From: Planctomycetaceae bacterium | Lineage (GTDB): Bacteria > Planctomycetota > Phycisphaerae > SM23-33 | DNA: 64,000 nucleotides | Reading direction: 5' to 3' | Assembly: GCA_021371965.1 (NCBI GenBank) | Contig: JAJFVE010000183.1 | Location: 46,307 to 110,306, forward strand | In this document: one piece after another, positions 1-64,000 of the stretch | Numbering within the stretch: position 1 is the stretch's first letter | Layout: every line of letters starts with the position of its first letter | Notes under the pieces: model-generated | Seen by the model: only the letters and a program-made list of their open reading frames with translations | Told to the model about the DNA's origin: nothing | Database searches by the model: none | Made by a program: the position numbers and the translations under genes

Positions 1-178
1 AGGATTAAGAACAGAGACAAAGACGGGGAGTGCGGGATTACGCGGATTTAAGGGATTAAGAGGATTCGGGACAAAGATGAAGACTGCGACAGATGTCAAT
101 CAGTTCTCTTCTTTCTTAATCCTCTTAATCTTCTTAATCCCCTAAATCCCCTAAATCCCGCACTCCCCGTCCCCGAAC
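1..178. repeat. Long imperfect inverted repeat of GGATTAAG-like words
   Basis: The left arm (about 24-70) reads GACGGGGAGTGCGGGATTA followed by repeated GGATTTAAG/GGATTAAGAG words. The right arm (about 110-173) is its reverse complement with a few differences, ending in the complement of GACGGGGAGTGCGGG. The arms enclose a loop of roughly 40-45 nt. The element fills the space before the first gene. It could act as a terminator-like or REP-like hairpin. No coding sequence is seen here. Confidence 0.75.
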
Positions 179-182
179 CTGG

Positions 183-1103
183 ATGATTGCTATGGCGCAG
201 ACATCAATCTTAACGCGATACTTGAGCCCGGCCGTGCTGGCGCGGATGGCCGATCAGCGGATCGAGGCCAAGCTGCTGGTCGAGGGCAACCTGGCTGGGG
301 CTCACAAATCGCCGCGGCACGGCTTTGCCGTCGAGTTCGCCGGCCATCGCGAGTATGTCCCCGGCGACGACCCCAAGCACATCGACTGGCGCGTGTACTT
401 TACCCGCGAGAAGTATTTCATCAAGCAGTACGAGATGGAGACCAACTTCGTCTGCCACCTCGTGCTGGACGTCAGCGCCTCGATGCGATACGGCGAGGGC
501 AGCGAGCAGAAGATGCAGTACGCTGCCGAGATGGCCGCCACGCTGGGCTATTCGGTCGTGCACCAGAGCGACAAGGTCTCGCTGACGACCTTCGATCAGG
601 GCGTCGTCGACCACGTGCCCCCCAGCAACGCCATGGGGCAGGTCATCCGCATGACGCACGTGCTCGACCAGATCGAGCCGGTCAAGAAGACCGACCTGGG
701 CGCCAGCCTGCAGGTGCTCTGCGGGCGGTTCAAACGCCGCGAGATCGTCATGATCTTCAGCGACTTCTTCTCAGATTTGACAAGCCTGGAAGGCCCGCTG
801 CAGCAACTGCGCTGGAACAAGCACGAGGTCGTGCTCTTCCACACGCTCCATCACGACGAGATTGCCTTCGACCTGGCGGGCATGGTCAAGTTCGTCGGCT
901 TGGAGAGCGACCAGAATCTGCTGGCCCAGCCCGACGACCTGCGCAAGAGCTACCTCGATGCCATGGCCGCCCACACCGCCCAGCTCGAAGACATCTGCAA
1001 CCGCAACCAGATCGAGTATGTCCCCGTCGACACCAGCCGCGACATGGGCGAGGTCCTCTGCGACTACCTGCACCGCCGCAGCCTCCTCAACCGCGGGCGG
1101 TAG
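183..1103 (+). CDS. DUF58 domain-containing protein (VWA-like fold)
   Basis: 306 residues. The DUF58 signature is clear: a YVPGDDPKHIDWR-type motif near residues 58-70, followed by a von Willebrand A-like segment with LVLDVSASM (about residues 93-101), the expected MIDAS-type DxSxS metal site. Members of this family are normally encoded beside a MoxR-family AAA ATPase; any such gene would lie upstream of the window. A role as a MoxR partner acting on membrane or secreted proteins is family knowledge, not visible here. The start at 183 has no clear Shine-Dalgarno sequence, and an in-frame ATG at 192 is an alternative. Confidence 0.9.
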   Translation: MIAMAQTSILTRYLSPAVLARMADQRIEAKLLVEGNLAGAHKSPRHGFAVEFAGHREYVPGDDPKHIDWRVYFTREKYFIKQYEMETNFVCHLVLDVSASMRYGEGSEQKMQYAAEMAATLGYSVVHQSDKVSLTTFDQGVVDHVPPSNAMGQVIRMTHVLDQIEPVKKTDLGASLQVLCGRFKRREIVMIFSDFFSDLTSLEGPLQQLRWNKHEVVLFHTLHHDEIAFDLAGMVKFVGLESDQNLLAQPDDLRKSYLDAMAAHTAQLEDICNRNQIEYVPVDTSRDMGEVLCDYLHRRSLLNRGR

Positions 1104-1198
1104 AGTAAACAGGAAAAATCGGATACGTCAAAAACTCGTCGGAAAGCAGTCCGCGTTCATTTCTCGCACATTTTTCGGCTGTCGCCCCGGTTTTTCTC

Positions 1199-1227
1199 TT
1201 GCGAAATTTCCGAGGTCGGTTTAATAT
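1199..1227 (+). promoter_or_regulatory. Sigma-70-type promoter of the giant surface protein gene
   Basis: TTGCGA (1199-1204), a 17-nt spacer, then TAATAT (1222-1227). This predicts transcription starting near 1235 and a leader of about 155 nt before the ATG at 1391. The rest of the 1104-1390 gap contains only leader hairpins. Confidence 0.6.
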
Positions 1228-1243
1228 ACCCAGTGCACATCGT

Positions 1244-1366
1244 GGCGGCAGGAAACCGCCGTGTGTTTTGTTCGCTGGAGCAGAGGTGCCCAGCCGCAGT
1301 TTCAAGCGTCTTTTTGGGCTGGTGAATGTTTGAATAAGGAGAGGATTTGTTCGCGCGACAAATCCT
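1244..1366 (+). promoter_or_regulatory. Structured 5' leader with two hairpins
   Basis: A GGCGG/CCGCC hairpin lies at 1244-1260. A perfect 9-bp hairpin AGGATTTGT / ACAAATCCT with a 7-nt loop lies at 1342-1366. The second ends only 9 nt before the purine-rich ribosome-binding region (GAGGAG, about 1378-1383) and the ATG at 1391, so it could affect mRNA stability or initiation. It matches no riboswitch class that I recognise. Confidence 0.5.
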
Positions 1367-1390
1367 GTCCGAAGAAAGAGGAGACCTGTC

Positions 1391-4300
1391 ATGAGGAACG
1401 CTGCAACGACCGCCCCCGTCCTGGCAATGTCATTCTTGATTATGTGCCTGGTGGCTGTGGGACCCGTTCTGGCTACAGACTATACCTGGAACACCGGGTG
1501 GACCAACAACAACTGGATGGACACCGCCCAGTGGGATCCCACCCCGGTGGACTTCAGCAGCGGTAACCTCTTTTACATGAACAGCGGCGACCGCGCTTCG
1601 GCCAACGGCGGCACGTTTGCCGACCAGTTGACCTTGTACGCCGGCAGCGAATTGCATCTGGACGGCGACCAGTCGGCCACGGCGAACAACCTGGTGCTCG
1701 ACGGCGGCACGTTCAGCGGGGAGTACCGGACGAACCTGTATGGCGCGATCAATGTTGCCAGCGCTTCTATCCTGCGCGCCAACTATAATGGGTACCAGTT
1801 CACGATCAACAGCGAGCTCAATGGCTCGGGCAACATTCAGAAGACCGGCTCGGGATACCTCCAACTCGGCTCGACAAGCGGCAACTGGTCGGGCACGATG
1901 ACCGTCGATGAATCGTACGTGGAGTTCACCAGCAACCGCAGCGGCCTGAGAAACGGCACGTTGAACCTGGGCACGGCCTATGGCGCCGGCACGCTTCACC
2001 TGATCAACGGGTTCAATTCCGGCACCGTGAATGTGAAAGCGGGAGGACTGGCCTGGCTCAATGGCGACGAGTCGGGCGACGTCACCGGCGGGACGCTCAA
2101 CCTCGACGGCGGCGAGATCCGCGGCGAATTCCGGACGAATCTGTACGGCCCGATCAACGTCCTCAGCAACTCGACCCTCCGCGCCAACTATGGCGGGTAC
2201 AACTTCCGCGTTCACACCCTTAACGGCACGGCCGACATCAACAAGACCGGCGACGGATATCTTGAACTGGGCGGCCAGGGCGCCGGCATGGGCAACGTCA
2301 GCACGGGCGACTGGTCGGGCACGATGACCATCAGCCAGGGCTACGTGACGTCGGTGAATCGCAACAGCCTGGGCGGCGGCACCATCAAAGTGGACGGTTC
2401 CGGCGGGTATCTCGAATGGGGTTCGGGCTTCAATTCCGGCACGATCAACATTCTCTCCGGCGGCTCGGCCCGCATGAGCAACAACTTCAGCGAGACGAAC
2501 GTCTCCGGCGCGACCGTGAACCTCAACGGCGGCGAGCTGTTCGGGCAGGCGGCCACCCGCATCTACGGCGACATCAATATTCTCGGTACGGCCTCGACCA
2601 TGCGGGCCAACTGGGACGGGTACAACTTTGAGCTCATGGGCTCGCTGCACGGCGAAATGGGCGTGGCGGTCACCAAGACCGGAGACGGGCGCCTGGTCCT
2701 TTACGGCGACAGTTCGAGCACCTACAGCGGCATGTGGGACGTGGCGTATCGTGGCTTGTGGCTGGAAAACAACAACGCCCTGGGCAGCGCCATGACCAGC
2801 CTGACGATCGAGAACGGCGGCTTCGTTCGATACTCGGGCACGACCAATGCATTGAATGTCATCAGCCTGACCTTGGGCGGCAACACGTTTGACGAAGGCA
2901 CGTACAACATCGCCAATACGTATTTATCCAACCAAGGCAACCTCATCAACTTCGCCAGCTACTTCAATGTGGATGGCGGCAATGCCGGAACGATCTACAA
3001 CGGCCTTTACACGATGATCTGGAACGCCGGGGCCGACGGCAATTGGAGCGACTCGACCTGGACGAATCAGCCCCCGACTTATCCCACGGCCAACGAAAAG
3101 GCGCAGATTGACACAGCTTACAAAGTCACCGTTGACGACGCGCAGGCGGCCAAGGCTGTGGCCCTGAGCAACGGCGGGCAGTTGTACATTGCCCCCACCG
3201 GCACGCTGACGATCAGCGGCTACCTCAATGCCACCTCCGACGCGGGCACCAAGGTGATTGTCGACGCCGGCGCGACCCTCGCGGCCGGCAAGGGCGCCGT
3301 CAACACGATGGACCTGCTGGGCAGCGCGACGGTTGCCGCGACCACCGCAGGACAGGATCTGGCCGTGGCGGAGTTCACAGCCTCGACGGCAGGCACCGTC
3401 CTGACCAAGACCGGCGCCGGAACGCTGGCCTTGGCCAACAGCGGTGACGCGAACTTCCTGTCCAACACCACACTGGAACTTCAGGGCGGCCTGGTGAAGT
3501 TGACCGGCGAGACCCTGCATGGCGCGACCATCAATCCGCTCAACGGCGGCGGTCTGGCGATCAATAACCCCACGGCCGTGGACCTGACGGCTCAGAACTT
3601 CCAGGTCACTGCCAACGGCGGTGAACTGCAGGCTACCACCGCGGATGTGGCCTTCGGCAGCGTCACCCTGGCCGACGGCGCCGAGCTGCGCGGCAGCGGC
3701 GCCGGCAAGGTCAGCGTGACCGGCACGGTCCTGGCCGGGGCGGGCAAGAGCGGCACGCTCAACGCTGTGAACACCGACCTCAATATGGGCGCCTATAGCG
3801 ACGGCGGCGCGGCCCAGACCCTGAACATCAAGGGATCGGGCGCCGGCCGAGTCGTTATGGACAACAGCGCCGGCGGCATTTCGGCGGCCAATTCCAGTAT
3901 CGTGGTCCAGAGCGGCACGCTGACCGCCATCGGCACGGCCACGCATGATGCCACCGGCGGCGCCACCACCGTCCAGTTGGCCGGAGGCAAGCTGGAACTC
4001 AGCGGTGTGCCCACCATCGGCTCAGTCAACAACGCGCTGACCGCGGGCATCTATTACAACGACGGCTGGAACCCCGATCCGCAACTGCTCTTTGAGAAGC
4101 CGGGCAATCTGCTGACGCAGGTGGCGGCCGAGACCGAAGAGGATACCGGCAAGGGTATTTCCAACGGACCAGGCATCAACTACAACGGCAATTTCAACCT
4201 GCTCTTCCCCGGTCAAACCCGCACGGAGAACTTCCAGGTCGCCTGGACGGGCTACTATAAGGCCCCCGAGACGGGCAATCAGTGCTTCAATTCGTATTGG

Positions 4301-7300
4301 GGCGATGATGCCTACACGATGTACATCGACGTGAACCAGAACGGCACGTTTGAAGAAAACGAGAGAATCTCCGGCAACTGGGGCGGTCCGCAGTGGGTCA
4401 ATTTGACGCAGAATGAGAGCTACAAAGTCGCCTTTGGGTTTGCCGAAAACGGCGGCGGCGAGAACGTCGGCTTCCAGTTCTGGACGTCGGCGCTGGGGTG
4501 GCAGAATATCAATCCCAGCGCAGCCAATCAGGCCGGCATGTGGAGCTACATCGGGATGACCTATGGCGAAGTGAGCACCTCAGCGAACCTCCTGGTGACC
4601 GCCAGTTCCACGCTGGAAGCCAATTCCGGCACGGCCGTGGATGTCAGCGCGGTGACGCTCAGAGACGGGACGCTGACGATCCAGGGCACGGCGCCGCAGG
4701 TCAATATCGGCGCCTTGAGCGTTGACGCCGCCGCGGGCAGCCAGGTCGGCATCGGCGGGGCGATCCCTGTGTCCGTTACCGGCGCTCTGGACGGCAACAG
4801 CGTTGCCACCACGATCGCCAAGACCGGCAGCGGCACCCTGATCCTCAATGCGGCGGGCGTGAATCTGGAAAATACCACGATCGACGTGCAGCGCGGCACG
4901 CTGGTGGGCAACGCCGCCGGCGCGATGGGCACGGCGGCCATTAAGCTTACCGGCGGCTACAACGGCAGTTACGTCGGCGGCAGCCTGGTGCTCAACAGCC
5001 CCGACGGCTTGGCCACGACCTACGACAACGCCGTGACCGTTCAACACGTGAATCTGGGCAACGGCGATTACGGTCACCAGACGGCCGCTATCATGGCCTC
5101 GGGCGGGGCCATCACGCTGGGCTCGGCCGGCAAGACTCTGACGGTCGAAGCCAACTATGACAACCGCCTGACGCTCCAGGCCCTGCCCGGGGCTTCGTTG
5201 GAGATCGCCAGCGACATCGCGGCCGGCTGGAACTCCCGCGTGGGCGTCTACAAGGGCGATGTGACGTTCGCCGGGACCGGCACACAGAGCTTCTACCATC
5301 TTGGCGTGAACGAGGATGGCAGCGGCAACCGCAACGATGCCGGAAACTACGGCAAGCTGACCGTTGACGGCCCGCTGGTCATCAGCGGCGAGTGGCTGCA
5401 GGTGCGACAGAACGGTCAGTTGATCCTGAATAACTCCCTTGACGTCGGCTATGCGAACTTCGAGAACAATGGCAGCCTGGTGCGCAACGGCACCGGCACG
5501 GCCGGCGACGTGACGATCCGCAACCAGATGAACCTGGGCTACGGCTACACGATCGACACCAGCGCCGCGACGGGCACTGGCTCGACCTTCACGGCCAACG
5601 GCGCCAACCTCTACCTCAACAACGGCTCGACGCTGAAGGCCGACAACCAGATCGCCGCCAGCTACATGGAGGTCAACGGTGGCGCACAGGTGACCGGCGA
5701 CGCCGGGTTTGACGTCAGCGGCACGCTCGTCCTGCAGGGCGGCACGCTGACGACTTCCGGGACAGTCAACGCGCAGAACCTGAACCTGTCCTCCGGCACG
5801 TTCAACCAGAATGGTCAGGCCATCAGCATCAAGGATGGCGGCACCCTGACCGTCGGCAACGGCTTCAATCTGAACCTGACCAGCGGGGCCGCGCTGACCA
5901 TGGGCAGCGGCGCCAGCCTGAACATCAATGGCGGCGGCACCGTCACCACTGACCAGGCTCTTCATGTGTACAACCTGAACATGGACGGCACGCTGAACCT
6001 CACCGGCGCCACCCCGGACGACCGCAACCTCCAGGTCGACGGGCGGCTTTATGTCGGCGGGGCCGATCTGAACATGACCGGCTCGAACCTGGTGACGACG
6101 CTGGGGCAGACGGACATCGAGATCGCCTCTGGCCGCACCCTGACTGTGGATGACGCCTTGAGCGTTCGCCAGCTGACGATCAACGGCACGTTGGTCCGCA
6201 ACGGCGCCGGGGCGGCAGGCGACATCACCGCGACAGGCGACCTGAACCTGCGCGGCAGCGACCTGAACATGACCGGCTCGACGCTGGCCGTGGGCGGGAC
6301 GCTGAACATCGAGAACCGGACCGTGACGGTGGATGCCGGCCAGGCCAACCTGCAGTTGGGCCGCCTGCGCCTTGCCAACGGCACGATCAACGCCCAGACG
6401 ATCACGGCCAATACGTACGGCTTCAGCGGCGGCACCGTCAATGCCAATCTGTCCGGCGGCGGCGGCGACAGCTGGATCTGGTTCGACAACGGTCTGACCG
6501 TTCTTAACGGCACGACCAACAATACGGCCGCCAACTGGATCCTCAATGGCGCCACGGTTCGCGTCAAGCCCAATGGCAGCAACCTCAGCACGACCAATTG
6601 GACCACCTTCTACGGCGGCGGCCCCAACCTGATCGAGAGCAGCGGCACGCTGGCACTGAATATCGGGTACAGCGCCGGCAACGTAAACTGGAACTGGGGC
6701 CAGGGCGGCTTCTCCGCCTACGGCGGCGACCTGGCCGTGACCCTCAATGGCGGTGCTGCGATAACATGGTCGGACAATGGATCGGGCTTCAACGGCCAGC
6801 AGATCTACCTGGGCTCGGCGTATTCGACGCATAATGTCACGTTGACCAACAACATCAACCTCAACTGCGAGGGGAACGTCAATACGCCAAGCCTGACCAC
6901 CCTGGCGACAATGTCGGGCAACCTGACCGGCGGCGGCATGCTGGTCAAGCAGGGCGCCGGCACGCTGCTCCTGACCGGCGACAACAGCGAGCGGACCGGC
7001 TGGACGCGGATCCACCGCGGTGCACTGGATGTCGGAACGAATGGCGCCGGCTTGGGCAGCGGCTGGGTGTGGTTGTATGCCGACAACGCCGACAACACCA
7101 ACAAGGGCGCCGTCCTGCAGGCCAATGGCACTCTGAACATGAACATCGGCTGGACTGAGTCCGGCGCCATCGGCTGGGACAGCAACGGCGGCGGTTTCGC
7201 CGCCCGTGGCGGCGCGCTGACGGTGAACCTCGAAGGCGGCGCGACGCTGTACTGGAACAACCAGGACAACGGTTTCCGCGGCACGAGGCTGATGTTCGGG

Positions 7301-8827
7301 TCGACCACGGCCGACAACGTCGTCACGCTGACCAACGACATCGACGCCCAGAGCGGGTATCGGTACATCCATGTGTACGACAACCCGAACTCGACCGCCG
7401 ACAAGGCCGTCCTCTCCGGCGCCGTCACGAACCTGTGGGGCCTGGAGAAGCGTGGCGACGGCGAACTGCAGATGAACGGTTTCGCCACCATGGGCGAGCA
7501 CGTGCGAATCTATGACGGCGGCACGTTGAGAGTGATCGGCGACCTGCGCAGCGGCAACGCCTACACCGGCACCGACCCCCGCTACGTCGGGGCCTCGGAT
7601 CGCGATATCTATGTCGGCAACGGCGATGGCAACTACACCGGCAACAAACTGATCGTGACGGGCAACGTTTCGGCAAATTACTTCAACGCCGATAACCGCC
7701 CCGGCTCGCTGGTGGACATCAGCGGCAACGTGGCGACCGAGTACCGGTTTGAAATGAACGCCGGCACCGGCCACATCGGCGGCAACCTGCAGACCGGCGA
7801 GCACGTGTATCTGCGGAATGCCACAGTCATGACCGTGGATGGCAGCCTCCGTGCGGGCGTGGTTCAGACCCAGGGCAACGCCGACCGCGGCGTTTACCTC
7901 GAAAGCGGCAGCCGCTTGAGCGTAGGTGGTAGTCTGCAGGGCTGGCACGTTTACACCGACGGCACGGCCGGCACCGGCTACACGGTGGGCGGCGACGTCA
8001 GTGCGTGGCGGTTTGAGCTCAACAAGGGCACGTCGTCTGTCGGCGGAAGCATCATGACGACCGAGCACCTGTACGTTCAGAACGGCAGCCAGTTGACCGT
8101 CGGTGGCAACATCGCCACCCAGGGCAACATCTACGTCCAGAACAACGGCGGCGGGCTGCTGGCCGTCAACGTTGCCGGCGAAGAGGGCAAGGGCATCATC
8201 CAGCTCGGCACCTCGGGCAACGGCAGCATGTATGTAGAGAACGGCACGGCCGAGAACCCCAACCGCCTGAAGGGTAACGGTTCCATCACCGGCAGCCACA
8301 TTTATTTCAACAACAATGCCGGCCTGGAAGGCAACTGGGACATCACGACCAGCAACCTGGTGCAGATAGCCGGCAATGCCTATGTGGCCCCGGGCAACAG
8401 CATCGGGACGATTACGGTTGATGGCAACCTGCAAATGGACAACAACTCCACCTACAACTGGGAGTTGGGCAACGGCGTTGCCGACCTGATCGTGATCAAC
8501 GACGGGCGTCTGACGCTTCAGAACGGTTGGAAGCTGGTTCTGGATGGATACGGCTTTGACAATGCCAGGCTTGTCGACAAGCTGTATCTGTTCCAGTACA
8601 CCGGTACGACGGATTGGACGCAGACGCAGTTCTATGCTCCAATCTGGTCGTTGGGAACCACCACCGACGAGCGGTGGCATACCGAGAGCCTGGCCTTCGT
8701 GCAAGATGCCACTGGCATCTACATCACCGGTCTGAAGGTGGACCCGATTCCCGAGCCGGCGACGATGGCTCTGCTGGCGGTTGGAGCGGTGTTGATGGTG
8801 ATCCGACGTCGTCGTCGCGTGGACTGA
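1391..8827 (+). CDS. Giant PEP-CTERM surface protein with autotransporter-type beta repeats and a PA14-like insert
   Basis: 2478 residues. An N-terminal hydrophobic signal peptide is followed by TDYTWNTGWTNNNW, typical of the start of autotransporter-associated beta-strand repeat proteins. Many degenerate repeats follow (TKTGDGxLxL, GGTLxVxG, NxGxLNLxG), rich in Gly, Asn and Thr, predicting a long beta-helix. Residues about 884-1056 differ: a PA14-like domain (GIYYNDGW, WTGYYKAPETG, DDAYTMYIDVNQNG) that could bind carbohydrate. There is no outer-membrane barrel. The C-terminus is a PEP-CTERM tag: PEPATMALL, a membrane segment, then RRRRRVD. It is therefore likely processed by an exosortase/archaeosortase (none in the window) and placed at the cell surface or in an exopolymer. 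Start chosen for its upstream GAGGAG. Confidence 0.88.
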   Translation: MRNAATTAPVLAMSFLIMCLVAVGPVLATDYTWNTGWTNNNWMDTAQWDPTPVDFSSGNLFYMNSGDRASANGGTFADQLTLYAGSELHLDGDQSATANNLVLDGGTFSGEYRTNLYGAINVASASILRANYNGYQFTINSELNGSGNIQKTGSGYLQLGSTSGNWSGTMTVDESYVEFTSNRSGLRNGTLNLGTAYGAGTLHLINGFNSGTVNVKAGGLAWLNGDESGDVTGGTLNLDGGEIRGEFRTNLYGPINVLSNSTLRANYGGYNFRVHTLNGTADINKTGDGYLELGGQGAGMGNVSTGDWSGTMTISQGYVTSVNRNSLGGGTIKVDGSGGYLEWGSGFNSGTINILSGGSARMSNNFSETNVSGATVNLNGGELFGQAATRIYGDINILGTASTMRANWDGYNFELMGSLHGEMGVAVTKTGDGRLVLYGDSSSTYSGMWDVAYRGLWLENNNALGSAMTSLTIENGGFVRYSGTTNALNVISLTLGGNTFDEGTYNIANTYLSNQGNLINFASYFNVDGGNAGTIYNGLYTMIWNAGADGNWSDSTWTNQPPTYPTANEKAQIDTAYKVTVDDAQAAKAVALSNGGQLYIAPTGTLTISGYLNATSDAGTKVIVDAGATLAAGKGAVNTMDLLGSATVAATTAGQDLAVAEFTASTAGTVLTKTGAGTLALANSGDANFLSNTTLELQGGLVKLTGETLHGATINPLNGGGLAINNPTAVDLTAQNFQVTANGGELQATTADVAFGSVTLADGAELRGSGAGKVSVTGTVLAGAGKSGTLNAVNTDLNMGAYSDGGAAQTLNIKGSGAGRVVMDNSAGGISAANSSIVVQSGTLTAIGTATHDATGGATTVQLAGGKLELSGVPTIGSVNNALTAGIYYNDGWNPDPQLLFEKPGNLLTQVAAETEEDTGKGISNGPGINYNGNFNLLFPGQTRTENFQVAWTGYYKAPETGNQCFNSYWGDDAYTMYIDVNQNGTFEENERISGNWGGPQWVNLTQNESYKVAFGFAENGGGENVGFQFWTSALGWQNINPSAANQAGMWSYIGMTYGEVSTSANLLVTASSTLEANSGTAVDVSAVTLRDGTLTIQGTAPQVNIGALSVDAAAGSQVGIGGAIPVSVTGALDGNSVATTIAKTGSGTLILNAAGVNLENTTIDVQRGTLVGNAAGAMGTAAIKLTGGYNGSYVGGSLVLNSPDGLATTYDNAVTVQHVNLGNGDYGHQTAAIMASGGAITLGSAGKTLTVEANYDNRLTLQALPGASLEIASDIAAGWNSRVGVYKGDVTFAGTGTQSFYHLGVNEDGSGNRNDAGNYGKLTVDGPLVISGEWLQVRQNGQLILNNSLDVGYANFENNGSLVRNGTGTAGDVTIRNQMNLGYGYTIDTSAATGTGSTFTANGANLYLNNGSTLKADNQIAASYMEVNGGAQVTGDAGFDVSGTLVLQGGTLTTSGTVNAQNLNLSSGTFNQNGQAISIKDGGTLTVGNGFNLNLTSGAALTMGSGASLNINGGGTVTTDQALHVYNLNMDGTLNLTGATPDDRNLQVDGRLYVGGADLNMTGSNLVTTLGQTDIEIASGRTLTVDDALSVRQLTINGTLVRNGAGAAGDITATGDLNLRGSDLNMTGSTLAVGGTLNIENRTVTVDAGQANLQLGRLRLANGTINAQTITANTYGFSGGTVNANLSGGGGDSWIWFDNGLTVLNGTTNNTAANWILNGATVRVKPNGSNLSTTNWTTFYGGGPNLIESSGTLALNIGYSAGNVNWNWGQGGFSAYGGDLAVTLNGGAAITWSDNGSGFNGQQIYLGSAYSTHNVTLTNNINLNCEGNVNTPSLTTLATMSGNLTGGGMLVKQGAGTLLLTGDNSERTGWTRIHRGALDVGTNGAGLGSGWVWLYADNADNTNKGAVLQANGTLNMNIGWTESGAIGWDSNGGGFAARGGALTVNLEGGATLYWNNQDNGFRGTRLMFGSTTADNVVTLTNDIDAQSGYRYIHVYDNPNSTADKAVLSGAVTNLWGLEKRGDGELQMNGFATMGEHVRIYDGGTLRVIGDLRSGNAYTGTDPRYVGASDRDIYVGNGDGNYTGNKLIVTGNVSANYFNADNRPGSLVDISGNVATEYRFEMNAGTGHIGGNLQTGEHVYLRNATVMTVDGSLRAGVVQTQGNADRGVYLESGSRLSVGGSLQGWHVYTDGTAGTGYTVGGDVSAWRFELNKGTSSVGGSIMTTEHLYVQNGSQLTVGGNIATQGNIYVQNNGGGLLAVNVAGEEGKGIIQLGTSGNGSMYVENGTAENPNRLKGNGSITGSHIYFNNNAGLEGNWDITTSNLVQIAGNAYVAPGNSIGTITVDGNLQMDNNSTYNWELGNGVADLIVINDGRLTLQNGWKLVLDGYGFDNARLVDKLYLFQYTGTTDWTQTQFYAPIWSLGTTTDERWHTESLAFVQDATGIYITGLKVDPIPEPATMALLAVGAVLMVIRRRRRVD

Positions 8828-8859
8828 TCCCGCGAGCCGCGTCGAATTGTTGAGATGAA

Positions 8860-8891
8860 CGGGCGGCCGTCCCGCGTGGGACGGCCGCCCG
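8860..8891 (+). terminator. Strong hairpin after the giant surface protein gene
   Basis: A perfect 14-bp stem, CGGGCGGCCGTCCC / GGGACGGCCGCCCG, with loop GCGT lies 32 nt after the stop codon. Only a weak T-rich stretch (ATATTT) follows, so this is a terminator or mRNA 3'-protecting hairpin. Confidence 0.7.
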
Positions 8892-8965
8892 CGATATTTG
8901 ACGGGGGTGCGATACAAGGCAATCGAATCCAATTTTGCAGGGAGGAGAAGGTCCATGCCGATGGG

Positions 8966-9026
8966 GAAATCCTAAGCCTCAAACTCTAAATCCTAAACAA
9001 ACTCAAAGTCCAAAGCTTCAAGGTCC
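8966..9026. repeat. Low-complexity word repeat (AAACTC/TCCTAAA type)
   Basis: Degenerate repetition of words such as CTCAAACTC, TAAATCCTAAAC, AACTCAAAGTCC and AAAGCTTCAAGGTCC in an otherwise GC-rich region. It resembles the elements at 29752-29925 and 40445-40500. The rest of the 8828-9182 gap holds the terminator hairpin and the ribF promoter. Confidence 0.6.
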
Positions 9027-9142
9027 CAAACTTTCGCGCGTTCCCGCAAGCCTATGACCGCTCTGCGAGCTTTTTGACTTTGGGCGGCAACAGGCCCTGG
9101 TGTTGATTTAGAGGCGATCCTCCTGGCGTACGGTATCAGATA

Positions 9143-9172
9143 TTGGATATCCCGCATCGTGGGTGCTAGAAT
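9143..9172 (+). promoter_or_regulatory. Putative promoter of ribF, suggesting a leaderless transcript
   Basis: TTGGAT (9143-9148), an 18-nt spacer, TAGAAT (9167-9172). The -10 box ends 10 nt before the ATG at 9183 and no Shine-Dalgarno sequence is present, so the mRNA would be leaderless or nearly so. Confidence 0.5.
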
Positions 9173-9182
9173 CTGACCCTTC

Positions 9183-10130
9183 ATGAACGAGCGGCACATA
9201 CAAGGCTTGGAATTGCTGATCTCGCAGATGCGCGGGTGCGTGCTGACCATCGGCAACTTTGATGGCGTGCATGTGGGCCACCGTCACATCATCGCCCGCG
9301 CGCGGGCGCTGGCCGATGGCGAGGGCGCGCCCGTCGTGGCCATGACCTTCGACCCGCCCCCGGACCTGGTCATGCGGCCCCAGGACGCTCCGCTACGGCT
9401 GACGCTGCCCCAGCGCCGCGCCGAGTTGCTGCTCGAAGCCGGCGCCGACTACGTTGTCACGGCCCGCGCGGACAAAGCCCTGCTGGGCCTCTCGGCGGAA
9501 GACTTCATCACGCGGGTGATCGTGGATCGCTTTGCGCCGCGGCACATGGTCGAGGGCGGCAACTTCTTCTTCGGGGCCGCCCGGGCGGGGAACATCGAGC
9601 TGTTGCGCCGGCGCGGCGCCGAGTTGGGCTTTTTCGTCCACGCGATCGATCCGGTGCTGATCGAACTGGGCAGTGAAACCGTGCAGATATCCAGCACGCT
9701 CATCCGCTCGCTGGTGGCCGCCGGGCGCGTGGAAGACGCCGCCCGCTGCCTGGGCGGGCCTTACACCCTCCAGGGGCCGGTCGTGATCGGGCGGCGCGTC
9801 GGGCGCAGCCTAGGCTTTCCAACGTGCAACATCGACATCGGTCCCCTGGTCATGCCCGCCCAGGGCGTCTACGCCGGATGGGCGCGCGTGGCCGGGCAGG
9901 GCAGTGCGGCCGCAGTCAGCATCGGCACGCAGCCGACGTTCGACGGCGACGAGGTCGTCGTCGAGGCCTTCCTGCTGGACCTTCAGGACAGCGTCTATGA
10001 TAAGATGATGAGCCTGGGCCTGCTGGCACGCCTGCGCGACCAGCAGAGGTTTGCCGGCCCCGAGGCCCTCAAGACTCAGATATCCAAGGACGTGCAGCGT
10101 GTGCGCGAAATCTGCAAACGACGTCTTTAG
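9183..10130 (+). CDS. ribF: Bifunctional riboflavin kinase / FAD synthetase
   Basis: 315 residues, the usual length. The N-terminal FMN adenylyltransferase domain shows the nucleotidyltransferase motif TIGNFDGVHVGHRHII (about residues 22-37) and QISSTLIRSLV. The C-terminal flavokinase domain shows GRRVGRSLGFPTCNI and GVYAGWA. It would convert riboflavin to FMN and then FAD in the cytoplasm. The downstream DHH gene overlaps its 3' end by 32 nt, so the two are probably co-transcribed. The same ribF-nrnA neighbourhood often also carries rbfA/truB in other bacteria; those genes are not here. Confidence 0.96.
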   Translation: MNERHIQGLELLISQMRGCVLTIGNFDGVHVGHRHIIARARALADGEGAPVVAMTFDPPPDLVMRPQDAPLRLTLPQRRAELLLEAGADYVVTARADKALLGLSAEDFITRVIVDRFAPRHMVEGGNFFFGAARAGNIELLRRRGAELGFFVHAIDPVLIELGSETVQISSTLIRSLVAAGRVEDAARCLGGPYTLQGPVVIGRRVGRSLGFPTCNIDIGPLVMPAQGVYAGWARVAGQGSAAAVSIGTQPTFDGDEVVVEAFLLDLQDSVYDKMMSLGLLARLRDQQRFAGPEALKTQISKDVQRVREICKRRL

Positions 10131-11103
10131 CCTGCTGTGCGACCGCCTGACGGGCGCACGGTCGCTGCTTGTCACGACGCACGCGCGCTCCGACGGCGAC
10201 GCGCTGGGCTCGATGGCCGCCCTTGCCGGCGCTGCCCGTGCCGCCGGCAAGAGCGTCGCCTGCGTTTTGCCCGACGCCCTGCCCGAACGGTACGGATTCC
10301 TGTTCCCCGATCAGAAGATCCCTGCCGGCGACCGCTTCGCCGCGCTGGCCGATGCGGCCGACCTCGTCGTGATCGTCGATACGTGCGCCGCCAGCCAGCT
10401 CGAGGGAATCGCCGAGGCTATCGTCGCGCGACGCGACAAGGTGGCCGTGGTGGACCATCACCGCACGGTCGACGACCTCGGCAGCGTGCAGTGGATCGAC
10501 GCCTCCGCTGCCGCGGCGGGAATCATGGTCATGCAGGTCATCGAGCACCTGGAGTGGCCGATGCCCCTCGCCGTCGCCGAGGCGCTGATGGTGGCCGTCA
10601 CCACCGACACCGGATGGCTGCACTTTGCCAACACCGACGCTGCCGCCCTGCGGGCGGTCGCCCAGTGCGTGGCCGCCGGCGTGCGGCCGGACCTGCTCTA
10701 CAAAAAGCTCTACCAGACCGACCGCCCCGAGCGGCTCAAGCTGATCGGGCGGGTGCTGGAGAGCCTGGAGTTGCATTGTGACGGGGCGCTGGCGGCCATG
10801 ACCATCCGCAAGAGCGACTTCCTGGCTACCGGCGCCACGTGCGAAGAGACGGAGAATCTTGTCAATGAGGCCCTGCGCGTCGCGTCGGTCGAGACGGCCA
10901 TCATCCTGGTCGAGAACGGAGCGCTGGTGCGCGTGAGCCTCCGCAGCCGCGACGCCATCGACGTGGCGGAGATCGCCCGCCAGTACGGCGGTGGCGGCCA
11001 CCGCCGAGCCGCCGGCGTGCGCCTGGCCGGCGATATCGACGAACTGAAAACCCAACTCGTGCAGCGCTGCACCGTGGCGCTCAAAGCAGCCGGCGTCGGG
11101 TAA
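10099..11103 (+). CDS. nrnA: DHH/DHHA1 phosphoesterase, NrnA-like nanoRNase / pAp phosphatase
   Basis: About 334 residues from a GTG start at 10099, chosen because AAGGA (10086-10090) sits 8 nt upstream. Motifs in order: THARSDGDALGS (DHH motif I), VIVDTC, VAVVDHHRT (the DHH motif), TDTGWLHFANTD, and the C-terminal DHHA1 GGGGHRRAAGVRL. The family degrades 2-5 nt oligoribonucleotides and dephosphorylates 3'-phosphoadenosine 5'-phosphate, using Mn2+. Overlap with ribF implies translational coupling. The substrate preference cannot be read from sequence alone. Confidence 0.92.
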   Translation: MCAKSANDVFSLLCDRLTGARSLLVTTHARSDGDALGSMAALAGAARAAGKSVACVLPDALPERYGFLFPDQKIPAGDRFAALADAADLVVIVDTCAASQLEGIAEAIVARRDKVAVVDHHRTVDDLGSVQWIDASAAAAGIMVMQVIEHLEWPMPLAVAEALMVAVTTDTGWLHFANTDAAALRAVAQCVAAGVRPDLLYKKLYQTDRPERLKLIGRVLESLELHCDGALAAMTIRKSDFLATGATCEETENLVNEALRVASVETAIILVENGALVRVSLRSRDAIDVAEIARQYGGGGHRRAAGVRLAGDIDELKTQLVQRCTVALKAAGVG

Positions 11104-11112
11104 GACAAAACC

Positions 11113-11228
11113 TACCACAGAGACAACGAGAAGAGCTGAGGGGGTAAAAGCAAGATTTCGATACTAACAGTTTGTTTTTCACATCGAGTTTTGTTTTTAC
11201 CCTCATCTTCCTCTGAGACTCTGTGGTA
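11113..11228. repeat. Long imperfect inverted repeat of CACAGAGAC words
   Basis: The left arm begins TACCACAGAGAC and includes GGGGGTAAAA. The right arm includes TTTTACCCTC and ends GACTCTGTGGTA. The arms enclose an AT-rich loop. It lies between nrnA and the promoter of the riboswitch transcript and may also end the nrnA transcript. A related CACAGAGGCAC word occurs near 19720. Confidence 0.7.
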
Positions 11229-11248
11229 AGTTTTTTTCAGAACGCCGC

Positions 11249-11277
11249 TTGACAGGAGCGGCCGGAGGGGCTAGAAG
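11249..11277 (+). promoter_or_regulatory. Promoter of the cobalamin-riboswitch transcript
   Basis: TTGACA (11249-11254), exactly 17 nt, TAGAAG (11272-11277). The predicted start near 11284 falls right at the 5' edge of the riboswitch aptamer. Confidence 0.75.
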
Positions 11278-11284
11278 AGTCCCA

Positions 11285-11455
11285 TCAGCAGGTGTTCGTC
11301 GACGACGAACCCAAGGGAAGGCCGTGAAAATCGGCCGCGGACGCGCCGCTGTAACCGGTGACGACCGCTGCACAGGCCACTGGATCGTTGTGTTAACGGT
11401 CCGGGAAGGCGCAGCGGAAGGTAGACCCGGAAGCCAGAAGACCTGCCTGCGGATA
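11285..11455 (+). promoter_or_regulatory. Cobalamin (adenosylcobalamin-class) riboswitch
   Basis: All conserved blocks are present in order: GCAGGTG (11288-11294), an AAGGGAA segment, CGTGAAAATCG within a GGCC-flanked stem, GCGGACGCGCCGCTGTAACC, GGCCACTGG, CCGGGAAGGC, and the B12 box AGCCAGAAGACCTGCC (11432-11447), whose ACCTGC pairs with GCAGGT at the 5' end. A variable hairpin TTCGTC/GACGAA lies inside. The riboswitch is followed by an intrinsic terminator, which argues for transcriptional OFF control by B12. The downstream gene is a PEP-CTERM protein, not a known B12 transport or synthesis gene. Confidence 0.95.
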
Positions 11456-11514
11456 ACCTGGTGCACCACCGCGAGTGAGTGGGTGCCGGTAACAATCCGC
11501 CTTCCAGCGCATTG

Positions 11515-11554
11515 TCCCGGAACTTGCCCCCGCGAGTGTCCGGGATTTTTGTTT
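11515..11554 (+). terminator. Intrinsic terminator (expression platform) after the cobalamin riboswitch
   Basis: Stem TCCCGGA (11515-11521) / TCCGGGA (11539-11545) followed directly by TTTTTGTTT. The spacing, about 60 nt after the B12 box and 145 nt before the start codon, fits a B12-dependent transcription attenuator. The remaining leader (11555-11698) holds a 14-bp palindrome AAACGGGCCCGTTT at 11574-11587 and the ribosome-binding site. Confidence 0.85.
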
Positions 11555-11698
11555 GCCGCTCGCGAGAGGCGGAAAACGGGCCCGTTTCCCTCTTCGCGCC
11601 GGCACTTCAAGAACTCCCCCAGGTTTCTGTTCCCCGAGACGGTCCGCGTGCGGGCTGTCTGTTCCGTCTGTGCCCGAGGGCACAAAAGGAGTTGTGAG

Positions 11699-12457
11699 AT
11701 GTTCGGACGTAAAGGGTTGTTTCGTGCAGCAGCGGTGTGCAGCGTGCTGGCCTTGGCCGCGTCGGCCCAGGCCGATGTATTTTCAGGCATCGAGGTTAAG
11801 TCGTGGACCGGTGATATCAACGCCCAGAACAAGGCGCTGCTGGTACTGGATTTCAGCCATTCCGCCATACCGGGCGGATCGTACGCCTTCGGGTATCGCT
11901 GGAATGATGGCGACACTGTGGCGCGTGTTGACGACGGTAGCGAAGGCTACGATCCTTACGTCAACGGATACACTGACAGCTGGGGCACGACGCACCCGGC
12001 TCACGGGGCGACGGTGGACGCTGGGTCGTCCGAGGCCATGCTGATAGTGCTGAAGACCGCGAATGTGATTGGCGTGACCTATCACACGCACAAAGATTAC
12101 GGATTCGGGCTCGACGGCCTGTCATACAACGGGTCAAGCATCATGGCTTCCGATCCGTACTGGATGCTGGCATATCCGTCTTTCTGGTGGGATGGCAACG
12201 CCTCGTACCAGGACTTCGGCGGCAATACGCAGCCGGCGGTCGCTCCCAACGGCGAACTGACCCCGTCCCAACTCGGCGTGGGCATGCGTGATCTGGCCAA
12301 CGGTTTCATCGACGCATGGGTGCAGGAAGACGTGCTCTCGCATGGTTACAATCAAGTGTACGTGCCGCTGATTCCCACGACCAACGCCCCCGAGCCGATG
12401 ACGCTGGGGCTGTTGTTGGTCGGCGGCTTGGGACTGCTGCGCCGGCGCAGTGCGTAA
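11699..12457 (+). CDS. B12-riboswitch-controlled PEP-CTERM secreted protein of unknown function
   Basis: 252 residues from ATG 11699, preceded by AGGAG (11686-11690). A signal peptide ends near AASAQA (residues about 20-25). The mature part is rich in Trp, Tyr, Gly and Asp (YAFGYRWNDGD, YHTHKDYGFGLDG, DPYWMLAYPSFWWDG) and has no cysteines. It ends in a PEP-CTERM tag: APEPMTLGLLLVGG then LLRRRSA. I recognise no enzymatic motif. Its position behind a full cobalamin riboswitch suggests a role in capturing or using corrinoids at the cell surface; this is inference. Only a hairpin without a T-run separates it from the next gene, so read-through is plausible. Confidence 0.9.
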   Translation: MFGRKGLFRAAAVCSVLALAASAQADVFSGIEVKSWTGDINAQNKALLVLDFSHSAIPGGSYAFGYRWNDGDTVARVDDGSEGYDPYVNGYTDSWGTTHPAHGATVDAGSSEAMLIVLKTANVIGVTYHTHKDYGFGLDGLSYNGSSIMASDPYWMLAYPSFWWDGNASYQDFGGNTQPAVAPNGELTPSQLGVGMRDLANGFIDAWVQEDVLSHGYNQVYVPLIPTTNAPEPMTLGLLLVGGLGLLRRRSA

Positions 12458-12477
12458 TTCGATAACCTCCCAACAGA

Positions 12478-12513
12478 CCGGACCCGGGCCCTTGCCATGG
12501 GGCCCGGGTTCGG
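12478..12513 (+). terminator. Hairpin between the PEP-CTERM gene and the pseudopilin gene
   Basis: CCGGACCCGGGCCC pairs with GGGCCCGGGTTCGG (one G-U pair) around an 8-nt loop. No T-run follows, so it may be a partial terminator or an mRNA-stabilising stem rather than a full stop. Confidence 0.6.
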
Positions 12514-12534
12514 TATCGTTGGCTTAAGATTGAG

Positions 12535-13329
12535 ATGATCCAGGCAATGAACAAGACGATGCGGTCCGGCCGGCGCGGCTTCACCTTGATGGAGCTGCTG
12601 ACGGTGATCGCCATTATCAGCGTGCTGACGGCGATCCTGATTCCGACCGTCTCGGGCGCTCTGGAGTCGGCGCGGGCCGTGCAGTGCCAGACGAACCTGC
12701 GCTACATGGGCACGTCCATCAACAATTACCGCCGCGACCACGCCGACCAGTTCCCGCCGTATCGGGCGGCGTACACGACGGCGTATGAAGGCACGCGGGC
12801 GTTTACGTACATCTACAGTTGGGGCGCGGCCACCAACCCGGTCAACCAGCGAGCCAGTTGGATGTATCCGTACTGGGACTTTCACTGCCTGCTTTGCCCG
12901 TCGATGAACTGGAAAGACGTTGTGCCCCAGGCGGGGATCATCGAGCCGACCACGACGTACGGGTACAACGCTTTCTTCCTGGACGGCAAATTCATGACTC
13001 GCGTTGGGGCGCCCACGATCGAGGTTGCCCGCAAGACCGGCGCCGACATCAAGCGCCCCTCGCAGTTGATCGTCTATGCCGACTCGGCCTTGTACTGGGC
13101 TCCGGCCAGCGTGCCGATCTTCCAGAACAGCACGTACCTGGAGCCGCCCGTACCCGGCGCCGGCGGCACGGTGACGCCGACCAACCACTTCCGCCACAGC
13201 GGCCAGTGCGGCGTCTTGTTTGCATCGGGCAGTACCGGCTCGCTGCCGCCGGGCCAGGGCATGCTCCTCAACGCGCAGCGCAAGCTGGGATTCGTCAGCA
13301 CCGTCAATGACCCGTACTATTCCAATTAG
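12535..13329 (+). CDS. Type II secretion pseudopilin-like protein (prepilin N-terminal methylation motif)
   Basis: 264 residues. The prepilin peptidase site is clear: RRGFTLMELLTVIAIISVL, where cleavage would fall after Gly and Glu+5 is present, followed by the hydrophobic helix. Planctomycete proteins of this class usually end with an H-X9-DG motif; here the equivalent region reads RHSGQCGVLFASGS, so the DG is replaced by SG. The start could be ATG 12535 or ATG 12547. It lies 77 nt after the riboswitch-controlled PEP-CTERM gene and overlaps the following lipoprotein gene by 23 nt, so the three may form one operon. The function is unknown. Confidence 0.88.
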   Translation: MIQAMNKTMRSGRRGFTLMELLTVIAIISVLTAILIPTVSGALESARAVQCQTNLRYMGTSINNYRRDHADQFPPYRAAYTTAYEGTRAFTYIYSWGAATNPVNQRASWMYPYWDFHCLLCPSMNWKDVVPQAGIIEPTTTYGYNAFFLDGKFMTRVGAPTIEVARKTGADIKRPSQLIVYADSALYWAPASVPIFQNSTYLEPPVPGAGGTVTPTNHFRHSGQCGVLFASGSTGSLPPGQGMLLNAQRKLGFVSTVNDPYYSN

Positions 13330-13714
13330 CCTGCTGGCGGGCGTTCTGGCGGCCGTCTGCGGCTGCTCGGGCGAATATCCGCGCAAGGAACTCGGCGGCG
13401 ACTCGCCGCGGGCGGTGCAGGTCAAGGACATGATCACCAAGCTCCGCACGGCCTCGGCGGAGGAACTCGACGCCGTGATCGCCGCGCAGGTGGTCGCTGC
13501 CGGCCCCAACGACGGTGGGCGGCGCGAGATGGCGGTGTTTACCCTCAAGCAGATCGCCAATGCCTCGGACGTGCAGATCGTGATGCTCGACCAGTATGGC
13601 AGCGACGTCGTCCGCGCGACCCTCCGCCTGAGCGACGACATTCAGCCGCGCACGCTCTGCATGATGCTGGTCAGCGGTCCCCAAGGCCAACTCCTCTGGG
13701 CCGGACCCGGCTGA
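13307..13714 (+). CDS. Small predicted lipoprotein, unknown function
   Basis: 135 residues from ATG 13307, a start that gives a typical lipoprotein signal peptide (MTRTIPISLLAGVLAAVCGC, lipobox AVCGC at residues 15-19). The mature part is helical, with a segment of amphipathic helices (VKDMITKLRTASAEELDAVI) and a beta-rich end (IVMLDQYGSDVVRATLRL). It overlaps the pseudopilin gene by 23 nt, so translation is probably coupled. I recognise no family. Context suggests it works with the pseudopilin and possibly the B12-regulated surface protein. Confidence 0.75.
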   Translation: MTRTIPISLLAGVLAAVCGCSGEYPRKELGGDSPRAVQVKDMITKLRTASAEELDAVIAAQVVAAGPNDGGRREMAVFTLKQIANASDVQIVMLDQYGSDVVRATLRLSDDIQPRTLCMMLVSGPQGQLLWAGPG

Positions 13715-13768
13715 GCCCTCGCTCGCAGTGGCCGCGCCAGCGGCTGCAATTCACGCCCTCACCTTTCC

Positions 13769-13798
13769 TTGCGATTGTTCCCGGAGCGGGGCTATGAT
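13769..13798 (+). promoter_or_regulatory. Promoter of the RND efflux operon
   Basis: TTGCGA (13769-13774), 18-nt spacer, TATGAT (13793-13798). The transcript would start near 13806, about 40 nt before the first gene, and separates the efflux operon from the B12-linked genes. Confidence 0.6.
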
Positions 13799-13845
13799 GG
13801 GTTTGACATTGTGCCGCTGCGACCGCAGCATGCAAGGAGTTGGCG

Positions 13846-14955
13846 ATGAAGCGACTGTTCAGGGTGGCGATCAAAAGCGTTCTTGTTCTGGTGCTGGCCG
13901 GATTTGTTGTCCTCCTGATGCTCTACCTTGACGGCGTCTTCAGCCCGAAGGTCGCTCCCGACACGGGCAAGGAAATGGCGTCGGCCGCCCGCAGTGCGCT
14001 GGCCCGGCCGCAAGCGTCGGCCGAGGCCAGGCTGGTCGACCTGCCGCTGGTCGAAGAGGCGCCGGGGACCATCCGTCCGCTGCGGGAGACGGCGTTGGCG
14101 TCGAAGGTGCGCGAGCCGGAGAAGGTGATCGAGGTCAACGTCATCGCGGGGCAGGAAGTGCATAAGGGCGACGTGCTGGTCAAACTCGACCCGTCCACCT
14201 GGCAGAACCGCCGTGAAATGGCCCAGGCCAAGCTGAGCATCGCCCAGGCCTCGCGCGACGAGGCGCAGAAGAATCTCGATCGCATCAAGGAGGCTTTCAG
14301 CAAGAACGTCGCCACTGCCAGTGAGGTCGATACCGCCAGGTACCGCCTCGAAGGCCTGGCCGGCGAGGTTGTGGCCGCACAGCGGGCGCTGGATGAATCG
14401 ACACAGAATCTCAGCTACACCGAGATTCGCTCGCCCATGGACGCGGTAGTGGTCGACAAGCGCGTGGACATCGGCGACACCGTCGCGCCGGGGCAGGTGC
14501 TGGTGAGCCTCTACGACCGAATGCAGATGATTGCCAACGTGCGCGAAGGCCTCATCAAGCGCCTGGCCAAGGGGCAGGACATCGACGTGGTCATCGACGA
14601 TCTTGGCGGGCCCTGCACGGGCACAATCAGCGAGATCGTGCCCCTGGCCGACCCGCTCACGAGAACGTTCCAGGTGAAAGTCGTCGGACCGTGCCGCAGC
14701 GGCGTGAGGCCGGGGATGTACGCCAAACTTCGCGTCCCGCTGGGCCAGGCCAAGGTGCTGGTCATTCCCCCCGCGGCCGTGGAGCATGTGGGACAGTTGA
14801 CGATGGTTACGGTGGCGGGTCCGCGGGGCCTCGAGCGGCGCAGCGTGCAGTTGGGCCGCTCTCTCACCATCGATGCCAAGCCCCAGGTCGAGGTGCTGGC
14901 GGGTCTCAAGGGCGGCGAGAAAGTGGTGCTGCCGGCGGGAGAGGCCCAGCCATGA
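13846..14955 (+). CDS. RND efflux periplasmic adaptor subunit (HlyD/MFP family)
   Basis: 369 residues from ATG 13846, with AAGGAG at 13834-13839. An N-terminal membrane anchor (about residues 8-28) precedes a lipoyl-type domain (VNVIAGQEVHKGDVLVKLD), a coiled-coil hairpin (residues about 125-185), the second lipoyl half (IRSPMDAVVVDKRVDIGDTV), and the beta-barrel and membrane-proximal domains (VRPGMYAKLRV, VIPPAAVEH). It links the inner-membrane RND pump to an outer-membrane channel. No TolC-type gene is adjacent; the nearest is at 24471. Its stop overlaps the pump start (ATGA). Confidence 0.94.
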   Translation: MKRLFRVAIKSVLVLVLAGFVVLLMLYLDGVFSPKVAPDTGKEMASAARSALARPQASAEARLVDLPLVEEAPGTIRPLRETALASKVREPEKVIEVNVIAGQEVHKGDVLVKLDPSTWQNRREMAQAKLSIAQASRDEAQKNLDRIKEAFSKNVATASEVDTARYRLEGLAGEVVAAQRALDESTQNLSYTEIRSPMDAVVVDKRVDIGDTVAPGQVLVSLYDRMQMIANVREGLIKRLAKGQDIDVVIDDLGGPCTGTISEIVPLADPLTRTFQVKVVGPCRSGVRPGMYAKLRVPLGQAKVLVIPPAAVEHVGQLTMVTVAGPRGLERRSVQLGRSLTIDAKPQVEVLAGLKGGEKVVLPAGEAQP

Positions 14956-17900
14956 GCGACCATTCGACGCAAGGCTCGCCCCGGGGCGGCGGCGGATTCA
15001 CTAACGGGATCGTCCGCACGTTCCTCGACAGCAACCTGCCGATGATCCTGCTGATCCTCTCGATGGCCATCGGCGCCACGGCCTTGATGCTCACGCCGCG
15101 CGAGGAAGACCCGCAGATCGTCGTGCCGATGGCCGACGTGTACGTGAACTTTCCCGGTCACAGCGCCGCGCAGGTCGAGCAGCTCGTCAGCACGCCGCTG
15201 GAGCGCATGCTCTACCAGATCGATGGGGTGGAGTACGTCTACTCGATGTCGCGCCAGGACCAGGCGATCATCACCGTTCGCTTCCTGGTGGGCGAAGACC
15301 GCGAACGCAGCCTCGTGAAACTGTACAAGAAGATCGACGAGAACGTCGACCTGGCGCCGCCGGGCGTGACGGGCTGGGTCGTCAAGCCTGTGGAGATCGA
15401 CGACGTGCCCATCGTCACCCTCACGCTGCAGGGCGCCGGCAGCGACAGCTACGCCCTGCGCCGCCTCGGCGAGGAAATGGTCGCTCGCCTCGCGGCCGTC
15501 CCGGACGTCTCGCGAGCCTACGTGGTGGGCGGTCAGCCGCGCAAGGCACTGGTCTATCTCGACCGCCAGCGGATGCGCGGGTTCAACGTCGCGCCGCTGG
15601 AGATTCAGCGCGCCCTGACGGCATCGAACGTGCGGCTCACCGCGGGTGACTTTACGCGGACCGACGAGGAATACGCCGTCGAGAGCGGACGCGTCTTCGA
15701 GCGGGTCGACGACCTGCGGCAACTGGTGGTGGGGGTCTTCAACGCCGCGCCGGTCTATCTCAAGGACGTGGCCGACATCAAAGACGGCCCCGACGAGGTC
15801 GTCTCGTACGTGCGCCACTCCTGGGGCCAGGGACGCGGGTTCGAGGCCCGGCCGGGGGCCACCGGCACGCTGGTGGGCCAGGCGGCCTCGGGCTCCGACG
15901 CCTCGCCCAACTCCCAGCCGGCCGTCACCATCGCCCTGTCCAAGAAGAAAGGCGCCAACGCCGTCGCCGTCTCGCGGGATATTCTCGCCGCGGCTGCGAG
16001 GCTCAAAGCCGACGTCGTTCCCGGCAACGTGGACGTGGTCATTACGCGCAACACGGGGCTGAACTCCGACGAAAAGGTCAACGACCTGATCGAGGCCTTG
16101 GGCGTGGCGCTGGTGCTGGCGGTGGTAGTGCTGACGATTTCCATGGGTTGGCGCGAGAGCCTGATCGTTGCCCTGGCCGTGCCGGTGGTGTTCGGCCTGA
16201 CGCTGGGCGTGAACCTGCTGGCGGGCCTTACGATCAATCGCGTGACGCTGTTCGCGCTGATCCTGTCGCTGGGCCTGCTCGTCGACGACCCGATCGTCGA
16301 CGTCGAGAACATCGTGCGCCACTTCTTCCTGCGCCGAAAGGCTTCGCAGGAGATCGTGCTCGAGGCCGTCAGCGAAATCCGCCCGCCGCTGATCTCGGCC
16401 ACCCTGGCCGTCATCGCCTCCTTCCTGCCGCTGCTGTTCATCACCGGAATGATGGGCCCGTACATGAGACCGATGGCGATGAACGTGCCCGTGGCCATGC
16501 TGATGTCAATGGTCGTCGCGTTCACCATTACGCCCTGGCTGGCCTACCACCTGCTGCGGCGGCGGTACAACGCCATGGGCGGCGGCGAGGCGGCCCCGGC
16601 GGACCCTCATGCCACCGGCGACCTGACGAGCACGCGGATGTACCGCGTGTTTCGCCCCATCATGCACGGCCTGCTGCGCACCCGCCGCGCGAGCTGGGCA
16701 TTCCTGGCCGTCATGGGCCTGCTGCTGATGTTCGCCGCCGGCCTGGCCATGATGCGCGTCGTGCCGCTGAAGATGCTTCCCTACGGCAACAAGAGCGAGC
16801 TGCAACTCGTGCTGGATTTTGATCGTGGCACGACGCTCGAACGCGCCGATGCGGCCGTACGCGATATGGAGCGGTATCTCGCCGCCGTCCCTGAAATCAC
16901 CGACTATACGTCTTATGTCGGTCTGGCAGCGCCCATGGACTTCAACGGCATGGTCCGCCATTACTACCTGAGGCGCGGGGCAAACGTGGCTGACATTCAG
17001 ATCAACCTCGTCGGCCGCAAGCACCGCCATGACCAGACGCACGCCCTGGCCCTGCGGATGCGCAATGATCTGACGCGCATCGCCAATGAGCACGCCGTGC
17101 GCCTGAAGATCGTCGAGGCCCCGCCCGGACCGCCGGTGCTCTCGACAGTGGCGGCCGAGGTGTACGGTCAGGAGAACACGCCCTATGCCGAGGTGGTTTC
17201 CGCGGCCGCGACCGTGCGACAGCGGCTGGCGAAGGAACCCGGCGTCGTCGATGTCGACGACATGTCTGAGGCCATGGAGGCGAAACTGCGGTTCGTGCCT
17301 GACCAGCAGAAGGCGGCGCTCAACGGCATCTCGGTGGACGAGATCGCCCGTACGCAGCAGATGCTGCTGGGCGGCGCGACGGGCGGCGTGGTGCAGCAGC
17401 GCGCGGAGCGAAACCCGCTGATGATCGATCTGCGCCTGCCCCGGGCCCAGCGATCCAGCGAGCAGGACCTGGCCAACGTCTCGCTCAAGAGCGCCTCGGG
17501 GGCGATGGTCCCCTTGGCCGAGTTGGGGCGATGGGACGTGGTCACTGCCGATCAGACCATCTACCACAAGAATCTGCGCCCGGTGATGTACGTTCTGGCC
17601 GAGATGGCCGGCCGTCCGCCGTCTGAGGCTGTGCTGGATATCCAGGCTGATCGTCGCGACGCGGCCTCCGCCGCGCCGGCTGAGCCCAAGCCGCTGGGGC
17701 GGCGCTCGTACCTGTCCAACGGCGGGGGCATTGCTTGGGCCGTGCCCGCGGGCATCGACGTCAGCTTCACCGGCGAGGGCGAGTGGAAGATCACGCTGGA
17801 TGTCTTCCGCGACATGGGCCTGGCATTCATCGCGGCGCTGATCGCCATTTACATCCTGTTGGTGCACCAGACGCGCAGTTTTGTCATCCCGCTGGTGGTG

Positions 17901-18359
17901 ATGATGGCCATTCCCCTGACGATCATCGGGATCATGCCCGGCTTCTGGCTGCTCAATGTCATCAGCGGCGGCAGCGTGGGCGGGTTCCCCACGCCGACGT
18001 TCTTCACCGCCACGGCCATGATCGGCATGATCGCCCTGGCGGGGATCGTTACGCGCAGCTCGATTATCATCGTGGACTTTATCCACCTCTCACTGTCGCG
18101 CGGGGCGAACCTCAAAGAGGCTATCATGCAAAGTTGCGTGGTGCGCCTGCGCCCGATCCTGCTGACAGCCGGCGTGGCGATGCTCTCGGCGCTGCCCATC
18201 GCGACAGACCCGATCTTCTCGGGCCTGGCGTGGGCATTGATCTTCGGCCTGCTGGCCTCGACGGTCTTCACCCTGCTGGTGGTGCCGGTGGTGTATTACC
18301 TGCTCTATGCCAACAAACCCGGCCACGGTTTGCCGCCACAAGGGCCAGATATTGACTAG
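14952..18359 (+). CDS. RND family efflux transporter permease (AcrB/HAE-type)
   Basis: 1135 residues from ATG 14952, the usual RND length. It has twelve predicted transmembrane segments in two halves, each with a large periplasmic region. TM4 carries the proton-relay pair in LGLLVDDPIVDVENIV (AcrB Asp407/Asp408 equivalents). In TM10 the AcrB Lys940 region reads GIVTRSSIIIVDF, with Arg in place of Lys, so it belongs to a non-classical RND subgroup. Low-complexity Gly/Ala/Ser-rich stretches lie near residues 295-320 and 895-915. It should export hydrophobic compounds or lipids by proton antiport; the substrate is unknown. Confidence 0.95.
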   Translation: MSDHSTQGSPRGGGGFTNGIVRTFLDSNLPMILLILSMAIGATALMLTPREEDPQIVVPMADVYVNFPGHSAAQVEQLVSTPLERMLYQIDGVEYVYSMSRQDQAIITVRFLVGEDRERSLVKLYKKIDENVDLAPPGVTGWVVKPVEIDDVPIVTLTLQGAGSDSYALRRLGEEMVARLAAVPDVSRAYVVGGQPRKALVYLDRQRMRGFNVAPLEIQRALTASNVRLTAGDFTRTDEEYAVESGRVFERVDDLRQLVVGVFNAAPVYLKDVADIKDGPDEVVSYVRHSWGQGRGFEARPGATGTLVGQAASGSDASPNSQPAVTIALSKKKGANAVAVSRDILAAAARLKADVVPGNVDVVITRNTGLNSDEKVNDLIEALGVALVLAVVVLTISMGWRESLIVALAVPVVFGLTLGVNLLAGLTINRVTLFALILSLGLLVDDPIVDVENIVRHFFLRRKASQEIVLEAVSEIRPPLISATLAVIASFLPLLFITGMMGPYMRPMAMNVPVAMLMSMVVAFTITPWLAYHLLRRRYNAMGGGEAAPADPHATGDLTSTRMYRVFRPIMHGLLRTRRASWAFLAVMGLLLMFAAGLAMMRVVPLKMLPYGNKSELQLVLDFDRGTTLERADAAVRDMERYLAAVPEITDYTSYVGLAAPMDFNGMVRHYYLRRGANVADIQINLVGRKHRHDQTHALALRMRNDLTRIANEHAVRLKIVEAPPGPPVLSTVAAEVYGQENTPYAEVVSAAATVRQRLAKEPGVVDVDDMSEAMEAKLRFVPDQQKAALNGISVDEIARTQQMLLGGATGGVVQQRAERNPLMIDLRLPRAQRSSEQDLANVSLKSASGAMVPLAELGRWDVVTADQTIYHKNLRPVMYVLAEMAGRPPSEAVLDIQADRRDAASAAPAEPKPLGRRSYLSNGGGIAWAVPAGIDVSFTGEGEWKITLDVFRDMGLAFIAALIAIYILLVHQTRSFVIPLVVMMAIPLTIIGIMPGFWLLNVISGGSVGGFPTPTFFTATAMIGMIALAGIVTRSSIIIVDFIHLSLSRGANLKEAIMQSCVVRLRPILLTAGVAMLSALPIATDPIFSGLAWALIFGLLASTVFTLLVVPVVYYLLYANKPGHGLPPQGPDID

Positions 18360-18384
18360 TTGACGCTTTTTTTCAGGTTCCTTG

Positions 18385-18412
18385 TTGACTAAATGCGAAC
18401 TTGTGATAATTT
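18385..18412 (+). promoter_or_regulatory. Promoter of the PEP-CTERM phosphoesterase gene
   Basis: TTGACT (18385-18390), 16-nt spacer, TAATTT (18407-18412) in an AT-rich pocket. A leader of about 100 nt follows, with a GTGG/CCAC hairpin just upstream of the ribosome-binding site. Confidence 0.65.
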
Positions 18413-18518
18413 AATATAGCTGTTTGGGGCCGAACGCGGCCCGACGGCAGGTTCGTGGAGGCGACCCTGCAAACACGTGGCTCGGAGGAACCACACAATA
18501 TGTAAGGGAGGCTGTACA

Positions 18519-19706
18519 GTGATCAGTCGTGTCCTGACGAGTGTATCTTTGGCAAAGATCTCTATCTTGGCCATCTGCCTGACAACTTCTGCCTGTCTGG
18601 CCGATGCCGTGACTGCGACGCCATGGCTGGCCGGTGTTACCAAAGACAGCGTCTATGTATCTTTGGAGGCGAACTCCACAGCGACGGCCAGGGTTGATTT
18701 TGGATTGACCTCTGCCTACGGGATGACCGCTGAAACACAGAACGTCCAAGCCACTGACGCGCCCACCTATGTCCACAATATCAAGTTGACCGGGCTGTTG
18801 CCCAATACACAGTACCACTATCGCGTCACTCAAGGCGCTTCTGTCTCACAGGATTATTCGTTTTGGACGGCCCCCTTGGCGGGCACGACCGTCCGCTGGG
18901 GATTTGCCGCCGATTCGCGCTCCGGCACGACGGTGCACAACATCATAGCTTCTGGCATTGCGTCATACCAGCCGCGGATGATGGTATATGGCGGCGACCT
19001 CTGCGCCAATACGTCATACTCCTCGTGGAAGACTGAGTGGTTCGTGCCCAACCAGGTGGCATTGAATGCGACAACTCCCTGGATCAATTCGCCAGGAAAC
19101 CACGAAGCTTGGAACAACAATCAGACTAAGGCGTTTACACAAAGCCCGACCGGTGACCCTGATTACTATTCCTTTGACTACGGCGACGCGCACATTCTGG
19201 TGCTGAATTACATGGTGACCCATAGTAAAGGCAGCGCCCAGTGGAACTTCGCCGCCGCCGACTTGGCGGCCTCCAATAAGACATGGAATATCGTGTTGAC
19301 ACACAGCCCGGCGTACGCTGACCGGGCTGGATATGACGAGGTTGGCGACGCTGATTTCAGGGCCATGGCCACCGACGTCTTTGAGCCCAATGGTGTGGAT
19401 CTGTATCTGGCCGGGCACCAGCATTTCTACCAGCACAATAGAGTTAATGGCATCGAGTACTTGATCTCCGGCTCGATGGGCGCGCCACTGTACTCTCCTG
19501 ATCCCAATAAAGATGACTATGTCGTTTACACGGAGAGTATCGAGTCTTTTGCCATCTTCGATATGACGCCTACCACTTTCACGATCAATACCTATAGAGG
19601 CGATAATAGTCTTATCGAGAGCTTCGTGTTGGTTGCCCCCGAACCGGCGACGCTCACGCTGCTGGGACTGGGCGCTCTGGCGATGCTCCGCAAGCGCCGT
19701 AACTGA
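18519..19706 (+). CDS. Secreted purple-acid-phosphatase-like metallophosphoesterase with PEP-CTERM tag
   Basis: 395 residues from GTG 18519, chosen for the AAGGGAGG (18504-18511) upstream and the signal peptide it gives. A fibronectin-III-like N-terminal domain (residues about 27-115) precedes a calcineurin-like phosphoesterase domain. The metal-ligand motifs are intact: AADSRS, YGGDLC, SPGNHEAW, VLTHSPAY and LAGHQHFYQHN. The C-terminus is a PEP-CTERM tag (APEPATLTLLGLG, then LRKRRN). It is likely displayed at the surface to release phosphate from organic substrates. A sigma-70-type promoter lies upstream and a terminator downstream, so it seems monocistronic. Confidence 0.92.
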   Translation: MISRVLTSVSLAKISILAICLTTSACLADAVTATPWLAGVTKDSVYVSLEANSTATARVDFGLTSAYGMTAETQNVQATDAPTYVHNIKLTGLLPNTQYHYRVTQGASVSQDYSFWTAPLAGTTVRWGFAADSRSGTTVHNIIASGIASYQPRMMVYGGDLCANTSYSSWKTEWFVPNQVALNATTPWINSPGNHEAWNNNQTKAFTQSPTGDPDYYSFDYGDAHILVLNYMVTHSKGSAQWNFAAADLAASNKTWNIVLTHSPAYADRAGYDEVGDADFRAMATDVFEPNGVDLYLAGHQHFYQHNRVNGIEYLISGSMGAPLYSPDPNKDDYVVYTESIESFAIFDMTPTTFTINTYRGDNSLIESFVLVAPEPATLTLLGLGALAMLRKRRN

Positions 19707-19737
19707 CTGAAAGGCTGACCACAGAGGCACAAAGAAG

Positions 19738-19776
19738 AGCGAGTGAGCAAGGAATCTTGCCTCACTCGCTTTTCTG
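19738..19776. terminator. Terminator between convergent genes
   Basis: AGCGAGTGAG (19738-19747) pairs with CTCACTCGCT (19761-19770), with an inner CAA/TTG pairing, followed by TTTTCTGCTTTTTCTGC. The A-rich flank on the other side allows bidirectional action for the convergent gene ending at 19836. A CACAGAGGCAC word like that at 11113-11228 precedes it. Confidence 0.85.
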
Positions 19777-19835
19777 CTTTTTCTGCTTCGATGGGTCGCC
19801 ATGGCATTCCCGCCGCGGCGTAGGCGACACGGAGC

Positions 19836-20849
19836 CTATGCCATCCGGTGTATCATTGCCTGCGAGAGGTTGCGGGCGATCTCGAACATTCCATCTGCGC
19901 TGGGATGCACCAGCTCCATCCACAGGTTGCGCGGATCGGTCAGCAACTTGCGACCGTCGAGATGCACCACCTTGGGGCTGTTGATCTTGGCCACCGTCTC
20001 GGCCACGACCTGGCGGAAGCTCACCGCCGTCGGCGGGTCGGGGTTGAAGTCGCCTTCAAAGGTGAACAGGTCGATGCAGAAGATCCACTTGCCTGGATGG
20101 GCCGCGGCGATCGTCTGAACGAAAGGTTCGATCGTGTCGTGGAACTGCTGCGTCGACCAGTCGCCGACGTTGATGCCCATCTCCAGCGTGGCAAAATCCC
20201 AGTCATCGCGGCCGGCGATGTAGGCGGCCATTTCCGGCTCCATCCGGGCGGCGCCGCCGAAGCCCATGTTGACCAGGTCGGCCCCCAGGGCCTTGGCCGT
20301 CAGCATCGCATAGGAACACTCGGGCGTGATGGCATACGCGCCATGCGTGATCGACGAACCGTAGGCCAGATACCGGCGATGCGGGAGCTGCTCCGGCCGC
20401 GGGGGCGTCAGGTCGCCCTCGACCGACAGCAGCCGCACCGGGTGCAGGTGAGGCAGGCAGATGCGCACCAGGCCGGCGTCGAACCGCACCGCCCGCGCCG
20501 CCGCGACACGGTGCAACTTCTCCGGATAGATCGTCAGCTTGGCTGGGTCGAACGTGATGGTTGTTGGTTCGCGCCCGACATGGACGACCTTGCAGCAGAA
20601 CTCGCCCATGAAGACGCTGGCCAGTGGGGGGATGACGTTGTCCTCGGTCACCTGCAGCGTGATCTTCGCGACGCTGCCGGGGGCGACATTGAAGCGGATC
20701 TCACACCCCGCCCCATGCCGCGCGAACGTTTTGCCCCAGTCGTTCATCACCGCCCGCACGCCATCAGGAACGCGCTGCAGATCATGCCCGCCTTCGGTGG
20801 CCGCTGCGAGTTGGGCGACGTTGTGCAACTCCACATTTTCAAATCGCAT
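19836..20849 (-). CDS. SGNH/GDSL-family hydrolase
   Basis: 337 residues. The C-terminal two thirds show the SGNH blocks: LAYGSSITHGAYA (nucleophile Ser, block I), MGFGGAARMEP (block II Gly), LEMGINVGDW (block III Asn) and WMELVHPSADGM (block V His). The usual Asp before the block V His is Glu here. The N-terminal ~140 residues form a beta-rich domain (FNVAPGSVAKITLQV) like that in carbohydrate esterases of this superfamily. No signal peptide is seen, so it is probably cytoplasmic, perhaps deacetylating sugars. AAAGG precedes the ATG. The substrate is unknown. Confidence 0.85.
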   Translation of the reverse strand: MRFENVELHNVAQLAAATEGGHDLQRVPDGVRAVMNDWGKTFARHGAGCEIRFNVAPGSVAKITLQVTEDNVIPPLASVFMGEFCCKVVHVGREPTTITFDPAKLTIYPEKLHRVAAARAVRFDAGLVRICLPHLHPVRLLSVEGDLTPPRPEQLPHRRYLAYGSSITHGAYAITPECSYAMLTAKALGADLVNMGFGGAARMEPEMAAYIAGRDDWDFATLEMGINVGDWSTQQFHDTIEPFVQTIAAAHPGKWIFCIDLFTFEGDFNPDPPTAVSFRQVVAETVAKINSPKVVHLDGRKLLTDPRNLWMELVHPSADGMFEIARNLSQAMIHRMA

Positions 20850-20992
20850 GGCTGAGACCTTTCGCTTAGCCGGCAGATGCTAATGCGAACCGCTCGAAAA
20901 AGAAAGCAATCGCGCTATTTCCCATTCCATCTCCGGCAGGTACAATTCCGTCGCTGTCATACTTTCACAATTGCTTTTTCGGGAGAAATCAC

Positions 20993-21355
20993 ATGGCGAA
21001 GATCGAAGAGTTCCTCTGTCCCAACTGCCGCACGCGCGCCAGCGCCCAGCGCCAGAGCACATTTCTTGGCTTCAAGAAGTTCTTGTGCCCCAACTGCGGC
21101 AAGAGCGTCAGCTTGGATTTGCGGACGGGCTACCGGGTGCTTTACTGGATCGTTCTGCCCCTGTTCACTCTGCTCACGATATCGCTGCTGCTGCAGGGCA
21201 AGATCGCCATTCCGGGGATCCTGGTAGTCGCGGCCATCATCGCCATCGTCAAGGATCTCTGCGTTCGAAGCGAGATGAAGAAGCTGCAGGCGCAGTGCGC
21301 TTCGCCGGCGGCCGGCGCTGCTCCGTTTGCCCCGCCGTCGAACGGCCAGCAATAG
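20993..21355 (+). CDS. Small zinc-ribbon membrane protein, unknown function
   Basis: 120 residues. Two CPNC knuckles (FLCPNCRTRA near residues 7-16 and FLCPNCGKSV near 30-39) form a zinc ribbon. Two closely spaced hydrophobic segments follow (residues about 48-85), then a charged helix and an Ala/Pro-rich tail. GGGAG lies upstream of the ATG. It is probably an inner-membrane protein with a cytoplasmic zinc ribbon. I know no characterised homologue. Confidence 0.8.
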   Translation: MAKIEEFLCPNCRTRASAQRQSTFLGFKKFLCPNCGKSVSLDLRTGYRVLYWIVLPLFTLLTISLLLQGKIAIPGILVVAAIIAIVKDLCVRSEMKKLQAQCASPAAGAAPFAPPSNGQQ

Positions 21356-21415
21356 ATAGCGGGCCGCGCGGGCGGCGGGCTTGGCAAGAGATTCCGCCTT
21401 TCGGAGAGTTTGAAC

Positions 21416-21443
21416 TTGCAAATTCTCGAAATGGTGGTAATAT
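21416..21443 (+). promoter_or_regulatory. Promoter of the HicB-like gene
   Basis: TTGCAA (21416-21421), 16-nt spacer, TAATAT (21438-21443). A small TCCTG/CAGGA hairpin follows in the leader. Confidence 0.6.
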
Positions 21444-21513
21444 GCGCTCCTGTAGCAGGAATCAAGGGGTCAGGACACGCTTTGGGCGTGCCCCGCACGA
21501 AAAGGAGCATAGC

Positions 21514-21786
21514 ATGAGGCTATGTGTCTTGACACGGCGGGAAATCGACGGCGGGTACATGGCCGTATGCCCATCATTGCCTCGTTGTGTCAGTCATGCG
21601 CGGACCCATCGGCAGGTTCTGGCCCGCCATCGCAGTGCGATTATGGGGTATCTGTCGCAGGCTGCAGGGGAGGTCGGCCAGTCGGTATCGAATGATGAGC
21701 CGGTCGAGTTCGATGTAGTGAATGAGCGAAAGATTGCGGTGTTTCGTCGCATGTGCCCCCAGTCAGCTCAGGAAAGCGTGCACTGA
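21514..21786 (+). CDS. HicB-like (UPF0150-fold) protein without a HicA partner
   Basis: 90 residues from ATG 21514, with AAGGAG at 21502-21507. The N-terminal half fits the HicB partial RNase-H fold: LTRREIDGGYMAVCPSLPRC, then a T-x-x-x-A-type helix (RTHRQVLARHRSAIMGYL). HicB proteins normally neutralise a small double-stranded-RNA-binding-like toxin, HicA. No HicA-like gene is found on either side, and there is no clear DNA-binding domain at the C-terminus. It may be an orphan antitoxin or an unrelated small regulator. Own promoter and terminator make it monocistronic. Confidence 0.65.
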   Translation: MRLCVLTRREIDGGYMAVCPSLPRCVSHARTHRQVLARHRSAIMGYLSQAAGEVGQSVSNDEPVEFDVVNERKIAVFRRMCPQSAQESVH

Positions 21787-21895
21787 AGGCGCGGTCCTGT
21801 CCGATATTGGCCGATGTGCAACATGACTTTAGCTGTCCGCTGCACCCGGAGTGTGCGGGTCTCCCTCCACCTGCATCCAAGAGTGCAGTCAGGAA

Positions 21896-21935
21896 CGACG
21901 CTCAGGTCCCCCTCCACCTGAGCGTCGCAATTTTT
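21896..21935 (+). terminator. Intrinsic terminator after the HicB-like gene
   Basis: Perfect 12-bp stem CGACGCTCAGGT (21896-21907) / ACCTGAGCGTCG (21916-21927), 8-nt loop, then CAATTTTT. Confidence 0.9.
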
Positions 21936-21957
21936 GGCGATGAACTGTGTGCAAACG

Positions 21958-22028
21958 TAGGTCCTATTCGTCCTATTGGTCCTATTTTGCCGGAAGGAAG
22001 ATAGGACAAGTGAGACCGATAGGACGAA
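21958..22028. repeat. Imperfect inverted repeat of TCCTATTCG words
   Basis: The left arm has three copies of TCCTATT-type words (GTCCTATTCGTCCTATTGG). The right arm carries AGATAGGAC and CCGATAGGACGAAT. Reverse-complement similarity covers about 15 of 16 positions at the outer ends. It lies in the non-coding stretch 21787-22146 between the HicB-like gene and rnr. Confidence 0.7.
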
Positions 22029-22059
22029 TGAATAACAGCGGGCGCTGAGCCTGCACCAC

Positions 22060-22136
22060 GCATGGGCGAGACGCCCATGCCACGAAGAAAGCATGGGCGA
22101 GACGCCCACGCTACTCACGGGCGAGATGCCCATGTT
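22060..22136. repeat. GCATGGGCG hairpin repeat, copy 1 (three hairpins)
   Basis: Three tandem stem-loops: GCATGGGCG-AGA-CGCCCATGC (22060-22080, perfect), a second copy with one mismatch (22091-22111), and CACGGGCG-AGA-TGCCCATG (22116-22134). The array ends GTTACGGAG immediately before the rnr start. Other copies occur at 36224, 37226, 49071 and 62599. Confidence 0.85.
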
Positions 22137-22146
22137 ACGGAGTTTT

Positions 22147-24369
22147 ATGCCTCAACGTTACTATGATGCGATTCTGAAGTTTCTGTCACGCAGAGACTAT
22201 CACCCCCTTAAACCGCGCCAACTCGCCCACCAGATGGGCGTGGCCGACGTCGAGTACGACGCCTTCCGCGAGGCCATCAAGACCCTCCGCGACGACGGGC
22301 GCCTCGTGCTCGGCAGCGGCAGCGCCCTGACCCTGCCGGCGATCACCGACCGCGTGGTCGGAATCTTCCGCGCCAACCGGCGCGGATTCGGCTTTGTTAT
22401 TCCCGACACCCCCAACGCCCACGGCGACCTTTACGTGCCGGCCGAGGCCGTCGGAACCGCTCGCAGCGGCGACCGCGTCGTCGCCACGGCCCAGCGCCGC
22501 GGCAAACGCGACGGACAGGCCGTCTATCAAGGGCAGATCGTCGAGATCGTCAGCCGCGGGCGCAATCGCTACGTCGGAACCCTGGAGTTCTCCGAAGGCG
22601 CCTGGTTCGTCATGCCCGAGGGCAAGGAAACCACGCCCCCGATCGTCGTTCGGGACGTCGGCACGGCCGGACCGCCCAAGGGCACCAAAGTCCTCGTCGA
22701 GATCGTCAACTTCGGCGGTCCGGGCGAGTTTCCCACCGGCGTGATCGTCGAAAACCTCGGCGCCACCGGGCAGATCGAGGCCGAGACCATCGGCATTATC
22801 CGCGCCAGCGGAATCGAGGATGTCTTTGACGACGATGCCCTGGCCGACGCCCGCCGGGCGGTCGACACGTTCGACCCCAGGCCCGACGGCCGCGAGGACC
22901 TCAGCGGGCAGACCGTCATCACCATCGACCCGCCCGACGCCCGCGACTATGACGACGCGATCAGCCTCGAGCGCCAGGGGCGGCATTGGATTCTGGGCGT
23001 TCACATCGCCGATGTGTCGCACTTCGTGCGCGAAGGTACGGCGCTGGACGATTCGGCCCGGCGACGCGGCACGAGCGTGTACTTCCCCAACCGCGTCGTG
23101 CCGATGCTGCCGGAAATCCTCAGCAACGGCGTCTGCTCGCTGCAGGAAGGCCAACCGCGGTTCTGCAAGAGCGCGTTCATCACGTATGACGAAGACGGCA
23201 ACGTCGCCGGAGCCCGCCTGGCCGAGACGCTCATCCGATCGACCCAGCGACTGACGTACCTGCAGGCGCAGGACATCATCGACGGCAAGACCGGCGGGTA
23301 CGCCAAGCCTGTCATCACCCTCGTGCAGCAGGCCGCCGAGCTGGCACGCAAGATCGAACAGCGCCGCCGCGAGGCCGGAATGCTTCACCTGGACCTGCCC
23401 GAGGTGCGAATCGTTCTCGACGAGCAGGGACGCCTCGCGGACGTGGCCGAGGCCGACACCGCCTACACGCATACCGTCATCGAGATGTTCATGGTGGCCG
23501 CCAACGAGGCAGTGGCCGCGGTTCTTGACGGCCGCGAGTACGACTTCCTGCGCCGCGTTCACCCCGCGCCCGATACGCCGGACAACCAGCAGCTCGTGCG
23601 GTTCGTGCGGGCGTGCGGACACAAGATTCCCGCTGACATGGACCGCCACGCGATCCAGGCTTTGCTGGAGTCGGTTCGGGGAACGCCGGCCGGCTATGCG
23701 GTGAACTTCGCCGTGCTGCGGATGATGCAGCAGGCGCGGTACTCGCCCCAGCGGGTGGGGCATTACGCCCTGGCCAGCGAGGACTACTGCCACTTCACCA
23801 GCCCGATCCGCCGCTATCCGGACCTGACGGTGCATCGCCTCTTCGCCCAGTACTGCCGCAGCGGAAAGGGAAAACCTGCCGAAAAGGTGGACATGACCGA
23901 ACTGGTCACCCTGGGCGATCACTGCTCGATGACCGAGCGGCGGGCGCAGGCGGCCGAGGACGAACTGCGCCAGGTGCTGGTGCTGCAGTTCCTGGCCGAC
24001 AAGGTCGGCCAAAAGTACGAAGGCGTCGTCACGGGCGTGACGAACTTCGGGCTGTTCGTGCAACTGCACCCGTTCGCGACCGAGGGGCTTATCCGCATGG
24101 ACAGCCTGGGCGACGACTGGTGGGACGTGAGCCTGCAGTTCGGCACGATCCGCGGCCAGCGCAGCGGCAAGCAGTACCGCATCGGCGACCCGATCACGGT
24201 GCAGATCGCGGGCGTTGATCCGGCGCGGCGTCAACTGGACCTGGCGCCCGTGGCCGGGGCCAACAAGCCGCCCAAGCCCCGCAAGGCCAAAGATGCCGCT
24301 GGCAAACAGTTTGGCGCAGGGAAGAAGAACCGCCGCCCAGGACAGAAGAACCGCCGCAAGAAGAAGTGA
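22147..24369 (+). CDS. rnr: Ribonuclease R (RNB-family 3'-5' exoribonuclease)
   Basis: 740 residues from ATG 22147; the longer in-frame start would only translate the upstream repeat. Domain order: N-terminal winged helix (RDYHPLKPRQLAHQM), two cold-shock domains (FRANRRGFGFVIPD), RNB catalytic domain with the acidic cluster DPPDARDYDDAIS (residues about 259-271), an S1 domain (YEGVVTGVTNFGLFVQL), and a Lys/Arg-rich tail. It degrades structured RNA processively to short oligomers, which NrnA could finish. The upstream repeat contributes the CGGAG ribosome-binding site. Confidence 0.95.
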   Translation: MPQRYYDAILKFLSRRDYHPLKPRQLAHQMGVADVEYDAFREAIKTLRDDGRLVLGSGSALTLPAITDRVVGIFRANRRGFGFVIPDTPNAHGDLYVPAEAVGTARSGDRVVATAQRRGKRDGQAVYQGQIVEIVSRGRNRYVGTLEFSEGAWFVMPEGKETTPPIVVRDVGTAGPPKGTKVLVEIVNFGGPGEFPTGVIVENLGATGQIEAETIGIIRASGIEDVFDDDALADARRAVDTFDPRPDGREDLSGQTVITIDPPDARDYDDAISLERQGRHWILGVHIADVSHFVREGTALDDSARRRGTSVYFPNRVVPMLPEILSNGVCSLQEGQPRFCKSAFITYDEDGNVAGARLAETLIRSTQRLTYLQAQDIIDGKTGGYAKPVITLVQQAAELARKIEQRRREAGMLHLDLPEVRIVLDEQGRLADVAEADTAYTHTVIEMFMVAANEAVAAVLDGREYDFLRRVHPAPDTPDNQQLVRFVRACGHKIPADMDRHAIQALLESVRGTPAGYAVNFAVLRMMQQARYSPQRVGHYALASEDYCHFTSPIRRYPDLTVHRLFAQYCRSGKGKPAEKVDMTELVTLGDHCSMTERRAQAAEDELRQVLVLQFLADKVGQKYEGVVTGVTNFGLFVQLHPFATEGLIRMDSLGDDWWDVSLQFGTIRGQRSGKQYRIGDPITVQIAGVDPARRQLDLAPVAGANKPPKPRKAKDAAGKQFGAGKKNRRPGQKNRRKKK

Positions 24370-24470
24370 CAGGGTAGCTAACAAAACAGGATCCGGACCC
24401 GCACGTCAGGCGAAATTTCCAAAATTGGCGCATATCGAACGCCGCACACACTGGTTTAAGTCTCAGGACA

Positions 24471-26168
24471 ATGCGGTGCGGAGTTGTTAATGCCATGGGG
24501 GTGCTGACGCTTTCGATATCTTCGCTGGCGGTGGCCGGTTGCGCCCAGAAATGGTGGGTGAACTGGGCGGACAAGTCCGCATACAAGGCGGTCGGGACGG
24601 CCGAGAAGGGGGCCTTGGGCGAGAAGCGGGACTTCAGCATCGCCTACAATCCGTTTACCGAAAGCAAGGGCGGGCAGATCGTCCTCGACGGCAAGACCGT
24701 CTACCTTGGCCAGGCCAAGCCCCGGCAACTCAGCGTCGACGACTGTCTGCTGATTGCCTTTCGCAACAGCCGCAACCTGCAGACGCACAAGGAGCAGCTC
24801 TATGTCGACGCCCTGGGAGTGGCCAGCTCGCGGCGGTCGTGGGACTACCCGCTGCTGGCCGGCTCGATTGACGGCGTGGCTACCGAAACGCGCGTGGGGG
24901 AGGGCGACACCACCGAGGCCGGCGCCCTGGGCATCGGCCCGACGCTCACGCAGCGGCTGATGACCGGCGGCGTGGTCGCGGCGGCGGCCTCGATCAACCT
25001 GGCCACGGATTTCCTGGGCACCAAGGGCACGCCCATCACGTCGCTGCTGGACCTGAACGTCACGCAACCGCTGCTGCGGGGGGCCTGGAACGGAGTGGCG
25101 TACGAACCGCAGTACCGCCTCGAACGCAACTTGCTGATCAACGTCTTTTCTTATGCGCGATTCCGCCAGACGTTCGCCGCTTCGATCGTGCAGCAGTACT
25201 ACTCGGTGCTGCAGCGCCGCGACCAGGCCGAGAACGAAACCTCCAACATTGACCGCCTGGGAAACACGGTAGCCATCACGCGCGTGCTGGTCGAGGGCGG
25301 GCAGGTGTCGCGCATCCAGTTGGACCAGGCCGAGCAAAATCTCCTCAATGCCCAGGTGCGATACCAGCAGCTCCGCCAGAGCTACCAGGACTCGCTGGAT
25401 GCCTTCAAGCTGACGCTCGGACTGCCCGTGCTGACCAATGTCGAGTTGGAATACCCCGGCGCCCTCGAGGCGCTGGCCAAGAGCGGCACGCCGCCGGTGG
25501 GTCTGAAGGAAGATGACGCCATCGCCGTCGCCCTGGCGGCGCGGCCGGACGTCGCGACGCATCGGGCGGCGTATCGCGACGCCCAGCGCGACGTGACGCT
25601 GGCGGCCGACAATTTTCTGCCGCAGTTGGACGTGAATGTGGATCTCTCGGCCACCGGCACCGAACCGCGGAAGTTTCAGAAGATCCAGTGGCAGCGGCGC
25701 ACGCTGGTCAACACCATGACGCTTCAGTACGACATCGACCAGGTGCCCAACCGCGACGTGTACCGGGTTGCGATCATCGCCATGGACCAGTCGCAGCGGT
25801 CGCTGGCGGAGTTTGAAGACCAGGTTCGCGTACAGGTGCGGGCGGCGTACCGCTCGCTGTTACAGAGCAAGCGCAGCTACGACCTGCAGGTGCGCAGCGT
25901 CGAGATCGCCACGCGGCGGCGCAAGCTGGCGGCCTTGCAGCAGCGGGAAGGGCAGGCCTCGGCCCGCGACGTGCTCGAGGCCGAAGACGCCCTGCGCAAC
26001 GCCCAGGACGGGTTGACCTCGGCCCTGGTGGGCTATACGACGACGCGGCTGAACTTCCTGGCCAGCCTCGGGCTGCTTTCCGTCGATGCGAAAGGACAGA
26101 TTCATGAGCGAAAAGAGCCTTTCCGGTTTGACCTCCTCCGCAAGCGATACGGCTACCTGGGCGACTAG
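24471..26168 (+). CDS. TolC-family outer membrane efflux lipoprotein
   Basis: 565 residues. The N-terminus gives a lipoprotein-type signal (SISSLAVAGC). Two outer membrane efflux repeats follow, each a long helical hairpin (AFRNSRNLQTHKEQLYVDALG; AARPDVATHRAAYRDAQRDV), with a beta-rich segment between. These match the TolC/OprM trimeric channel fold. It is the first gene of an apparent four-gene export operon and overlaps the adaptor gene by 65 nt. It should form the outer-membrane exit duct for the MacAB-like pump. Confidence 0.9.
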   Translation: MRCGVVNAMGVLTLSISSLAVAGCAQKWWVNWADKSAYKAVGTAEKGALGEKRDFSIAYNPFTESKGGQIVLDGKTVYLGQAKPRQLSVDDCLLIAFRNSRNLQTHKEQLYVDALGVASSRRSWDYPLLAGSIDGVATETRVGEGDTTEAGALGIGPTLTQRLMTGGVVAAAASINLATDFLGTKGTPITSLLDLNVTQPLLRGAWNGVAYEPQYRLERNLLINVFSYARFRQTFAASIVQQYYSVLQRRDQAENETSNIDRLGNTVAITRVLVEGGQVSRIQLDQAEQNLLNAQVRYQQLRQSYQDSLDAFKLTLGLPVLTNVELEYPGALEALAKSGTPPVGLKEDDAIAVALAARPDVATHRAAYRDAQRDVTLAADNFLPQLDVNVDLSATGTEPRKFQKIQWQRRTLVNTMTLQYDIDQVPNRDVYRVAIIAMDQSQRSLAEFEDQVRVQVRAAYRSLLQSKRSYDLQVRSVEIATRRRKLAALQQREGQASARDVLEAEDALRNAQDGLTSALVGYTTTRLNFLASLGLLSVDAKGQIHERKEPFRFDLLRKRYGYLGD

Positions 26169-27765
26169 GCTGCTGCCGCGAAGGCGGATGTGGATGCTGG
26201 CGCCGGCGGCCTTGGTCGTTGGCTTGGCCGGGTGGCTGCTCCTGCCCGGCCAGGACGCCCAGCAGGAGTCTTTGGGGCCGCTGACCAAGGTCACGGGCGG
26301 GCCGATGGTCATCTCCGTCACCCAGGCCGCCGAAATTCAGCCGGCCAGCCGCAAAGTCATCGCCAACGAATTGCGCTGGCCGGTGGTCATCAAGGAAGTG
26401 GTTCCCGAGGGGACGCGCGTCGTTGAAGGGCAGACCATCGTCCTGTTCGAGTGCAAGGACCTCACCGACGACGTCGATACCCGCAGGCTGGAAGTGGCCG
26501 CCGCCGAAACGAATTACATCTCGGCGGAAGAGACCCTCAAGCTATGCCTGAAGGAAACCGCCAACACCGTGCGCACCGCGCAGCAGGCCGTCGAAGACGC
26601 CAAGGAGGACCTCCAGAGATACATCGAGGGCGATTGGCCCATCGCCAAGGCCAAGGCCGAGAGCGATATCCAGATTGCCCAGCGGGACCTGACGCTGGCG
26701 CAGACAAAGATGGATTTCAAGCTCAAGGTCAATGCCGACCCGACGCTCAAGAGCCCTTACAGCAGCAACGAGATCGAGGCCGACCGCCTGGGCCTGGAGA
26801 AGCTCAAGCTCTCGCTGCAGCAGGCGATCTGGGCGCGGGACATCCTGCTGAAGTTCGACTATCCCCGCCAGAAGCGCACCTTCCAAACCAAGGTCGCGGA
26901 CGCCGATCTGGCGCTGGTCAAGGCGCAGGTCGAGAGCCGCACCAAGCGCATGGTTGCCGAGTCGCAGACCATGACGGCCAAGAGCAGCCTGGCGATGCGC
27001 AAGAGCCGCCTGCGCGAGCGGGAGGACGCGATGAAGGACCTGATCGTCAAGGCCGACCGCCCGGGGCTGGTCGTGTACGACAGCGGCAACCCGCGCAACC
27101 CGGTGACGGTGGCGGTGGGCGAGGAGATTCGCCCGCGACAGCAGATCATGATCATCCCGGACATGAGCTCGCTGCAGGTGGAGACCAAGGTCTTTGAGTC
27201 GATTATCAGCGAGGTGCATCCGGGGATTGAGGCGTTGATCAGCCCCGGCACGGAGTTGGGCAAGGCGCCGATCGCCGGGCACGTGACGCACGTGGCGCCG
27301 CTGCCTGACAGCCAGTGGGGGTGGGGCTCGGGTGGGGCAAAGGTCTTCAACGTGGTGATCGCCTTCGACAATCTGCCGGGCAATCTCAAGCCCGGAACGC
27401 GCGCCCAGGTCGAGTTGGTCCTGGCCCGCCTGGACGATGTCCTGTCGGCCCCGATCTCGGCGGTCTACACCATTCCCGGAAAGGACGGGCGGTTCGTCCG
27501 GCGAGTCCGCAACGGACAGGTCGAGCAGGTGGCGATCGAGACCGGGCGGATGAACGACAAACGCGTCGTCATCGCCAAAGGACTCCAGGAAGGCGATGAG
27601 GTCCTGCTGACGCGCCCCGAAGACATCGCCGATCAGGACGCCATGACCCAGCCGGCGTCGCGTCCGCATCGTGCCCAGTCGCGACCGGCGCAGCCGCCGC
27701 GGCAAGCCCAGTCCCGCCCGGCCGGGGCGAACCATGACCGCACAGGAGCAGGAAAGACCCCGTGA
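26104..27765 (+). CDS. HlyD/MacA-type periplasmic adaptor
   Basis: 553 residues from ATG 26104, with AAAGGA at 26092-26097. One transmembrane anchor (residues about 35-52) is followed by a first lipoyl half (VVPEGTRVVEGQTIVLFECKD), a very long coiled coil (residues about 120-310), a second lipoyl half (KADRPGLVVYD) and beta-barrel domain (DMSSLQVETKVFESIISEV). A Pro/Gln/Arg-rich tail follows at the C-terminus (about residues 515-553). The coiled coil is longer than in E. coli MacA. Its stop overlaps the ATPase start (GTGA). Confidence 0.9.
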   Translation: MSEKSLSGLTSSASDTATWATRLLPRRRMWMLAPAALVVGLAGWLLLPGQDAQQESLGPLTKVTGGPMVISVTQAAEIQPASRKVIANELRWPVVIKEVVPEGTRVVEGQTIVLFECKDLTDDVDTRRLEVAAAETNYISAEETLKLCLKETANTVRTAQQAVEDAKEDLQRYIEGDWPIAKAKAESDIQIAQRDLTLAQTKMDFKLKVNADPTLKSPYSSNEIEADRLGLEKLKLSLQQAIWARDILLKFDYPRQKRTFQTKVADADLALVKAQVESRTKRMVAESQTMTAKSSLAMRKSRLREREDAMKDLIVKADRPGLVVYDSGNPRNPVTVAVGEEIRPRQQIMIIPDMSSLQVETKVFESIISEVHPGIEALISPGTELGKAPIAGHVTHVAPLPDSQWGWGSGGAKVFNVVIAFDNLPGNLKPGTRAQVELVLARLDDVLSAPISAVYTIPGKDGRFVRRVRNGQVEQVAIETGRMNDKRVVIAKGLQEGDEVLLTRPEDIADQDAMTQPASRPHRAQSRPAQPPRQAQSRPAGANHDRTGAGKTP

Positions 27766-28469
27766 CTGAACCGGACGGACAACACGGCGAGGATCTGGTG
27801 GTCCTGAAAGGGCTCGTCAAGAGCTACACTGTCGGCCTCCAGCAGGTCACGGCGCTGGACGGGCTGACGCTGACCATCGCCCAGGGGCAGTACGTGGCGA
27901 TCATGGGGCCCAGCGGCTCGGGCAAGAGCACGCTGCTGAACATCCTGGGCTGCCTAGACCGTCCCAGCGGCGGGCATTATTTCCTGGGCGGGCAGGACGT
28001 TTCGGGCATGGACGACAACGACCTGAGCGAGGTGCGCAACACCCGCATTGGGTTTATCTTTCAGAGCTTCAACCTCATCCGCTGGCTGACGGTGACGGCC
28101 AACATCGAGGTGCCGCTGTTCTACCAGGGCGTCAAGCGGCGCGACCGCCACCCGCGCAGTCGCGATCTGGCCAAGATGGTCGGCCTGGAGCACCGGATGA
28201 ACCACCGCCCCTGGGAGCTTTCCGGCGGACAGCAGCAGCGCGTGGCCATCGCGCGGGCCCTGGCCAACGACCCGCTGATCCTCCTGGCCGACGAACCCAC
28301 CGGAAACCTCGACTCGCACACCACCGAAGAGATTCTCTCGCTCTTTGAGGACCTCCACCGCCGCGGGCGCACGATCATCATGGTTACCCACGAAGACAGC
28401 GTCGCCCACCGCGCCGGGCGCATCATCCGCCTGCGCGACGGACGCGTGGAAACGGACGTGACGCGATGA
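27762..28469 (+). CDS. ABC transporter ATP-binding protein (MacB/LolD type)
   Basis: 235 residues from GTG 27762. All ABC motifs are present: Walker A GPSGSGKST, Q-loop in IGFIFQSFNLI, signature LSGGQQQR, Walker B LILLADEPTG, D-loop and H-loop MVTHED. It couples ATP hydrolysis to the FtsX-like permease encoded immediately downstream (ATGA overlap). The type is used for mechanotransmission export of peptides, lipoproteins or small molecules rather than uptake. Confidence 0.95.
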   Translation: MTEPDGQHGEDLVVLKGLVKSYTVGLQQVTALDGLTLTIAQGQYVAIMGPSGSGKSTLLNILGCLDRPSGGHYFLGGQDVSGMDDNDLSEVRNTRIGFIFQSFNLIRWLTVTANIEVPLFYQGVKRRDRHPRSRDLAKMVGLEHRMNHRPWELSGGQQQRVAIARALANDPLILLADEPTGNLDSHTTEEILSLFEDLHRRGRTIIMVTHEDSVAHRAGRIIRLRDGRVETDVTR

Positions 28470-29740
28470 AGGCCCTTCACAAAGTCGCCGACATCTTCAC
28501 CCTGGGGCTGCACAGCCTCTCGGTGCATATCGTGCGGTCGGTGCTGACGGCTTTGGGCATCATTATCGGAGTCTGCAGCGTGGTGATCATGCTGGCCGCC
28601 AATGAGGGGGCGGCGCAGAAGGCGGCCTTGACGCTGCGGGCGCTGGGCAGCAACAACATCATCATCAATTCGGTCAAGCTGCCCGACCTGGCCTCGGCCG
28701 CCCCCTCCCAGAACTCCCGCCAGGTCAGCGCCTATGGGCTGCTCCGCGACGACGTGCCCAACCTCTGTGGCAGCATCCCGGGAATCGTGCGGTGCGTGGT
28801 AGCCCGTGTCGCCCTGCGCGACACCCACCTGCGCGGTGAGAACCTCACGGTCGCGACGGTGGCGACCGAGCCCAACTACGCCGACGTGGCGCATTTCAAC
28901 ATCCTGGCCGGCCGGTTCATTTCCGACCTGGACGTCCTGGCCCACCGGTCGCATTGCGTGATCACCGCCAGCCTGGCCGAGCGGATGTTCGCCTACGAAT
29001 CGCCTCTGGGGCAAACGGTGACGCTGGATGGCGAGCCCTTCACCGTCATCGGGATGATCGACCGCCTGCCGCCGTCGCTGGCCGGACGCGGCGACGAGGC
29101 GGGCAACAACGTCATCGTCCCCCTGACTGCCGAGCAGGATCGCTTCGGCGACATGATCATCCGCTTCGCCGGCGCCAGTCGCACTATCGAGAAGATCGAA
29201 CTGAGTCAGATTGTCCTGCAGATGAGTGACGAGAAGAGCGTGCTGGAAGGTTCGGTTATCGCCCGCGGGCTGCTGGATGAAAGCCACGAGCGGCACGACT
29301 ACGACCTGGTCGTCCCGCTGGAGTTGATCGCCCAGCAAAAGCAGCAGATGCGCCTGTGGAACATGATGTCGGTGATTATCGCGGCCGTCTCGCTGGTGGT
29401 GGGGGGCATCGGGATCATGAACATCATGCTCGCCAGCGTCACCGAGCGCACGCGCGAGATCGGCGTGCGCCGGGCGCTGGGCGCCAAGAAACGCGACGTC
29501 GTCGTGCAGTTCCTCATCGAGGCGGTGATGCTCACCACCGTCGGCGGCCTGGCGGGGATCGCCATCGGGCGATTCGCCCCGATGCTCATGGAGCGATGGA
29601 TCGATTTTACCGCAGTCGTCACGCCGGCCTCGCTCGTCATCCCGTTCATGATGGCCGTCCTGGTGGGCCTGGCCAGCGGCCTCTACCCTGCCCTGCGAGC
29701 AGCGAACCTCGACCCGATCGAAGCGCTGCGGCATGAATAG
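28466..29740 (+). CDS. MacB/FtsX-family ABC transporter permease
   Basis: 424 residues. Topology: a first transmembrane helix (VLTALGIIIGVCSVVIMLA, residues about 25-45), a MacB periplasmic core domain (residues about 50-270), then three C-terminal helices with the FtsX signature RTREIGVRRALGAKKRDVV between the second and third. It completes a TolC-adaptor-ATPase-permease operon with overlapping start and stop codons, so all four subunits are probably made in fixed proportion. The substrate is not evident. Confidence 0.94.
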   Translation: MKALHKVADIFTLGLHSLSVHIVRSVLTALGIIIGVCSVVIMLAANEGAAQKAALTLRALGSNNIIINSVKLPDLASAAPSQNSRQVSAYGLLRDDVPNLCGSIPGIVRCVVARVALRDTHLRGENLTVATVATEPNYADVAHFNILAGRFISDLDVLAHRSHCVITASLAERMFAYESPLGQTVTLDGEPFTVIGMIDRLPPSLAGRGDEAGNNVIVPLTAEQDRFGDMIIRFAGASRTIEKIELSQIVLQMSDEKSVLEGSVIARGLLDESHERHDYDLVVPLELIAQQKQQMRLWNMMSVIIAAVSLVVGGIGIMNIMLASVTERTREIGVRRALGAKKRDVVVQFLIEAVMLTTVGGLAGIAIGRFAPMLMERWIDFTAVVTPASLVIPFMMAVLVGLASGLYPALRAANLDPIEALRHE

Positions 29741-29751
29741 CCCGCGCGAGG

Positions 29752-29925
29752 CGAGAAATTCCAAAACCCAAATAGCAAGCTTCAAACAAGCTCCAAAGAG
29801 ACGGGAAAACCCAGAAAGAACAAACCGGAGATTGCGACGCCTCCGTTTGTCATGTTTGTCTCTTCAGGTTTCTTGGAGTTTGTTTGTGTTTTGAAGTTTG
29901 TCATTTGGAGTTTTGTTAGAATAAC
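29752..29925. repeat. Long imperfect inverted repeat of AACTCCAAA words
   Basis: Left arm: CCAAAACCCAAATAGCAAGC, then AAACAAGCTCCAAAGAGACG. Right arm carries the reverse complement in degenerate form (TCTTGGAGTTTG, TTTTGAAGTTTGTCATTTGG). The centre is a clean hairpin CAAACCGGAG / CTCCGTTTG (29821-29849). The 3' end provides TAGAAT (29917-29922), 7 nt before the next gene's ATG, which could be its -10 box. Confidence 0.7.
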
Positions 29926-29929
29926 ACGC

Positions 29930-31204
29930 ATGTCCTCAATCATCCGCCCGTTCAACATCATGTGCAAACCCGTGTGCGGGACGTGCAACCTCGATTGCTG
30001 CTACTGCTACTACACCGCCAAGCCGCGCGAGCTGTACCCCGATGCGACGAAGTTCCTGATGAGCGAGACGGTGCTCGATAGCTACACGCGCCAGTACATC
30101 CAGACCCAGCCCCAGCAGTGCGAGTTCGGCTGGCAGGGCGGCGAGCCGACGCTGGCGGGCATCGAGTTCTTCCGCAAGGCCGTCGAGCTGCAAAAACAGT
30201 ACAAGCTGGGCGAGCAGACGATCAACAACGCTCTGCAGACCAACGGCACGCTGCTGAACCACGAATGGTGCGAGTTTCTCGCGGCCGAAAAGTTCCTCGT
30301 CGGCCTGAGCCTCGATGGCCCGCCGCAGTGGCACGACACGTTTCGCCGCGACCGCGCGAACAATCCCACGTTCCACCGCGCCTGGGCCGGGCTTGAACTG
30401 CTGCGCAAGCACAAGGTCGAGTTCAACGTGCTGGTGACGCTCAACAGCGCCAACGCCCCGCACGCCGGCGATATCTACCGCTACTTCACCAATCGCGGCG
30501 TGTCGTACCTGCAGTTCATCCCGATCCTCGAGCGCACGCCCGACGGCAAGCCGACGCCGTTCTCATGCTCGGGCGAGCAGTTCGGGCGGTTCCTGCTGGA
30601 CGTGTTCGAGATCTGGGCGACGCGCGACGTGGGGGCCGTCTCCGAGCGGCTTATCGACAACGTGCTGCACCAGTTGATCTACGGCCAGGCCAGCACGTGC
30701 TGCTATGCCGATCGCTGCGCCAACGCCCACGTGCTGGAATGGAACGGCGATCTGTACGTGTGCGATCACTTCGTTTACAAGCAGTGGCGCGTCGGCAACA
30801 TCATGGACCGCCCGCTGGAAGACCTGGTGCGCGACGCGATGCTCGACGACTTCGCCCTGCTCAAGAGCGAACTGCCTGCCGCCTGCGCAGCCTGCGAGTT
30901 CTTGCAGTTCTGCCGCGGCGGATGCCCCAAGCACCACATGCCTATCGGCAAAGACCCCGCCCGCGTCAATCACTTCTGTGAAGGCTACAAAGCCTTCTTC
31001 ACCCATGCCCTGCCGATCCTGGCGCAGATGGCCGAGTACATCAAGGCCGGCCAAACCCCGCCCCTGGCGAAATTGGCGGGCGATGGCGGCAAGGCGCCCA
31101 AGTCCGCCGCCCGTCCTGCTCCCGGCGCCGCGCCGCCCAATCGCAACGCCTCCTGCCCCTGCGGCAGCGGACGCAAGTTCAAGAGCTGCTGCGGACGGAC
31201 ATAA
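29930..31204 (+). CDS. Radical SAM protein, anaerobic sulfatase-maturating-enzyme type, with C-terminal SEC-C motif
   Basis: 424 residues from ATG 29930. The radical SAM cluster motif is CNLDCCYCYY (residues about 21-30), followed by GWQGGEPTLAG and QTNGTLLN. The SPASM region carries the sulfatase-maturase cysteine set (CAACEFLQFCRGGCPKHHM). The end adds a SEC-C zinc motif (CPCGSGRKFKSCC). anSMEs convert an active-site Cys or Ser of sulfatases to formylglycine; no sulfatase gene is in this window, so its client is elsewhere or is different. No Shine-Dalgarno sequence is seen and a TAGAAT lies 7 nt upstream, so it may be leaderless. Confidence 0.92.
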   Translation: MSSIIRPFNIMCKPVCGTCNLDCCYCYYTAKPRELYPDATKFLMSETVLDSYTRQYIQTQPQQCEFGWQGGEPTLAGIEFFRKAVELQKQYKLGEQTINNALQTNGTLLNHEWCEFLAAEKFLVGLSLDGPPQWHDTFRRDRANNPTFHRAWAGLELLRKHKVEFNVLVTLNSANAPHAGDIYRYFTNRGVSYLQFIPILERTPDGKPTPFSCSGEQFGRFLLDVFEIWATRDVGAVSERLIDNVLHQLIYGQASTCCYADRCANAHVLEWNGDLYVCDHFVYKQWRVGNIMDRPLEDLVRDAMLDDFALLKSELPAACAACEFLQFCRGGCPKHHMPIGKDPARVNHFCEGYKAFFTHALPILAQMAEYIKAGQTPPLAKLAGDGGKAPKSAARPAPGAAPPNRNASCPCGSGRKFKSCCGRT

Positions 31205-31250
31205 TCTTCGGCCACTGGAAAACGGTCACCATGGCACCCTTGGAATTGTC

Positions 31251-33194
31251 TCACCCGCCTGTGGTTTGCAGCTGAGGCGCCGCGACGGGTTGGGTGGTTC
31301 CGGGTCTGATTCGAGGAAGGCGCGGCCTCTTTCGAGAAGGCGGCGGCGAGACGCTGTCAGGGGTGTCGGTCTGCAGATCGTCTCCGCCTGCGGGGTTGAC
31401 GGCCGGGGGCGTTCCGGCGGCCTCGTTTGAAGCAGACAGCGATCGCAGGTGCGCGATCGGCAGGAGGAGTTTCATGCCCGAGGCGGGCTCAAATTGCAGG
31501 GCCGCCGCGGTCAGTTGGCCGCTGACGTTTGTGCCGCTATGCAAGGTAATCTGAACGCTGTCGGGCAGGTCCCCGGCGAACTGGGCCTGCTCGATGTCTT
31601 TGGGCGCTACGGCCATCGGGCCCGATGTCGTTTCCACGGTAATGGCATCTTGAGCGATGCGCCCGAAGAGGCGGTCGCCGTTGCGAAGCACCACTGCCGC
31701 CTGCCACTGCGGCGCCGAGGCGGGCTTCTCGCGGCTGAAGAGCATCCGCTCGATGAGCAAGCTCTCGACCGTCAGGGTCTTGTCCAGTTCCAGCGCGAGA
31801 GTTTGGCTCTTGGCCGTCAGCAGGCCCGAGAGTATCGAGCCATTGGTCAGCACGGCCCGGTGCAGGCCGCTGTTGGGCGTGTCCAGGTGCAGGGCGGTCA
31901 GGTCCGCGGGGCTGAGCTTGAACGATCCGTACTGGGTCTGGAAGGTCAGGTCCGCGCCGTCGGCCTTGAACGCCAGCCGCTGCCCGTCGCGCAAGACGGC
32001 CACTGCCGGCAGGGCGGGAAAGGTCTCGCCCTTTTCGTCCGAGAGGCGATAGGACGCCGACGCCAGGCGGTCCAATTCGATGCTGACCTTGCTGCCGTTG
32101 ACCGTCGTCAGTTGCAGCGGGCCCGAGAGCCACTTGCCGGCGACGACCTGCCCGTCGGTCAGGGCCATCATGATCTGCGGGTCTTCGCGGGCGGGGCAGG
32201 CCAGGCCCAGGACGCGGTCGGCGGGAACGTCCAGGCGCCCGAAAAGCGTTTCGATCGAGTACGACTCGTTGAGCAGCGTGCCCATGAGCTGGTCGCCGTT
32301 GGCCAGCAGGACCTGGTCGTTCTTGCCATCGCGCGGCAGGGCCAGCGCTCCGATCATCTGCACGCGGGCGCCCATGTTGGCGATGAGCATCCGAAGCGGC
32401 AGTGGGATCTTGCGCAGCTCGGCGGCGGGATCGAACGCCTTTATGGCCGCGGCGGCCTGGCCCTGGTTCTTGTGCTGCATTTCAAAGAAGCACAGGGCGA
32501 AGGCCTTGCCCGGCCCGATCGAGGCCTTGAAGTCGTATCGCATCTGGTTGCTGCTGGAACTGTGCGTCACGCGCGGGCGCACCTTCGACGACGGCGACGA
32601 AAACACGTGCAGCATGGCCGCGGCGCTGGTGTTGGCGTTGCCGGTGGCCATCGCCCAATCCTGCGGTCCAACCGCAGTGTTGCCCGCGGAGGTCTGGCAC
32701 AACGTCATCGGATAGTTGGTCGCGATGCGGTATTCCAGCGAAATGGACTGACGCTGGTTCGTCTGGTTCTCGAAGATGTCGATCCAGCGGCAGTAGCCGC
32801 TCTTGGCGTCGACGTAGATGCGCCGCCACACGTTGAACGTGCCGCAGGACCATGGTCCCACCTCGAGCTCGCGGCCGTCCTTGCTCAGCGCCCCGGGCGT
32901 GCCGGTGTTGAACTCCGAGCCATTGGCTCGCAGGAACATCGCCCCGCTGTAGGCGCTGGAATTATTTCCATTGCTGATGGAGCCGTTGGGCAGCACGTCC
33001 CAGCGGTTGCCCGCGCCGTCATTAACGATCCAGGGCCAACTGGCCTGCTGAGCGGCCCTGTCGATGTGAATGTCGGCGTTCTGTTCCTCGGCGGCGGCGT
33101 TGCTCAGGAAGACCGCCGCCAGGGCGACCGTCGCGGCCACAGGACGAAAACTCTTTGCCGGCCAGTGCGTCAGCGCCATCGGACAGTCCCCCAT
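31251..33194 (-). CDS. Secreted repeat protein of unknown function, paralogue A
   Basis: 647 residues. A signal peptide (cleavage near SNAAAEE, residue ~35) precedes an N-terminal beta domain (GNRWDVLPNGSISNG; residues about 40-285). Six degenerate ~40-residue repeats then follow (about 295-590), each L-x-(N/D)G-D-x-L-x-G-x-L ... G-x-L-x-(L/I) ... I-x-x-L. Examples are LANGDQLMGTLL, LRDGQRLAFKA and LRNGDRLFGRIA. The tail is Pro/Arg-rich. It is a paralogue of the adjacent upstream gene and overlaps it by 25 nt, so the two are co-translated. ATG 33179 is an alternative start. I recognise no characterised family. Confidence 0.85.
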   Translation of the reverse strand: MGDCPMALTHWPAKSFRPVAATVALAAVFLSNAAAEEQNADIHIDRAAQQASWPWIVNDGAGNRWDVLPNGSISNGNNSSAYSGAMFLRANGSEFNTGTPGALSKDGRELEVGPWSCGTFNVWRRIYVDAKSGYCRWIDIFENQTNQRQSISLEYRIATNYPMTLCQTSAGNTAVGPQDWAMATGNANTSAAAMLHVFSSPSSKVRPRVTHSSSSNQMRYDFKASIGPGKAFALCFFEMQHKNQGQAAAAIKAFDPAAELRKIPLPLRMLIANMGARVQMIGALALPRDGKNDQVLLANGDQLMGTLLNESYSIETLFGRLDVPADRVLGLACPAREDPQIMMALTDGQVVAGKWLSGPLQLTTVNGSKVSIELDRLASASYRLSDEKGETFPALPAVAVLRDGQRLAFKADGADLTFQTQYGSFKLSPADLTALHLDTPNSGLHRAVLTNGSILSGLLTAKSQTLALELDKTLTVESLLIERMLFSREKPASAPQWQAAVVLRNGDRLFGRIAQDAITVETTSGPMAVAPKDIEQAQFAGDLPDSVQITLHSGTNVSGQLTAAALQFEPASGMKLLLPIAHLRSLSASNEAAGTPPAVNPAGGDDLQTDTPDSVSPPPSRKRPRLPRIRPGTTQPVAAPQLQTTGG

Positions 33195-35209
33195 TGCGGC
33201 GCCACTTGCGGCGCGTCTGGCTGCTCGTCACCGCCGCCGAGGGTCTCGATGATCCCTTCCAGCGCCGTGCGCACTTCCGGATCGGTCGCCTTGCCCAGGC
33301 GGAGTTTGAGCAGCGGGGCGATGCTCTTGCCCATCTGCACCAGGGCCTCGCGGGCCGCCTGGCGGTCCTTGTAGCTCTCGGCGCCCAATCGCGCCACGAG
33401 CTGGTCGACGACGGCTACCACTTTGTCCGGCGGGATGGCCGTCGGGCGCTGGATGCTGACGAACTGGCCCACGTGGACGTCGAGCACCGGTCCGGGCACG
33501 ATGCGAAACGCCAAGCGTTGCTCGCCGAGGAGGCCGCGAATCGTCGAGCCGTCCCACGAGAGCACCTTGCACCAGCCCACGTGCGTGGTGCTGAACTCCA
33601 TCGACATCACGCTCGTCGCCGGCGGCTCGGCGAGCCCGTACTGAGTCTTAATGGTGAGCTTGGACGCTTCGAGGCGTCCCAGGAGCTGGTCCCCGTTGGT
33701 CAGGATCGCCTTGGCCAGCTCGGGGTTCTCCTGCGGTTCCTCGGCGAAGACCAGACGGCTGATCATGTCGCGCCGCACCTTCAGCGGACGCCCCAGACGC
33801 AGCGGCAGCGTCAGCTCCTCGCCCAGCAGCAGGCCGCCGACCACCGAGCCGTTAAGGAACATCGCGCGATGCACGCCGCTTTCTTCGCTGTCCAGATCGA
33901 TCGATGCCAGCGTCGCGCCTTCCAGGTCCACCGTTCCGTAACGCGTCTGAAACTTCATCGGCAGGCCCGCGGCGTCGAAGGCCACGCGGTCGCCGGTGCG
34001 CAGCACGGCGACCGGACCGCTGAAGGGACTTTCCTGGGGCCGTTCCCTGGAGACCCGGTACGACCACTCGCTGACGCGGTCGATGGGGATCGTCAGCGTT
34101 CCTCCCACGGAAAGCTCCAGCGAGAGATTCTGCGGACCGTTCAGGCCGGCGGTTCGCCCGCAGATCACCTGCCCGTCGGCCATCGCCACGCGGACGCGGT
34201 CGCCCTGGCTGCCCACGCGCGCCATCCCGACGACCTTGGACGCCTCCAGCGTGAGCGGGCCCTGCAGCGTCTGGATCGTGAAGCTCTTGTTGAGGATCGT
34301 GCCGAACTTGCGGTCGTCGTTGCCCTCGATGACGGTGTCAGTCGTGGCGCTGCGGCTGAGGTCGAGCCCTTCCAGCCCGCCGCCGGTCTTCCAGTTGACG
34401 ATCAGGTTGCGCACCGCCTCGGGCAGGTCGCGCAGCGCCGAGCGGACTTGAAAGCCCTTCATCAGCTTGGTCAGTTCCGTCAGGGACGTGTTCTGCGACT
34501 CGAAGTGGCACAGCACGGCCGTCTTGCCGGCAGGGACGCGCAGGTTGTAACGCACGTAGATCTGGTTGCTCTGGATGGTGACGGCCGGCTGTACGGCGGC
34601 GTTGGGGCTGCACACCAGGTGCAGTAGCGACGGGACATTGGCCCCGCCTTGCGCCTGCGTGATGAAGCCCGAGTCTTTCGCCCCGAAGGCCGCTGCGCCG
34701 GTGCTGGTGGTGGTCTGGCCGATGCTGTAGTTGCTGCACGTGTAGATCGATACCGGCACGAGGATTTCGGCACTGCTGGTGTTTTCAAAGATGTCCAGCC
34801 ATCGCGCCAGGCCGCGGTCCTTATAGACCTTCACGCGGCGGCTGAAGGTGATATTGTTCATCTGGTTGGGGCCGAGTTCGATCTCGTCGCCGGCGTCGTT
34901 GGCGAACGCATAGCCGCGCCCGCCAAGGTTGCTGCCCCAGATCTGGCAGTACATCCCGCCACTGTAGGCGTAGCTGGTCCCTTGGCCGATGTTGCCGTAT
35001 GCCTGGATGTCCCATCGGCTTGACGAGCCGTCCGAGGCCTCCCAGGACAGGTTGACCCGCTTGGTCGTGGGCAGGTGCAGGCGGGGGACGGCCTTCGAGC
35101 CCGCCGGCGGTGGTGACGGGTCGGCAACAGCAAGTCTGATCTTGCCGAGCGTGGCCGCACATAAGGCAACGACCGTTGCGGCGGCGACTATGTGCTGGCT
35201 CGTTTTCAT
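33170..35209 (-). CDS. Secreted repeat protein of unknown function, paralogue B, with C-terminal HEAT-like segment
   Basis: 679 residues. Signal peptide (TVVALCAATLGKIRLAVA), then the same N-terminal beta domain as paralogue A (SSRWDIQAYGNIGQG; residues about 45-290) and six matching repeats (about 295-585), such as LRTGDRVAFDA and LTNGDQLLGRLEA. It ends in a helical segment (about 600-665, SYKDRQAAREALVQMGKSI) resembling a HEAT unit, which paralogue A lacks. First gene of a two-gene operon. The function is unknown; the secreted tandem pair suggests partners in one assembly. Confidence 0.85.
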   Translation of the reverse strand: MKTSQHIVAAATVVALCAATLGKIRLAVADPSPPPAGSKAVPRLHLPTTKRVNLSWEASDGSSSRWDIQAYGNIGQGTSYAYSGGMYCQIWGSNLGGRGYAFANDAGDEIELGPNQMNNITFSRRVKVYKDRGLARWLDIFENTSSAEILVPVSIYTCSNYSIGQTTTSTGAAAFGAKDSGFITQAQGGANVPSLLHLVCSPNAAVQPAVTIQSNQIYVRYNLRVPAGKTAVLCHFESQNTSLTELTKLMKGFQVRSALRDLPEAVRNLIVNWKTGGGLEGLDLSRSATTDTVIEGNDDRKFGTILNKSFTIQTLQGPLTLEASKVVGMARVGSQGDRVRVAMADGQVICGRTAGLNGPQNLSLELSVGGTLTIPIDRVSEWSYRVSRERPQESPFSGPVAVLRTGDRVAFDAAGLPMKFQTRYGTVDLEGATLASIDLDSEESGVHRAMFLNGSVVGGLLLGEELTLPLRLGRPLKVRRDMISRLVFAEEPQENPELAKAILTNGDQLLGRLEASKLTIKTQYGLAEPPATSVMSMEFSTTHVGWCKVLSWDGSTIRGLLGEQRLAFRIVPGPVLDVHVGQFVSIQRPTAIPPDKVVAVVDQLVARLGAESYKDRQAAREALVQMGKSIAPLLKLRLGKATDPEVRTALEGIIETLGGGDEQPDAPQVAPQWGTVRWR

Positions 35210-35370
35210 AAATTTGAGGCGCGCCTGTCAGTCTGCGGGTTTAACTGCCGATACGTATGACGTTCGGCCGCGGCCGCGGTTCCAGAAAGGGCTGCATTGT
35301 GTAGCCCACTTCCACAGGATATTTTTATGCCGCCGCCGTGCTATTATGGTGTCGCCGGTAAGGCATTGCC

Positions 35371-36201
35371 ATGAGAATTCATCTGGTTGCCCTTGATATC
35401 GATGGGACGCTGCTGAACTCCGCCAAGCAGATCACCGCCGCCACCGCGGCGATCGTCCGCATGGCGCGAAAGCAGGGGGGCGTGCACGTGGTGCTGGCCA
35501 GCGGCCGTCCGCCGCGGTCGGTCATGCCCATCTACCGCCAACTCGACCTGGACAGCCCGACCATCAACTATAACGGCGCCCTGGTCTTTGACCCGCCGTC
35601 CAACCGCATCCTCATGCACCGCCCGCTGTCGCTGGAGATGGCCTGGCAGGTGGTCGAGGCCGCACGCGATGAATACCCGCAGGTGGTCATCTCCGGCGAG
35701 ATTCTCGACCGCTGGTACAGCGAGAAGTTTGATCCGTCTATCGTGCTGGCGGCAGGCAAGGTGTTTCGCCCGCACGAGGTGGGGCCTGTCGAAGAATGGC
35801 TCGTCGAACCGGCCACCAAGCTCCTGCTGCTGGGCGAACCGGAGCGTCTCGTCGAGTTGCAGAAGGAAATCGAACTGCGCCACCCGCACCAGACGACGAT
35901 CTGCATCGAAGGGCCGCTCCTGCAGATCACCCACGCCACTGTGTCCAAGCGCGAGGCTCTCAAGATGGTCGCGGCCGAGATGGGCGTCATGCAAAGCCAG
36001 GTCATGGCCATCGGCGACAACCTCAACGACATGGGAATGCTCGAATGGGCAGGCGTCGGCGTGGCGATGGGCAACTCCCCCAAGGCCGTGCTGAAAGTGG
36101 CCGACTACATCACCGACACCCACGACGCCGACGGCGCGGCGATGGCGATACACGACATCATCCTGGGCGGGCTCAAGGAAATGGGCGCCGGCGAAGCGTG
36201 A
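35371..36201 (+). CDS. HAD-superfamily IIB phosphatase (Cof-like)
   Basis: 276 residues. HAD motif I is DIDGTLLNSAKQ (residues about 8-19), motif II VVLASGRPPRSV, motif III lysine in VSKREAL, and motif IV GDNLNDMGMLEWAGVGVAMGN. The cap between about residues 85 and 190 is the C2B type. The family dephosphorylates sugar phosphates, pyridoxal phosphate or nucleotides; which one cannot be told here. TAAGG sits 7 nt before the ATG. The gene is followed by a hairpin repeat array. Confidence 0.93.
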   Translation: MRIHLVALDIDGTLLNSAKQITAATAAIVRMARKQGGVHVVLASGRPPRSVMPIYRQLDLDSPTINYNGALVFDPPSNRILMHRPLSLEMAWQVVEAARDEYPQVVISGEILDRWYSEKFDPSIVLAAGKVFRPHEVGPVEEWLVEPATKLLLLGEPERLVELQKEIELRHPHQTTICIEGPLLQITHATVSKREALKMVAAEMGVMQSQVMAIGDNLNDMGMLEWAGVGVAMGNSPKAVLKVADYITDTHDADGAAMAIHDIILGGLKEMGAGEA

Positions 36202-36223
36202 GAGAAGCAGCTATCAGCTCTCA

Positions 36224-36322
36224 GGGTGCCACGCACAACTCCGTTGTGTCCCCGACTGTTAAGTTCAGATCCGGCCGAGCATGGGCGAGACGCCCATGCC
36301 ACTCACGGGCGAGACGCCCGTG
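36224..36322. repeat. Composite hairpin repeat, copy 2
   Basis: GGTGCCACGCACAACTCCGT with a shortened right arm, then perfect stem-loops GCATGGGCG-AGA-CGCCCATGC (36279-36299) and CACGGGCG-AGA-CGCCCGTG (36304-36322). The last hairpin contains the final codons and stop of the minus-strand amidohydrolase gene. Confidence 0.85.
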
Positions 36323-37106
36323 CTACGAGATTTCGCGCATTTTCGCCCAGGATCGCCGCCTTTTCCTGCTCGCTCAGCGGCAGTGAGCGGATGAAGGCCA
36401 CGTCGGAGGCCTGGCTCTGCCAAGGCCAGTCGCTGCCGAAGAGGACGCGATTTGCTCCGTGGGCATGGATCATTTCCGTCGCGCGCTTGGCGCCCAGCAG
36501 TTGCAGGCTGAAGGAGGTTTCCAGGTACACCTCGCGGCCGACGAGGTGCTCGTATGACTCCTCCCAGCTCTTCCACCCGCCCATGTGCGTGCAGACGAGC
36601 TTGATCCCCTTGTGCCGCGCCACGATGGCCGCCATGCGCGGGGCCGAGGCGCGATCGTCCTCGTAAGGAAAGCCGATATCGCGGCCGCAATGCAGCGTCA
36701 CCAGCAGGCCCAGCTCGGTTGCCTTGGCGTAGATGGCATCGGCCCGCGCGTCGTCGGCCGCAAAGTTCTGATACATCGGGTGCAGCTTGATGCCGCAAAA
36801 GCCCTCGGCCGCGATCCGCCCGACCCAGCCGGCCGCATCGGGTGTGTCGGGATGCACCGAGGGGAATGGAATGAGCCGTTCGGTGCGGATGCTGGTGCAC
36901 CAATCGAGGATGCCGCCGGCCTGGTCGGGCTTGGTGGCGATGGCGCAGACGGCCGAGGCGTCGACGCCGGCGGCGTCCATCGACTCCAGCAGCGCCGCAG
37001 TGGTGCCGCGTCCGACAGCCTTCCAACTCGCCAGCGATTCGAGCTTGGCGATGGCCCGATCGGCGATGGAATCAGGGAACGCGTGCGTGTGGATGTCGAT
37101 GATCAT
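36303..37106 (-). CDS. Amidohydrolase-superfamily metal-dependent hydrolase
   Basis: 267 residues. TIM-barrel amidohydrolase motifs: MIIDIHTHAFPD (metal-binding HxH, residues 4-8), FCGIKLHPMYQNF, VTLHCGRD (metal His), KLVCTHMGG (metal His) and RVLFGSDWPW (metal Asp). This is the Amidohydro_2 (ACMSD/TIM-barrel decarboxylase or lactonase) type; the substrate is unknown. The last residues, about VARASRP and the stop, are read from the reverse strand of a GCATGGGCG-type hairpin repeat, so the native C-terminus was probably altered by repeat insertion. Confidence 0.9.
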   Translation of the reverse strand: MIIDIHTHAFPDSIADRAIAKLESLASWKAVGRGTTAALLESMDAAGVDASAVCAIATKPDQAGGILDWCTSIRTERLIPFPSVHPDTPDAAGWVGRIAAEGFCGIKLHPMYQNFAADDARADAIYAKATELGLLVTLHCGRDIGFPYEDDRASAPRMAAIVARHKGIKLVCTHMGGWKSWEESYEHLVGREVYLETSFSLQLLGAKRATEMIHAHGANRVLFGSDWPWQSQASDVAFIRSLPLSEQEKAAILGENARNLVARASRP

Positions 37107-37145
37107 AGGGCTTAGGGTCTAGGGCTTAGGGGTTAGGGTTCCGGG
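37107..37145. repeat. Short TTAGGG-like word repeat
   Basis: Degenerate repetition of TAGGGCTTAGGG/GTCTAGGGC/TTAGGGGTTAGGG directly before the amidohydrolase start. It belongs with the other word-repeat elements of the window. Confidence 0.6.
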
Positions 37146-37225
37146 AGTATACCGCCGCATGGGCACTTGTGAAACGCCCCAACTGCATCTATCATACCTG
37201 ACTTTGCCAGAGGCGCGGGCGAGAC

Positions 37226-37366
37226 GGGTGCCACGCACAACTCCGTTGTGCGTGTCCCTGAGCGTTCAGCGCCGGAGAGCACGGGCGGGACGCCCGTGCC
37301 ACAAAGCAAGAGCATGGGCGAGACGCCCATGCTACTCACGGGCAAGATGCCCGTGCTACGAGGTGA
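37226..37366 (+). repeat. Composite hairpin repeat, copy 3 (four hairpins), supplying the glyQS ribosome-binding site
   Basis: Four perfect stem-loops in a row: CACGCACAA-CTCCG-TTGTGCGTG (37232-37254), GCACGGGCG-GGA-CGCCCGTGC (37279-37299), GCATGGGCG-AGA-CGCCCATGC (37312-37332) and CACGGGCA-AGA-TGCCCGTG (37337-37355). The repeat ends CTACGAGGTGA; GAGGTGA (37360-37366) is a strong Shine-Dalgarno match 6 nt before ATG 37373. Confidence 0.88.
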
Positions 37367-37372
37367 ATGACG

Positions 37373-38911
37373 ATGGCCGACAAACCCAACCAGAGCAATG
37401 AACTGATGGACAAGCTGGTAGCCCTATGCAAACGCCGGGGATTTATCTTCCAGTCGTCGGAAATCTACGGCGGCATCGGCGGGTTCTGGGACTACGGGCC
37501 GCTGGGCGTCGAGCTCAAGCTCAATCTCAAGGCCGCCTGGTGGGAAGACATCGTCCGCCGCCGCGATGACGTGGTCGGCCTCGACTGCTCGATCATCATG
37601 AACCCCAAGGTCTGGGAAGCCTCCGGCCACGTCGGCGGGTTCGCCGACCCGATGGTGGACTGCAAGGCCTGCAAGAGCCGCTTCCGTGCCGACAGCATCG
37701 GCTTCGTGCGACTGCTCAGCGACACCGACGAAGTGGTCTTGGAGACGATGACGGAGTCGGCCGCCGACCTGCATGGCGACGCGCTGGTTGCCGCCCTGGC
37801 CGAGTCGGCCAACTCCAAGATTCGCCGGCGGATCACGCAACTTCAGGAGCAGAACCGCCTGAAGGTGGAAGGACCGTTCCTGGCAAACCAGAATCCGGAG
37901 CGATGCAAATGCCCTCGCTGCGGCGGCGAATTGACCGAGCCGCGCGCGTTCAACCTCATGTTCCAGACGTATGTTGGGGCGCTACAGGATTCGTCGAGCA
38001 TCGCGTACCTTCGTCCGGAGACCGCCCAGGGCATCTTCGCCAACTACAAGAACGTGCTGGACACCAGCCGCACCAAGGTGCCATTCGGCATCGCTCAGAT
38101 CGGCAAGAGCTTCCGCAACGAGATCAACCCGCGCAACTACACCTTCCGAAGCCGCGAGTTCGAGCAGATGGAGATCGAGTTCTTCTGCCATCCCAGCGAG
38201 GCCGACAAGTGGTACGAATACTGGCGCGACGCGCGATACCAGTGGTGGGTTCGGCACGGGCTCAAGAGCGAGAAACTCCGCCTTCGCAATCACGAGAAGG
38301 ACGAGTTGGCCCATTACGCGCGGGCGTGCGCAGATGTCGAATATGAGTTCCCCTTCGGTATTTGCGAACTCGAAGGCGTCGCCAACCGCACGGATTTTGA
38401 CCTGACACAGCACCAGAAATTCTCGGGCAAGGACCTGACATACTTCGACGACGAGACCAAGGAGCGGTTCATTCCGTATGTCATCGAGCCCTCCGGCGGC
38501 GTCGACCGCGGAGTACTGGCGTTCCTGTGTGAGGCCTACGCCGAAGACCAGGCCCCCGATGAGAACGGGCAGATGCAGACGCGCGTGGTCATGCGGTTTC
38601 ATCCGCGGCTGGCGCCGATCAAGGTGGCGGTCTTCCCGCTGGTCAAGAAAGATGGCATGCCCGAGATCGCCACGGAGATTCACGCCGCCTGCCGCAACGC
38701 AGGGCTGGCGAGTTTCTACGATGAGAAAGGGGCGGTCGGTCGGCGGTATCGCCGCCAGGACGAAGCGGGCACGCCGCTGTGCGTGACCGTCGATGGCCAG
38801 ACGCTTCAGGACGGGACCGTGACCGTCCGCGACCGCGACAGCCTCGAACAGATTCGTATCCCCAAGGACCAGGTGCCCGCACACGTGCGCAGCGTGATCA
38901 ACAAAGCCTGA
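37373..38911 (+). CDS. glyQS: Glycyl-tRNA synthetase, dimeric (alpha2) type
   Basis: 512 residues from ATG 37373, chosen for the GAGGTGA spacing. Class II aminoacyl-tRNA synthetase motifs: motif 1 region (GSEIYGG-type, here SSEIYGGIGGFWDYGPLG), motif 2 SFRNEINPRNYTFRSREF, motif 3 EPSGGVDRGVLAFL, and RPETAQGIF. Zinc-binding pairs CKACKSRF and CKCPRCGGEL are present. A C-terminal anticodon-binding domain follows (APIKVAVFPLVKK). It charges tRNA-Gly; this bacterial lineage uses the eukaryote/archaea-like alpha2 form rather than alpha2beta2. Confidence 0.96.
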   Translation: MADKPNQSNELMDKLVALCKRRGFIFQSSEIYGGIGGFWDYGPLGVELKLNLKAAWWEDIVRRRDDVVGLDCSIIMNPKVWEASGHVGGFADPMVDCKACKSRFRADSIGFVRLLSDTDEVVLETMTESAADLHGDALVAALAESANSKIRRRITQLQEQNRLKVEGPFLANQNPERCKCPRCGGELTEPRAFNLMFQTYVGALQDSSSIAYLRPETAQGIFANYKNVLDTSRTKVPFGIAQIGKSFRNEINPRNYTFRSREFEQMEIEFFCHPSEADKWYEYWRDARYQWWVRHGLKSEKLRLRNHEKDELAHYARACADVEYEFPFGICELEGVANRTDFDLTQHQKFSGKDLTYFDDETKERFIPYVIEPSGGVDRGVLAFLCEAYAEDQAPDENGQMQTRVVMRFHPRLAPIKVAVFPLVKKDGMPEIATEIHAACRNAGLASFYDEKGAVGRRYRRQDEAGTPLCVTVDGQTLQDGTVTVRDRDSLEQIRIPKDQVPAHVRSVINKA

Positions 38912-38915
38912 GAAC

Positions 38916-38968
38916 GGCAGTTGTGAGTTGTGTGTGGTGAGTGGTGAAACTCACAACTCACAACTGGC
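38916..38968. terminator. Hairpin of GTTGTGAGT words after glyQS
   Basis: GGCAGTTGTGAGTTGTG pairs with CACAACTCACAACTGGCC. This is a word-repeat palindrome that could act as a terminator for glyQS; no T-run follows. Confidence 0.6.
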
Positions 38969-39004
38969 CGTGCATACAATTCGACGAACTCAGGAGGGGA
39001 TGCC

Positions 39005-40438
39005 ATGAGCGATGGGCCTTGCCAGATCGGGATCGTGGGGCTGGGAACGATGGGGCGCAATTTCGCGCTGAACCTGATCGACCACAAATTCCTCGTGGCG
39101 GCATATGATAAGGACGCCGATGCGACCAGCGCCCTGCTGGCCGAGGCGAGCGGCAGCGAACTCATCGCCCCCGCGTACCACTGCGGCGAACTGGCCGATC
39201 TGCTGCGAAAGCCCCGCGCGATCATCATCTTCGTGCCGTCCGGGGCGCCCGTCGACGAGGTCATCGTCGACCTGCGGCCGCACCTGGGCAAGGGCGACGT
39301 GATCATCGACGCAGGCAACAGCAACTTTCACGACACCGAGCGGCGATTCCGGGAGCTGTCCGAGCGGGGGCTGCAGATGCTGGGCGTGGGGTTTTCCGGC
39401 GGGGCCAGGGGGGCGCGGTACGGCCCGTCCATCATGCCCGGCGGCCCCAAGGACGCCTACGACCACGTGCGGCCGCTGCTGGAGGCGGTGGCGGCCCGCG
39501 TCGACGATCAGCCTTGCGTGTCCTGGATCGGCCCGCGGTCGGCGGGGCACTACGTCAAGATGGTGCATAACGGCATCGAGTACGCGCTGATGCAGACGCT
39601 CGCCGAGTGCTACGACATTCTGAAGCGGGGCCTGGGGTTCGACAACGACCGGCTTGCCGAGACGTTCGAGCGGTGGAACGCCGGGCCGGTAAGCAGCTAC
39701 CTGGTGGAGACGGCGGCCGAGATCTTCCGCCACTCGGACGAGCGGACCGGCCGGCGGCTGATCGACATGATCCTGGACGAGGCCGGGCAGTTGGGCACGG
39801 GCATGTGGACGTCCCAGAGCACGCTGGAATTGCACGTGCCGGCCCCGACCATCGACGTGTCGGTGGCAATGCGCGACATGTCGTTCTATCGCCGGCGCCT
39901 GGCCGGGCACGTCTCCCCGATCAAAGGCCCCGGGCATCGCTATGGCGGATCCAGTGAATTGCTGGAGCGGAGCCTGGCCGCGGCGCTGGAGGCCGGGATG
40001 ATCCTGGCGTACGCCCAAGGCTTTGCGGCCCTGCATGCGGCCTCGACCGCGTTCGAGTACAGCCTCGAACTGCCGACCATCGCCCGCATCTGGCGCGGCG
40101 GGTGCATCATCCGCTCGGTGATGCTCCGCGAGATCAGCGAGGCCTTCGCCCGCGACATCGACCTGCCGGACCTGCTGGCCGACGAGAAGTTCGCCAAGCG
40201 CCTGGAGGCGCTGCAAAGCAGTCTGCGGCGGATCGTCGCCACGTCGGCCGAACTGGGAATCCCCACGCCCGCCTTCGGCGCGAGCCTGGCGTACCTCGAC
40301 AGCCACCGCAGCACGTGGTTGCCCGCTAACCTGATCGAGGCGCAGCGGGATTACTTCGGCGGCCACGGGTACCGCCGCGTGGACGAAGATGGGATATTTC
40401 ATACGGACTGGGTGCAAGGAATTATCGCCAAGAGATAG
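39005..40438 (+). CDS. gnd: 6-phosphogluconate dehydrogenase, decarboxylating
   Basis: 477 residues, standard length. N-terminal Rossmann fold (IGIVGLGTMGRNFALNL; the position after the beta2 strand, AYDKDAD, is where NADP or NAD preference is set), the 6PGDH signature region (GFSGGARGARYGPSIMPGG), the catalytic GHYVKMVHNGIEY (Lys and Asn), and the C-terminal helical domain ending FHTDW. It converts 6-phosphogluconate to ribulose 5-phosphate with release of CO2 in the oxidative pentose phosphate pathway. GGAGGGG precedes the ATG. Confidence 0.96.
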   Translation: MSDGPCQIGIVGLGTMGRNFALNLIDHKFLVAAYDKDADATSALLAEASGSELIAPAYHCGELADLLRKPRAIIIFVPSGAPVDEVIVDLRPHLGKGDVIIDAGNSNFHDTERRFRELSERGLQMLGVGFSGGARGARYGPSIMPGGPKDAYDHVRPLLEAVAARVDDQPCVSWIGPRSAGHYVKMVHNGIEYALMQTLAECYDILKRGLGFDNDRLAETFERWNAGPVSSYLVETAAEIFRHSDERTGRRLIDMILDEAGQLGTGMWTSQSTLELHVPAPTIDVSVAMRDMSFYRRRLAGHVSPIKGPGHRYGGSSELLERSLAAALEAGMILAYAQGFAALHAASTAFEYSLELPTIARIWRGGCIIRSVMLREISEAFARDIDLPDLLADEKFAKRLEALQSSLRRIVATSAELGIPTPAFGASLAYLDSHRSTWLPANLIEAQRDYFGGHGYRRVDEDGIFHTDWVQGIIAKR

Positions 40439-40444
40439 CCGCCG

Positions 40445-40500
40445 GCGCTGCGATTCGTTTCTTGTTTGTGATTTGCAGTTTGAAACTTGGGGTTTTCGCG
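40445..40500. repeat. Word-repeat remnant (GTTTGAAAC/TTTGTGATTTG type)
   Basis: TTCTTGTTTGTGATTTGCAG followed by TTTGAAACTTGGGGTTTTCG. It closely resembles the right arm of the element at 29752-29925 and lies between the convergent gnd and NtrC-like genes. Confidence 0.55.
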
Positions 40501-40504
40501 GAGT

Positions 40505-41881
40505 TCACTCCGCGATGCCATATTCCTTGATCTTGCGGTAGAGCGTGCGTTCGCCGATGCCCAGGATCTTGGCGGCCTGTTCGCGGTTGCCTTGCACCAT
40601 CTTGAGGGTGTTGCGAATGAGTTCTTTCTCCGCTTCCTCGAGGCTGATCCCCGCCAGCGAGCCTAGTTGTGTGCTGCCCGTGTCGCCGCCGCGGCGGTAG
40701 ATTTCGCCGGGCAGGTCGTCGATGTCCAGGCGGTCGCCGGCCGCCAGCACGACCATGTTCTCGATGACGTTACGCAGTTGCCGCACGTTGCCCGGCCAGG
40801 GGTACGCCATCAGCAGCCGCCGGGCGTCCGAGGCGATGCCTTTGATCTTCTTGCCGTGGGACTCGTTGGCGCGGGCAATGAAGTGGTCGATCAGGACCGG
40901 GATGTCCTCGCGCCGCTGGCGCAGCGGCGGAATCTCGATCGTCGCGCCCTTGATGCGGAAGTACAGGTCCTCTCGGAACTCCTTGGCCGCCACGCGCTGC
41001 ACCAGGTCGCTGTTGGTGGCGCTGACGATTCGCACGTCCACCCGGATGGGCTCGTTGGAACCCACGCGGATCACCTCGCCGTTTTCGAGCACGCGCAGCA
41101 GTTTGGCCTGCATCGCCGGCGGCATGTCGCCGATCTCGTCCAGGAATAGCGTCCCGCCGTCGGCGTGCTCGAATCGCCCCTCGCGCTCGCCCTCGGCGCC
41201 CGTGTAGGCGCCCCTGACGTGGCCGAAAAGTTCATCCTCCAGCAGCGTCTCGCTCAGGCCGGCGCAGTTGATCGCGACGAACCGCTTCTGGCGGCGCGGC
41301 GAGTTCTGGTGAATCGCGTGAGCCAGCAATTCCTTGCCCGTGCCGCTCTCGCCCAGCAGCAGCACCGGCAGATCTGATGGCGCCACGCGCGCCAGCGTAT
41401 TGAGGATGCCCAGTATCTCGCGCGAATTGCCGATGATGTTTTCCAGGGCGAACTTCTCGTCGAGCTGCTCGCGCAGGTCGGCGATCACGCGGCGCTGGGC
41501 CGTCACCTCGGCCGCCCGGGCCACCACCGCCCGCAGGTCGTCGAGATTGATGGGCTTCTCGATGTAGTCGAACGCCCCTTGCTGCAGGGCGGCGCGGCAG
41601 GTGTCGACCGAGGAGTGCGCCGTGATCAAAATGACCTTCGAGTGCGGCGAGGTCTTGTTGGCGGCGTCGAGGACCGCCAGGCCGTCGGGACCCTCCCCGA
41701 GCATCAAGTCGGTGACAATGATGTCGAACGTGCGGTTGCCCAGCTTGGCTATCGCCGTGGCGCCGTCGTTGGCGATGGTGCACGTGTGCCCCAGGCGCTC
41801 GAGCCCTTCCTGCATGGCCTCAGCGTGGGCTTCCTCATCCTCGACAATCAGGATGTTGGCTTTAACGTCCAGTTCTCGCAT
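40505..41881 (-). CDS. Sigma-54-dependent response regulator (NtrC family)
   Basis: 458 residues from ATG 41881 (a TTG at 41917 would add 12). A receiver domain ([14 protein letters not shown]; phosphorylatable Asp in DIIVTDLML; Lys in YIEKPINL), an AAA+ domain with Walker [15 protein letters not shown] (a Phe-to-Tyr variant of the sigma-54 contact loop GAFTGA), Walker [14 protein letters not shown], and a Fis-type helix-turn-helix ([19 protein letters not shown]). It activates sigma-54 promoters when phosphorylated. The NtrB-like kinase two genes upstream on the same strand is the likely partner. Minus-strand operon: kinase, LarA, regulator. Confidence 0.95.
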
Positions 41882-41924
41882 GGCAGGGAGGTTAACTTCT
41901 CGTGTGTGCAAAGTCAATTTGTGG

Positions 41925-41965
41925 AGAGCTATCGGCTACCAGTTATCAGCTATCGGTTTAGAGCA
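41925..41965. repeat. Short word repeat (AGCTATCGGCTACCAG type)
   Basis: GAGAGCTATCGGCTACCAGT followed by TATCAGCTATCGG between the LarA and NtrC-like genes. It resembles the words in 47790-47882 and 57281-57363. Confidence 0.5.
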
Positions 41966-43139
41966 GAAGACAGACGTTTCCGGCGTCCTTGACGTGATAG
42001 ACGGTGTCGCCAGAGGCGTTGACGCCGGCGGCTTTCAGGGCTTCGGGGACGGAGGCGTATCTTGTTGCGGCCAAGAGTGCGGCGTCCTGGTCGGTCAGGC
42101 CGGGCGAGACGATCATCAGGCGGACATTGCGGTATTTCTTGTCCGTCAGGTATCGCAGGCGCAGGGCCTTGTGATCACCCAGTCGGTAACCGTCATTTTC
42201 GACCAGAGCGCAGGCGTCATCATACGTGGCAGCGCGTTTGAGGATGCTGGTGAACTGGTGCTGACCGATGCCTTTGGGGCAGGAGGCTTCGAGGATCAAC
42301 GTCCCGCCGTCGCGCAGGGCCCACTCAGTGTTCTTGATGCCCTTGTCGGCCTGGTAGAGGCTCACACTGAGGGGGCCTTCGACCTGGGCGACGAGGGCGT
42401 CGGCGGGTTTGGGGGCGCTGTGGCAGAACGCTTTGATCGCCGCAGGGGCTGCCAGCGACAGCGTTTCGAGCGGACTGCCGGGCTGGGCGTCGACTATCTG
42501 GCCGCCCACCTGCACAAGGTTGATGGCCTGCACCGGTCTGAGCTTGAGCAGGGCGGCGAGCATGTCGGCGATACCCTCGTGCACCGGATTATCGTCGAGG
42601 CGGCAGGGGCGGCAGTGCGGGCTGACGGCGTGGCGGTGGTTGGCGGTGATGTCTTCAACGGCGGCGCAGCCGATGGTGGCTGTCTTATGCGCGCCGGTGA
42701 AACCGGCGAAGTAGTGGGGTTCGACGCTCCCGATCGCCAGCAGTGGGGCGTCTTCCAGCAACCAGGGGTGACCGCGCCAGGCGCCGGAGACGATTTGCAG
42801 CGAGGCGCTGGATGCGTCGTGCCATTGGACTTGCGAAACCGCAAGCCCGCCCAGCAGCGCGCGCTCGAAGGTGTTTCGCTCTGACTGAGGGAATGTGTGC
42901 GAACCGGTGGCGACGAGGATCCGGATGCGGGAGGGATCGACGTGCTCTGTCAGGGCGCGGAGGATCGCGCCGCTGTCGGTGGCTCGCTGGGGGTCGTTGA
43001 CCAGCAGCGTCAAGGTGTGAAGTTCGCCCAGCGCGCCCATCACTCGTGCGACGACGGCGGGGATGTCCACGTTGGTCGCTTGCGGCGTCGCGGGCTCGAA
43101 GACTTCTGTAAACATTCTGTGATCCACGCTCGGGGACAT
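41958..43139 (-). CDS. larA: LarA-family nickel-dependent 2-hydroxyacid racemase
   Basis: 393 residues from ATG 43139. The N-terminal domain has the ATGSHTFPQSE motif (His of the ATGTHR-type loop). The key segment is SVEPHYFAGFTGAHKTATIG, where His and Lys match the nickel-ligand His and the Lys that holds the pyridinium pincer cofactor in Lactobacillus LarA. A CRLDDNPVHEG segment follows. LarA homologues racemise lactate or other 2-hydroxyacids, so lactate is not assured. The cofactor-making larB, larC and larE genes are not in the window. It sits between a histidine kinase and its probable regulator, an unusual position. Confidence 0.85.
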   Translation of the reverse strand: MSPSVDHRMFTEVFEPATPQATNVDIPAVVARVMGALGELHTLTLLVNDPQRATDSGAILRALTEHVDPSRIRILVATGSHTFPQSERNTFERALLGGLAVSQVQWHDASSASLQIVSGAWRGHPWLLEDAPLLAIGSVEPHYFAGFTGAHKTATIGCAAVEDITANHRHAVSPHCRPCRLDDNPVHEGIADMLAALLKLRPVQAINLVQVGGQIVDAQPGSPLETLSLAAPAAIKAFCHSAPKPADALVAQVEGPLSVSLYQADKGIKNTEWALRDGGTLILEASCPKGIGQHQFTSILKRAATYDDACALVENDGYRLGDHKALRLRYLTDKKYRNVRLMIVSPGLTDQDAALLAATRYASVPEALKAAGVNASGDTVYHVKDAGNVCLLL

Positions 43140-43142
43140 AGT

Positions 43143-43162
43143 CACAGGCTGGAAAGCCTGTG
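43143..43162. repeat. CACAGGC hairpin repeat, copy 1
   Basis: CACAGGCTGGAAAGCCTGTG, a 7-bp stem with a 6-nt loop in the 37-nt gap between the kinase and larA genes. The same stem recurs at 44029-44048. Confidence 0.75.
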
Positions 43163-43176
43163 CAACCGGAAGACGT

Positions 43177-43989
43177 TCAGGTCTTCGTCGGCGCCGTCAG
43201 GGGCAGCGAAATCACGAATCTTGTGCCTTTGCCTGGTTCGCTGTCGACGCGGATGCTGCCGCCGTGGGCGCGGATGATCCGCCGCGCAGTGGGCAGGCCA
43301 AGACCGGTGCCGTGCTTCTTGGTGGAATAATAGACGTCAAAGATGCGGCTCAGCGTTTCGGGCGGGATTCCCGGGCCGGTGTCGATGACCTCGATGACGG
43401 CGCGGTTCTTCTGCGCCTCGACGCGCAGGATGAGTTCGCCGCCGTTGGGCATGGCCTGGATGGCGTTGATCATCAAGTTAAGCAGCGACTGCTTGAGGAG
43501 GTTGACGTCGATGTCGCAGATGACCGGCTCGCCGGGATGAGGCGTTCGCAGGATCACGCGGGCCGTTTCAGCCTGGGGGGCGAAAAAGTCCGTCAGTTCG
43601 TCGACGACCTGCCGAACGTCCGTCGGGGAAAGGTGCAGTTCGAGTTTTCCGGCGTACTGCAGGAAGTCGTCGAGGATGGATCGCAGGCGGTCGGCTTCGC
43701 CTTGGACATTCTTGAGACGCCGGAACAATCGGATGTCGTCTTCGCTGCCGCGGCGGGAGAGGTCCTCGGCCAGGAGTTGGAGATTGACGTTGATCGTCGA
43801 GAGCGGGTTCTTGATTTCGTGTGCGAGCCCGCCGGCCAATTGGCCCAGTTCTACGAGATGGTCATGCCCTTTGGTGCGTGCGGCCAAGCGCCGCGCCCCG
43901 TGCCAGGTGCGCCGGGCAAGCCAGAGGGTCAGGCCGCTGCCCGCGGCCAGACCAAGAACTGCCGCAACAATAATCCACCACCAGCCCAT
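43177..43989 (-). CDS. Sensor histidine kinase (NtrB-like)
   Basis: 270 residues from ATG 43989, with AAGGA upstream on the minus strand. One N-terminal transmembrane helix (WWWIIVAAVLGLAAGSG), a short linker, a HisKA domain with the phosphoacceptor GGLAHEIKNPLSTIN (His near residue 55), and a HATPase domain (N box NLMINAIQAMP, G1 IDTGPGIP, G2 KHGTGLGLP). There is no PAS or large sensory domain, so it may sense through its membrane helix or a partner. First gene of the kinase-larA-regulator operon. Confidence 0.93.
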   Translation of the reverse strand: MGWWWIIVAAVLGLAAGSGLTLWLARRTWHGARRLAARTKGHDHLVELGQLAGGLAHEIKNPLSTINVNLQLLAEDLSRRGSEDDIRLFRRLKNVQGEADRLRSILDDFLQYAGKLELHLSPTDVRQVVDELTDFFAPQAETARVILRTPHPGEPVICDIDVNLLKQSLLNLMINAIQAMPNGGELILRVEAQKNRAVIEVIDTGPGIPPETLSRIFDVYYSTKKHGTGLGLPTARRIIRAHGGSIRVDSEPGKGTRFVISLPLTAPTKT

Positions 43990-44023
43990 CACAGGTTCCT
44001 TGCGCACGCGCGGCCAGATTCTC

Positions 44024-44078
44024 GGTGGCACAGGCCTTCCAGCCTGTGGTTTGCGCAGCCAGGAAAGGCTGCGCCACC
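44024..44078. repeat. Two-hairpin repeat bounded by GGTGG/CCACC (CACAGGC repeat, copy 2)
   Basis: An outer GGTGG (44024-44028) / CCACC (44074-44078) encloses hairpins CACAGGC...GCCTGTG (44029-44048) and GCGCAGCC...GGCTGCGC (44053-44074). This gives a potential three-way junction between the cold-shock gene and the kinase gene. Confidence 0.75.
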
Positions 44079-44106
44079 GCGGCCGTCCGGCACCGGGACC
44101 TGCGAT

Positions 44107-44352
44107 CTAGGCCTGGGCGGACTGCCCTGAGGGCTCGGCCGGCAACGGACTCGCGACGCGATTGACGTTGTGTGCCTGCAATCCTTTGTCGCTCGTGACC
44201 AGGTCGTATTGTACCACTTCTCCGTCCTTTAGGGCCCGGAAGCCCTCACCAGAAATGGAGGAGTAATGGACGAATACGTCCTGCTCATTTTCCCCGACAA
44301 TAAACCCGTATCCCTTCTTGGGATCGAACCACTTGACCTTGCCGGTGGCCAT
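44107..44352 (-). CDS. Cold-shock protein (CspA family)
   Basis: 81 residues from ATG 44352, preceded on the minus strand by AAGGAGG. The single cold-shock domain has both RNA-binding motifs: KGYGFIVG (RNP1-like) and VFVHYSSI (RNP2-like). The C-terminal extension is Pro/Ser/Gln-rich. It binds single-stranded RNA as a chaperone. The preceding region up to 44573 has no gene and contains hairpins, including AGGCCCGAACGGGCC at 44391-44405, consistent with a long, structured cspA-type leader. Confidence 0.93.
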   Translation of the reverse strand: MATGKVKWFDPKKGYGFIVGENEQDVFVHYSSISGEGFRALKDGEVVQYDLVTSDKGLQAHNVNRVASPLPAEPSGQSAQA

Positions 44353-44512
44353 ATCCTGCCACCTCCTTCCTGTCCGCGGCGGTAACACGTACAGGCCCGA
44401 ACGGGCCCCACGGTTCCCCGACTTGGCCACAGACACTCCGTAGCGGCGCCGGGAAACATCAAAACGCATCCCTTGCGCGACAGAAACACAGCGCACATGT
44501 TAATATCGGACA

Positions 44513-44551
44513 TGCCCGGGGTGGTTTAGTCAAGAAAAAACCACCCGGGCA
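44513..44551. terminator. Inverted repeat downstream of pnp
   Basis: TGCCCGGGGTGGTTT pairs with AACCACCCGGGCA (one bulged base). It lies 23 nt beyond the pnp stop on the minus strand. The A-rich loop (T-rich on the minus strand) is inside the hairpin, so it is not a textbook intrinsic terminator. Confidence 0.65.
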
Positions 44552-44573
44552 CGCCAATATTAATATATTCAGA

Positions 44574-46676
44574 TTACTTGGCGCCTTCGCCAAGTTCCTT
44601 CATGGCCGCCTTGCGCGAGAGCTTCACGCGGCCTTGATCGTCGATCCCAATCACCTTGACCTGCAGTACGTCGCCGACCTTGCAAACCTCGTCGACCTTC
44701 TTAACATACTTATCGTCAAGTTCGCTGACGTGACATAAGCCGTCCTGGCCGGGCAGAATCTCAATGAAGGCGCCGAAGTCGCGAATCGTCACGACCGTGC
44801 CTTTGTAGATTTTGCCGACCTCGACCGAGGCGGTCAGGCCTTCGACCGCTTCCTTGGCTTTCTGGGCGCCTTCGGCATCCACGCAGGAGATGAAGACCGA
44901 GCCGTCGTCCTCGATGTCGATGGTGGCGCCGGACTCTTCCTGGATGGACTTGATCATCTTGCCGCCCGGTCCGATCACCTTGCCGATGAGTTCCGGATCG
45001 ATCTTCAGCGTCAGCATGCGCGGGGCGTACTGGCTGATCTCGCTGCGCGGGGCGGGCAGCACCTTGGCCATCTCGGCCAGCAGGAACAGACGGGCCTTGC
45101 GCGCCTGGGCGAGAACTTCGTCCATGCGCTCGACGGGAATGCCGCGGGCCTTCATGTCCAGTTGGATGCCGGTGATGCCCTCGGCCGTGCCGGCGACCTT
45201 GAAGTCCATGTCGCCGTGGAAATCTTCCTCGCCGATGATGTCGGTCAGGAGGATGTAGCGGTTCTCATCGCTGACCATGCCGATGCTGATTCCGGCGACG
45301 GGCGCCTTGATCGGCACGCCGGCGTCCATCAGGGCCATCGTCGCGCCGCAGCAGGCGGCCTGCGACGTCGAGCCGTTGGACTCCATGATGTCGGCCACCA
45401 CGCGCACGGTGTAGGGGAACTCGTCGGTGCCGGGCATGACCGGCTCGATGCTCTTTTCGGCCAACATGCCGTGTCCGATTTCGCGCCGCCCCGGTCCGCG
45501 GATGGGCTTGATCTGCCCGACGCTGAAGGGCGGGAAGTTGTAATGAAGGTAGAATCCCTTCTTGTACTCGTCCATGATGCCGTCGATGATGACCTGATCG
45601 CGCGGAGTGCCGAGGGTGGCCGTCACCAGCGCCTGCGTCTCGCCGCGGGCGAAGATGGACGACCCGTGCGTGCGGGGCAGCACGCCGACCTCGATCTGCA
45701 GCGGGCGGATCTCGTCGACGCCGCGTCCGTCGGGGCGGATGGCGTTGAGGATCAACTCACGCTGAATCTTGCCTTCGACCTTGTAGACCGCCAGGCCCAC
45801 CTCGGCCGGGGTGTACTTGGGCTCGGCCTGGCCTTCGGGGCACAACGCGGCGACGGCTTCGTCTTTGATCGCGCTGACGGCCGTGTTCCGCTCGACCTTG
45901 CCCTTGATCTGCTTGGCGGTGCGGATGCGGTCGCCATAGGTCTTCTTGACGTGGTCCAGCAATTCCTGCGACAGGGGGTTGGACTGGTACGTCTTCTCGA
46001 CGGGGCACTGGCCGACCATCTCGCGGATGGCGCCGACGATCTCGCCGATGACCTTGTGTCCGAGGCGGATGCCTTCGGCAACCAGGTCGTCGGGCATTTC
46101 CATGCCGCCCATCTCGATCATGTTGGGCGCTTCGGCCGGTCCGGCCAGAACGAGGTCCATCTGGCTTTCCTCGAGTTGGGCGGCCGTGGGGAAGACCACG
46201 AACTTGCCGTTGACGTGCCCGATTCGCACCGCGCCGACGGGACCGTCGAACGGGGCCGGGCTGATCGCCAGCGCCGCCGATGAGCCGATCAGGGCCAGCA
46301 CGTCGGGGTCCTGCTCGCCGTCGTAGCTGAGGACCATGCACTGAATCTGAACTTCGTCGGTGTAGTCAGCCGGGAACAAGGGGCGAAGCGGCCGGTCGAT
46401 CAACCGCATCGTCAGGATTTCCTTGGTGGTGGGGCGCCCTTCGCGTTTGAAGAACCCGCCGGGGATCTTGCCGGCCGAGTATGTGCCCTCGCGGTAATCG
46501 ACGTACAGCGGGAAGAAGTCCAGGTCTCGCGAGGCCGGGGCGGCCAGCACCGTGGCCAGCACGACAGTGTCGCCGTATTGCACCCAGACGGCGCCCTGGG
46601 CCTGCTTGGCGATCTTTCCGGTTTCGAGGATTAACTTGCGTCCGCCGATTTCACGTTCCACTCTTACGATAGCCAT
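44574..46676 (-). CDS. pnp: Polyribonucleotide nucleotidyltransferase (PNPase)
   Basis: 700 residues, standard length. Two RNase PH domains flank an all-helical domain: the first shows KIPGGFFKREGRPT, the second RPDGRGVDEIRPL and GSSIFARGETQ. C-terminal KH (GKVIGPGGKMIKSIQEE) and S1 (YKGTVVTIRDFGAFIEIL) domains bind RNA. It performs phosphorolytic 3'-5' RNA decay. It follows rpsO on the same strand, the conserved rpsO-pnp order, with a 190-nt leader. Confidence 0.97.
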   Translation of the reverse strand: MAIVRVEREIGGRKLILETGKIAKQAQGAVWVQYGDTVVLATVLAAPASRDLDFFPLYVDYREGTYSAGKIPGGFFKREGRPTTKEILTMRLIDRPLRPLFPADYTDEVQIQCMVLSYDGEQDPDVLALIGSSAALAISPAPFDGPVGAVRIGHVNGKFVVFPTAAQLEESQMDLVLAGPAEAPNMIEMGGMEMPDDLVAEGIRLGHKVIGEIVGAIREMVGQCPVEKTYQSNPLSQELLDHVKKTYGDRIRTAKQIKGKVERNTAVSAIKDEAVAALCPEGQAEPKYTPAEVGLAVYKVEGKIQRELILNAIRPDGRGVDEIRPLQIEVGVLPRTHGSSIFARGETQALVTATLGTPRDQVIIDGIMDEYKKGFYLHYNFPPFSVGQIKPIRGPGRREIGHGMLAEKSIEPVMPGTDEFPYTVRVVADIMESNGSTSQAACCGATMALMDAGVPIKAPVAGISIGMVSDENRYILLTDIIGEEDFHGDMDFKVAGTAEGITGIQLDMKARGIPVERMDEVLAQARKARLFLLAEMAKVLPAPRSEISQYAPRMLTLKIDPELIGKVIGPGGKMIKSIQEESGATIDIEDDGSVFISCVDAEGAQKAKEAVEGLTASVEVGKIYKGTVVTIRDFGAFIEILPGQDGLCHVSELDDKYVKKVDEVCKVGDVLQVKVIGIDDQGRVKLSRKAAMKELGEGAK

Positions 46677-46726
46677 TTCTCTTCTCTTTCCTTCGCGGCG
46701 GCCACCCGGCCGGCGCTCTTACCTGC

Positions 46727-46745
46727 GGCTGCAGCACGTGCAGCC
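46727..46745 (-). promoter_or_regulatory. Hairpin in the rpsO-pnp intergenic leader
   Basis: GGCTGCA / TGCAGCC stem with a 5-nt loop, about 50 nt upstream of pnp. In other bacteria the pnp leader hairpin is the site of autoregulation; a similar role here is inference. The rest of 46677-46866 shows nothing else clear. Confidence 0.4.
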
Positions 46746-46866
46746 TGTTCTATGATATTCACGCTTGGTGATTGAAGTCATGTCTGGCAACAGGTTCCCT
46801 GCTGCAACGGCAGGCGCTGCTGTCCGAAGGTATGGGCGACCCCTGAAGACGGACGGGCACGACAGG

Positions 46867-47136
46867 TTATTTCCGCAGGCCGAGCTTCTTGATGATCTGC
46901 TGGTACCGCTCCGGCGTGGTCGCCGAGAGATACTTGAGCAGGCTGCTTCGTTTGCCGACCATCTTCAGCAGGCCTCGGCGCGAGGCGTGATCTTTCTGGT
47001 GGCTTTTGAGGTGATCGGTCAGGTGGTTGATCCGCGCCGTCAAAAGGGCGATCTGGACTTCCGCCGAGCCGGTGTCACCGTCGTGAAGCTGATACTGGTT
47101 TACGATCGTCGTCTTTTCGTCTGCCGTAATGCTCAT
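46867..47136 (-). CDS. rpsO: 30S ribosomal protein S15
   Basis: 89 residues from ATG 47136, the universal length. The S15 signature is clear: [20 protein letters not shown], then [20 protein letters not shown], ending KKLGLRK. It binds the central domain of 16S rRNA. It heads the rpsO-pnp unit. Confidence 0.98.
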
Positions 47137-47264
47137 ACCAACCGTCACTGTGCGCCAAACCGCGGCGCCGAACCTTTCCTGTTATATCGTCTCTATTCTC
47201 TTGTCATTGCGTCGCAACACTGTAACCATCGGTCGCGCGGGCTACAAGACATTTATTGGGAACT

Positions 47265-47663
47265 TTATTTTTCGCCCGCGACGCCCAGCAGTTCCTGGAT
47301 CGACTCGAGAAGCTTATCCACGCGGAAAGGCTTCTGGACATATTTGTTGACGCCCAGCGATTCGGCATAGATGCGGTGGCGCGTGCCCTGGTTGCCCGTG
47401 ATCATGATGACCCGCGGCGGGGTGTCCTTGTTCTTGTCCGGCTTGAGCTGCTCGAGCACCAGGAACCCGCTGCGCTTGGGCAGCATCATGTCCAGAACGA
47501 CCAGGTCGGGTTGCTTCTCATTGGCCAGGCGCACGGCCGTGTTGCCGTCGCTGGCGGTGAACACTTCCGGTCCCATATCTTCCAGGGCGGCGGTCAGCGA
47601 GGCCAGAATATCGCGATCGTCGTCAACAATGAGAATCTTCTTTCCGGCCAATTCATTAGGCAT
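47265..47663 (-). CDS. Single-domain response regulator (CheY-like)
   Basis: 132 residues. Receiver domain only: ILIVDDDRDILASL (acidic pocket), LVVLDMMLPKRSG (phosphorylated Asp), MITGNQG (Thr/Ser position) and KYVQKPFRV (Lys). There is no output domain, so it would act through protein contacts. GGAG precedes the ATG, and a strong promoter lies upstream. No kinase is adjacent; the NtrB-like kinase at 43177 is on the same strand but separated. Confidence 0.93.
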   Translation of the reverse strand: MPNELAGKKILIVDDDRDILASLTAALEDMGPEVFTASDGNTAVRLANEKQPDLVVLDMMLPKRSGFLVLEQLKPDKNKDTPPRVIMITGNQGTRHRIYAESLGVNKYVQKPFRVDKLLESIQELLGVAGEK

Positions 47664-47748
47664 TATTTACACTCCAACGCGACTGCTTAGGCAGACCCAG
47701 GCGTGGGGATGCACGATGCTTCCCTGTTGTGGGGCTTGAATACGGATC

Positions 47749-47777
47749 ATTCTAGTGCGTTGTCGTCACAGGGTCAA
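47749..47777 (-). promoter_or_regulatory. Promoter of the CheY-like regulator gene
   Basis: On the minus strand: TTGACC (47777-47772), exactly 17 nt, TAGAAT (47754-47749). The leader would be about 80 nt. Confidence 0.75.
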
Positions 47778-47789
47778 CAGCAATCGGTT

Positions 47790-47882
47790 ATCAGGAAATC
47801 AGTAGTCAGTAATCGGTAATCAGTGATCGGTAATCAGTATCACGTTCTCCTGATTACTGATCACTGATCACTGATTACCGTT
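47790..47882. repeat. Long palindrome of CAGTAATCGG words
   Basis: The left arm has CGGTAATCAGTGATCGGTAA (from 47814). The right arm (47850-47880) is its reverse complement in degenerate form, ending ACTGATTACCG. Inside each arm the words AATCAGTGATC and AATCGGT repeat. It fills the gap between the regulator gene promoter and the flavoprotein gene end, and could serve as terminator for the latter. Confidence 0.75.
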
Positions 47883-47884
47883 TT

Positions 47885-49015
47885 CTAAATATTTTCGCCA
47901 TACAGCAGCGCGCGGGTGAATTTCCCGACGATCCGTGCGTTGGCGAACAGCAGCGGCAGCAGCATCTGCAGCGAGGTGTTGGGCGGGCGGAGATACTCTA
48001 CCAAAGCCTTGCGCCACACCTTCTTAAAGAGGATCAGGGCCTCCTGGACGTTGGGCGACTTGAGCGCCTTGGCCGCCACGTCGGCGGCGAGCAGGCCCGA
48101 GTAAATTTCGGCATGCAGCGTGTGGCCGGTGATCGTGTCGGCGAATCCGCCGGCCGTTCCGATCAGCAGGCAGCGTTTGGCCACGTGCGTTTCCAGTTCC
48201 ATGGCCATTCCCGCCGGCGGCGACCAGGCCGCGCCGCGGGCGGCCGCCAGCGACAGTTGCCCCGGCAGCAGATCGGCCTTCTGAAGGGTCGACAGCGCCT
48301 GTGAGAGCATGTGCATCTGGCGTGGACCCGATGCGCCGGGGCCCGCCACGCGCAGGTGCAGGGTCTTGCCGACGACAAAGAACAGGCCCAGGCTTGCACG
48401 ATCGGGCAGTTGCATCAGGTGCAGACTCTTGGACAGCTTCTTCGCGTCGGACGCCGCCAGCGGAATCGCCAGCGCGGTGGCCGCCATTCCCGGCGATGCC
48501 GTCAGAGGCGGCAGGCGAAGCTGCGACAGCACGTCCGGCGGGCTGTTCTGCGCTACGATCAACAATTGCGCCGCCAGAGGCGGGCGCGAGGGCGTCGCGG
48601 CAGCGGTCTGAAGGAACACGTGATCTTCGGCCAATTCGATTCGCGGCCACGACTTGACGCTCTGGACGGCCGCGCCGGCCTTGACAGCCGCAGCCGACAA
48701 GGCCGCGACCAGATTGGGGCTATTGAGAAGATACCCGGCCGCCGTGCGCGAGGTAAACTCTGCACGGCTGTCCGCCGAGAGACCGTAATACCAGACGTGG
48801 CGGAAGGGTTCGGCGGCGGCCGCCTTGGCAAGGGCCTTGGGCAGACCCGACAGCGCCAGCGTGTCGGCGCCGATCCAGTCGCCCAGCGGACTGGAGGCGT
48901 CGTGTCCGGGAGCGTCGATGACGATCACGCTGGCCGAAGCCTTTCTCAAGGCGTAAGCACAGGCCAGCCCGCCCGGAGTGGCGCCGAGGATGACGACGTC
49001 ATATGTCTTTGGCAT
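47885..49015 (-). CDS. FAD-dependent oxidoreductase (geranylgeranyl-reductase-like flavoprotein)
   Basis: 376 residues. The N-terminal dinucleotide-binding motif is VVILGATPGGLACAYALRKA with a beta2 acidic end (VIVIDAPG). A second conserved flavoprotein segment, CLLIGTAGGFADTITGHTLH (about residues 284-303), corresponds to the GD/G-containing FAD-ribityl motif, although the usual Asp is not obvious. The C-terminal helices suit substrate binding. It resembles the para-hydroxybenzoate hydroxylase/geranylgeranyl reductase clan; the substrate is unknown. Confidence 0.8.
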   Translation of the reverse strand: MPKTYDVVILGATPGGLACAYALRKASASVIVIDAPGHDASSPLGDWIGADTLALSGLPKALAKAAAAEPFRHVWYYGLSADSRAEFTSRTAAGYLLNSPNLVAALSAAAVKAGAAVQSVKSWPRIELAEDHVFLQTAAATPSRPPLAAQLLIVAQNSPPDVLSQLRLPPLTASPGMAATALAIPLAASDAKKLSKSLHLMQLPDRASLGLFFVVGKTLHLRVAGPGASGPRQMHMLSQALSTLQKADLLPGQLSLAAARGAAWSPPAGMAMELETHVAKRCLLIGTAGGFADTITGHTLHAEIYSGLLAADVAAKALKSPNVQEALILFKKVWRKALVEYLRPPNTSLQMLLPLLFANARIVGKFTRALLYGENI

Positions 49016-49070
49016 GGCAGTAGACTATCGCCCGCGCGGGCGTTTGGCAATGCGTGGATGGTTATACGGG

Positions 49071-49155
49071 GGGTGCCACGCACAACTCCGTTGTGCGTGT
49101 CCCTGATCGTCCGGGCGGAAGACCCGGGGAGCATGGGCGAGACGCCCATGCCACA
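49071..49155. repeat. Composite hairpin repeat, copy 4
   Basis: GGTGC, then CACGCACAA-CTCCG-TTGTGCGTG (49077-49099), a spacer like those of copies 2 and 3 (TCCCTGATCGTCCGG), then GCATGGGCG-AGA-CGCCCATGC (49131-49151). It lies between the flavoprotein start and the ACT-protein stop. Confidence 0.85.
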
Positions 49156-49160
49156 CCGCT

Positions 49161-49631
49161 TCAGAGCCTGTCCCTCAGGTCTTCCTGGCCCAACAGGTCG
49201 AATCCATGGTGCGTGAGCGTCTGCGTGGCCAGCACCGCATCGTCGACGTGCAGGGTCATCACTGGGGCCTCCCTATGGCGGATCGTCAGCGGATAGGCGA
49301 AGTGCACGTTGACCTCGGCCGTCAGCAGCAGCGAGCAGATGCGGCTGAAGGAATCGCTTTCGGGCAGCGCTACCAGCAACACGCCGCTTTCAGTGAAGGG
49401 CAGATGGTGCTCCTGCAGGACGGAGCGGCCCTTGGAGGAGTCCGACAGCACCATGCGGATGACAGCCCAGTCAGCTGCGTCGACAATGGAAAGCCCCAAG
49501 ACATCCACGTTCTGCTCCTCAAGGACGTTCAGGACGTCCTTGAGTTGCCCGACGCGGTTGGCCAGGAAGAGGCTGAATTGAATGGCAAAGGGTTCTTCGT
49601 GGCCGCGCTCGATTCTCGGTGATGCGCTCAT
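49161..49631 (-). CDS. Tandem ACT-domain protein
   Basis: 156 residues from ATG 49631. Two ACT domains: QFSLFLANRVGQLKDVLNVL with VDVLGLSIVDAADWAVIRMV (residues about 17-75), and VLLVALPESDSFSRICSLLL (about 85-145). Stand-alone ACT pairs usually bind amino acids and regulate synthesis enzymes or transcription. No enzyme domain is present and the ligand is unknown. Its 3' end abuts the composite repeat. Confidence 0.85.
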   Translation of the reverse strand: MSASPRIERGHEEPFAIQFSLFLANRVGQLKDVLNVLEEQNVDVLGLSIVDAADWAVIRMVLSDSSKGRSVLQEHHLPFTESGVLLVALPESDSFSRICSLLLTAEVNVHFAYPLTIRHREAPVMTLHVDDAVLATQTLTHHGFDLLGQEDLRDRL

Positions 49632-49655
49632 ACGCAAGCATTATATTCGTCGCAC

Positions 49656-49684
49656 TTGCCCCGGAGGCGAAATTCGGCGACAAT
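49656..49684 (+). promoter_or_regulatory. Putative promoter of the PEGA lipoprotein, leaderless arrangement
   Basis: TTGCCC (49656-49661), 17 nt, GACAAT (49679-49684), ending 6 nt before ATG 49691. No Shine-Dalgarno sequence is present. Confidence 0.45.
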
Positions 49685-49690
49685 ACCCCC

Positions 49691-50092
49691 ATGCGATATG
49701 CCTTGATAATCCCCTGCGTCGCCTTGTGCATTCTGGGCGGCTGTGTCGAACGTCAGATCACGTTTACCTCCGACCCGCCCGGGGCTATCGTGATCGTGTC
49801 GGACAAAGAAATCGGCCGTACGCCGGTGACCATCCCGTTCACCTGGTACGGCGACTACGACATCACGTTCAAGCTCAAGGGATACGAGACGCTCCACACG
49901 CACGCCCAGATCGACATGCCATGGTTTGAGGTGCCACCCATCGACCTGATGAGCGAGCTGGCCCCGTGGACCTACAAAGACCCGCGCTACGTCAACGGTA
50001 TCCTCGTCAAAGCCAAAGACGCCACCGACGATGAACTCATCCAGCGCGCCGTCATCATGGAAAAACGGGTGCTGGAACCGCAGAAGCATTGA
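49691..50092 (+). CDS. PEGA-domain lipoprotein
   Basis: 133 residues from ATG 49691. The signal peptide ends in lipobox ILGGC (residues 14-18). A PEGA domain follows: ITFTSDPPGAIVIVSDKEIG with RTPVTIPFTWYGDYDITFKL (about residues 23-65). PEGA domains are often found in surface-associated proteins of this phylum. The C-terminal part is helical. Function unknown; probably anchored to the outer or inner membrane facing the periplasm. Confidence 0.85.
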   Translation: MRYALIIPCVALCILGGCVERQITFTSDPPGAIVIVSDKEIGRTPVTIPFTWYGDYDITFKLKGYETLHTHAQIDMPWFEVPPIDLMSELAPWTYKDPRYVNGILVKAKDATDDELIQRAVIMEKRVLEPQKH

Positions 50093-50119
50093 GAACAAAT
50101 CCGCGATTTCAAATTTGTT

Positions 50120-50971
50120 TCACTTCAGGTACTGCGAAATCTCGTACTTCTCGCTCAGTTCCTTCAGCGAGACCGCAGAGAAGACCAGGCCGCTTTCGTA
50201 GCGGATGCTGACAATCCGGCCGCGCTCATCGAGGATGTAGGTGTTGGTGGTGCTATCCAGGCTGACTTCCACCTCGCGCGGCGAGATGGGGCGCAACTGG
50301 GCGGAGGTGAAGTTGGGTTGGTAGTCGCCCTTTGACGTGGGAACCAGCGCCTCATTGTTCAGGATCAGCATGATGTTGGCGGGCTTGCCGCCCTCGGCCG
50401 CCAGGCGAATCGCCAGAGGCAGCATGCCCTCGGGCACATAATTTCCGGGCGCCTGGCCTTGTCCGGCGATGCCCTCGCGCCCCTTGGCCATAATCACCGT
50501 CACCTTGGGCTCGCCGTCGGGCGTGGCCATGGCGATGGAGATGCCTCGGGTCTGCTGGCCGGTGATCGTCTCGGAGGCTTCGTAGCGAACCTGGTGGAGA
50601 TCGGCGGCGGCCTGCCAGTGTTCGGTGGAGTGCTGGGCCCTGGCGCCATCCTGCAATTCATCCACGATCAGCCCGGCGTAGTTGCCGTCGGCCAGTTCGA
50701 TCCGCACCAGCCTCCATCCGTACGTGCGGCCGTCGGGGCGGGTGGCGAGATAGGCATGGACCTGCGGCTGGGACCCCAGAAAATGCGCCAGTCCCTTCTC
50801 GCGCAGGCGTCGTACAATTTCTGTTCCGCGCCGCGTGGCGCCGGCGCGGACGGATACGACGGTCCAGGCCGCCGCGATTGCAGCGGCCAGCACCACCAGC
50901 AGCACCACCGCCGATCGCAGCATCGGTCGGGGCTTCGCGTTTGCAGCGTCGGCGTCAACCATCGGGCTCAT
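50120..50971 (-). CDS. Single-pass membrane protein, unknown function
   Basis: 283 residues. One N-terminal transmembrane segment (SAVVLLVVLAAAIAAAWTVV, about residues 20-40) with a large exported domain of beta and mixed content (YGWRLVRIELADGNYAGLIV; NTYILDERGRIVSIRYESGL). No catalytic motif is recognised. It is divergent from lnt. Similar large exported single-pass proteins are common in Planctomycetota. Confidence 0.75.
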   Translation of the reverse strand: MSPMVDADAANAKPRPMLRSAVVLLVVLAAAIAAAWTVVSVRAGATRRGTEIVRRLREKGLAHFLGSQPQVHAYLATRPDGRTYGWRLVRIELADGNYAGLIVDELQDGARAQHSTEHWQAAADLHQVRYEASETITGQQTRGISIAMATPDGEPKVTVIMAKGREGIAGQGQAPGNYVPEGMLPLAIRLAAEGGKPANIMLILNNEALVPTSKGDYQPNFTSAQLRPISPREVEVSLDSTTNTYILDERGRIVSIRYESGLVFSAVSLKELSEKYEISQYLK

Positions 50972-51065
50972 GGTACTCCGCGAGAGCTTCCGATGTAAAG
51001 AGCGGACGCTGAATGGCAGGGAGCGGCCGGTATCGACGCGCGATCGAAAGGACAGTCGAGAACGG

Positions 51066-53126
51066 ATGGCGGGTCATCGCAATAGCAATACGATGGCGGG
51101 CAGCGCCGTGACCGCGCCGCCGCAGATCTTTCAGCCGCGCCTGAAGCTGCGCCGGCGATTGAGCGTTGCGGCGTTGGCGTTTCTGACGCCGGCGCTGATG
51201 GTGCTGTCGCAGCCGCCCCTTGACGCCTGGTACGTCGCGTACATTGCGATGGTTCCGTGGTTGATGGCGATCGTTCCGGGCCGGCAGGGGCGCTGGCAGG
51301 TGCTGTGCGCGACGTTGGCGGGGCTGCTGTTCTGGCTGGTCAACGTGCACTGGCTGTCCTGGATCACGCCGGCGGGTTACTTGGCCGGCGCCGCGTATCT
51401 CTCGCTGTACTGGCTGGTGGCGGCCTTGCTGCTGCGGGCGGCCATGCGACGCGGCATGGCCATGTGGATCGTGTTGCCGATCGTCTGGACGGCGGTGGAA
51501 TATCTGCGGGCGCACGTGATCGAGTTTCCCTGGTTCCTGATAGGCCAGACGCAGTACCGCCAGGCGCGGCTGATCCAGATCGCCGACATCACCGGCCAGT
51601 ATGGCCTGACGTTCTTTGTGGCCATGGTCAACGGGGCGCTGCTGGACTTGCTCAACTCGCCGTTGTTCGTGCGCAAGGGGCCCGGTGTGGCCGCGGTCCA
51701 TCGGTCGATCCTGACCGGGGCGATCGTCTCGGCGGTCGTGCTGGCGGTGCTGCTGGGATATGGCACCTGGCGGCTCAACCAATCGACGACGTCTCCGGGG
51801 CCTGTGTTGGGCGTCGTCCAGGAGGCATTCCCCATTGCCCTGGAGAAGCGAACCGCCAGCGCCGAACGCATCTTCGAACAGCACATCAACCGCACGCGAG
51901 AACTCGAGGGCGCCGGCTGCGATCTGGTCATCTGGCCCGAGACCATGCTGCCGGTGGGTCTCAATCCCGAGTTTGAACGGATGCTGCGCCAGGTTCAGAC
52001 GATGGCCGCGGAGCTGAATTACCCCGACAAGGCAGCCGAGTACGGCCGGAAGCTGGCGAAGCTGCGCGATTATCGCCAGAGGATCGCCGAGGCTTCCAAG
52101 GCCGTTGGATGCGCGATCCTGGCCGGCGGGGCCAGCGAGGTCGAAGACAAAATCCATCGCGACGCCGAACCGGTTCTGCACAACAGCGCGATGTGGTTTG
52201 ACCGCTCGCCCGAGGTCTCCCAGCGATACGACAAGATGCACCTGGTGCCCTTCGGCGAAGCGGTCCCCTTCGAGTGGTGGCCGTGGTTGCACGAAACGCT
52301 GCAAAGCTTCGTTCCCCAGGAAATGTCGCAGTTGCAGCCCGGCGGCGAGGCCCATGTCTTTACGCTCAATCGCGGCGACAGGAGCTGGAACATCATCAGC
52401 CCCATCTGCTTTGAAGGCACCCTCGCCGAAGCCTGCCGCCAGATGGTCATGCCTCAGGGGCGGAAGATCCCCAACCTCGTGATGGCCAACCTCTCCAACG
52501 ACGGCTGGTTCGTCTATCAGCAATACGCCGGCGAGGTCAATGCCAGCGTCACCTCCGCCAAGGCCCCATGGGTGACTGCCAGCGTCGAGGGCAATGACGA
52601 CGTCAAAATCGGGACGCTCCTGCAGGTTCATCGCGGCTCGCTCTATGTCGCGGCGGTGACTGTCACAGGCCGCCAGGGGCGAACGCTGACGACGAAGATC
52701 GTCGAGGCCGTGCGGGCGCCGGCACCGGGCGACCGGCTTTCCCGTACGATCGCCGTGCATGCCAGCACCGAGCAGTCGCAGCATCTGGCGCACTATTTCT
52801 TCCGGGCGGTCGAAAACCGCGTCCCCATCGTGCGAGCGGTGAATACCGGAATCAGCGCGGCCATCGACTCTAACGGCCGCCTGCTGGGCGAGGTCCGCGG
52901 CACAGACGGCAAGGCGACGATGGTCTGCGGCACGATGGTGTTCGGTCCGGCGGGGGCGGGCAAAAAAGATCCCACCGGCGGCGGGGAAATTCTTGTAGAC
53001 AATCGCGTAAGCGTGTACAGTCGTTTCGGCGACGTCTTCGCCTGGGCCGTGTGCCTGGCGGGAGCGGGCCTGGCGGCCTGGTTGGCATGGAAGCGGCCGC
53101 GACGTTCTCAGGAGATAACGGGATGA
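51066..53126 (+). CDS. lnt: Apolipoprotein N-acyltransferase with an insertion in the nitrilase domain
   Basis: 686 residues from ATG 51066 (ATG 51093 is possible). N-terminal multi-pass membrane domain, then a nitrilase-like domain with the catalytic Glu (LVIWPETMLP), Lys (RYDKMHLVPFGE) and Cys (ISPICFEGT), and the conserved RAVENRVPIVRAVNTGISA. A C-terminal helix anchors it. It adds the third acyl chain to lipoproteins, consistent with the many lipoproteins here. An extra ~85 residues (about 484-565) separate NDGWF from STEQSQHL, which are close together in E. coli Lnt. Its stop overlaps the next start (ATGA). Confidence 0.94.
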   Translation: MAGHRNSNTMAGSAVTAPPQIFQPRLKLRRRLSVAALAFLTPALMVLSQPPLDAWYVAYIAMVPWLMAIVPGRQGRWQVLCATLAGLLFWLVNVHWLSWITPAGYLAGAAYLSLYWLVAALLLRAAMRRGMAMWIVLPIVWTAVEYLRAHVIEFPWFLIGQTQYRQARLIQIADITGQYGLTFFVAMVNGALLDLLNSPLFVRKGPGVAAVHRSILTGAIVSAVVLAVLLGYGTWRLNQSTTSPGPVLGVVQEAFPIALEKRTASAERIFEQHINRTRELEGAGCDLVIWPETMLPVGLNPEFERMLRQVQTMAAELNYPDKAAEYGRKLAKLRDYRQRIAEASKAVGCAILAGGASEVEDKIHRDAEPVLHNSAMWFDRSPEVSQRYDKMHLVPFGEAVPFEWWPWLHETLQSFVPQEMSQLQPGGEAHVFTLNRGDRSWNIISPICFEGTLAEACRQMVMPQGRKIPNLVMANLSNDGWFVYQQYAGEVNASVTSAKAPWVTASVEGNDDVKIGTLLQVHRGSLYVAAVTVTGRQGRTLTTKIVEAVRAPAPGDRLSRTIAVHASTEQSQHLAHYFFRAVENRVPIVRAVNTGISAAIDSNGRLLGEVRGTDGKATMVCGTMVFGPAGAGKKDPTGGGEILVDNRVSVYSRFGDVFAWAVCLAGAGLAAWLAWKRPRRSQEITG

Positions 53127-54229
53127 CCATGGAAAGGTTTTGCCGGCTCCGGGCACTTTCGGCGATCACCCTGGCGGGGATGATCCTGCCCCTTGTTGGC
53201 GGATGCGCGCACCCGCTGCAAATCCGGATGAATGCGGAAAAAGCCTGGACCGAAGCCGACGTCGTCCTTCGTCGCTGCGCGCAGGACAGCGACGCCCGCA
53301 CGCGATGGATGGCCCTGGAGGCCCTGGCCTGCACCGAAGGCAAGTCGGCCGGCCCGATCTTTCTCAATGCCCTGAGCGACCCCAGCCCCGGCGTGCGCAG
53401 CGCCGCGGCCATGGCCATCGGCGACGTGGAGTACGCCCCCGCCAAGAGTGTTCTTCAGGCGATGGCCCAGTCGAAGGGCAGCAACTTCTGGGAGACCGAC
53501 CGGCGCACGTACTGTGCAGTGATTTTTGCCTTGTATCGCCTGGGCGATTCATCGCGCGCACAGGACCTGGCCGTGCTGCTGCGCGACAAGGAAAGCGAAG
53601 TGCGCGGCAGCGCCGCGCTCATCATGGGGCGCATCGACCACGAGTCGGCCGTGCGCCATCTCAAGATGCAGCAGCGAGACGAGCAGGACCGCATGGTGCA
53701 GATCCAGATTGTCGAGTCGCTGTCGCTGCTGGGCGACCGCGCGTCGCTGCGATATCTGGAAACCTACTCCAAGACCCCCACGGAGTTCCTGCAGGTGGTG
53801 GCCGTGCACGCCATGGGGCGCGTCAAGCCTGCCAGCATGTTCAAGGGAACGCTGGAGTCGCTGTTGTGCAGCGACCAGCCGGTCCTGGTGCGCGTGGCGG
53901 CGGCAGGGGCACTGGGGCGGCAGGGGTACTTCGACCATAGCGGATACGAGTTGTGCATGAACAGCCTTCGCGAGCCCGCGGCCGTTTTGCGACGTGAGAT
54001 GAAGGGCGATTATAAAATTACAGAGGAAATTTGCGACGTGCTCCGCGAGTTGGCGGCGACGTCGTTGGGATACATGGGCAAGGATGGCGCGGTCGACGAC
54101 CTGTTCCCGCTGATGCACAGCACCCGCGGGCCGACGCGCGTCGTGGCGGCGATGAGCGTGCGGCGCCTGCTGGGTCAAGGGCAGACGATGCGCCCGCGCG
54201 CGGCCTCGGCGGTGTGGAAGTGGTGGTAG
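53123..54229 (+). CDS. HEAT-repeat lipoprotein
   Basis: 368 residues from ATG 53123 (AGGAG upstream, ATGA overlap with lnt). The signal peptide ends in lipobox LVGGC (about residues 23-27). The rest is a series of HEAT/PBS-lyase-type helical repeats (DARTRWMALEALACTEG, SPGVRSAAAMAIGDVEYAPA, EVRGSAALIMGRID, RVAAAGALGRQGYF). It is probably a periplasmic scaffold anchored to a membrane. Co-translation with lnt suggests shared regulation rather than a shared reaction. Confidence 0.88.
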   Translation: MTMERFCRLRALSAITLAGMILPLVGGCAHPLQIRMNAEKAWTEADVVLRRCAQDSDARTRWMALEALACTEGKSAGPIFLNALSDPSPGVRSAAAMAIGDVEYAPAKSVLQAMAQSKGSNFWETDRRTYCAVIFALYRLGDSSRAQDLAVLLRDKESEVRGSAALIMGRIDHESAVRHLKMQQRDEQDRMVQIQIVESLSLLGDRASLRYLETYSKTPTEFLQVVAVHAMGRVKPASMFKGTLESLLCSDQPVLVRVAAAGALGRQGYFDHSGYELCMNSLREPAAVLRREMKGDYKITEEICDVLRELAATSLGYMGKDGAVDDLFPLMHSTRGPTRVVAAMSVRRLLGQGQTMRPRAASAVWKWW

Positions 54230-54297
54230 ACATCGCCGGGGCGGCGATGCCCCCAAATGCTCTGACGAAAGTTTGCCGGCCGTGCCGATAAAAGCGC

Positions 54298-54325
54298 TTG
54301 ACCGGCCGTGGGCGTAGTCTAGAAT
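54298..54325 (+). promoter_or_regulatory. Promoter of the coiled-coil/mreB gene set
   Basis: TTGACC (54298-54303), 16 nt, TAGAAT (54320-54325). A leader of about 90 nt follows. A CATCGCC/GGCGATG hairpin at 54231-54249, just after the HEAT gene, may end the preceding transcript. Confidence 0.7.
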
Positions 54326-54424
54326 CAAAGCCGGGCGGATGTTGCCCCGGACGTAAGGAACGAGGCGCCAGGGGCTCCTCCCGGCGCGCCCGGTAACCGC
54401 GAGATACATTGAAGGAGATGCGAC

Positions 54425-55327
54425 TTGAGTATTTTAACCAAGATCAGCGTGGTCGTTTTGGTCCTGCTGATACTCTTCTCCGTGCCGGTGTTCGTCCGGC
54501 AGGCCACTGTTCCGGTGAACTGGAAGAACCAGGCCACCGAACTGCAGGGGCGCATCAAGGTGATGGAGATGCAGTCGCGCCACAATGCCCTCATCGTTCA
54601 ACGCAGCAACGATGACAATCAGCGCCTCTCCAACGAACTCCAGGCCCTTCGCGCCTCCACCACCACCGACCTCACCCGCATGCGGGGAGACCTGATGGAC
54701 ACCCAGGGCAAGCTCGCCGACGAACAGAACGAGCGCAAGAAGGAGACGCAGATCCGCGCCGGACTCCAGGGCAACCTCGACCTCGAGATCAAGCAGCGAA
54801 CGCTCCTGCAAGAGCAGCTCAATGTCGCTGAAAAGGAAAAGGGGATGCTCGAAACCAAGTCGCGACGACTGGAAGAGCAGACCAAGGAACAGCAGGCCCA
54901 GATTGAACTGGCCGGCAAAGTGGCCGCCACGCTCCGCGAAGAAATCGCCGAGCTCAACGAACGCATCAAGAACCTTGAGGCCCAGGTCGCCGAGGGCGCT
55001 CCCGCCGGCGGCGCCGTGCCCGCCATTGCCGTCGGCGCTGCCGGTGGCGGCGAAGGCGCTCGCGCCGAACCGAACCTGCCCGACGTGGCCCCGCAGATCG
55101 ACGGCACTGTCACTACCGTGCGCGGCGACCTGGCCGGAATCAACCTCGGCTCGGCCAAGGGCATGAAGGCCGGCATGAAGCTCATCGTCTTCCGCGGTTC
55201 GCAGTTCGTCGGATACCTGCGCGTGCAGGAAGTCGGCGTCGACCAGTCGGCCGGCACCCTCTTCGAGCAGCGCACCGACGTCAAGCAGGGCGACAAAGTT
55301 ACCACCAACCTGCTGCGGAAGCAGTAA
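54425..55327 (+). CDS. Membrane-anchored coiled-coil protein with C-terminal beta domain (MreC-like architecture)
   Basis: 300 residues from TTG 54425, with AAGGAG upstream at good spacing. One N-terminal transmembrane helix (ISVVVLVLLILFSVPVFV), a long coiled coil (about residues 32-185), a Gly/Ala-rich linker, and a C-terminal beta domain (about 225-298: GTVTTVRGDLAGINLGSAKG, GSQFVGYLRVQEVGVDQSAG). This order (membrane helix, coiled coil, beta barrel) is that of MreC, and the gene is two upstream of mreB, but sequence similarity to MreC is not evident to me. It is alternatively a planctomycete-specific envelope protein. Confidence 0.8.
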   Translation: MSILTKISVVVLVLLILFSVPVFVRQATVPVNWKNQATELQGRIKVMEMQSRHNALIVQRSNDDNQRLSNELQALRASTTTDLTRMRGDLMDTQGKLADEQNERKKETQIRAGLQGNLDLEIKQRTLLQEQLNVAEKEKGMLETKSRRLEEQTKEQQAQIELAGKVAATLREEIAELNERIKNLEAQVAEGAPAGGAVPAIAVGAAGGGEGARAEPNLPDVAPQIDGTVTTVRGDLAGINLGSAKGMKAGMKLIVFRGSQFVGYLRVQEVGVDQSAGTLFEQRTDVKQGDKVTTNLLRKQ

Positions 55328-55337
55328 AGAGGCCGAT

Positions 55338-55550
55338 ATGACTGAAGGACGACCCAGCCAACCTGTTGTCACGGTCAAACCGCAATCGGATATCTATACG
55401 TTCCTGATTATTCTGGCCATCGTGGCTCTGGCCGTCGGCGTCGGCTTTGCACTGTACAACCTGTTGTCGGTCAACGGCTACGGCGGCAACTTTTGGGATA
55501 TCTTCAAAAGCCAGCCGACTTCGCTCCTGCCGCCGCCGGCGGCTGTCTGA
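55338..55550 (+). CDS. Small single-pass membrane protein
   Basis: 70 residues. A polar N-terminus, one transmembrane helix (YTFLIILAIVALAVGVGFAL, residues about 20-39) and a short exported Pro-rich tail. It lies 10 nt after the coiled-coil gene and 105 nt before mreB, so it is likely part of the same operon. No family recognised; far too small to be MreD. Confidence 0.75.
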   Translation: MTEGRPSQPVVTVKPQSDIYTFLIILAIVALAVGVGFALYNLLSVNGYGGNFWDIFKSQPTSLLPPPAAV

Positions 55551-55655
55551 TGTCGCCGGGCGGACCGGCGACGTTACCGGCGGCGGTGTCGCTTCCGGCG
55601 TCTCCGGGATCCTGGGCGGCGTGCTGGAAAAACCTTTGCGGATCGAAATAACTCG

Positions 55656-56708
55656 ATGATATTCGACTCATTACTTGGCCTGTTCTCGATGGACATGGGC
55701 ATCGACCTGGGTACCTGCAATACCCTCGTCTGTGTCCGCGGGCAGGGCATCGTCCTCAACGAGCCCTCGGTGGTGGCCGTCAAACGCGGCACCAACCGCG
55801 TCCTCCAGGGCGGCAACGCCGTGGGCCTGGTCGCCAAGGAAATGCTCGGCAAGACGCCCGGCTCGATCAGCGCCATCCGCCCGATGAAAGACGGCGTCAT
55901 CGCCGACTTCGACATCACCGAGGCCATGCTGGGCTACTTCATCCGCAAGGTCCACAAGCGCCACTCGCTGGTCAAGCCCCGCGTCGTCATCGCCGTTCCC
56001 TCGGGTATCACCGCCGTTGAAAAGCGCGCCGTGCTGAACTCGGCTGAACGCGCCGGGGCACGCAAGGTGTACCTCGTCGAGGAACCCATGGCCTGCGGCA
56101 TCGGCGCCGGCCTGCCCATCACCGAACCGACGGCCTCGATGATCGTCGACGTCGGCGGCGGCACCACGGAAGTGGCCATCATGTCGCTGGCGGATATTTC
56201 TGTCTGCGAATCGATCCGCGTGGCCGGCGACGATATGGACGAAGCCATCGCCGCCCACATGAAGCGCACGTACAACCTGATGATCGGCGAACAGACCGCC
56301 GAAAAGGTCAAGTTCCAGATCGGCTCGGCCGCCCCCATGGAGCAGGAACTGACCATGGAAGTGCGAGGCCGCGACATGATCTCGGGCCTGCCCCGCAAGG
56401 CCGTCATCTCCTCCGAGGAAGTCCGTGAGGCCCTCAAAGAGCCCGTCGGCGCCATCATCGACTGCGTCACGCGCACGCTCGAAAAAGCCGAGCCCGAACT
56501 GGCCGCGGACCTCGTCGACAACGGCATCACCCTCGCCGGCGGCGGTTCGCTGCTTCGCGGCTGCGACACGGTCCTGGCCAACGCCACCGGCCTGAGCGTG
56601 ATCCGCGCCGACGACCCGCTGACCTGCGTAGCCCGCGGCACGGCCGTCTACCTGGAAAACCTCGAGCTCTGGAAAGAGACGATGGAGTCCGACGAGGACG
56701 AGTTCTAG
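55656..56708 (+). CDS. mreB: Rod-shape-determining protein MreB
   Basis: 350 residues, typical length. Actin-fold signatures: MGIDLGTCNTLVCVRGQGIV (phosphate 1), connect 1 (PRVVIAVPSGITAVEKRAV), MIVDVGGGTTEVAIMSL (phosphate 2), LVDNGITLAGGGSLLRG (adenosine loop). MreB filaments guide lateral cell-wall synthesis under the inner membrane. Canonical mreC/mreD do not follow; a membrane-anchored coiled-coil protein and a small membrane protein precede it. The start has no strong Shine-Dalgarno sequence. Confidence 0.97.
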   Translation: MIFDSLLGLFSMDMGIDLGTCNTLVCVRGQGIVLNEPSVVAVKRGTNRVLQGGNAVGLVAKEMLGKTPGSISAIRPMKDGVIADFDITEAMLGYFIRKVHKRHSLVKPRVVIAVPSGITAVEKRAVLNSAERAGARKVYLVEEPMACGIGAGLPITEPTASMIVDVGGGTTEVAIMSLADISVCESIRVAGDDMDEAIAAHMKRTYNLMIGEQTAEKVKFQIGSAAPMEQELTMEVRGRDMISGLPRKAVISSEEVREALKEPVGAIIDCVTRTLEKAEPELAADLVDNGITLAGGGSLLRGCDTVLANATGLSVIRADDPLTCVARGTAVYLENLELWKETMESDEDEF

Positions 56709-56785
56709 TAACCGAGGTCTGTCTTCGCCCCAGGCTGCGTTTATCGCTTTAGGGCTGCCAGCTACTGATCACCGCCGACAGGCTC

Positions 56786-57244
56786 CTAGATGTGCTGCGA
56801 AAACTCGGCAACCTTGGGTTGTGCCAGTCTGCGGTAATCTTCAAATCGCATCCGAATGGCGCGATTGTGCGAGCCGGCGTTGAAGGTGATCGTCTTGCAC
56901 CGCGTCATCGGCTCATCGACGACCGTCTCCAATCCGTATGGTTGGCCAAACGGCGGCTCGGCCCCCAGTTCCGTATCGGGGAAAAGCTCGGCCATCTTAT
57001 CCTCGTTCACCAGCACGCAGTGCCGCGCGTTCAAGGCCGCGGCCAGGCGGTCCAGGTCGATCTTGTGCGTGGCCTGCAGCACCGCCAGCACGCAATGATC
57101 GTCGGCCTCGACAGCCACCGCCTTGGCCACCGCGTCTCCGGTGACATGCTCCTCCGCCGCCAGTTCCTGGGCCGTGTACGCCGTCGGATGGTCGTGCCTC
57201 TCGTATTGTGTGCCCGATTCCTTGATGTATGTTTCGATATCCAT
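56786..57244 (-). CDS. YbaK/EbsC-type aminoacyl-tRNA deacylase domain protein
   Basis: 152 residues, the stand-alone YbaK size. Motifs: AAEEHVTGDAVAKAVAVEAD (conserved Lys), LDRLAAALNARHCVLVNEDK, GAEPPFGQPYGLETVVDE and TITFNAGSHNRAIRMRFEDY. The family hydrolyses mischarged aminoacyl-tRNAs such as Ala- or Cys-tRNA-Pro. Exact specificity is not readable from sequence. Minus strand, convergent with mreB. Confidence 0.9.
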   Translation of the reverse strand: MDIETYIKESGTQYERHDHPTAYTAQELAAEEHVTGDAVAKAVAVEADDHCVLAVLQATHKIDLDRLAAALNARHCVLVNEDKMAELFPDTELGAEPPFGQPYGLETVVDEPMTRCKTITFNAGSHNRAIRMRFEDYRRLAQPKVAEFSQHI

Positions 57245-57280
57245 GGGCGGTCCCTTTCTTCCTCATTATACGACGGGAGC

Positions 57281-57363
57281 AGTAGCCAGAACCGGTAGCC
57301 AGTAGCCCGTGGAGAACTCTTCTTCGTTCTTTCCGGCTACTGGCTACCGGCTCCTGGTTACCG
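57281..57363. repeat. Long palindrome of AGTAGCCAG words
   Basis: Left arm AGTAGCCAGAACCGGTAGCC plus AGTAGCCCG (57281-57309). Right arm CGGCTACTGGCTACCGGCTC plus CTGGTTACCG (57334-57363), the reverse complement with small indels. The right arm includes the stop codon of the HhH-GPD gene. Confidence 0.75.
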
Positions 57364-58035
57364 CCTCACCGGTTGTTTGTGCTCGTCGTGGGCGAACCGC
57401 TGCAACGGGCAACCGCGGCAGATTGCCCGAGGGCGGCAGTGGGTTTTGCCCACGGCTACGAGTTGGGCGTGATAGTCGTTCCACAGCTCTGCGTCTTGGG
57501 GCAGGGCGCGCTCGATCATGCTCTTGATCGCGTCATAGCCGTACCGGCGTTTGGCCAGTCCGTGCCGCAGCAGGATGCGGTGCGTGTAGGCGTCGACGAC
57601 GAAGCTGGGCTTGTGGGCGGCGTACAAGATGATGCTGTCGGCTGTCTCAGGACCGATGCCGTTGATCGCCAGCAGGTCGGCCCGCAGTTGAGGCACATCG
57701 CGATTCAGGAAGGCGGCCAGATTGGCGGTAAAGTCCTCGGCCACGCGGGCGATGAAGTTCTTCAGCCGCCGGGCCTTGATGTTGAAGTACCCCGCCGGGC
57801 GGATCAGTTCGGCCAGCTTTGCCGGCGGCATCTCATGCAGCACGACCAGGTCCAGCGCCGCAGCGGCCTTGAGATTGGTCAGGGCCCGCGCGACGTTGCC
57901 CCAGTTGGTGTTCTGCGTGAGGATGGCCCCGACGCACATTTCCAGAGCCGTATCGCCCGGCCACCAGTTCTGATGCCCAAACCGCCGCCGCATGGCGGCG
58001 TACATGGCCGTCAGTGTTCGAGTGCGATTTCCCAT
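57358..58035 (-). CDS. HhH-GPD superfamily DNA glycosylase (endonuclease III-like)
   Basis: 225 residues from ATG 58035. Helix-hairpin-helix LLAINGIGPETADSIILYA followed by the catalytic Asp region PSFVVDAYTHRIL. A C-terminal iron-sulfur-like loop reads HCRPRAICRGCPL: only three of the four cysteines of the endonuclease III 4Fe-4S cluster are present. The family excises damaged bases; the COG2231-like subgroup is the likely match, with unknown lesion preference. The 3' end runs into a word-repeat palindrome that supplies the stop codon. Confidence 0.9.
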   Translation of the reverse strand: MGNRTRTLTAMYAAMRRRFGHQNWWPGDTALEMCVGAILTQNTNWGNVARALTNLKAAAALDLVVLHEMPPAKLAELIRPAGYFNIKARRLKNFIARVAEDFTANLAAFLNRDVPQLRADLLAINGIGPETADSIILYAAHKPSFVVDAYTHRILLRHGLAKRRYGYDAIKSMIERALPQDAELWNDYHAQLVAVGKTHCRPRAICRGCPLQRFAHDEHKQPVRR

Positions 58036-58071
58036 CACTGCATGGTACCCGCATGTGGGGAGATCGGGGAG

Positions 58072-58140
58072 GTTACGTCCACGAATTGCACGAATGTCAC
58101 GAATGGATCGGAAGAAACCAAAACCAAGACAAAGCAAGCC
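58072..58140. repeat. CACGAATGT word repeat, copy 1
   Basis: GTTACGTCCACGAATTGCAC then GAATGTCACGAATGG, followed by an AAGAAACCAAAACCAAGAC tract. The same unit recurs at 63867-63935. Confidence 0.75.
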
Positions 58141-58186
58141 CCGCCGCCAACAACACTACTGCACGGTCATGATCCAGCCTTGGCGA

Positions 58187-58966
58187 TCAACTCAGCAGGC
58201 GCTGCACGATCGCCGCGTTCTCCTCGACCATGTCGTCCTTGTCGCCGCGGAACATGCCCACGTTCACGACGTCGGTGCTCTTGATGTTGTCGAAGGCGTA
58301 TTCAAACGCCATTGCCGCGTCGATTCGCCCGGCGGCCATGATCTTGTAGCCGACGCACGGCTTGCGCAGGCGTCGGATGCACTCGGTGGCCGCGATCGCA
58401 TCGGTCAACCGGAAGCGATGCCCGCTGCGGGCATGCACGCTGCCGCAGTTGAAGAAGCACACGACGTGGAAGTCCAGCAGGTCCAGGCTGTCCATCCAGT
58501 AATGCGTCAGCGGGTTGTGGGCGGCCGCCCCGACGGGCACCCTGTGCCGCCGCGCGTGGGCCACCCAGGCACGCAGCGTTTTCTCGTCATGGGCGGCGAA
58601 AAGATTGTCCATCCACATGCCGTGAAAATAGAAGGCCTTGGCGCCGATGGCGATAGCGGCATCGACGCAGCCGGGCATGGCCTCCAGCGAAGGCGTGCCG
58701 ACCTGGGCGATCCACTGCAGCTTGCCCCCGCTGCCGAGGTACCGCTTCACCGCCTCGGTCACGTGCGGCGTCTCGTTGTTGGTGACCATCGTGTTGATGC
58801 CCGCGGCTTCGGCGCGATGCCACGTCTCGATGATCTTCTCGGGCGTGTAGTAGTTCACCATCGCCTGGTCGCGCTGCGGCGTCTGATGGCTGTATCCGCC
58901 GAAGGGATTGGCCCCCAGCACCAGTCGCGTCACATTGAGGCCGCAAAAATCGACGCTGGGCAACAT
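58187..58966 (-). CDS. TIM-barrel (aldo/keto-reductase-like) hypothetical protein
   Basis: 259 residues. The sequence has alternating beta and helix segments: LVLGANPFGGYSH, GINTMVTNNETPHVTEAVK, KLQWIAQVGTP, KAFYFHGMWMDN, RVPVGAAAHNPLTHYW, KPCVGYKIMAAGRID and TDVVNVGMFRGDKDDMVEEN. The overall pattern recalls aldo/keto reductases or related barrels, but the catalytic Asp-Tyr-Lys-His tetrad is not recognisable, so I assign no reaction. Minus strand, divergent from the MFS transporter gene. Confidence 0.7.
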   Translation of the reverse strand: MLPSVDFCGLNVTRLVLGANPFGGYSHQTPQRDQAMVNYYTPEKIIETWHRAEAAGINTMVTNNETPHVTEAVKRYLGSGGKLQWIAQVGTPSLEAMPGCVDAAIAIGAKAFYFHGMWMDNLFAAHDEKTLRAWVAHARRHRVPVGAAAHNPLTHYWMDSLDLLDFHVVCFFNCGSVHARSGHRFRLTDAIAATECIRRLRKPCVGYKIMAAGRIDAAMAFEYAFDNIKSTDVVNVGMFRGDKDDMVEENAAIVQRLLS

Positions 58967-59064
58967 TCAGAATCCTCCTGTAAGGAAGCATCGCCATTGT
59001 CGCGTCGGGAGGCGATTTCGTCAACGTGGCGTGCGTCGGCAACGCCCGCTATCATGTTTGCTCC

Positions 59065-60282
59065 ATGAATGACACGCTGCAATCATCCGACGCGCGGCCG
59101 GGCCTGGCGGGGTTTCCCCCTGGCGTGGCGGCGTGTTTTCTTTGGGTATATGTCGCCGAGTTCCTGCCGGTGGGCGTGGTGACGCCGTACCTTCAGCTCT
59201 TTCTCAAGCACGCGGGCTTTGCCGACAAGGATATCGGCCTGCTGCAGGGGGCGATGGGGATGATGACGATGCTGGCCCCGCCGCTGTGGGGATATGTTTC
59301 TGACCGTCTCGGGCGGCCGCGACTGGTGATCGGCGTGGCCGTGCTGGCGACGATTCCGGCGTTCGTGCTGCTGTGGCTGGCGGGCAGTTCGCTCACGGCG
59401 GCCATCGCCGCGATCATGGTCTACGGCTTCTTCCGCGAGCCGATTCTGGCCCTGACGGACGGGCTGACGATGCGGTACATCCACTTGCGCGGCGGCGACT
59501 ACGGGTTTGTTCGCTCGTTCGGGTCTGCCGCGTTTATCGCCGGCGTGTTGGCAATGATGTGCCTGGATGTCGAGAAGATCGCCGACGTGCGGGGGCTGCT
59601 GATGATCGCCATCGTCGTGGGCATGGGCCTACACGCCCTGAGCCTGCTGTCGCTGCCGCCGGTGCATGCGGCCGGCACGCGCGTGAAATATCGCCCGGAC
59701 CTGCGCGTGCTGCTGCAGCGAGGCTTCGTGCTGCTGACGCTGGCGGCCGTGATGGGCCGCATCTCCATGACCGGCTATTACTACTACTTCACGCTGTACC
59801 TGAAGGAGTCGTTGCACGTCGAGCAGACCGGCTGGCTGTGGATCATCGGGCCCATCAGCGAGATCCCGATGATCTTCTTCAGCGGGCGGCTCATGAAGCG
59901 TTTCGGCGTGCGAGGCCTGTTCGGCCTGAGCCTGGTCGGCACGGCCGTGCGACTTTGGGGTTTCGGCTCGGCCACGGCCGCCTGGCAGATCATCCCGCTG
60001 CAACTGCTGCACTCGCTGTCGTTCGGGGCGTTTTTCACTGCCTCGGTAGCGTACATCAGCCGCCTGGTCGCGCCGGAGATGAAGAGCAGCGCCCAATCGA
60101 TGTTCGCGGGAATCGCCTACGGTATGGGATCGCTGATTGGCGGCGCGCTCGGGGGGGCGCTTGTCCATGCGTTGGGATACGCGGGACTGTATTACACTTT
60201 CGCCGGCGTCGCGGTTCTGGGAGTGATTGTGCTGTTGTTTGTTCCCAAAGCGCCGCAAGCGGCAGTAGCCAGCAGCCAGTAG
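59065..60282 (+). CDS. Major facilitator superfamily transporter
   Basis: 405 residues from ATG 59065. Twelve predicted transmembrane helices; loop 2-3 motif GYVSDRLGRPR matches MFS motif A, and loop 8-9 has SGRLMKRFGVRGLFGLS. It resembles the LacY/nucleoside-proton symporter (MFS_1_like) branch, so uptake of a sugar or nucleoside by proton symport is possible but not shown. No Shine-Dalgarno sequence is seen; TATCAT (59050-59055) lies 9 nt upstream and may be a -10 box of a leaderless transcript. Confidence 0.92.
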   Translation: MNDTLQSSDARPGLAGFPPGVAACFLWVYVAEFLPVGVVTPYLQLFLKHAGFADKDIGLLQGAMGMMTMLAPPLWGYVSDRLGRPRLVIGVAVLATIPAFVLLWLAGSSLTAAIAAIMVYGFFREPILALTDGLTMRYIHLRGGDYGFVRSFGSAAFIAGVLAMMCLDVEKIADVRGLLMIAIVVGMGLHALSLLSLPPVHAAGTRVKYRPDLRVLLQRGFVLLTLAAVMGRISMTGYYYYFTLYLKESLHVEQTGWLWIIGPISEIPMIFFSGRLMKRFGVRGLFGLSLVGTAVRLWGFGSATAAWQIIPLQLLHSLSFGAFFTASVAYISRLVAPEMKSSAQSMFAGIAYGMGSLIGGALGGALVHALGYAGLYYTFAGVAVLGVIVLLFVPKAPQAAVASSQ

Positions 60283-60315
60283 AGTTGCTACGTCGTTTCA
60301 GTATTGCGCCCATAA

Positions 60316-60762
60316 TCAGCGATCTGCGGAAGGAACGTCCAGATTTGGACCCGAGGCGTCCGCCTTCGATCCCTTGCCGGGTTTTCCGCGAGCTTCTTTG
60401 CGCGCCTCGGCGGCCAGTTTCTCGTATTCCACCTGAATGCCCGCCAGGTCCGCTTCGTCGAGTTCCTCCAGGTCCAGCAGGGTCGACCGCGCCCCTCGCG
60501 TGACTCGGATCAGTTCATCGAGTTTGACCTGCATGGCCTCGGTGTCGCGATTCTGCGTGCTCTGGATCAGAAAGACCATGAGAAACGTCACGATGGTCGT
60601 GCCGGTATTGATCACCAGCTGCCAGGTGTCGCTGAAACCGAAAAGAGGCCCCAGGACGGCCCAGATCGCCACGACCGCCACGGCAATCACAAAGGCAACC
60701 GGTCGCCCTGTGATATGGGCCGTGTTCTTGGTCAGCCGCGTGAACCATTTGCGACGTTTCAT
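60316..60762 (-). CDS. Low-affinity iron permease family small membrane protein
   Basis: 148 residues. Two transmembrane helices (VAFVIAVAVVAIWAVLGPLF and LVINTGTTIVTFLMVFLIQ) joined by GFSDTWQ, then STQNRDTEAMQVKLDELIR, the hallmark of the PF04120 iron_permease family. A charged cytoplasmic tail follows (EELDEADLAGIQVEYEKL) and ends in a Lys/Gly-rich stretch. Actual iron transport by bacterial members is unproven. Confidence 0.88.
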   Translation of the reverse strand: MKRRKWFTRLTKNTAHITGRPVAFVIAVAVVAIWAVLGPLFGFSDTWQLVINTGTTIVTFLMVFLIQSTQNRDTEAMQVKLDELIRVTRGARSTLLDLEELDEADLAGIQVEYEKLAAEARKEARGKPGKGSKADASGPNLDVPSADR

Positions 60763-60845
60763 CTGCCCCCCTCACGTGGACAGGTACGCTTGCGAAATTA
60801 TATCGCCCCTGCGCGGCCAGCAGCCGTCGTCTTGAGCAGCAGCGA

Positions 60846-62486
60846 TCAGCGCGGCTTGAAGGTCTTGGAGTCGATGGGTTTTCCGTCGATGCCGATGGCG
60901 GTCATTTCCAGGCCGTCGGCTTTGAGTTCGAACTGCACGAACGAGGTCACGCGGATCCATTTGGCGGTCTTGGTGAACTCGTTGGGCGAACCCTGGCAGT
61001 AGGTCTTGGCCCCGCCGGCGCCGACGATGATGCACGTGACGCCCTTGTCGGGCGTGGGCTCGAGCCGCTCGTAGTTGTAGTCGTACGCCGAGACCAGGGC
61101 CGCGGCCTTGTACTTGCCCAGCATCGGCAGGATCAGCTCACGGCACTGCTTGATCGGCGGAAACGTGCGCTCGCCGGCCCCGCCGTGGGGGCTGCTCTGG
61201 TAACCGTCGGTGTAGCCCGGAAAGTGGTCGAAGGCGATGATGTACTTTTCCTTGGCGGCCTTGAGGACCGATTCGAGCCACTGGGCATTGTCGTTTCCGG
61301 CCTTCCACTCGTACGCCCCGTCGCAACCGATCAGCCGCACGTCTCCGAAGGCGGCTGTCCAGTTCATCGGCTTGTCGTCACCGCCAATGCCGAACGCCCG
61401 GAACACGCGGCCGATGTGGTCGCCGCCGTCGGGGCTCAAATACGTGGGCACAGCCGAGACCAGCGGGCGGTACTGATTGAAGAAGAACGGCTCCCAGTGA
61501 TAATCCCACGTGGCCAGTTCGACGACCTGCCCGACGTGCACGAAGACATCGGGATCCACCGCACGCATGGCGGCCGCCAGAATCGGGCCATTCCTTACCG
61601 TGTACACATGGCACCGCGTGTTGCCCATCGCCACAAGCTTGAAGCCCTTGCCGTCGGCGGCCGGCAGTCGCGCGGCGAACGGCCCGGCCTTGGCTTCATG
61701 TGAGCCGACGCGGCTGGTGATGCTGTAAGTGAACTTTCGCACCCCGCCCGGCAGCGGAACCTTGACCTGGTGGTACAGGCCAAGCTGCGAGCTGGCAGAG
61801 ACCTCCGCACCGGCGGGTTCAGTGGGCCTGGCTGTGACGGTCACGATGGCCGGGATGGGCGTTGCGCAATTAACGGTGGGGCAGCCGGCGTCGATCATGC
61901 CCAGAAGCGGCCCACCCTGAACGGCAGCGGGCTGGGGCGCTGCGGCAAGCAGTTGCAGCGGTTTGGTTGGGCAGGGGTTCTTGCCGGTCGCCAGCGACCA
62001 GAGCGTACCCGAGACCGTCAGCGTGTTGGCGCCCTTGACCAGCACTGCCGCCGGTTCCACGGGAAGTGCAATGTAAACCATCGCCTCCTGCGGACCGGTG
62101 ATGTCCTTGCCGTTGACCTGCACCTTGGTGTACGTCCAGAGCGGGCTGGCGCCGCAGTTCTTATCGCGGGCCTCGCGATGTCCGGCCATGGCGAAGGCGC
62201 TGGCGATGCAGGTCGGCGCCAGCGGCGCCGGCAGCTTTTCGTCAACGTGCGTCAGCCACAACCCCGCCACGGCCGCGGGGTCGTCAACCGTGAATGTGGC
62301 CCGGGCCATGAGCGTCTTGGCTGTCGGGGGCAGAGCGTCGATGAACGTCTTGCCCTCGTCGATGCTGAACTGCCAGGAGGCCTTGAGCACCTGCGTCTTG
62401 ATCTGCGGCGCCTCGGCAGTCTCGCCCGCGGGCGAAGATGAAAATGCCGCAAGTACCGTTAGTGCCGTCGCGATGCATGTCTTCAT
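60846..62486 (-). CDS. Secreted metallophosphoesterase-fold protein with all metal-binding motifs lost
   Basis: 546 residues with a signal peptide (cleavage near residues 20-25). Residues about 30-290 are beta-rich, with a purple-acid-phosphatase-type N-terminal fold. The rest follows the phosphoesterase pattern, but each metal motif is changed: GDxx becomes MGNTRCH, GD becomes HVGQVV, GNHE becomes SPDGGD, HxP becomes DHFPGY, and GHxHxYER becomes AYDYNYER. Neighbouring fold residues (QWLESVLKAA, GVTCIIVGAGGA) remain. It is probably a non-catalytic binding protein; compare the intact enzyme at 18519. Confidence 0.85.
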   Translation of the reverse strand: MKTCIATALTVLAAFSSSPAGETAEAPQIKTQVLKASWQFSIDEGKTFIDALPPTAKTLMARATFTVDDPAAVAGLWLTHVDEKLPAPLAPTCIASAFAMAGHREARDKNCGASPLWTYTKVQVNGKDITGPQEAMVYIALPVEPAAVLVKGANTLTVSGTLWSLATGKNPCPTKPLQLLAAAPQPAAVQGGPLLGMIDAGCPTVNCATPIPAIVTVTARPTEPAGAEVSASSQLGLYHQVKVPLPGGVRKFTYSITSRVGSHEAKAGPFAARLPAADGKGFKLVAMGNTRCHVYTVRNGPILAAAMRAVDPDVFVHVGQVVELATWDYHWEPFFFNQYRPLVSAVPTYLSPDGGDHIGRVFRAFGIGGDDKPMNWTAAFGDVRLIGCDGAYEWKAGNDNAQWLESVLKAAKEKYIIAFDHFPGYTDGYQSSPHGGAGERTFPPIKQCRELILPMLGKYKAAALVSAYDYNYERLEPTPDKGVTCIIVGAGGAKTYCQGSPNEFTKTAKWIRVTSFVQFELKADGLEMTAIGIDGKPIDSKTFKPR

Positions 62487-62598
62487 GGTCGATGATCCTG
62501 TTGGAGAAGGTCTATCACTTCAACCCGCGCCGCGATTATACCGCCCAGACGGTTTTCGATTGAGAGATTCGCTCGCCACGCGGACAATTCCCGGGTGC

Positions 62599-62770
62599 CA
62601 TGGCGGCCGTTTCTTGGCCGCCATGTCCTCGACACGTGATGGGACCGCGGGCGGGACGCCCGCGGAACGCGCGGACGAGACGTCCGCGATACGGACGGGA
62701 GCATGGGCGAGACCTGTCCCTTGGGGACGCCCATGCCACTCACGGGCAAGATGCCCGTGCTACGAGGTGA
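62599..62770 (+). repeat. GCATGGGCG-type hairpin repeat, copy 5 (five hairpins), supplying a ribosome-binding site
   Basis: Stem-loops: CATGGCGGCC/GGCCGCCATG (62599-62625), CCGCGGGCG-GGA-CGCCCGCGG (62645-62665), CGCGGACG-AGA-CGTCCGCG (62670-62688), GCATGGGC...GCCCATGC with an inserted inner GTCCC/GGGAC stem (62701-62737), and CACGGGCA-AGA-TGCCCGTG (62741-62759). It ends CTACGAGGTGA; GAGGTGA (62764-62770) sits 4 nt before ATG 62775. The wider gap 62487-62774 holds nothing else. Confidence 0.88.
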
Positions 62771-62774
62771 CGCC

Positions 62775-63857
62775 ATGAACCTTCTGTATAAAGAGGATTG
62801 GGAGCGAACAAAGGACTTCTATCGCGCGTGGTGGGCGCACGAGAACCCCGGCCGCTGCGGCATGTGGGTGACGGGCGCGCGGGAGAAGCCGCTGCCCTGC
62901 CCGCCGGCGCCGCCGCGGCCCGACACGCCCGAAGAGCGCTGGACGGATCTGGACTACATCAGCGGCTGCGCGGCGAGTTGGATGGGCAGCGCGTACTTCG
63001 GCGGCGAAGCCTTTCCGGTCTGGTCGGCCGGTCACCCCGGCCACGAGAGTTTGCCGGCTTTGCTGGGCTGCCGGGTGGATCTGGACTGGAACACCGGCTG
63101 GGTGCAACCGATCCTGACGGGCGACAGCCTCGACTGCACGCACCTCAAGCTCGACGAGAACAACCCACGCTACGCGCACGTCCTGCGCCTGCAGGCCCGC
63201 GCGGTCAAGGAGTCGGCGGGCAAGTGCATCCCCTCGCTGGTGACCGCGCTGGGCGGCAGCGGCGACACCCTGGCCTGGCTGCGGGGCAGTGAGCCGCTGC
63301 TGTACGATCTGTTCGACCGCCCCGACGACGTGCTGGCCGCCGAGATGTACCTGATGGACCTGTGGATCACCGTCTACAACCGCCTGTACGAAATGACCCG
63401 CGAGGCCGCCGAGGGGGCCACCACGTGGTACCCGCTGTGGGCGCCGGGCAAATTCTACTCGCCGCAGAACGATTTCGCGTACATGATCTCGCCCGAACAC
63501 TACAACAAGCTGTTCCTGCCGGGCATCGTCAAGCAGCTCGAGAATCTCGACTACGCGATCTACCACGTCGACGGCGTGGGCAACTTCAACCACGTCGATG
63601 CGCTGCTGGAACTGCCGCGCCTCCAGGCGTTGCAGATCCTGCCCGGCTCGGGCAAGCCCAGCCCGCTGCATTACATGGACGTGCTCAAGAAGGTGCAGGC
63701 CGCAGGCAAGAACCTCGACATCTTCATCGGCCCCGACGAAGTGCAGCCGGCCCTGAAGGAACTCTCCGCCCGCGGCCTCTTCATTCATACCGGGTGCCGA
63801 ACCGAAGCCGACGCCCGCGAGCTGCTCAAGAAGGCCGAGCGGTGGTCCCACGACTGA
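62775..63857 (+). CDS. Uroporphyrinogen decarboxylase (URO-D)-like protein
   Basis: 360 residues from ATG 62775, with GAGGTGA from the upstream repeat. The C-terminal half fits the URO-D/cobamide-methyltransferase fold: YMISPEHYNKLFLPGIVKQL, YAIYHVDGVGNFNHVDALLE, LQILPGSGKPSP, and FIGPDEVQPALKELSARGLF. The family includes heme-pathway URO-D and the corrinoid-dependent methyltransferases MtaA/MtbA. The HxC zinc ligands of the latter are not seen, so the reaction is unknown. Such proteins are numerous in this phylum. Confidence 0.8.
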   Translation: MNLLYKEDWERTKDFYRAWWAHENPGRCGMWVTGAREKPLPCPPAPPRPDTPEERWTDLDYISGCAASWMGSAYFGGEAFPVWSAGHPGHESLPALLGCRVDLDWNTGWVQPILTGDSLDCTHLKLDENNPRYAHVLRLQARAVKESAGKCIPSLVTALGGSGDTLAWLRGSEPLLYDLFDRPDDVLAAEMYLMDLWITVYNRLYEMTREAAEGATTWYPLWAPGKFYSPQNDFAYMISPEHYNKLFLPGIVKQLENLDYAIYHVDGVGNFNHVDALLELPRLQALQILPGSGKPSPLHYMDVLKKVQAAGKNLDIFIGPDEVQPALKELSARGLFIHTGCRTEADARELLKKAERWSHD

Positions 63858-63866
63858 AAAACGGGA

Positions 63867-63935
63867 GTTACGTCCACGAATGTCACGAATGTCACGAATG
63901 GGAAAAGACAAAGAAACAAGAAGACAAGGAGCTGT
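63867..63935. repeat. CACGAATGT word repeat, copy 2
   Basis: GTTACGTCCACGAATGTCAC then GAATGTCACGAATGGG, followed by AAAAGACAAAGAAACAAGAA. Matches copy 1 at 58072. Its purine-rich tail includes AAGGAG (63926-63931), the apparent ribosome-binding site of the next gene. Confidence 0.75.
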
Positions 63936-63939
63936 GAAG

Positions 63940-64000
63940 ATGGCAGACAATCTGAGCGACGATCTGCGGGACAATAGTTATGTGGCTCCTTCGGTCATTC
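63940..64000 (+). CDS. Start of a gene cut by the window end
   Basis: ATG 63940 with AAGGAG 8 nt upstream opens a frame reading MADNLSDDLRDNSYVAPSVI to the end of the window. Too short to identify. Its position after the URO-D-like gene suggests a related operon. Confidence 0.6.
   Translation, partial: MADNLSDDLRDNSYVAPSVI

Follow-up and report, generated by a model that had tools for sequence, protein, structure and literature searches.

The window, i.e. the whole stretch of DNA analysed here, comprises 64,000 nucleotides of contig JAJFVE010000183.1 of a Planctomycetaceae bacterium. A cobalamin riboswitch stands in it directly before a gene for a PEP-CTERM protein, which is followed by a prepilin-type gene and a small lipoprotein gene. 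The features of the locus, all of them on the + strand, are as follows:

9183..11103, +: ribF and a DHH gene resembling nrnA, both lying upstream and not counted as part of the system (profile searches)
11249..11277, +: probable promoter, TTGACA - 17 nt - TAGAAG, with a weak second hexamer (read from the sequence)
11273..11464, +: cobalamin riboswitch aptamer, RF00174, full length (Rfam)
11514..11546, +: intrinsic terminator of the riboswitch, with a T run of five at its end (folding energy)
11699..12457, +: PEP-CTERM protein predicted to contain a beta-grasp domain like that of transcobalamin (beta domain), presumed cobamide binder, hereafter the binder (profile searches, fold prediction, riboswitch recurrence)
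12477..12514, +: 16-pair hairpin between the binder and prepilin genes, without a T run, conserved in L053 (folding, alignment)
12535..13329, +: prepilin/pseudopilin-like protein of a family recurrent in cobalamin-riboswitch loci (profile searches, family counts)
13307..13714, +: small predicted lipoprotein (lipobox-like N terminus, seen by eye); its family is shared by 16 loci, the window included

The aptamer covers positions 1-189 of the 189 in the RF00174 model at 106.9 bits (gathering threshold 31.5; E 8.9e-26), and it is the only gathering-level Rfam match within the window. The terminator is a 14-pair hairpin of -21.5 kcal/mol (z -5.15, 200 shuffles). Concerning the promoter, the TTGACA hexamer (11249-11254) is perfect and TAGAAG agrees at 4/6 positions; in the alignment with the closest relative, L053, TTGACA-N17-TAGAAA is retained, and the leader from 11300 to 11699 is 94-99% identical. 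A simple promoter/terminator scan listed neither the 11249-11277 promoter nor the 11514-11546 terminator. The initial annotation had described a complete adenosylcobalamin-class aptamer and an intrinsic terminator, confirmed here as a complete cobalamin aptamer and a terminator hairpin with a T run, and a consensus promoter, of which the first hexamer stands, retained in L053, and the second falls short of consensus.

The binder has 252 amino acids, with a signal-like N terminus and a PEP-CTERM tail, in which a PEP motif, a membrane helix and a basic end are present. The tail passes the cut-off of TIGR02595 PEP_CTERM (20.1 vs 16) and lies below that of the Pfam PEP-CTERM model (15 vs 20.7); family profile searches place no further domain of the protein above any cut-off. 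Residues 27-230 contain 7 Trp and 13 Tyr. The prepilin (264 amino acids) has the N-terminal cleavage/methylation motif, being above the cut-offs of N_methyl PF07963 (28.5 vs 21.2) and TIGR02532 (30 vs 16.3), and also of SBP_bac_10/DUF1559 (27.4 vs 23.3). The model of the prepilin matched only generic pilins, with no hint of ligand binding. The lipoprotein (135 amino acids) has no family above cut-off in the profile searches, and its gene overlaps that of the prepilin by 23 nt. The secreted PEP-CTERM protein directly behind the riboswitch and the overlapping prepilin-type and lipoprotein genes are thus as initially described. Genes like ribF and nrnA are also found upstream in some relatives (L001, L002 and L053).

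Recurrence of the gene set behind cobalamin riboswitches

The context of the locus was studied in the genomes of relatives. Two protein searches with the binder gave at least 50 distinct proteins, the query included, and the eight named organisms among them are all planctomycetes. A first genome scan gave seven loci (six in planctomycete MAGs and one in a genome labelled Lentisphaerae), with a cobalamin riboswitch just upstream in 7/7. In the class to which G002 belongs (Phycisphaerae), 397 genomes were searched at E <= 1e-12, which returned 111 rows in 103 of them. Four rows were left out (G185 and G329 at contig edges; G213 and G134 as the weakest), and 100 loci, with two fragment pairs merged, were taken and scanned with Rfam. 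Together with L001, L002, L004, L005 and L006, and with L003 and L007 (first scan), these make up the 107 binder loci. The regions were centred on binder matches; genomes without a binder match were looked at separately, starting from the riboswitch.

RF00174 is found within 2 kb upstream and on the same strand in 84 of the 107 binder loci, at a median distance of 316 nt, and on the opposite strand in none of the 107. The homologues therefore do recur behind cobalamin riboswitches, a point which the initial annotation had raised. The 84 loci belong to 78 genomes. Riboswitch-positive loci account for 57 of the 60 best-scoring and 20 of the 40 weakest among the 100 loci taken from the class search; the 23 loci without a riboswitch comprise 20 of the 40 weakest and three of the 60 best, and in one of these three the contig extends only 312 nt upstream. 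In 15 genomes hand-picked from the riboswitch-positive ones, 16 cobalamin riboswitches were found and 16/16 stand before the binder family (at most 90 first-pass candidates per genome were scored, and a weak riboswitch may have been missed). A phylum-wide search found the binder in 17/392 genomes at E <= 1e-15; of the four loci in the three genomes that were new in this sample, three are preceded by a riboswitch of the same orientation. As a control, DUF4430 loci of the same phylum showed a riboswitch in 0/14 cases (mostly about 1.5 kb examined on each side).

As to the neighbouring genes, 78 of 85 riboswitch loci, the window included, encode a prepilin of a single family. The family comprises 31 proteins at E <= 7e-36, with at least 38% identity over most of their length, and two shorter ones; the next match comes only at E 6e-12. 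The same loci often encode another secreted protein, S340, which in four of them forms a single fused protein with the binder; it is absent from the window. The recurrent order is binder, S340 where it occurs, prepilin and, in some loci, a small lipoprotein. The S340 member of L007 contains a dockerin domain and no other family. A PEP-like motif lies near the end of 15 of the 58 S340 reading frames, so anchoring of S340 is not uniform.

Of 20 genomes of the class examined that have no binder match (E <= 1e-12), 19 contain a cobalamin riboswitch, with 25 riboswitches in total. An S340- or prepilin-family match lies behind the riboswitch on the same strand in 16 of these 25 loci (two of the matches are weak; two pairs of loci overlap, which leaves about 14 separate places), and thus the gene set extends past the reach of the binder profile. 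At the other nine loci no target was identified, one of them having a weak binder-cluster match, and the riboswitch may have additional targets in the class.

Predicted fold and divergence of the binder

The predicted fold of the binder matches, in Foldseek, the beta domain of transcobalamin and intrinsic factor, with a best E-value of 0.01 and no match at 0.001. By this prediction the binder would share a beta-grasp fold with the cobalamin-binding beta domain found in transcobalamin, intrinsic factor and haptocorrin. At the sequence level, a search of PDB with the binder returned no carrier protein, and no relation is detectable to the transcobalamin-like SLBB clade (DUF4430, PF14478): Pfam assigns DUF4430 to 0/42 binder-family members, and hhalign of the binder family against DUF4430 gives a probability of about 1% or less, with one short stretch of 16-19 columns placed. 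Assignment to DUF4430 by sequence was rejected on these grounds. DUF4465/BtuJ was rejected as well, having no profile match to the binder and another predicted fold; none of the 42 members has DUF4465 among its Pfam matches, counted up to an E-value of 10, a range in which the HMMER filters drop most weak matches.

Compared with the closest relative, L053, the core of the binder is either replaced or hyperdiverged. The prepilin of L053 is 88% identical to that of the window at the protein level, whereas its binder gene between about 11800 and 12400 shows 38-56% identity and no blastn match; the signal peptide and the tail are still recognisable and the flanks are conserved. Core against soluble part, the identity is about 21% for the binder and 90% for the prepilin. 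Comparable pairs are L054/L137 (26 vs 75) and L002/L103 (25 vs 72). The binder is the more divergent protein in 993/1024 pairs with a prepilin identity of at least 45%, where the core limits follow a simple motif rule and the pairs are not independent of one another. A swap is not seen in several of the close pairs (e.g. 94 vs 98). Judged from these alignments, recombinational replacement and strong diversification would both fit the pattern.

Proposed cobamide capture and the import step

Genes for B12 transport are found at some of the loci. In L063 and L078 the prepilin is followed, on its own strand, by btuF-, btuD- and btuC-like genes; in L001 and L002, btuF-C-D-like genes lie before ribF, nrnA and the riboswitch; and a btuF-like gene is also found within the region examined in L148 and L104. 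Overall, a btuF-like gene is near six of the 84 riboswitch loci (the stretch examined mostly reaches from 2 kb upstream to 4.6 kb downstream). The window contains no BtuF- or BtuC-like match, and no TonB-dependent receptor is present among the eight window proteins scanned (183-14955). The search for btuB/btuCDF neighbours that the initial annotation had proposed came out in favour of its reading, with btuF/D/C-like genes in a few genomes; no btuB was found beside the operon. Among the 15 genomes, a B12-binding domain is matched in all, a FecCD permease is above cut-off in 13 and the precorrin isomerase CbiC is matched in none; absences in relatives' genomes are soft, as genome completeness is not given.

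We consider it probable that the locus is a B12-repressed operon which captures cobamides at the cell surface, and it looks like an undescribed way of scavenging B12. Capture of cobamides is likely; pilus-driven import is only possible. B12-repressed surface capture of corrinoids had been suggested from the start, and it is now supported and much strengthened by the high Rfam score, the recurrence at 84/107 loci, the predicted fold, the btu-like neighbours and the fact that every riboswitch found in the 15 genomes stands before the binder family. Under cobamide scarcity, the terminator would not form and the operon would be expressed. The binder would be exported and then sorted via its PEP-CTERM tail, and its predicted beta-grasp domain would hold the cobamide. 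By analogy with the alpha/alpha toroid of transcobalamin, S340 may supply the other half of the clamp where it is present. The prepilin would be assembled by the secretin-linked pilus or secretion machine of the cell, and may display or secrete the binder or help the ligand to cross the outer membrane and reach BtuF-BtuCD.

Little is known of the routes by which large and scarce nutrients cross the outer membrane of planctomycetes. A bolder form of the capture reading, which we regard as unlikely, is that in planctomycetes of this class the cobamide passes independently of any TonB receptor: a pseudopilus induced through the riboswitch and bearing the binder (and the S340 half-clamp) would pull the vitamin through the secretin to BtuF, the binder core being swapped between strains and the machine staying constant. 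If this is true, the swapped core would fit an exposed receptor under attack or a shifting cobamide preference. Secretins are matched in 15/15 genomes, and the presence of prepilin and secretin gives no tie to B12, because both are common in general.

Another account of the import step, compatible with capture and somewhat short of an even chance in our judgement, is that the binder acts as a surface or vesicle scavenger like the Bacteroides BtuG/BtuJ and passes the cobamide to a TonB receptor encoded elsewhere, the prepilin serving only to secrete or display the binder as a type II secretion pseudopilin. The secretins are in line with it, as are the riboswitch-controlled surface binders beside BtuB that are established in Bacteroides, according to the excerpted texts (PMC13398666, PMC12751083). 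A TonB-dependent receptor is above cut-off in 8/15 genomes, so ordinary uptake is possible there. The TonB matches on the riboswitch contig (G075, G276, G236), however, are about 100 kb or more away and the remaining ones are on other contigs; moreover, G236, whose operon (L079) lies on a contig of 4,101,647 bases in a genome with a stated size of about 4.2 Mb, has FecCD matches and no TonB receptor above cut-off. PEP-CTERM proteins and pilins are generally tied to surfaces and the extracellular matrix, which would suit a change of surface or biofilm under B12 starvation by proteins that never touch the vitamin. The match of the predicted fold to B12 carriers, the btuF/D/C-like genes directly behind the prepilin in two loci and the lack of any riboswitch target besides the binder family among those found in 15 genomes make this improbable.

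The extent of the operon in the window genome is a separate matter, since the hairpin at 12477-12514 could separate the prepilin from the binder unit; the first gene alone would then be under B12 control. The hairpin is strong (-36.7 kcal/mol, z -6.22) and conserved, the gap between the two genes is 77 nt by annotated ends (102 nt with gene starts by the motif rule), and the simple scan places a promoter-like site (9/12) at 12492-12519. However, the hairpin, a candidate intrinsic terminator, lacks a T run, and the genes are often tightly packed in relatives: with gene starts by the motif rule, the gap is below 60 nt in 40/45 loci for S340 to prepilin and in 13/29 for binder to prepilin. As the gene set also recurs, we find it rather doubtful that the prepilin and lipoprotein genes form a unit of their own.

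Relation to known systems

Compared with transcobalamin-type carriers, the system differs in PEP-CTERM sorting, riboswitch control and a prepilin partner, and an alpha/alpha toroid was not seen. A transcobalamin-like clade of the SLBB superfamily was noted in planctomycetes by Burroughs 2007 (PMC1796856), and its text contains neither "riboswitch" nor words starting with "pili". The operon resembles the Bacteroides BtuG/BtuH/BtuJ/BtuK, which the excerpts describe as riboswitch-controlled surface B12-binding lipoproteins beside BtuB (PMC13398666, PMC12751083, PMC8941943); they are encoded together with genes for B12 transport, and one of them, BtuGH, fuses two binders (PMC13398666, PMC12751083). 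In the same excerpts the Bacteroides loci have BtuB and a lipid anchor, with no pilin mentioned (PMC13398666, PMC12751083), whereas here no BtuB was seen and there are a PEP-CTERM tail and a prepilin. BtuJ/DUF4465 is described there as a beta-jellyroll (PMC13398666), unlike the predicted beta-grasp of the binder.

The prepilin differs from type IV pilins and type II secretion pseudopilins in being a discrete family that recurs in cobalamin-riboswitch loci. Mucisphaera calidilacus is also a member of the Phycisphaerae. Its DUF4465 protein 'Pan' is presented, in the part of the source available, as a secreted B12 binder which was purified pink with B12 (PMC13398666). The binder, likewise predicted to be secreted and presumed to bind B12, differs from 'Pan' in fold and family, with no DUF4465 match in the binder or its relatives. 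As a loose parallel, another report, by its title, describes a pilin that enhances iron acquisition (PMC13170364).

The loci thus provide a defined riboswitch gene set in 78 genomes, in which a predicted intrinsic-factor-like binder is coupled to a pilin; this would give the human B12 carriers a counterpart in bacteria, one that has an unusual partner. It suggests a function for families without one and makes a role of pili in vitamin uptake directly testable. Among the matches listed for open-licence full texts, there is no report of PEP-CTERM proteins or such prepilins behind a cobalamin riboswitch. One listed paper, a denitrifying-reactor study, contains both 'cobalamin riboswitch' and 'PEP-CTERM'.

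Divergence within the binder gene and the hairpin behind it

In the comparison of the window with L053, the locus of its closest relative, the core of the presumed cobamide binder (window 11800-12400) is either hyperdiverged or replaced, and on either side of it the signal peptide, the tail and the flanking genes are conserved. Between the binder and prepilin genes there is a GC hairpin of 16 pairs without a T run (12477-12514), which is identical in L053; this hairpin may act in the processing of the mRNA or in its stability.

Anchoring of S340 and paired riboswitches in other genomes

The surface anchors of S340, the second secreted protein of the relatives' operons, appear to differ, since the S340 protein of locus L007 (5946-6968) ends C-terminally in a dockerin domain and not in PEP-CTERM. 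Two cobalamin riboswitches are found together in three genomes: on opposite strands about 100 nt apart in G008 (L190/L207), with an S340 relative behind one and a prepilin relative behind the other; on the same strand about 170 nt apart in G016 (L197/L209); and on the same strand about 3 kb apart in G245 (L144).

Neighbouring genes

The window contains a giant surface protein close to the operon: a PEP-CTERM protein of 2478 residues that carries PATR repeats as well as a PA14 domain (1391-8827, forward strand), located 5' of ribF. Directly 3' of the lipoprotein gene, at 13846-18359, are a gene for an HlyD-like protein and then a long reading frame, the latter resembling an RND efflux pump. In locus L002, a Dph6-like ATP pyrophosphatase (PF01902; 4067-4747) is encoded immediately 5' of btuF-btuC-like genes, and a relative is found close to the operon in L070.
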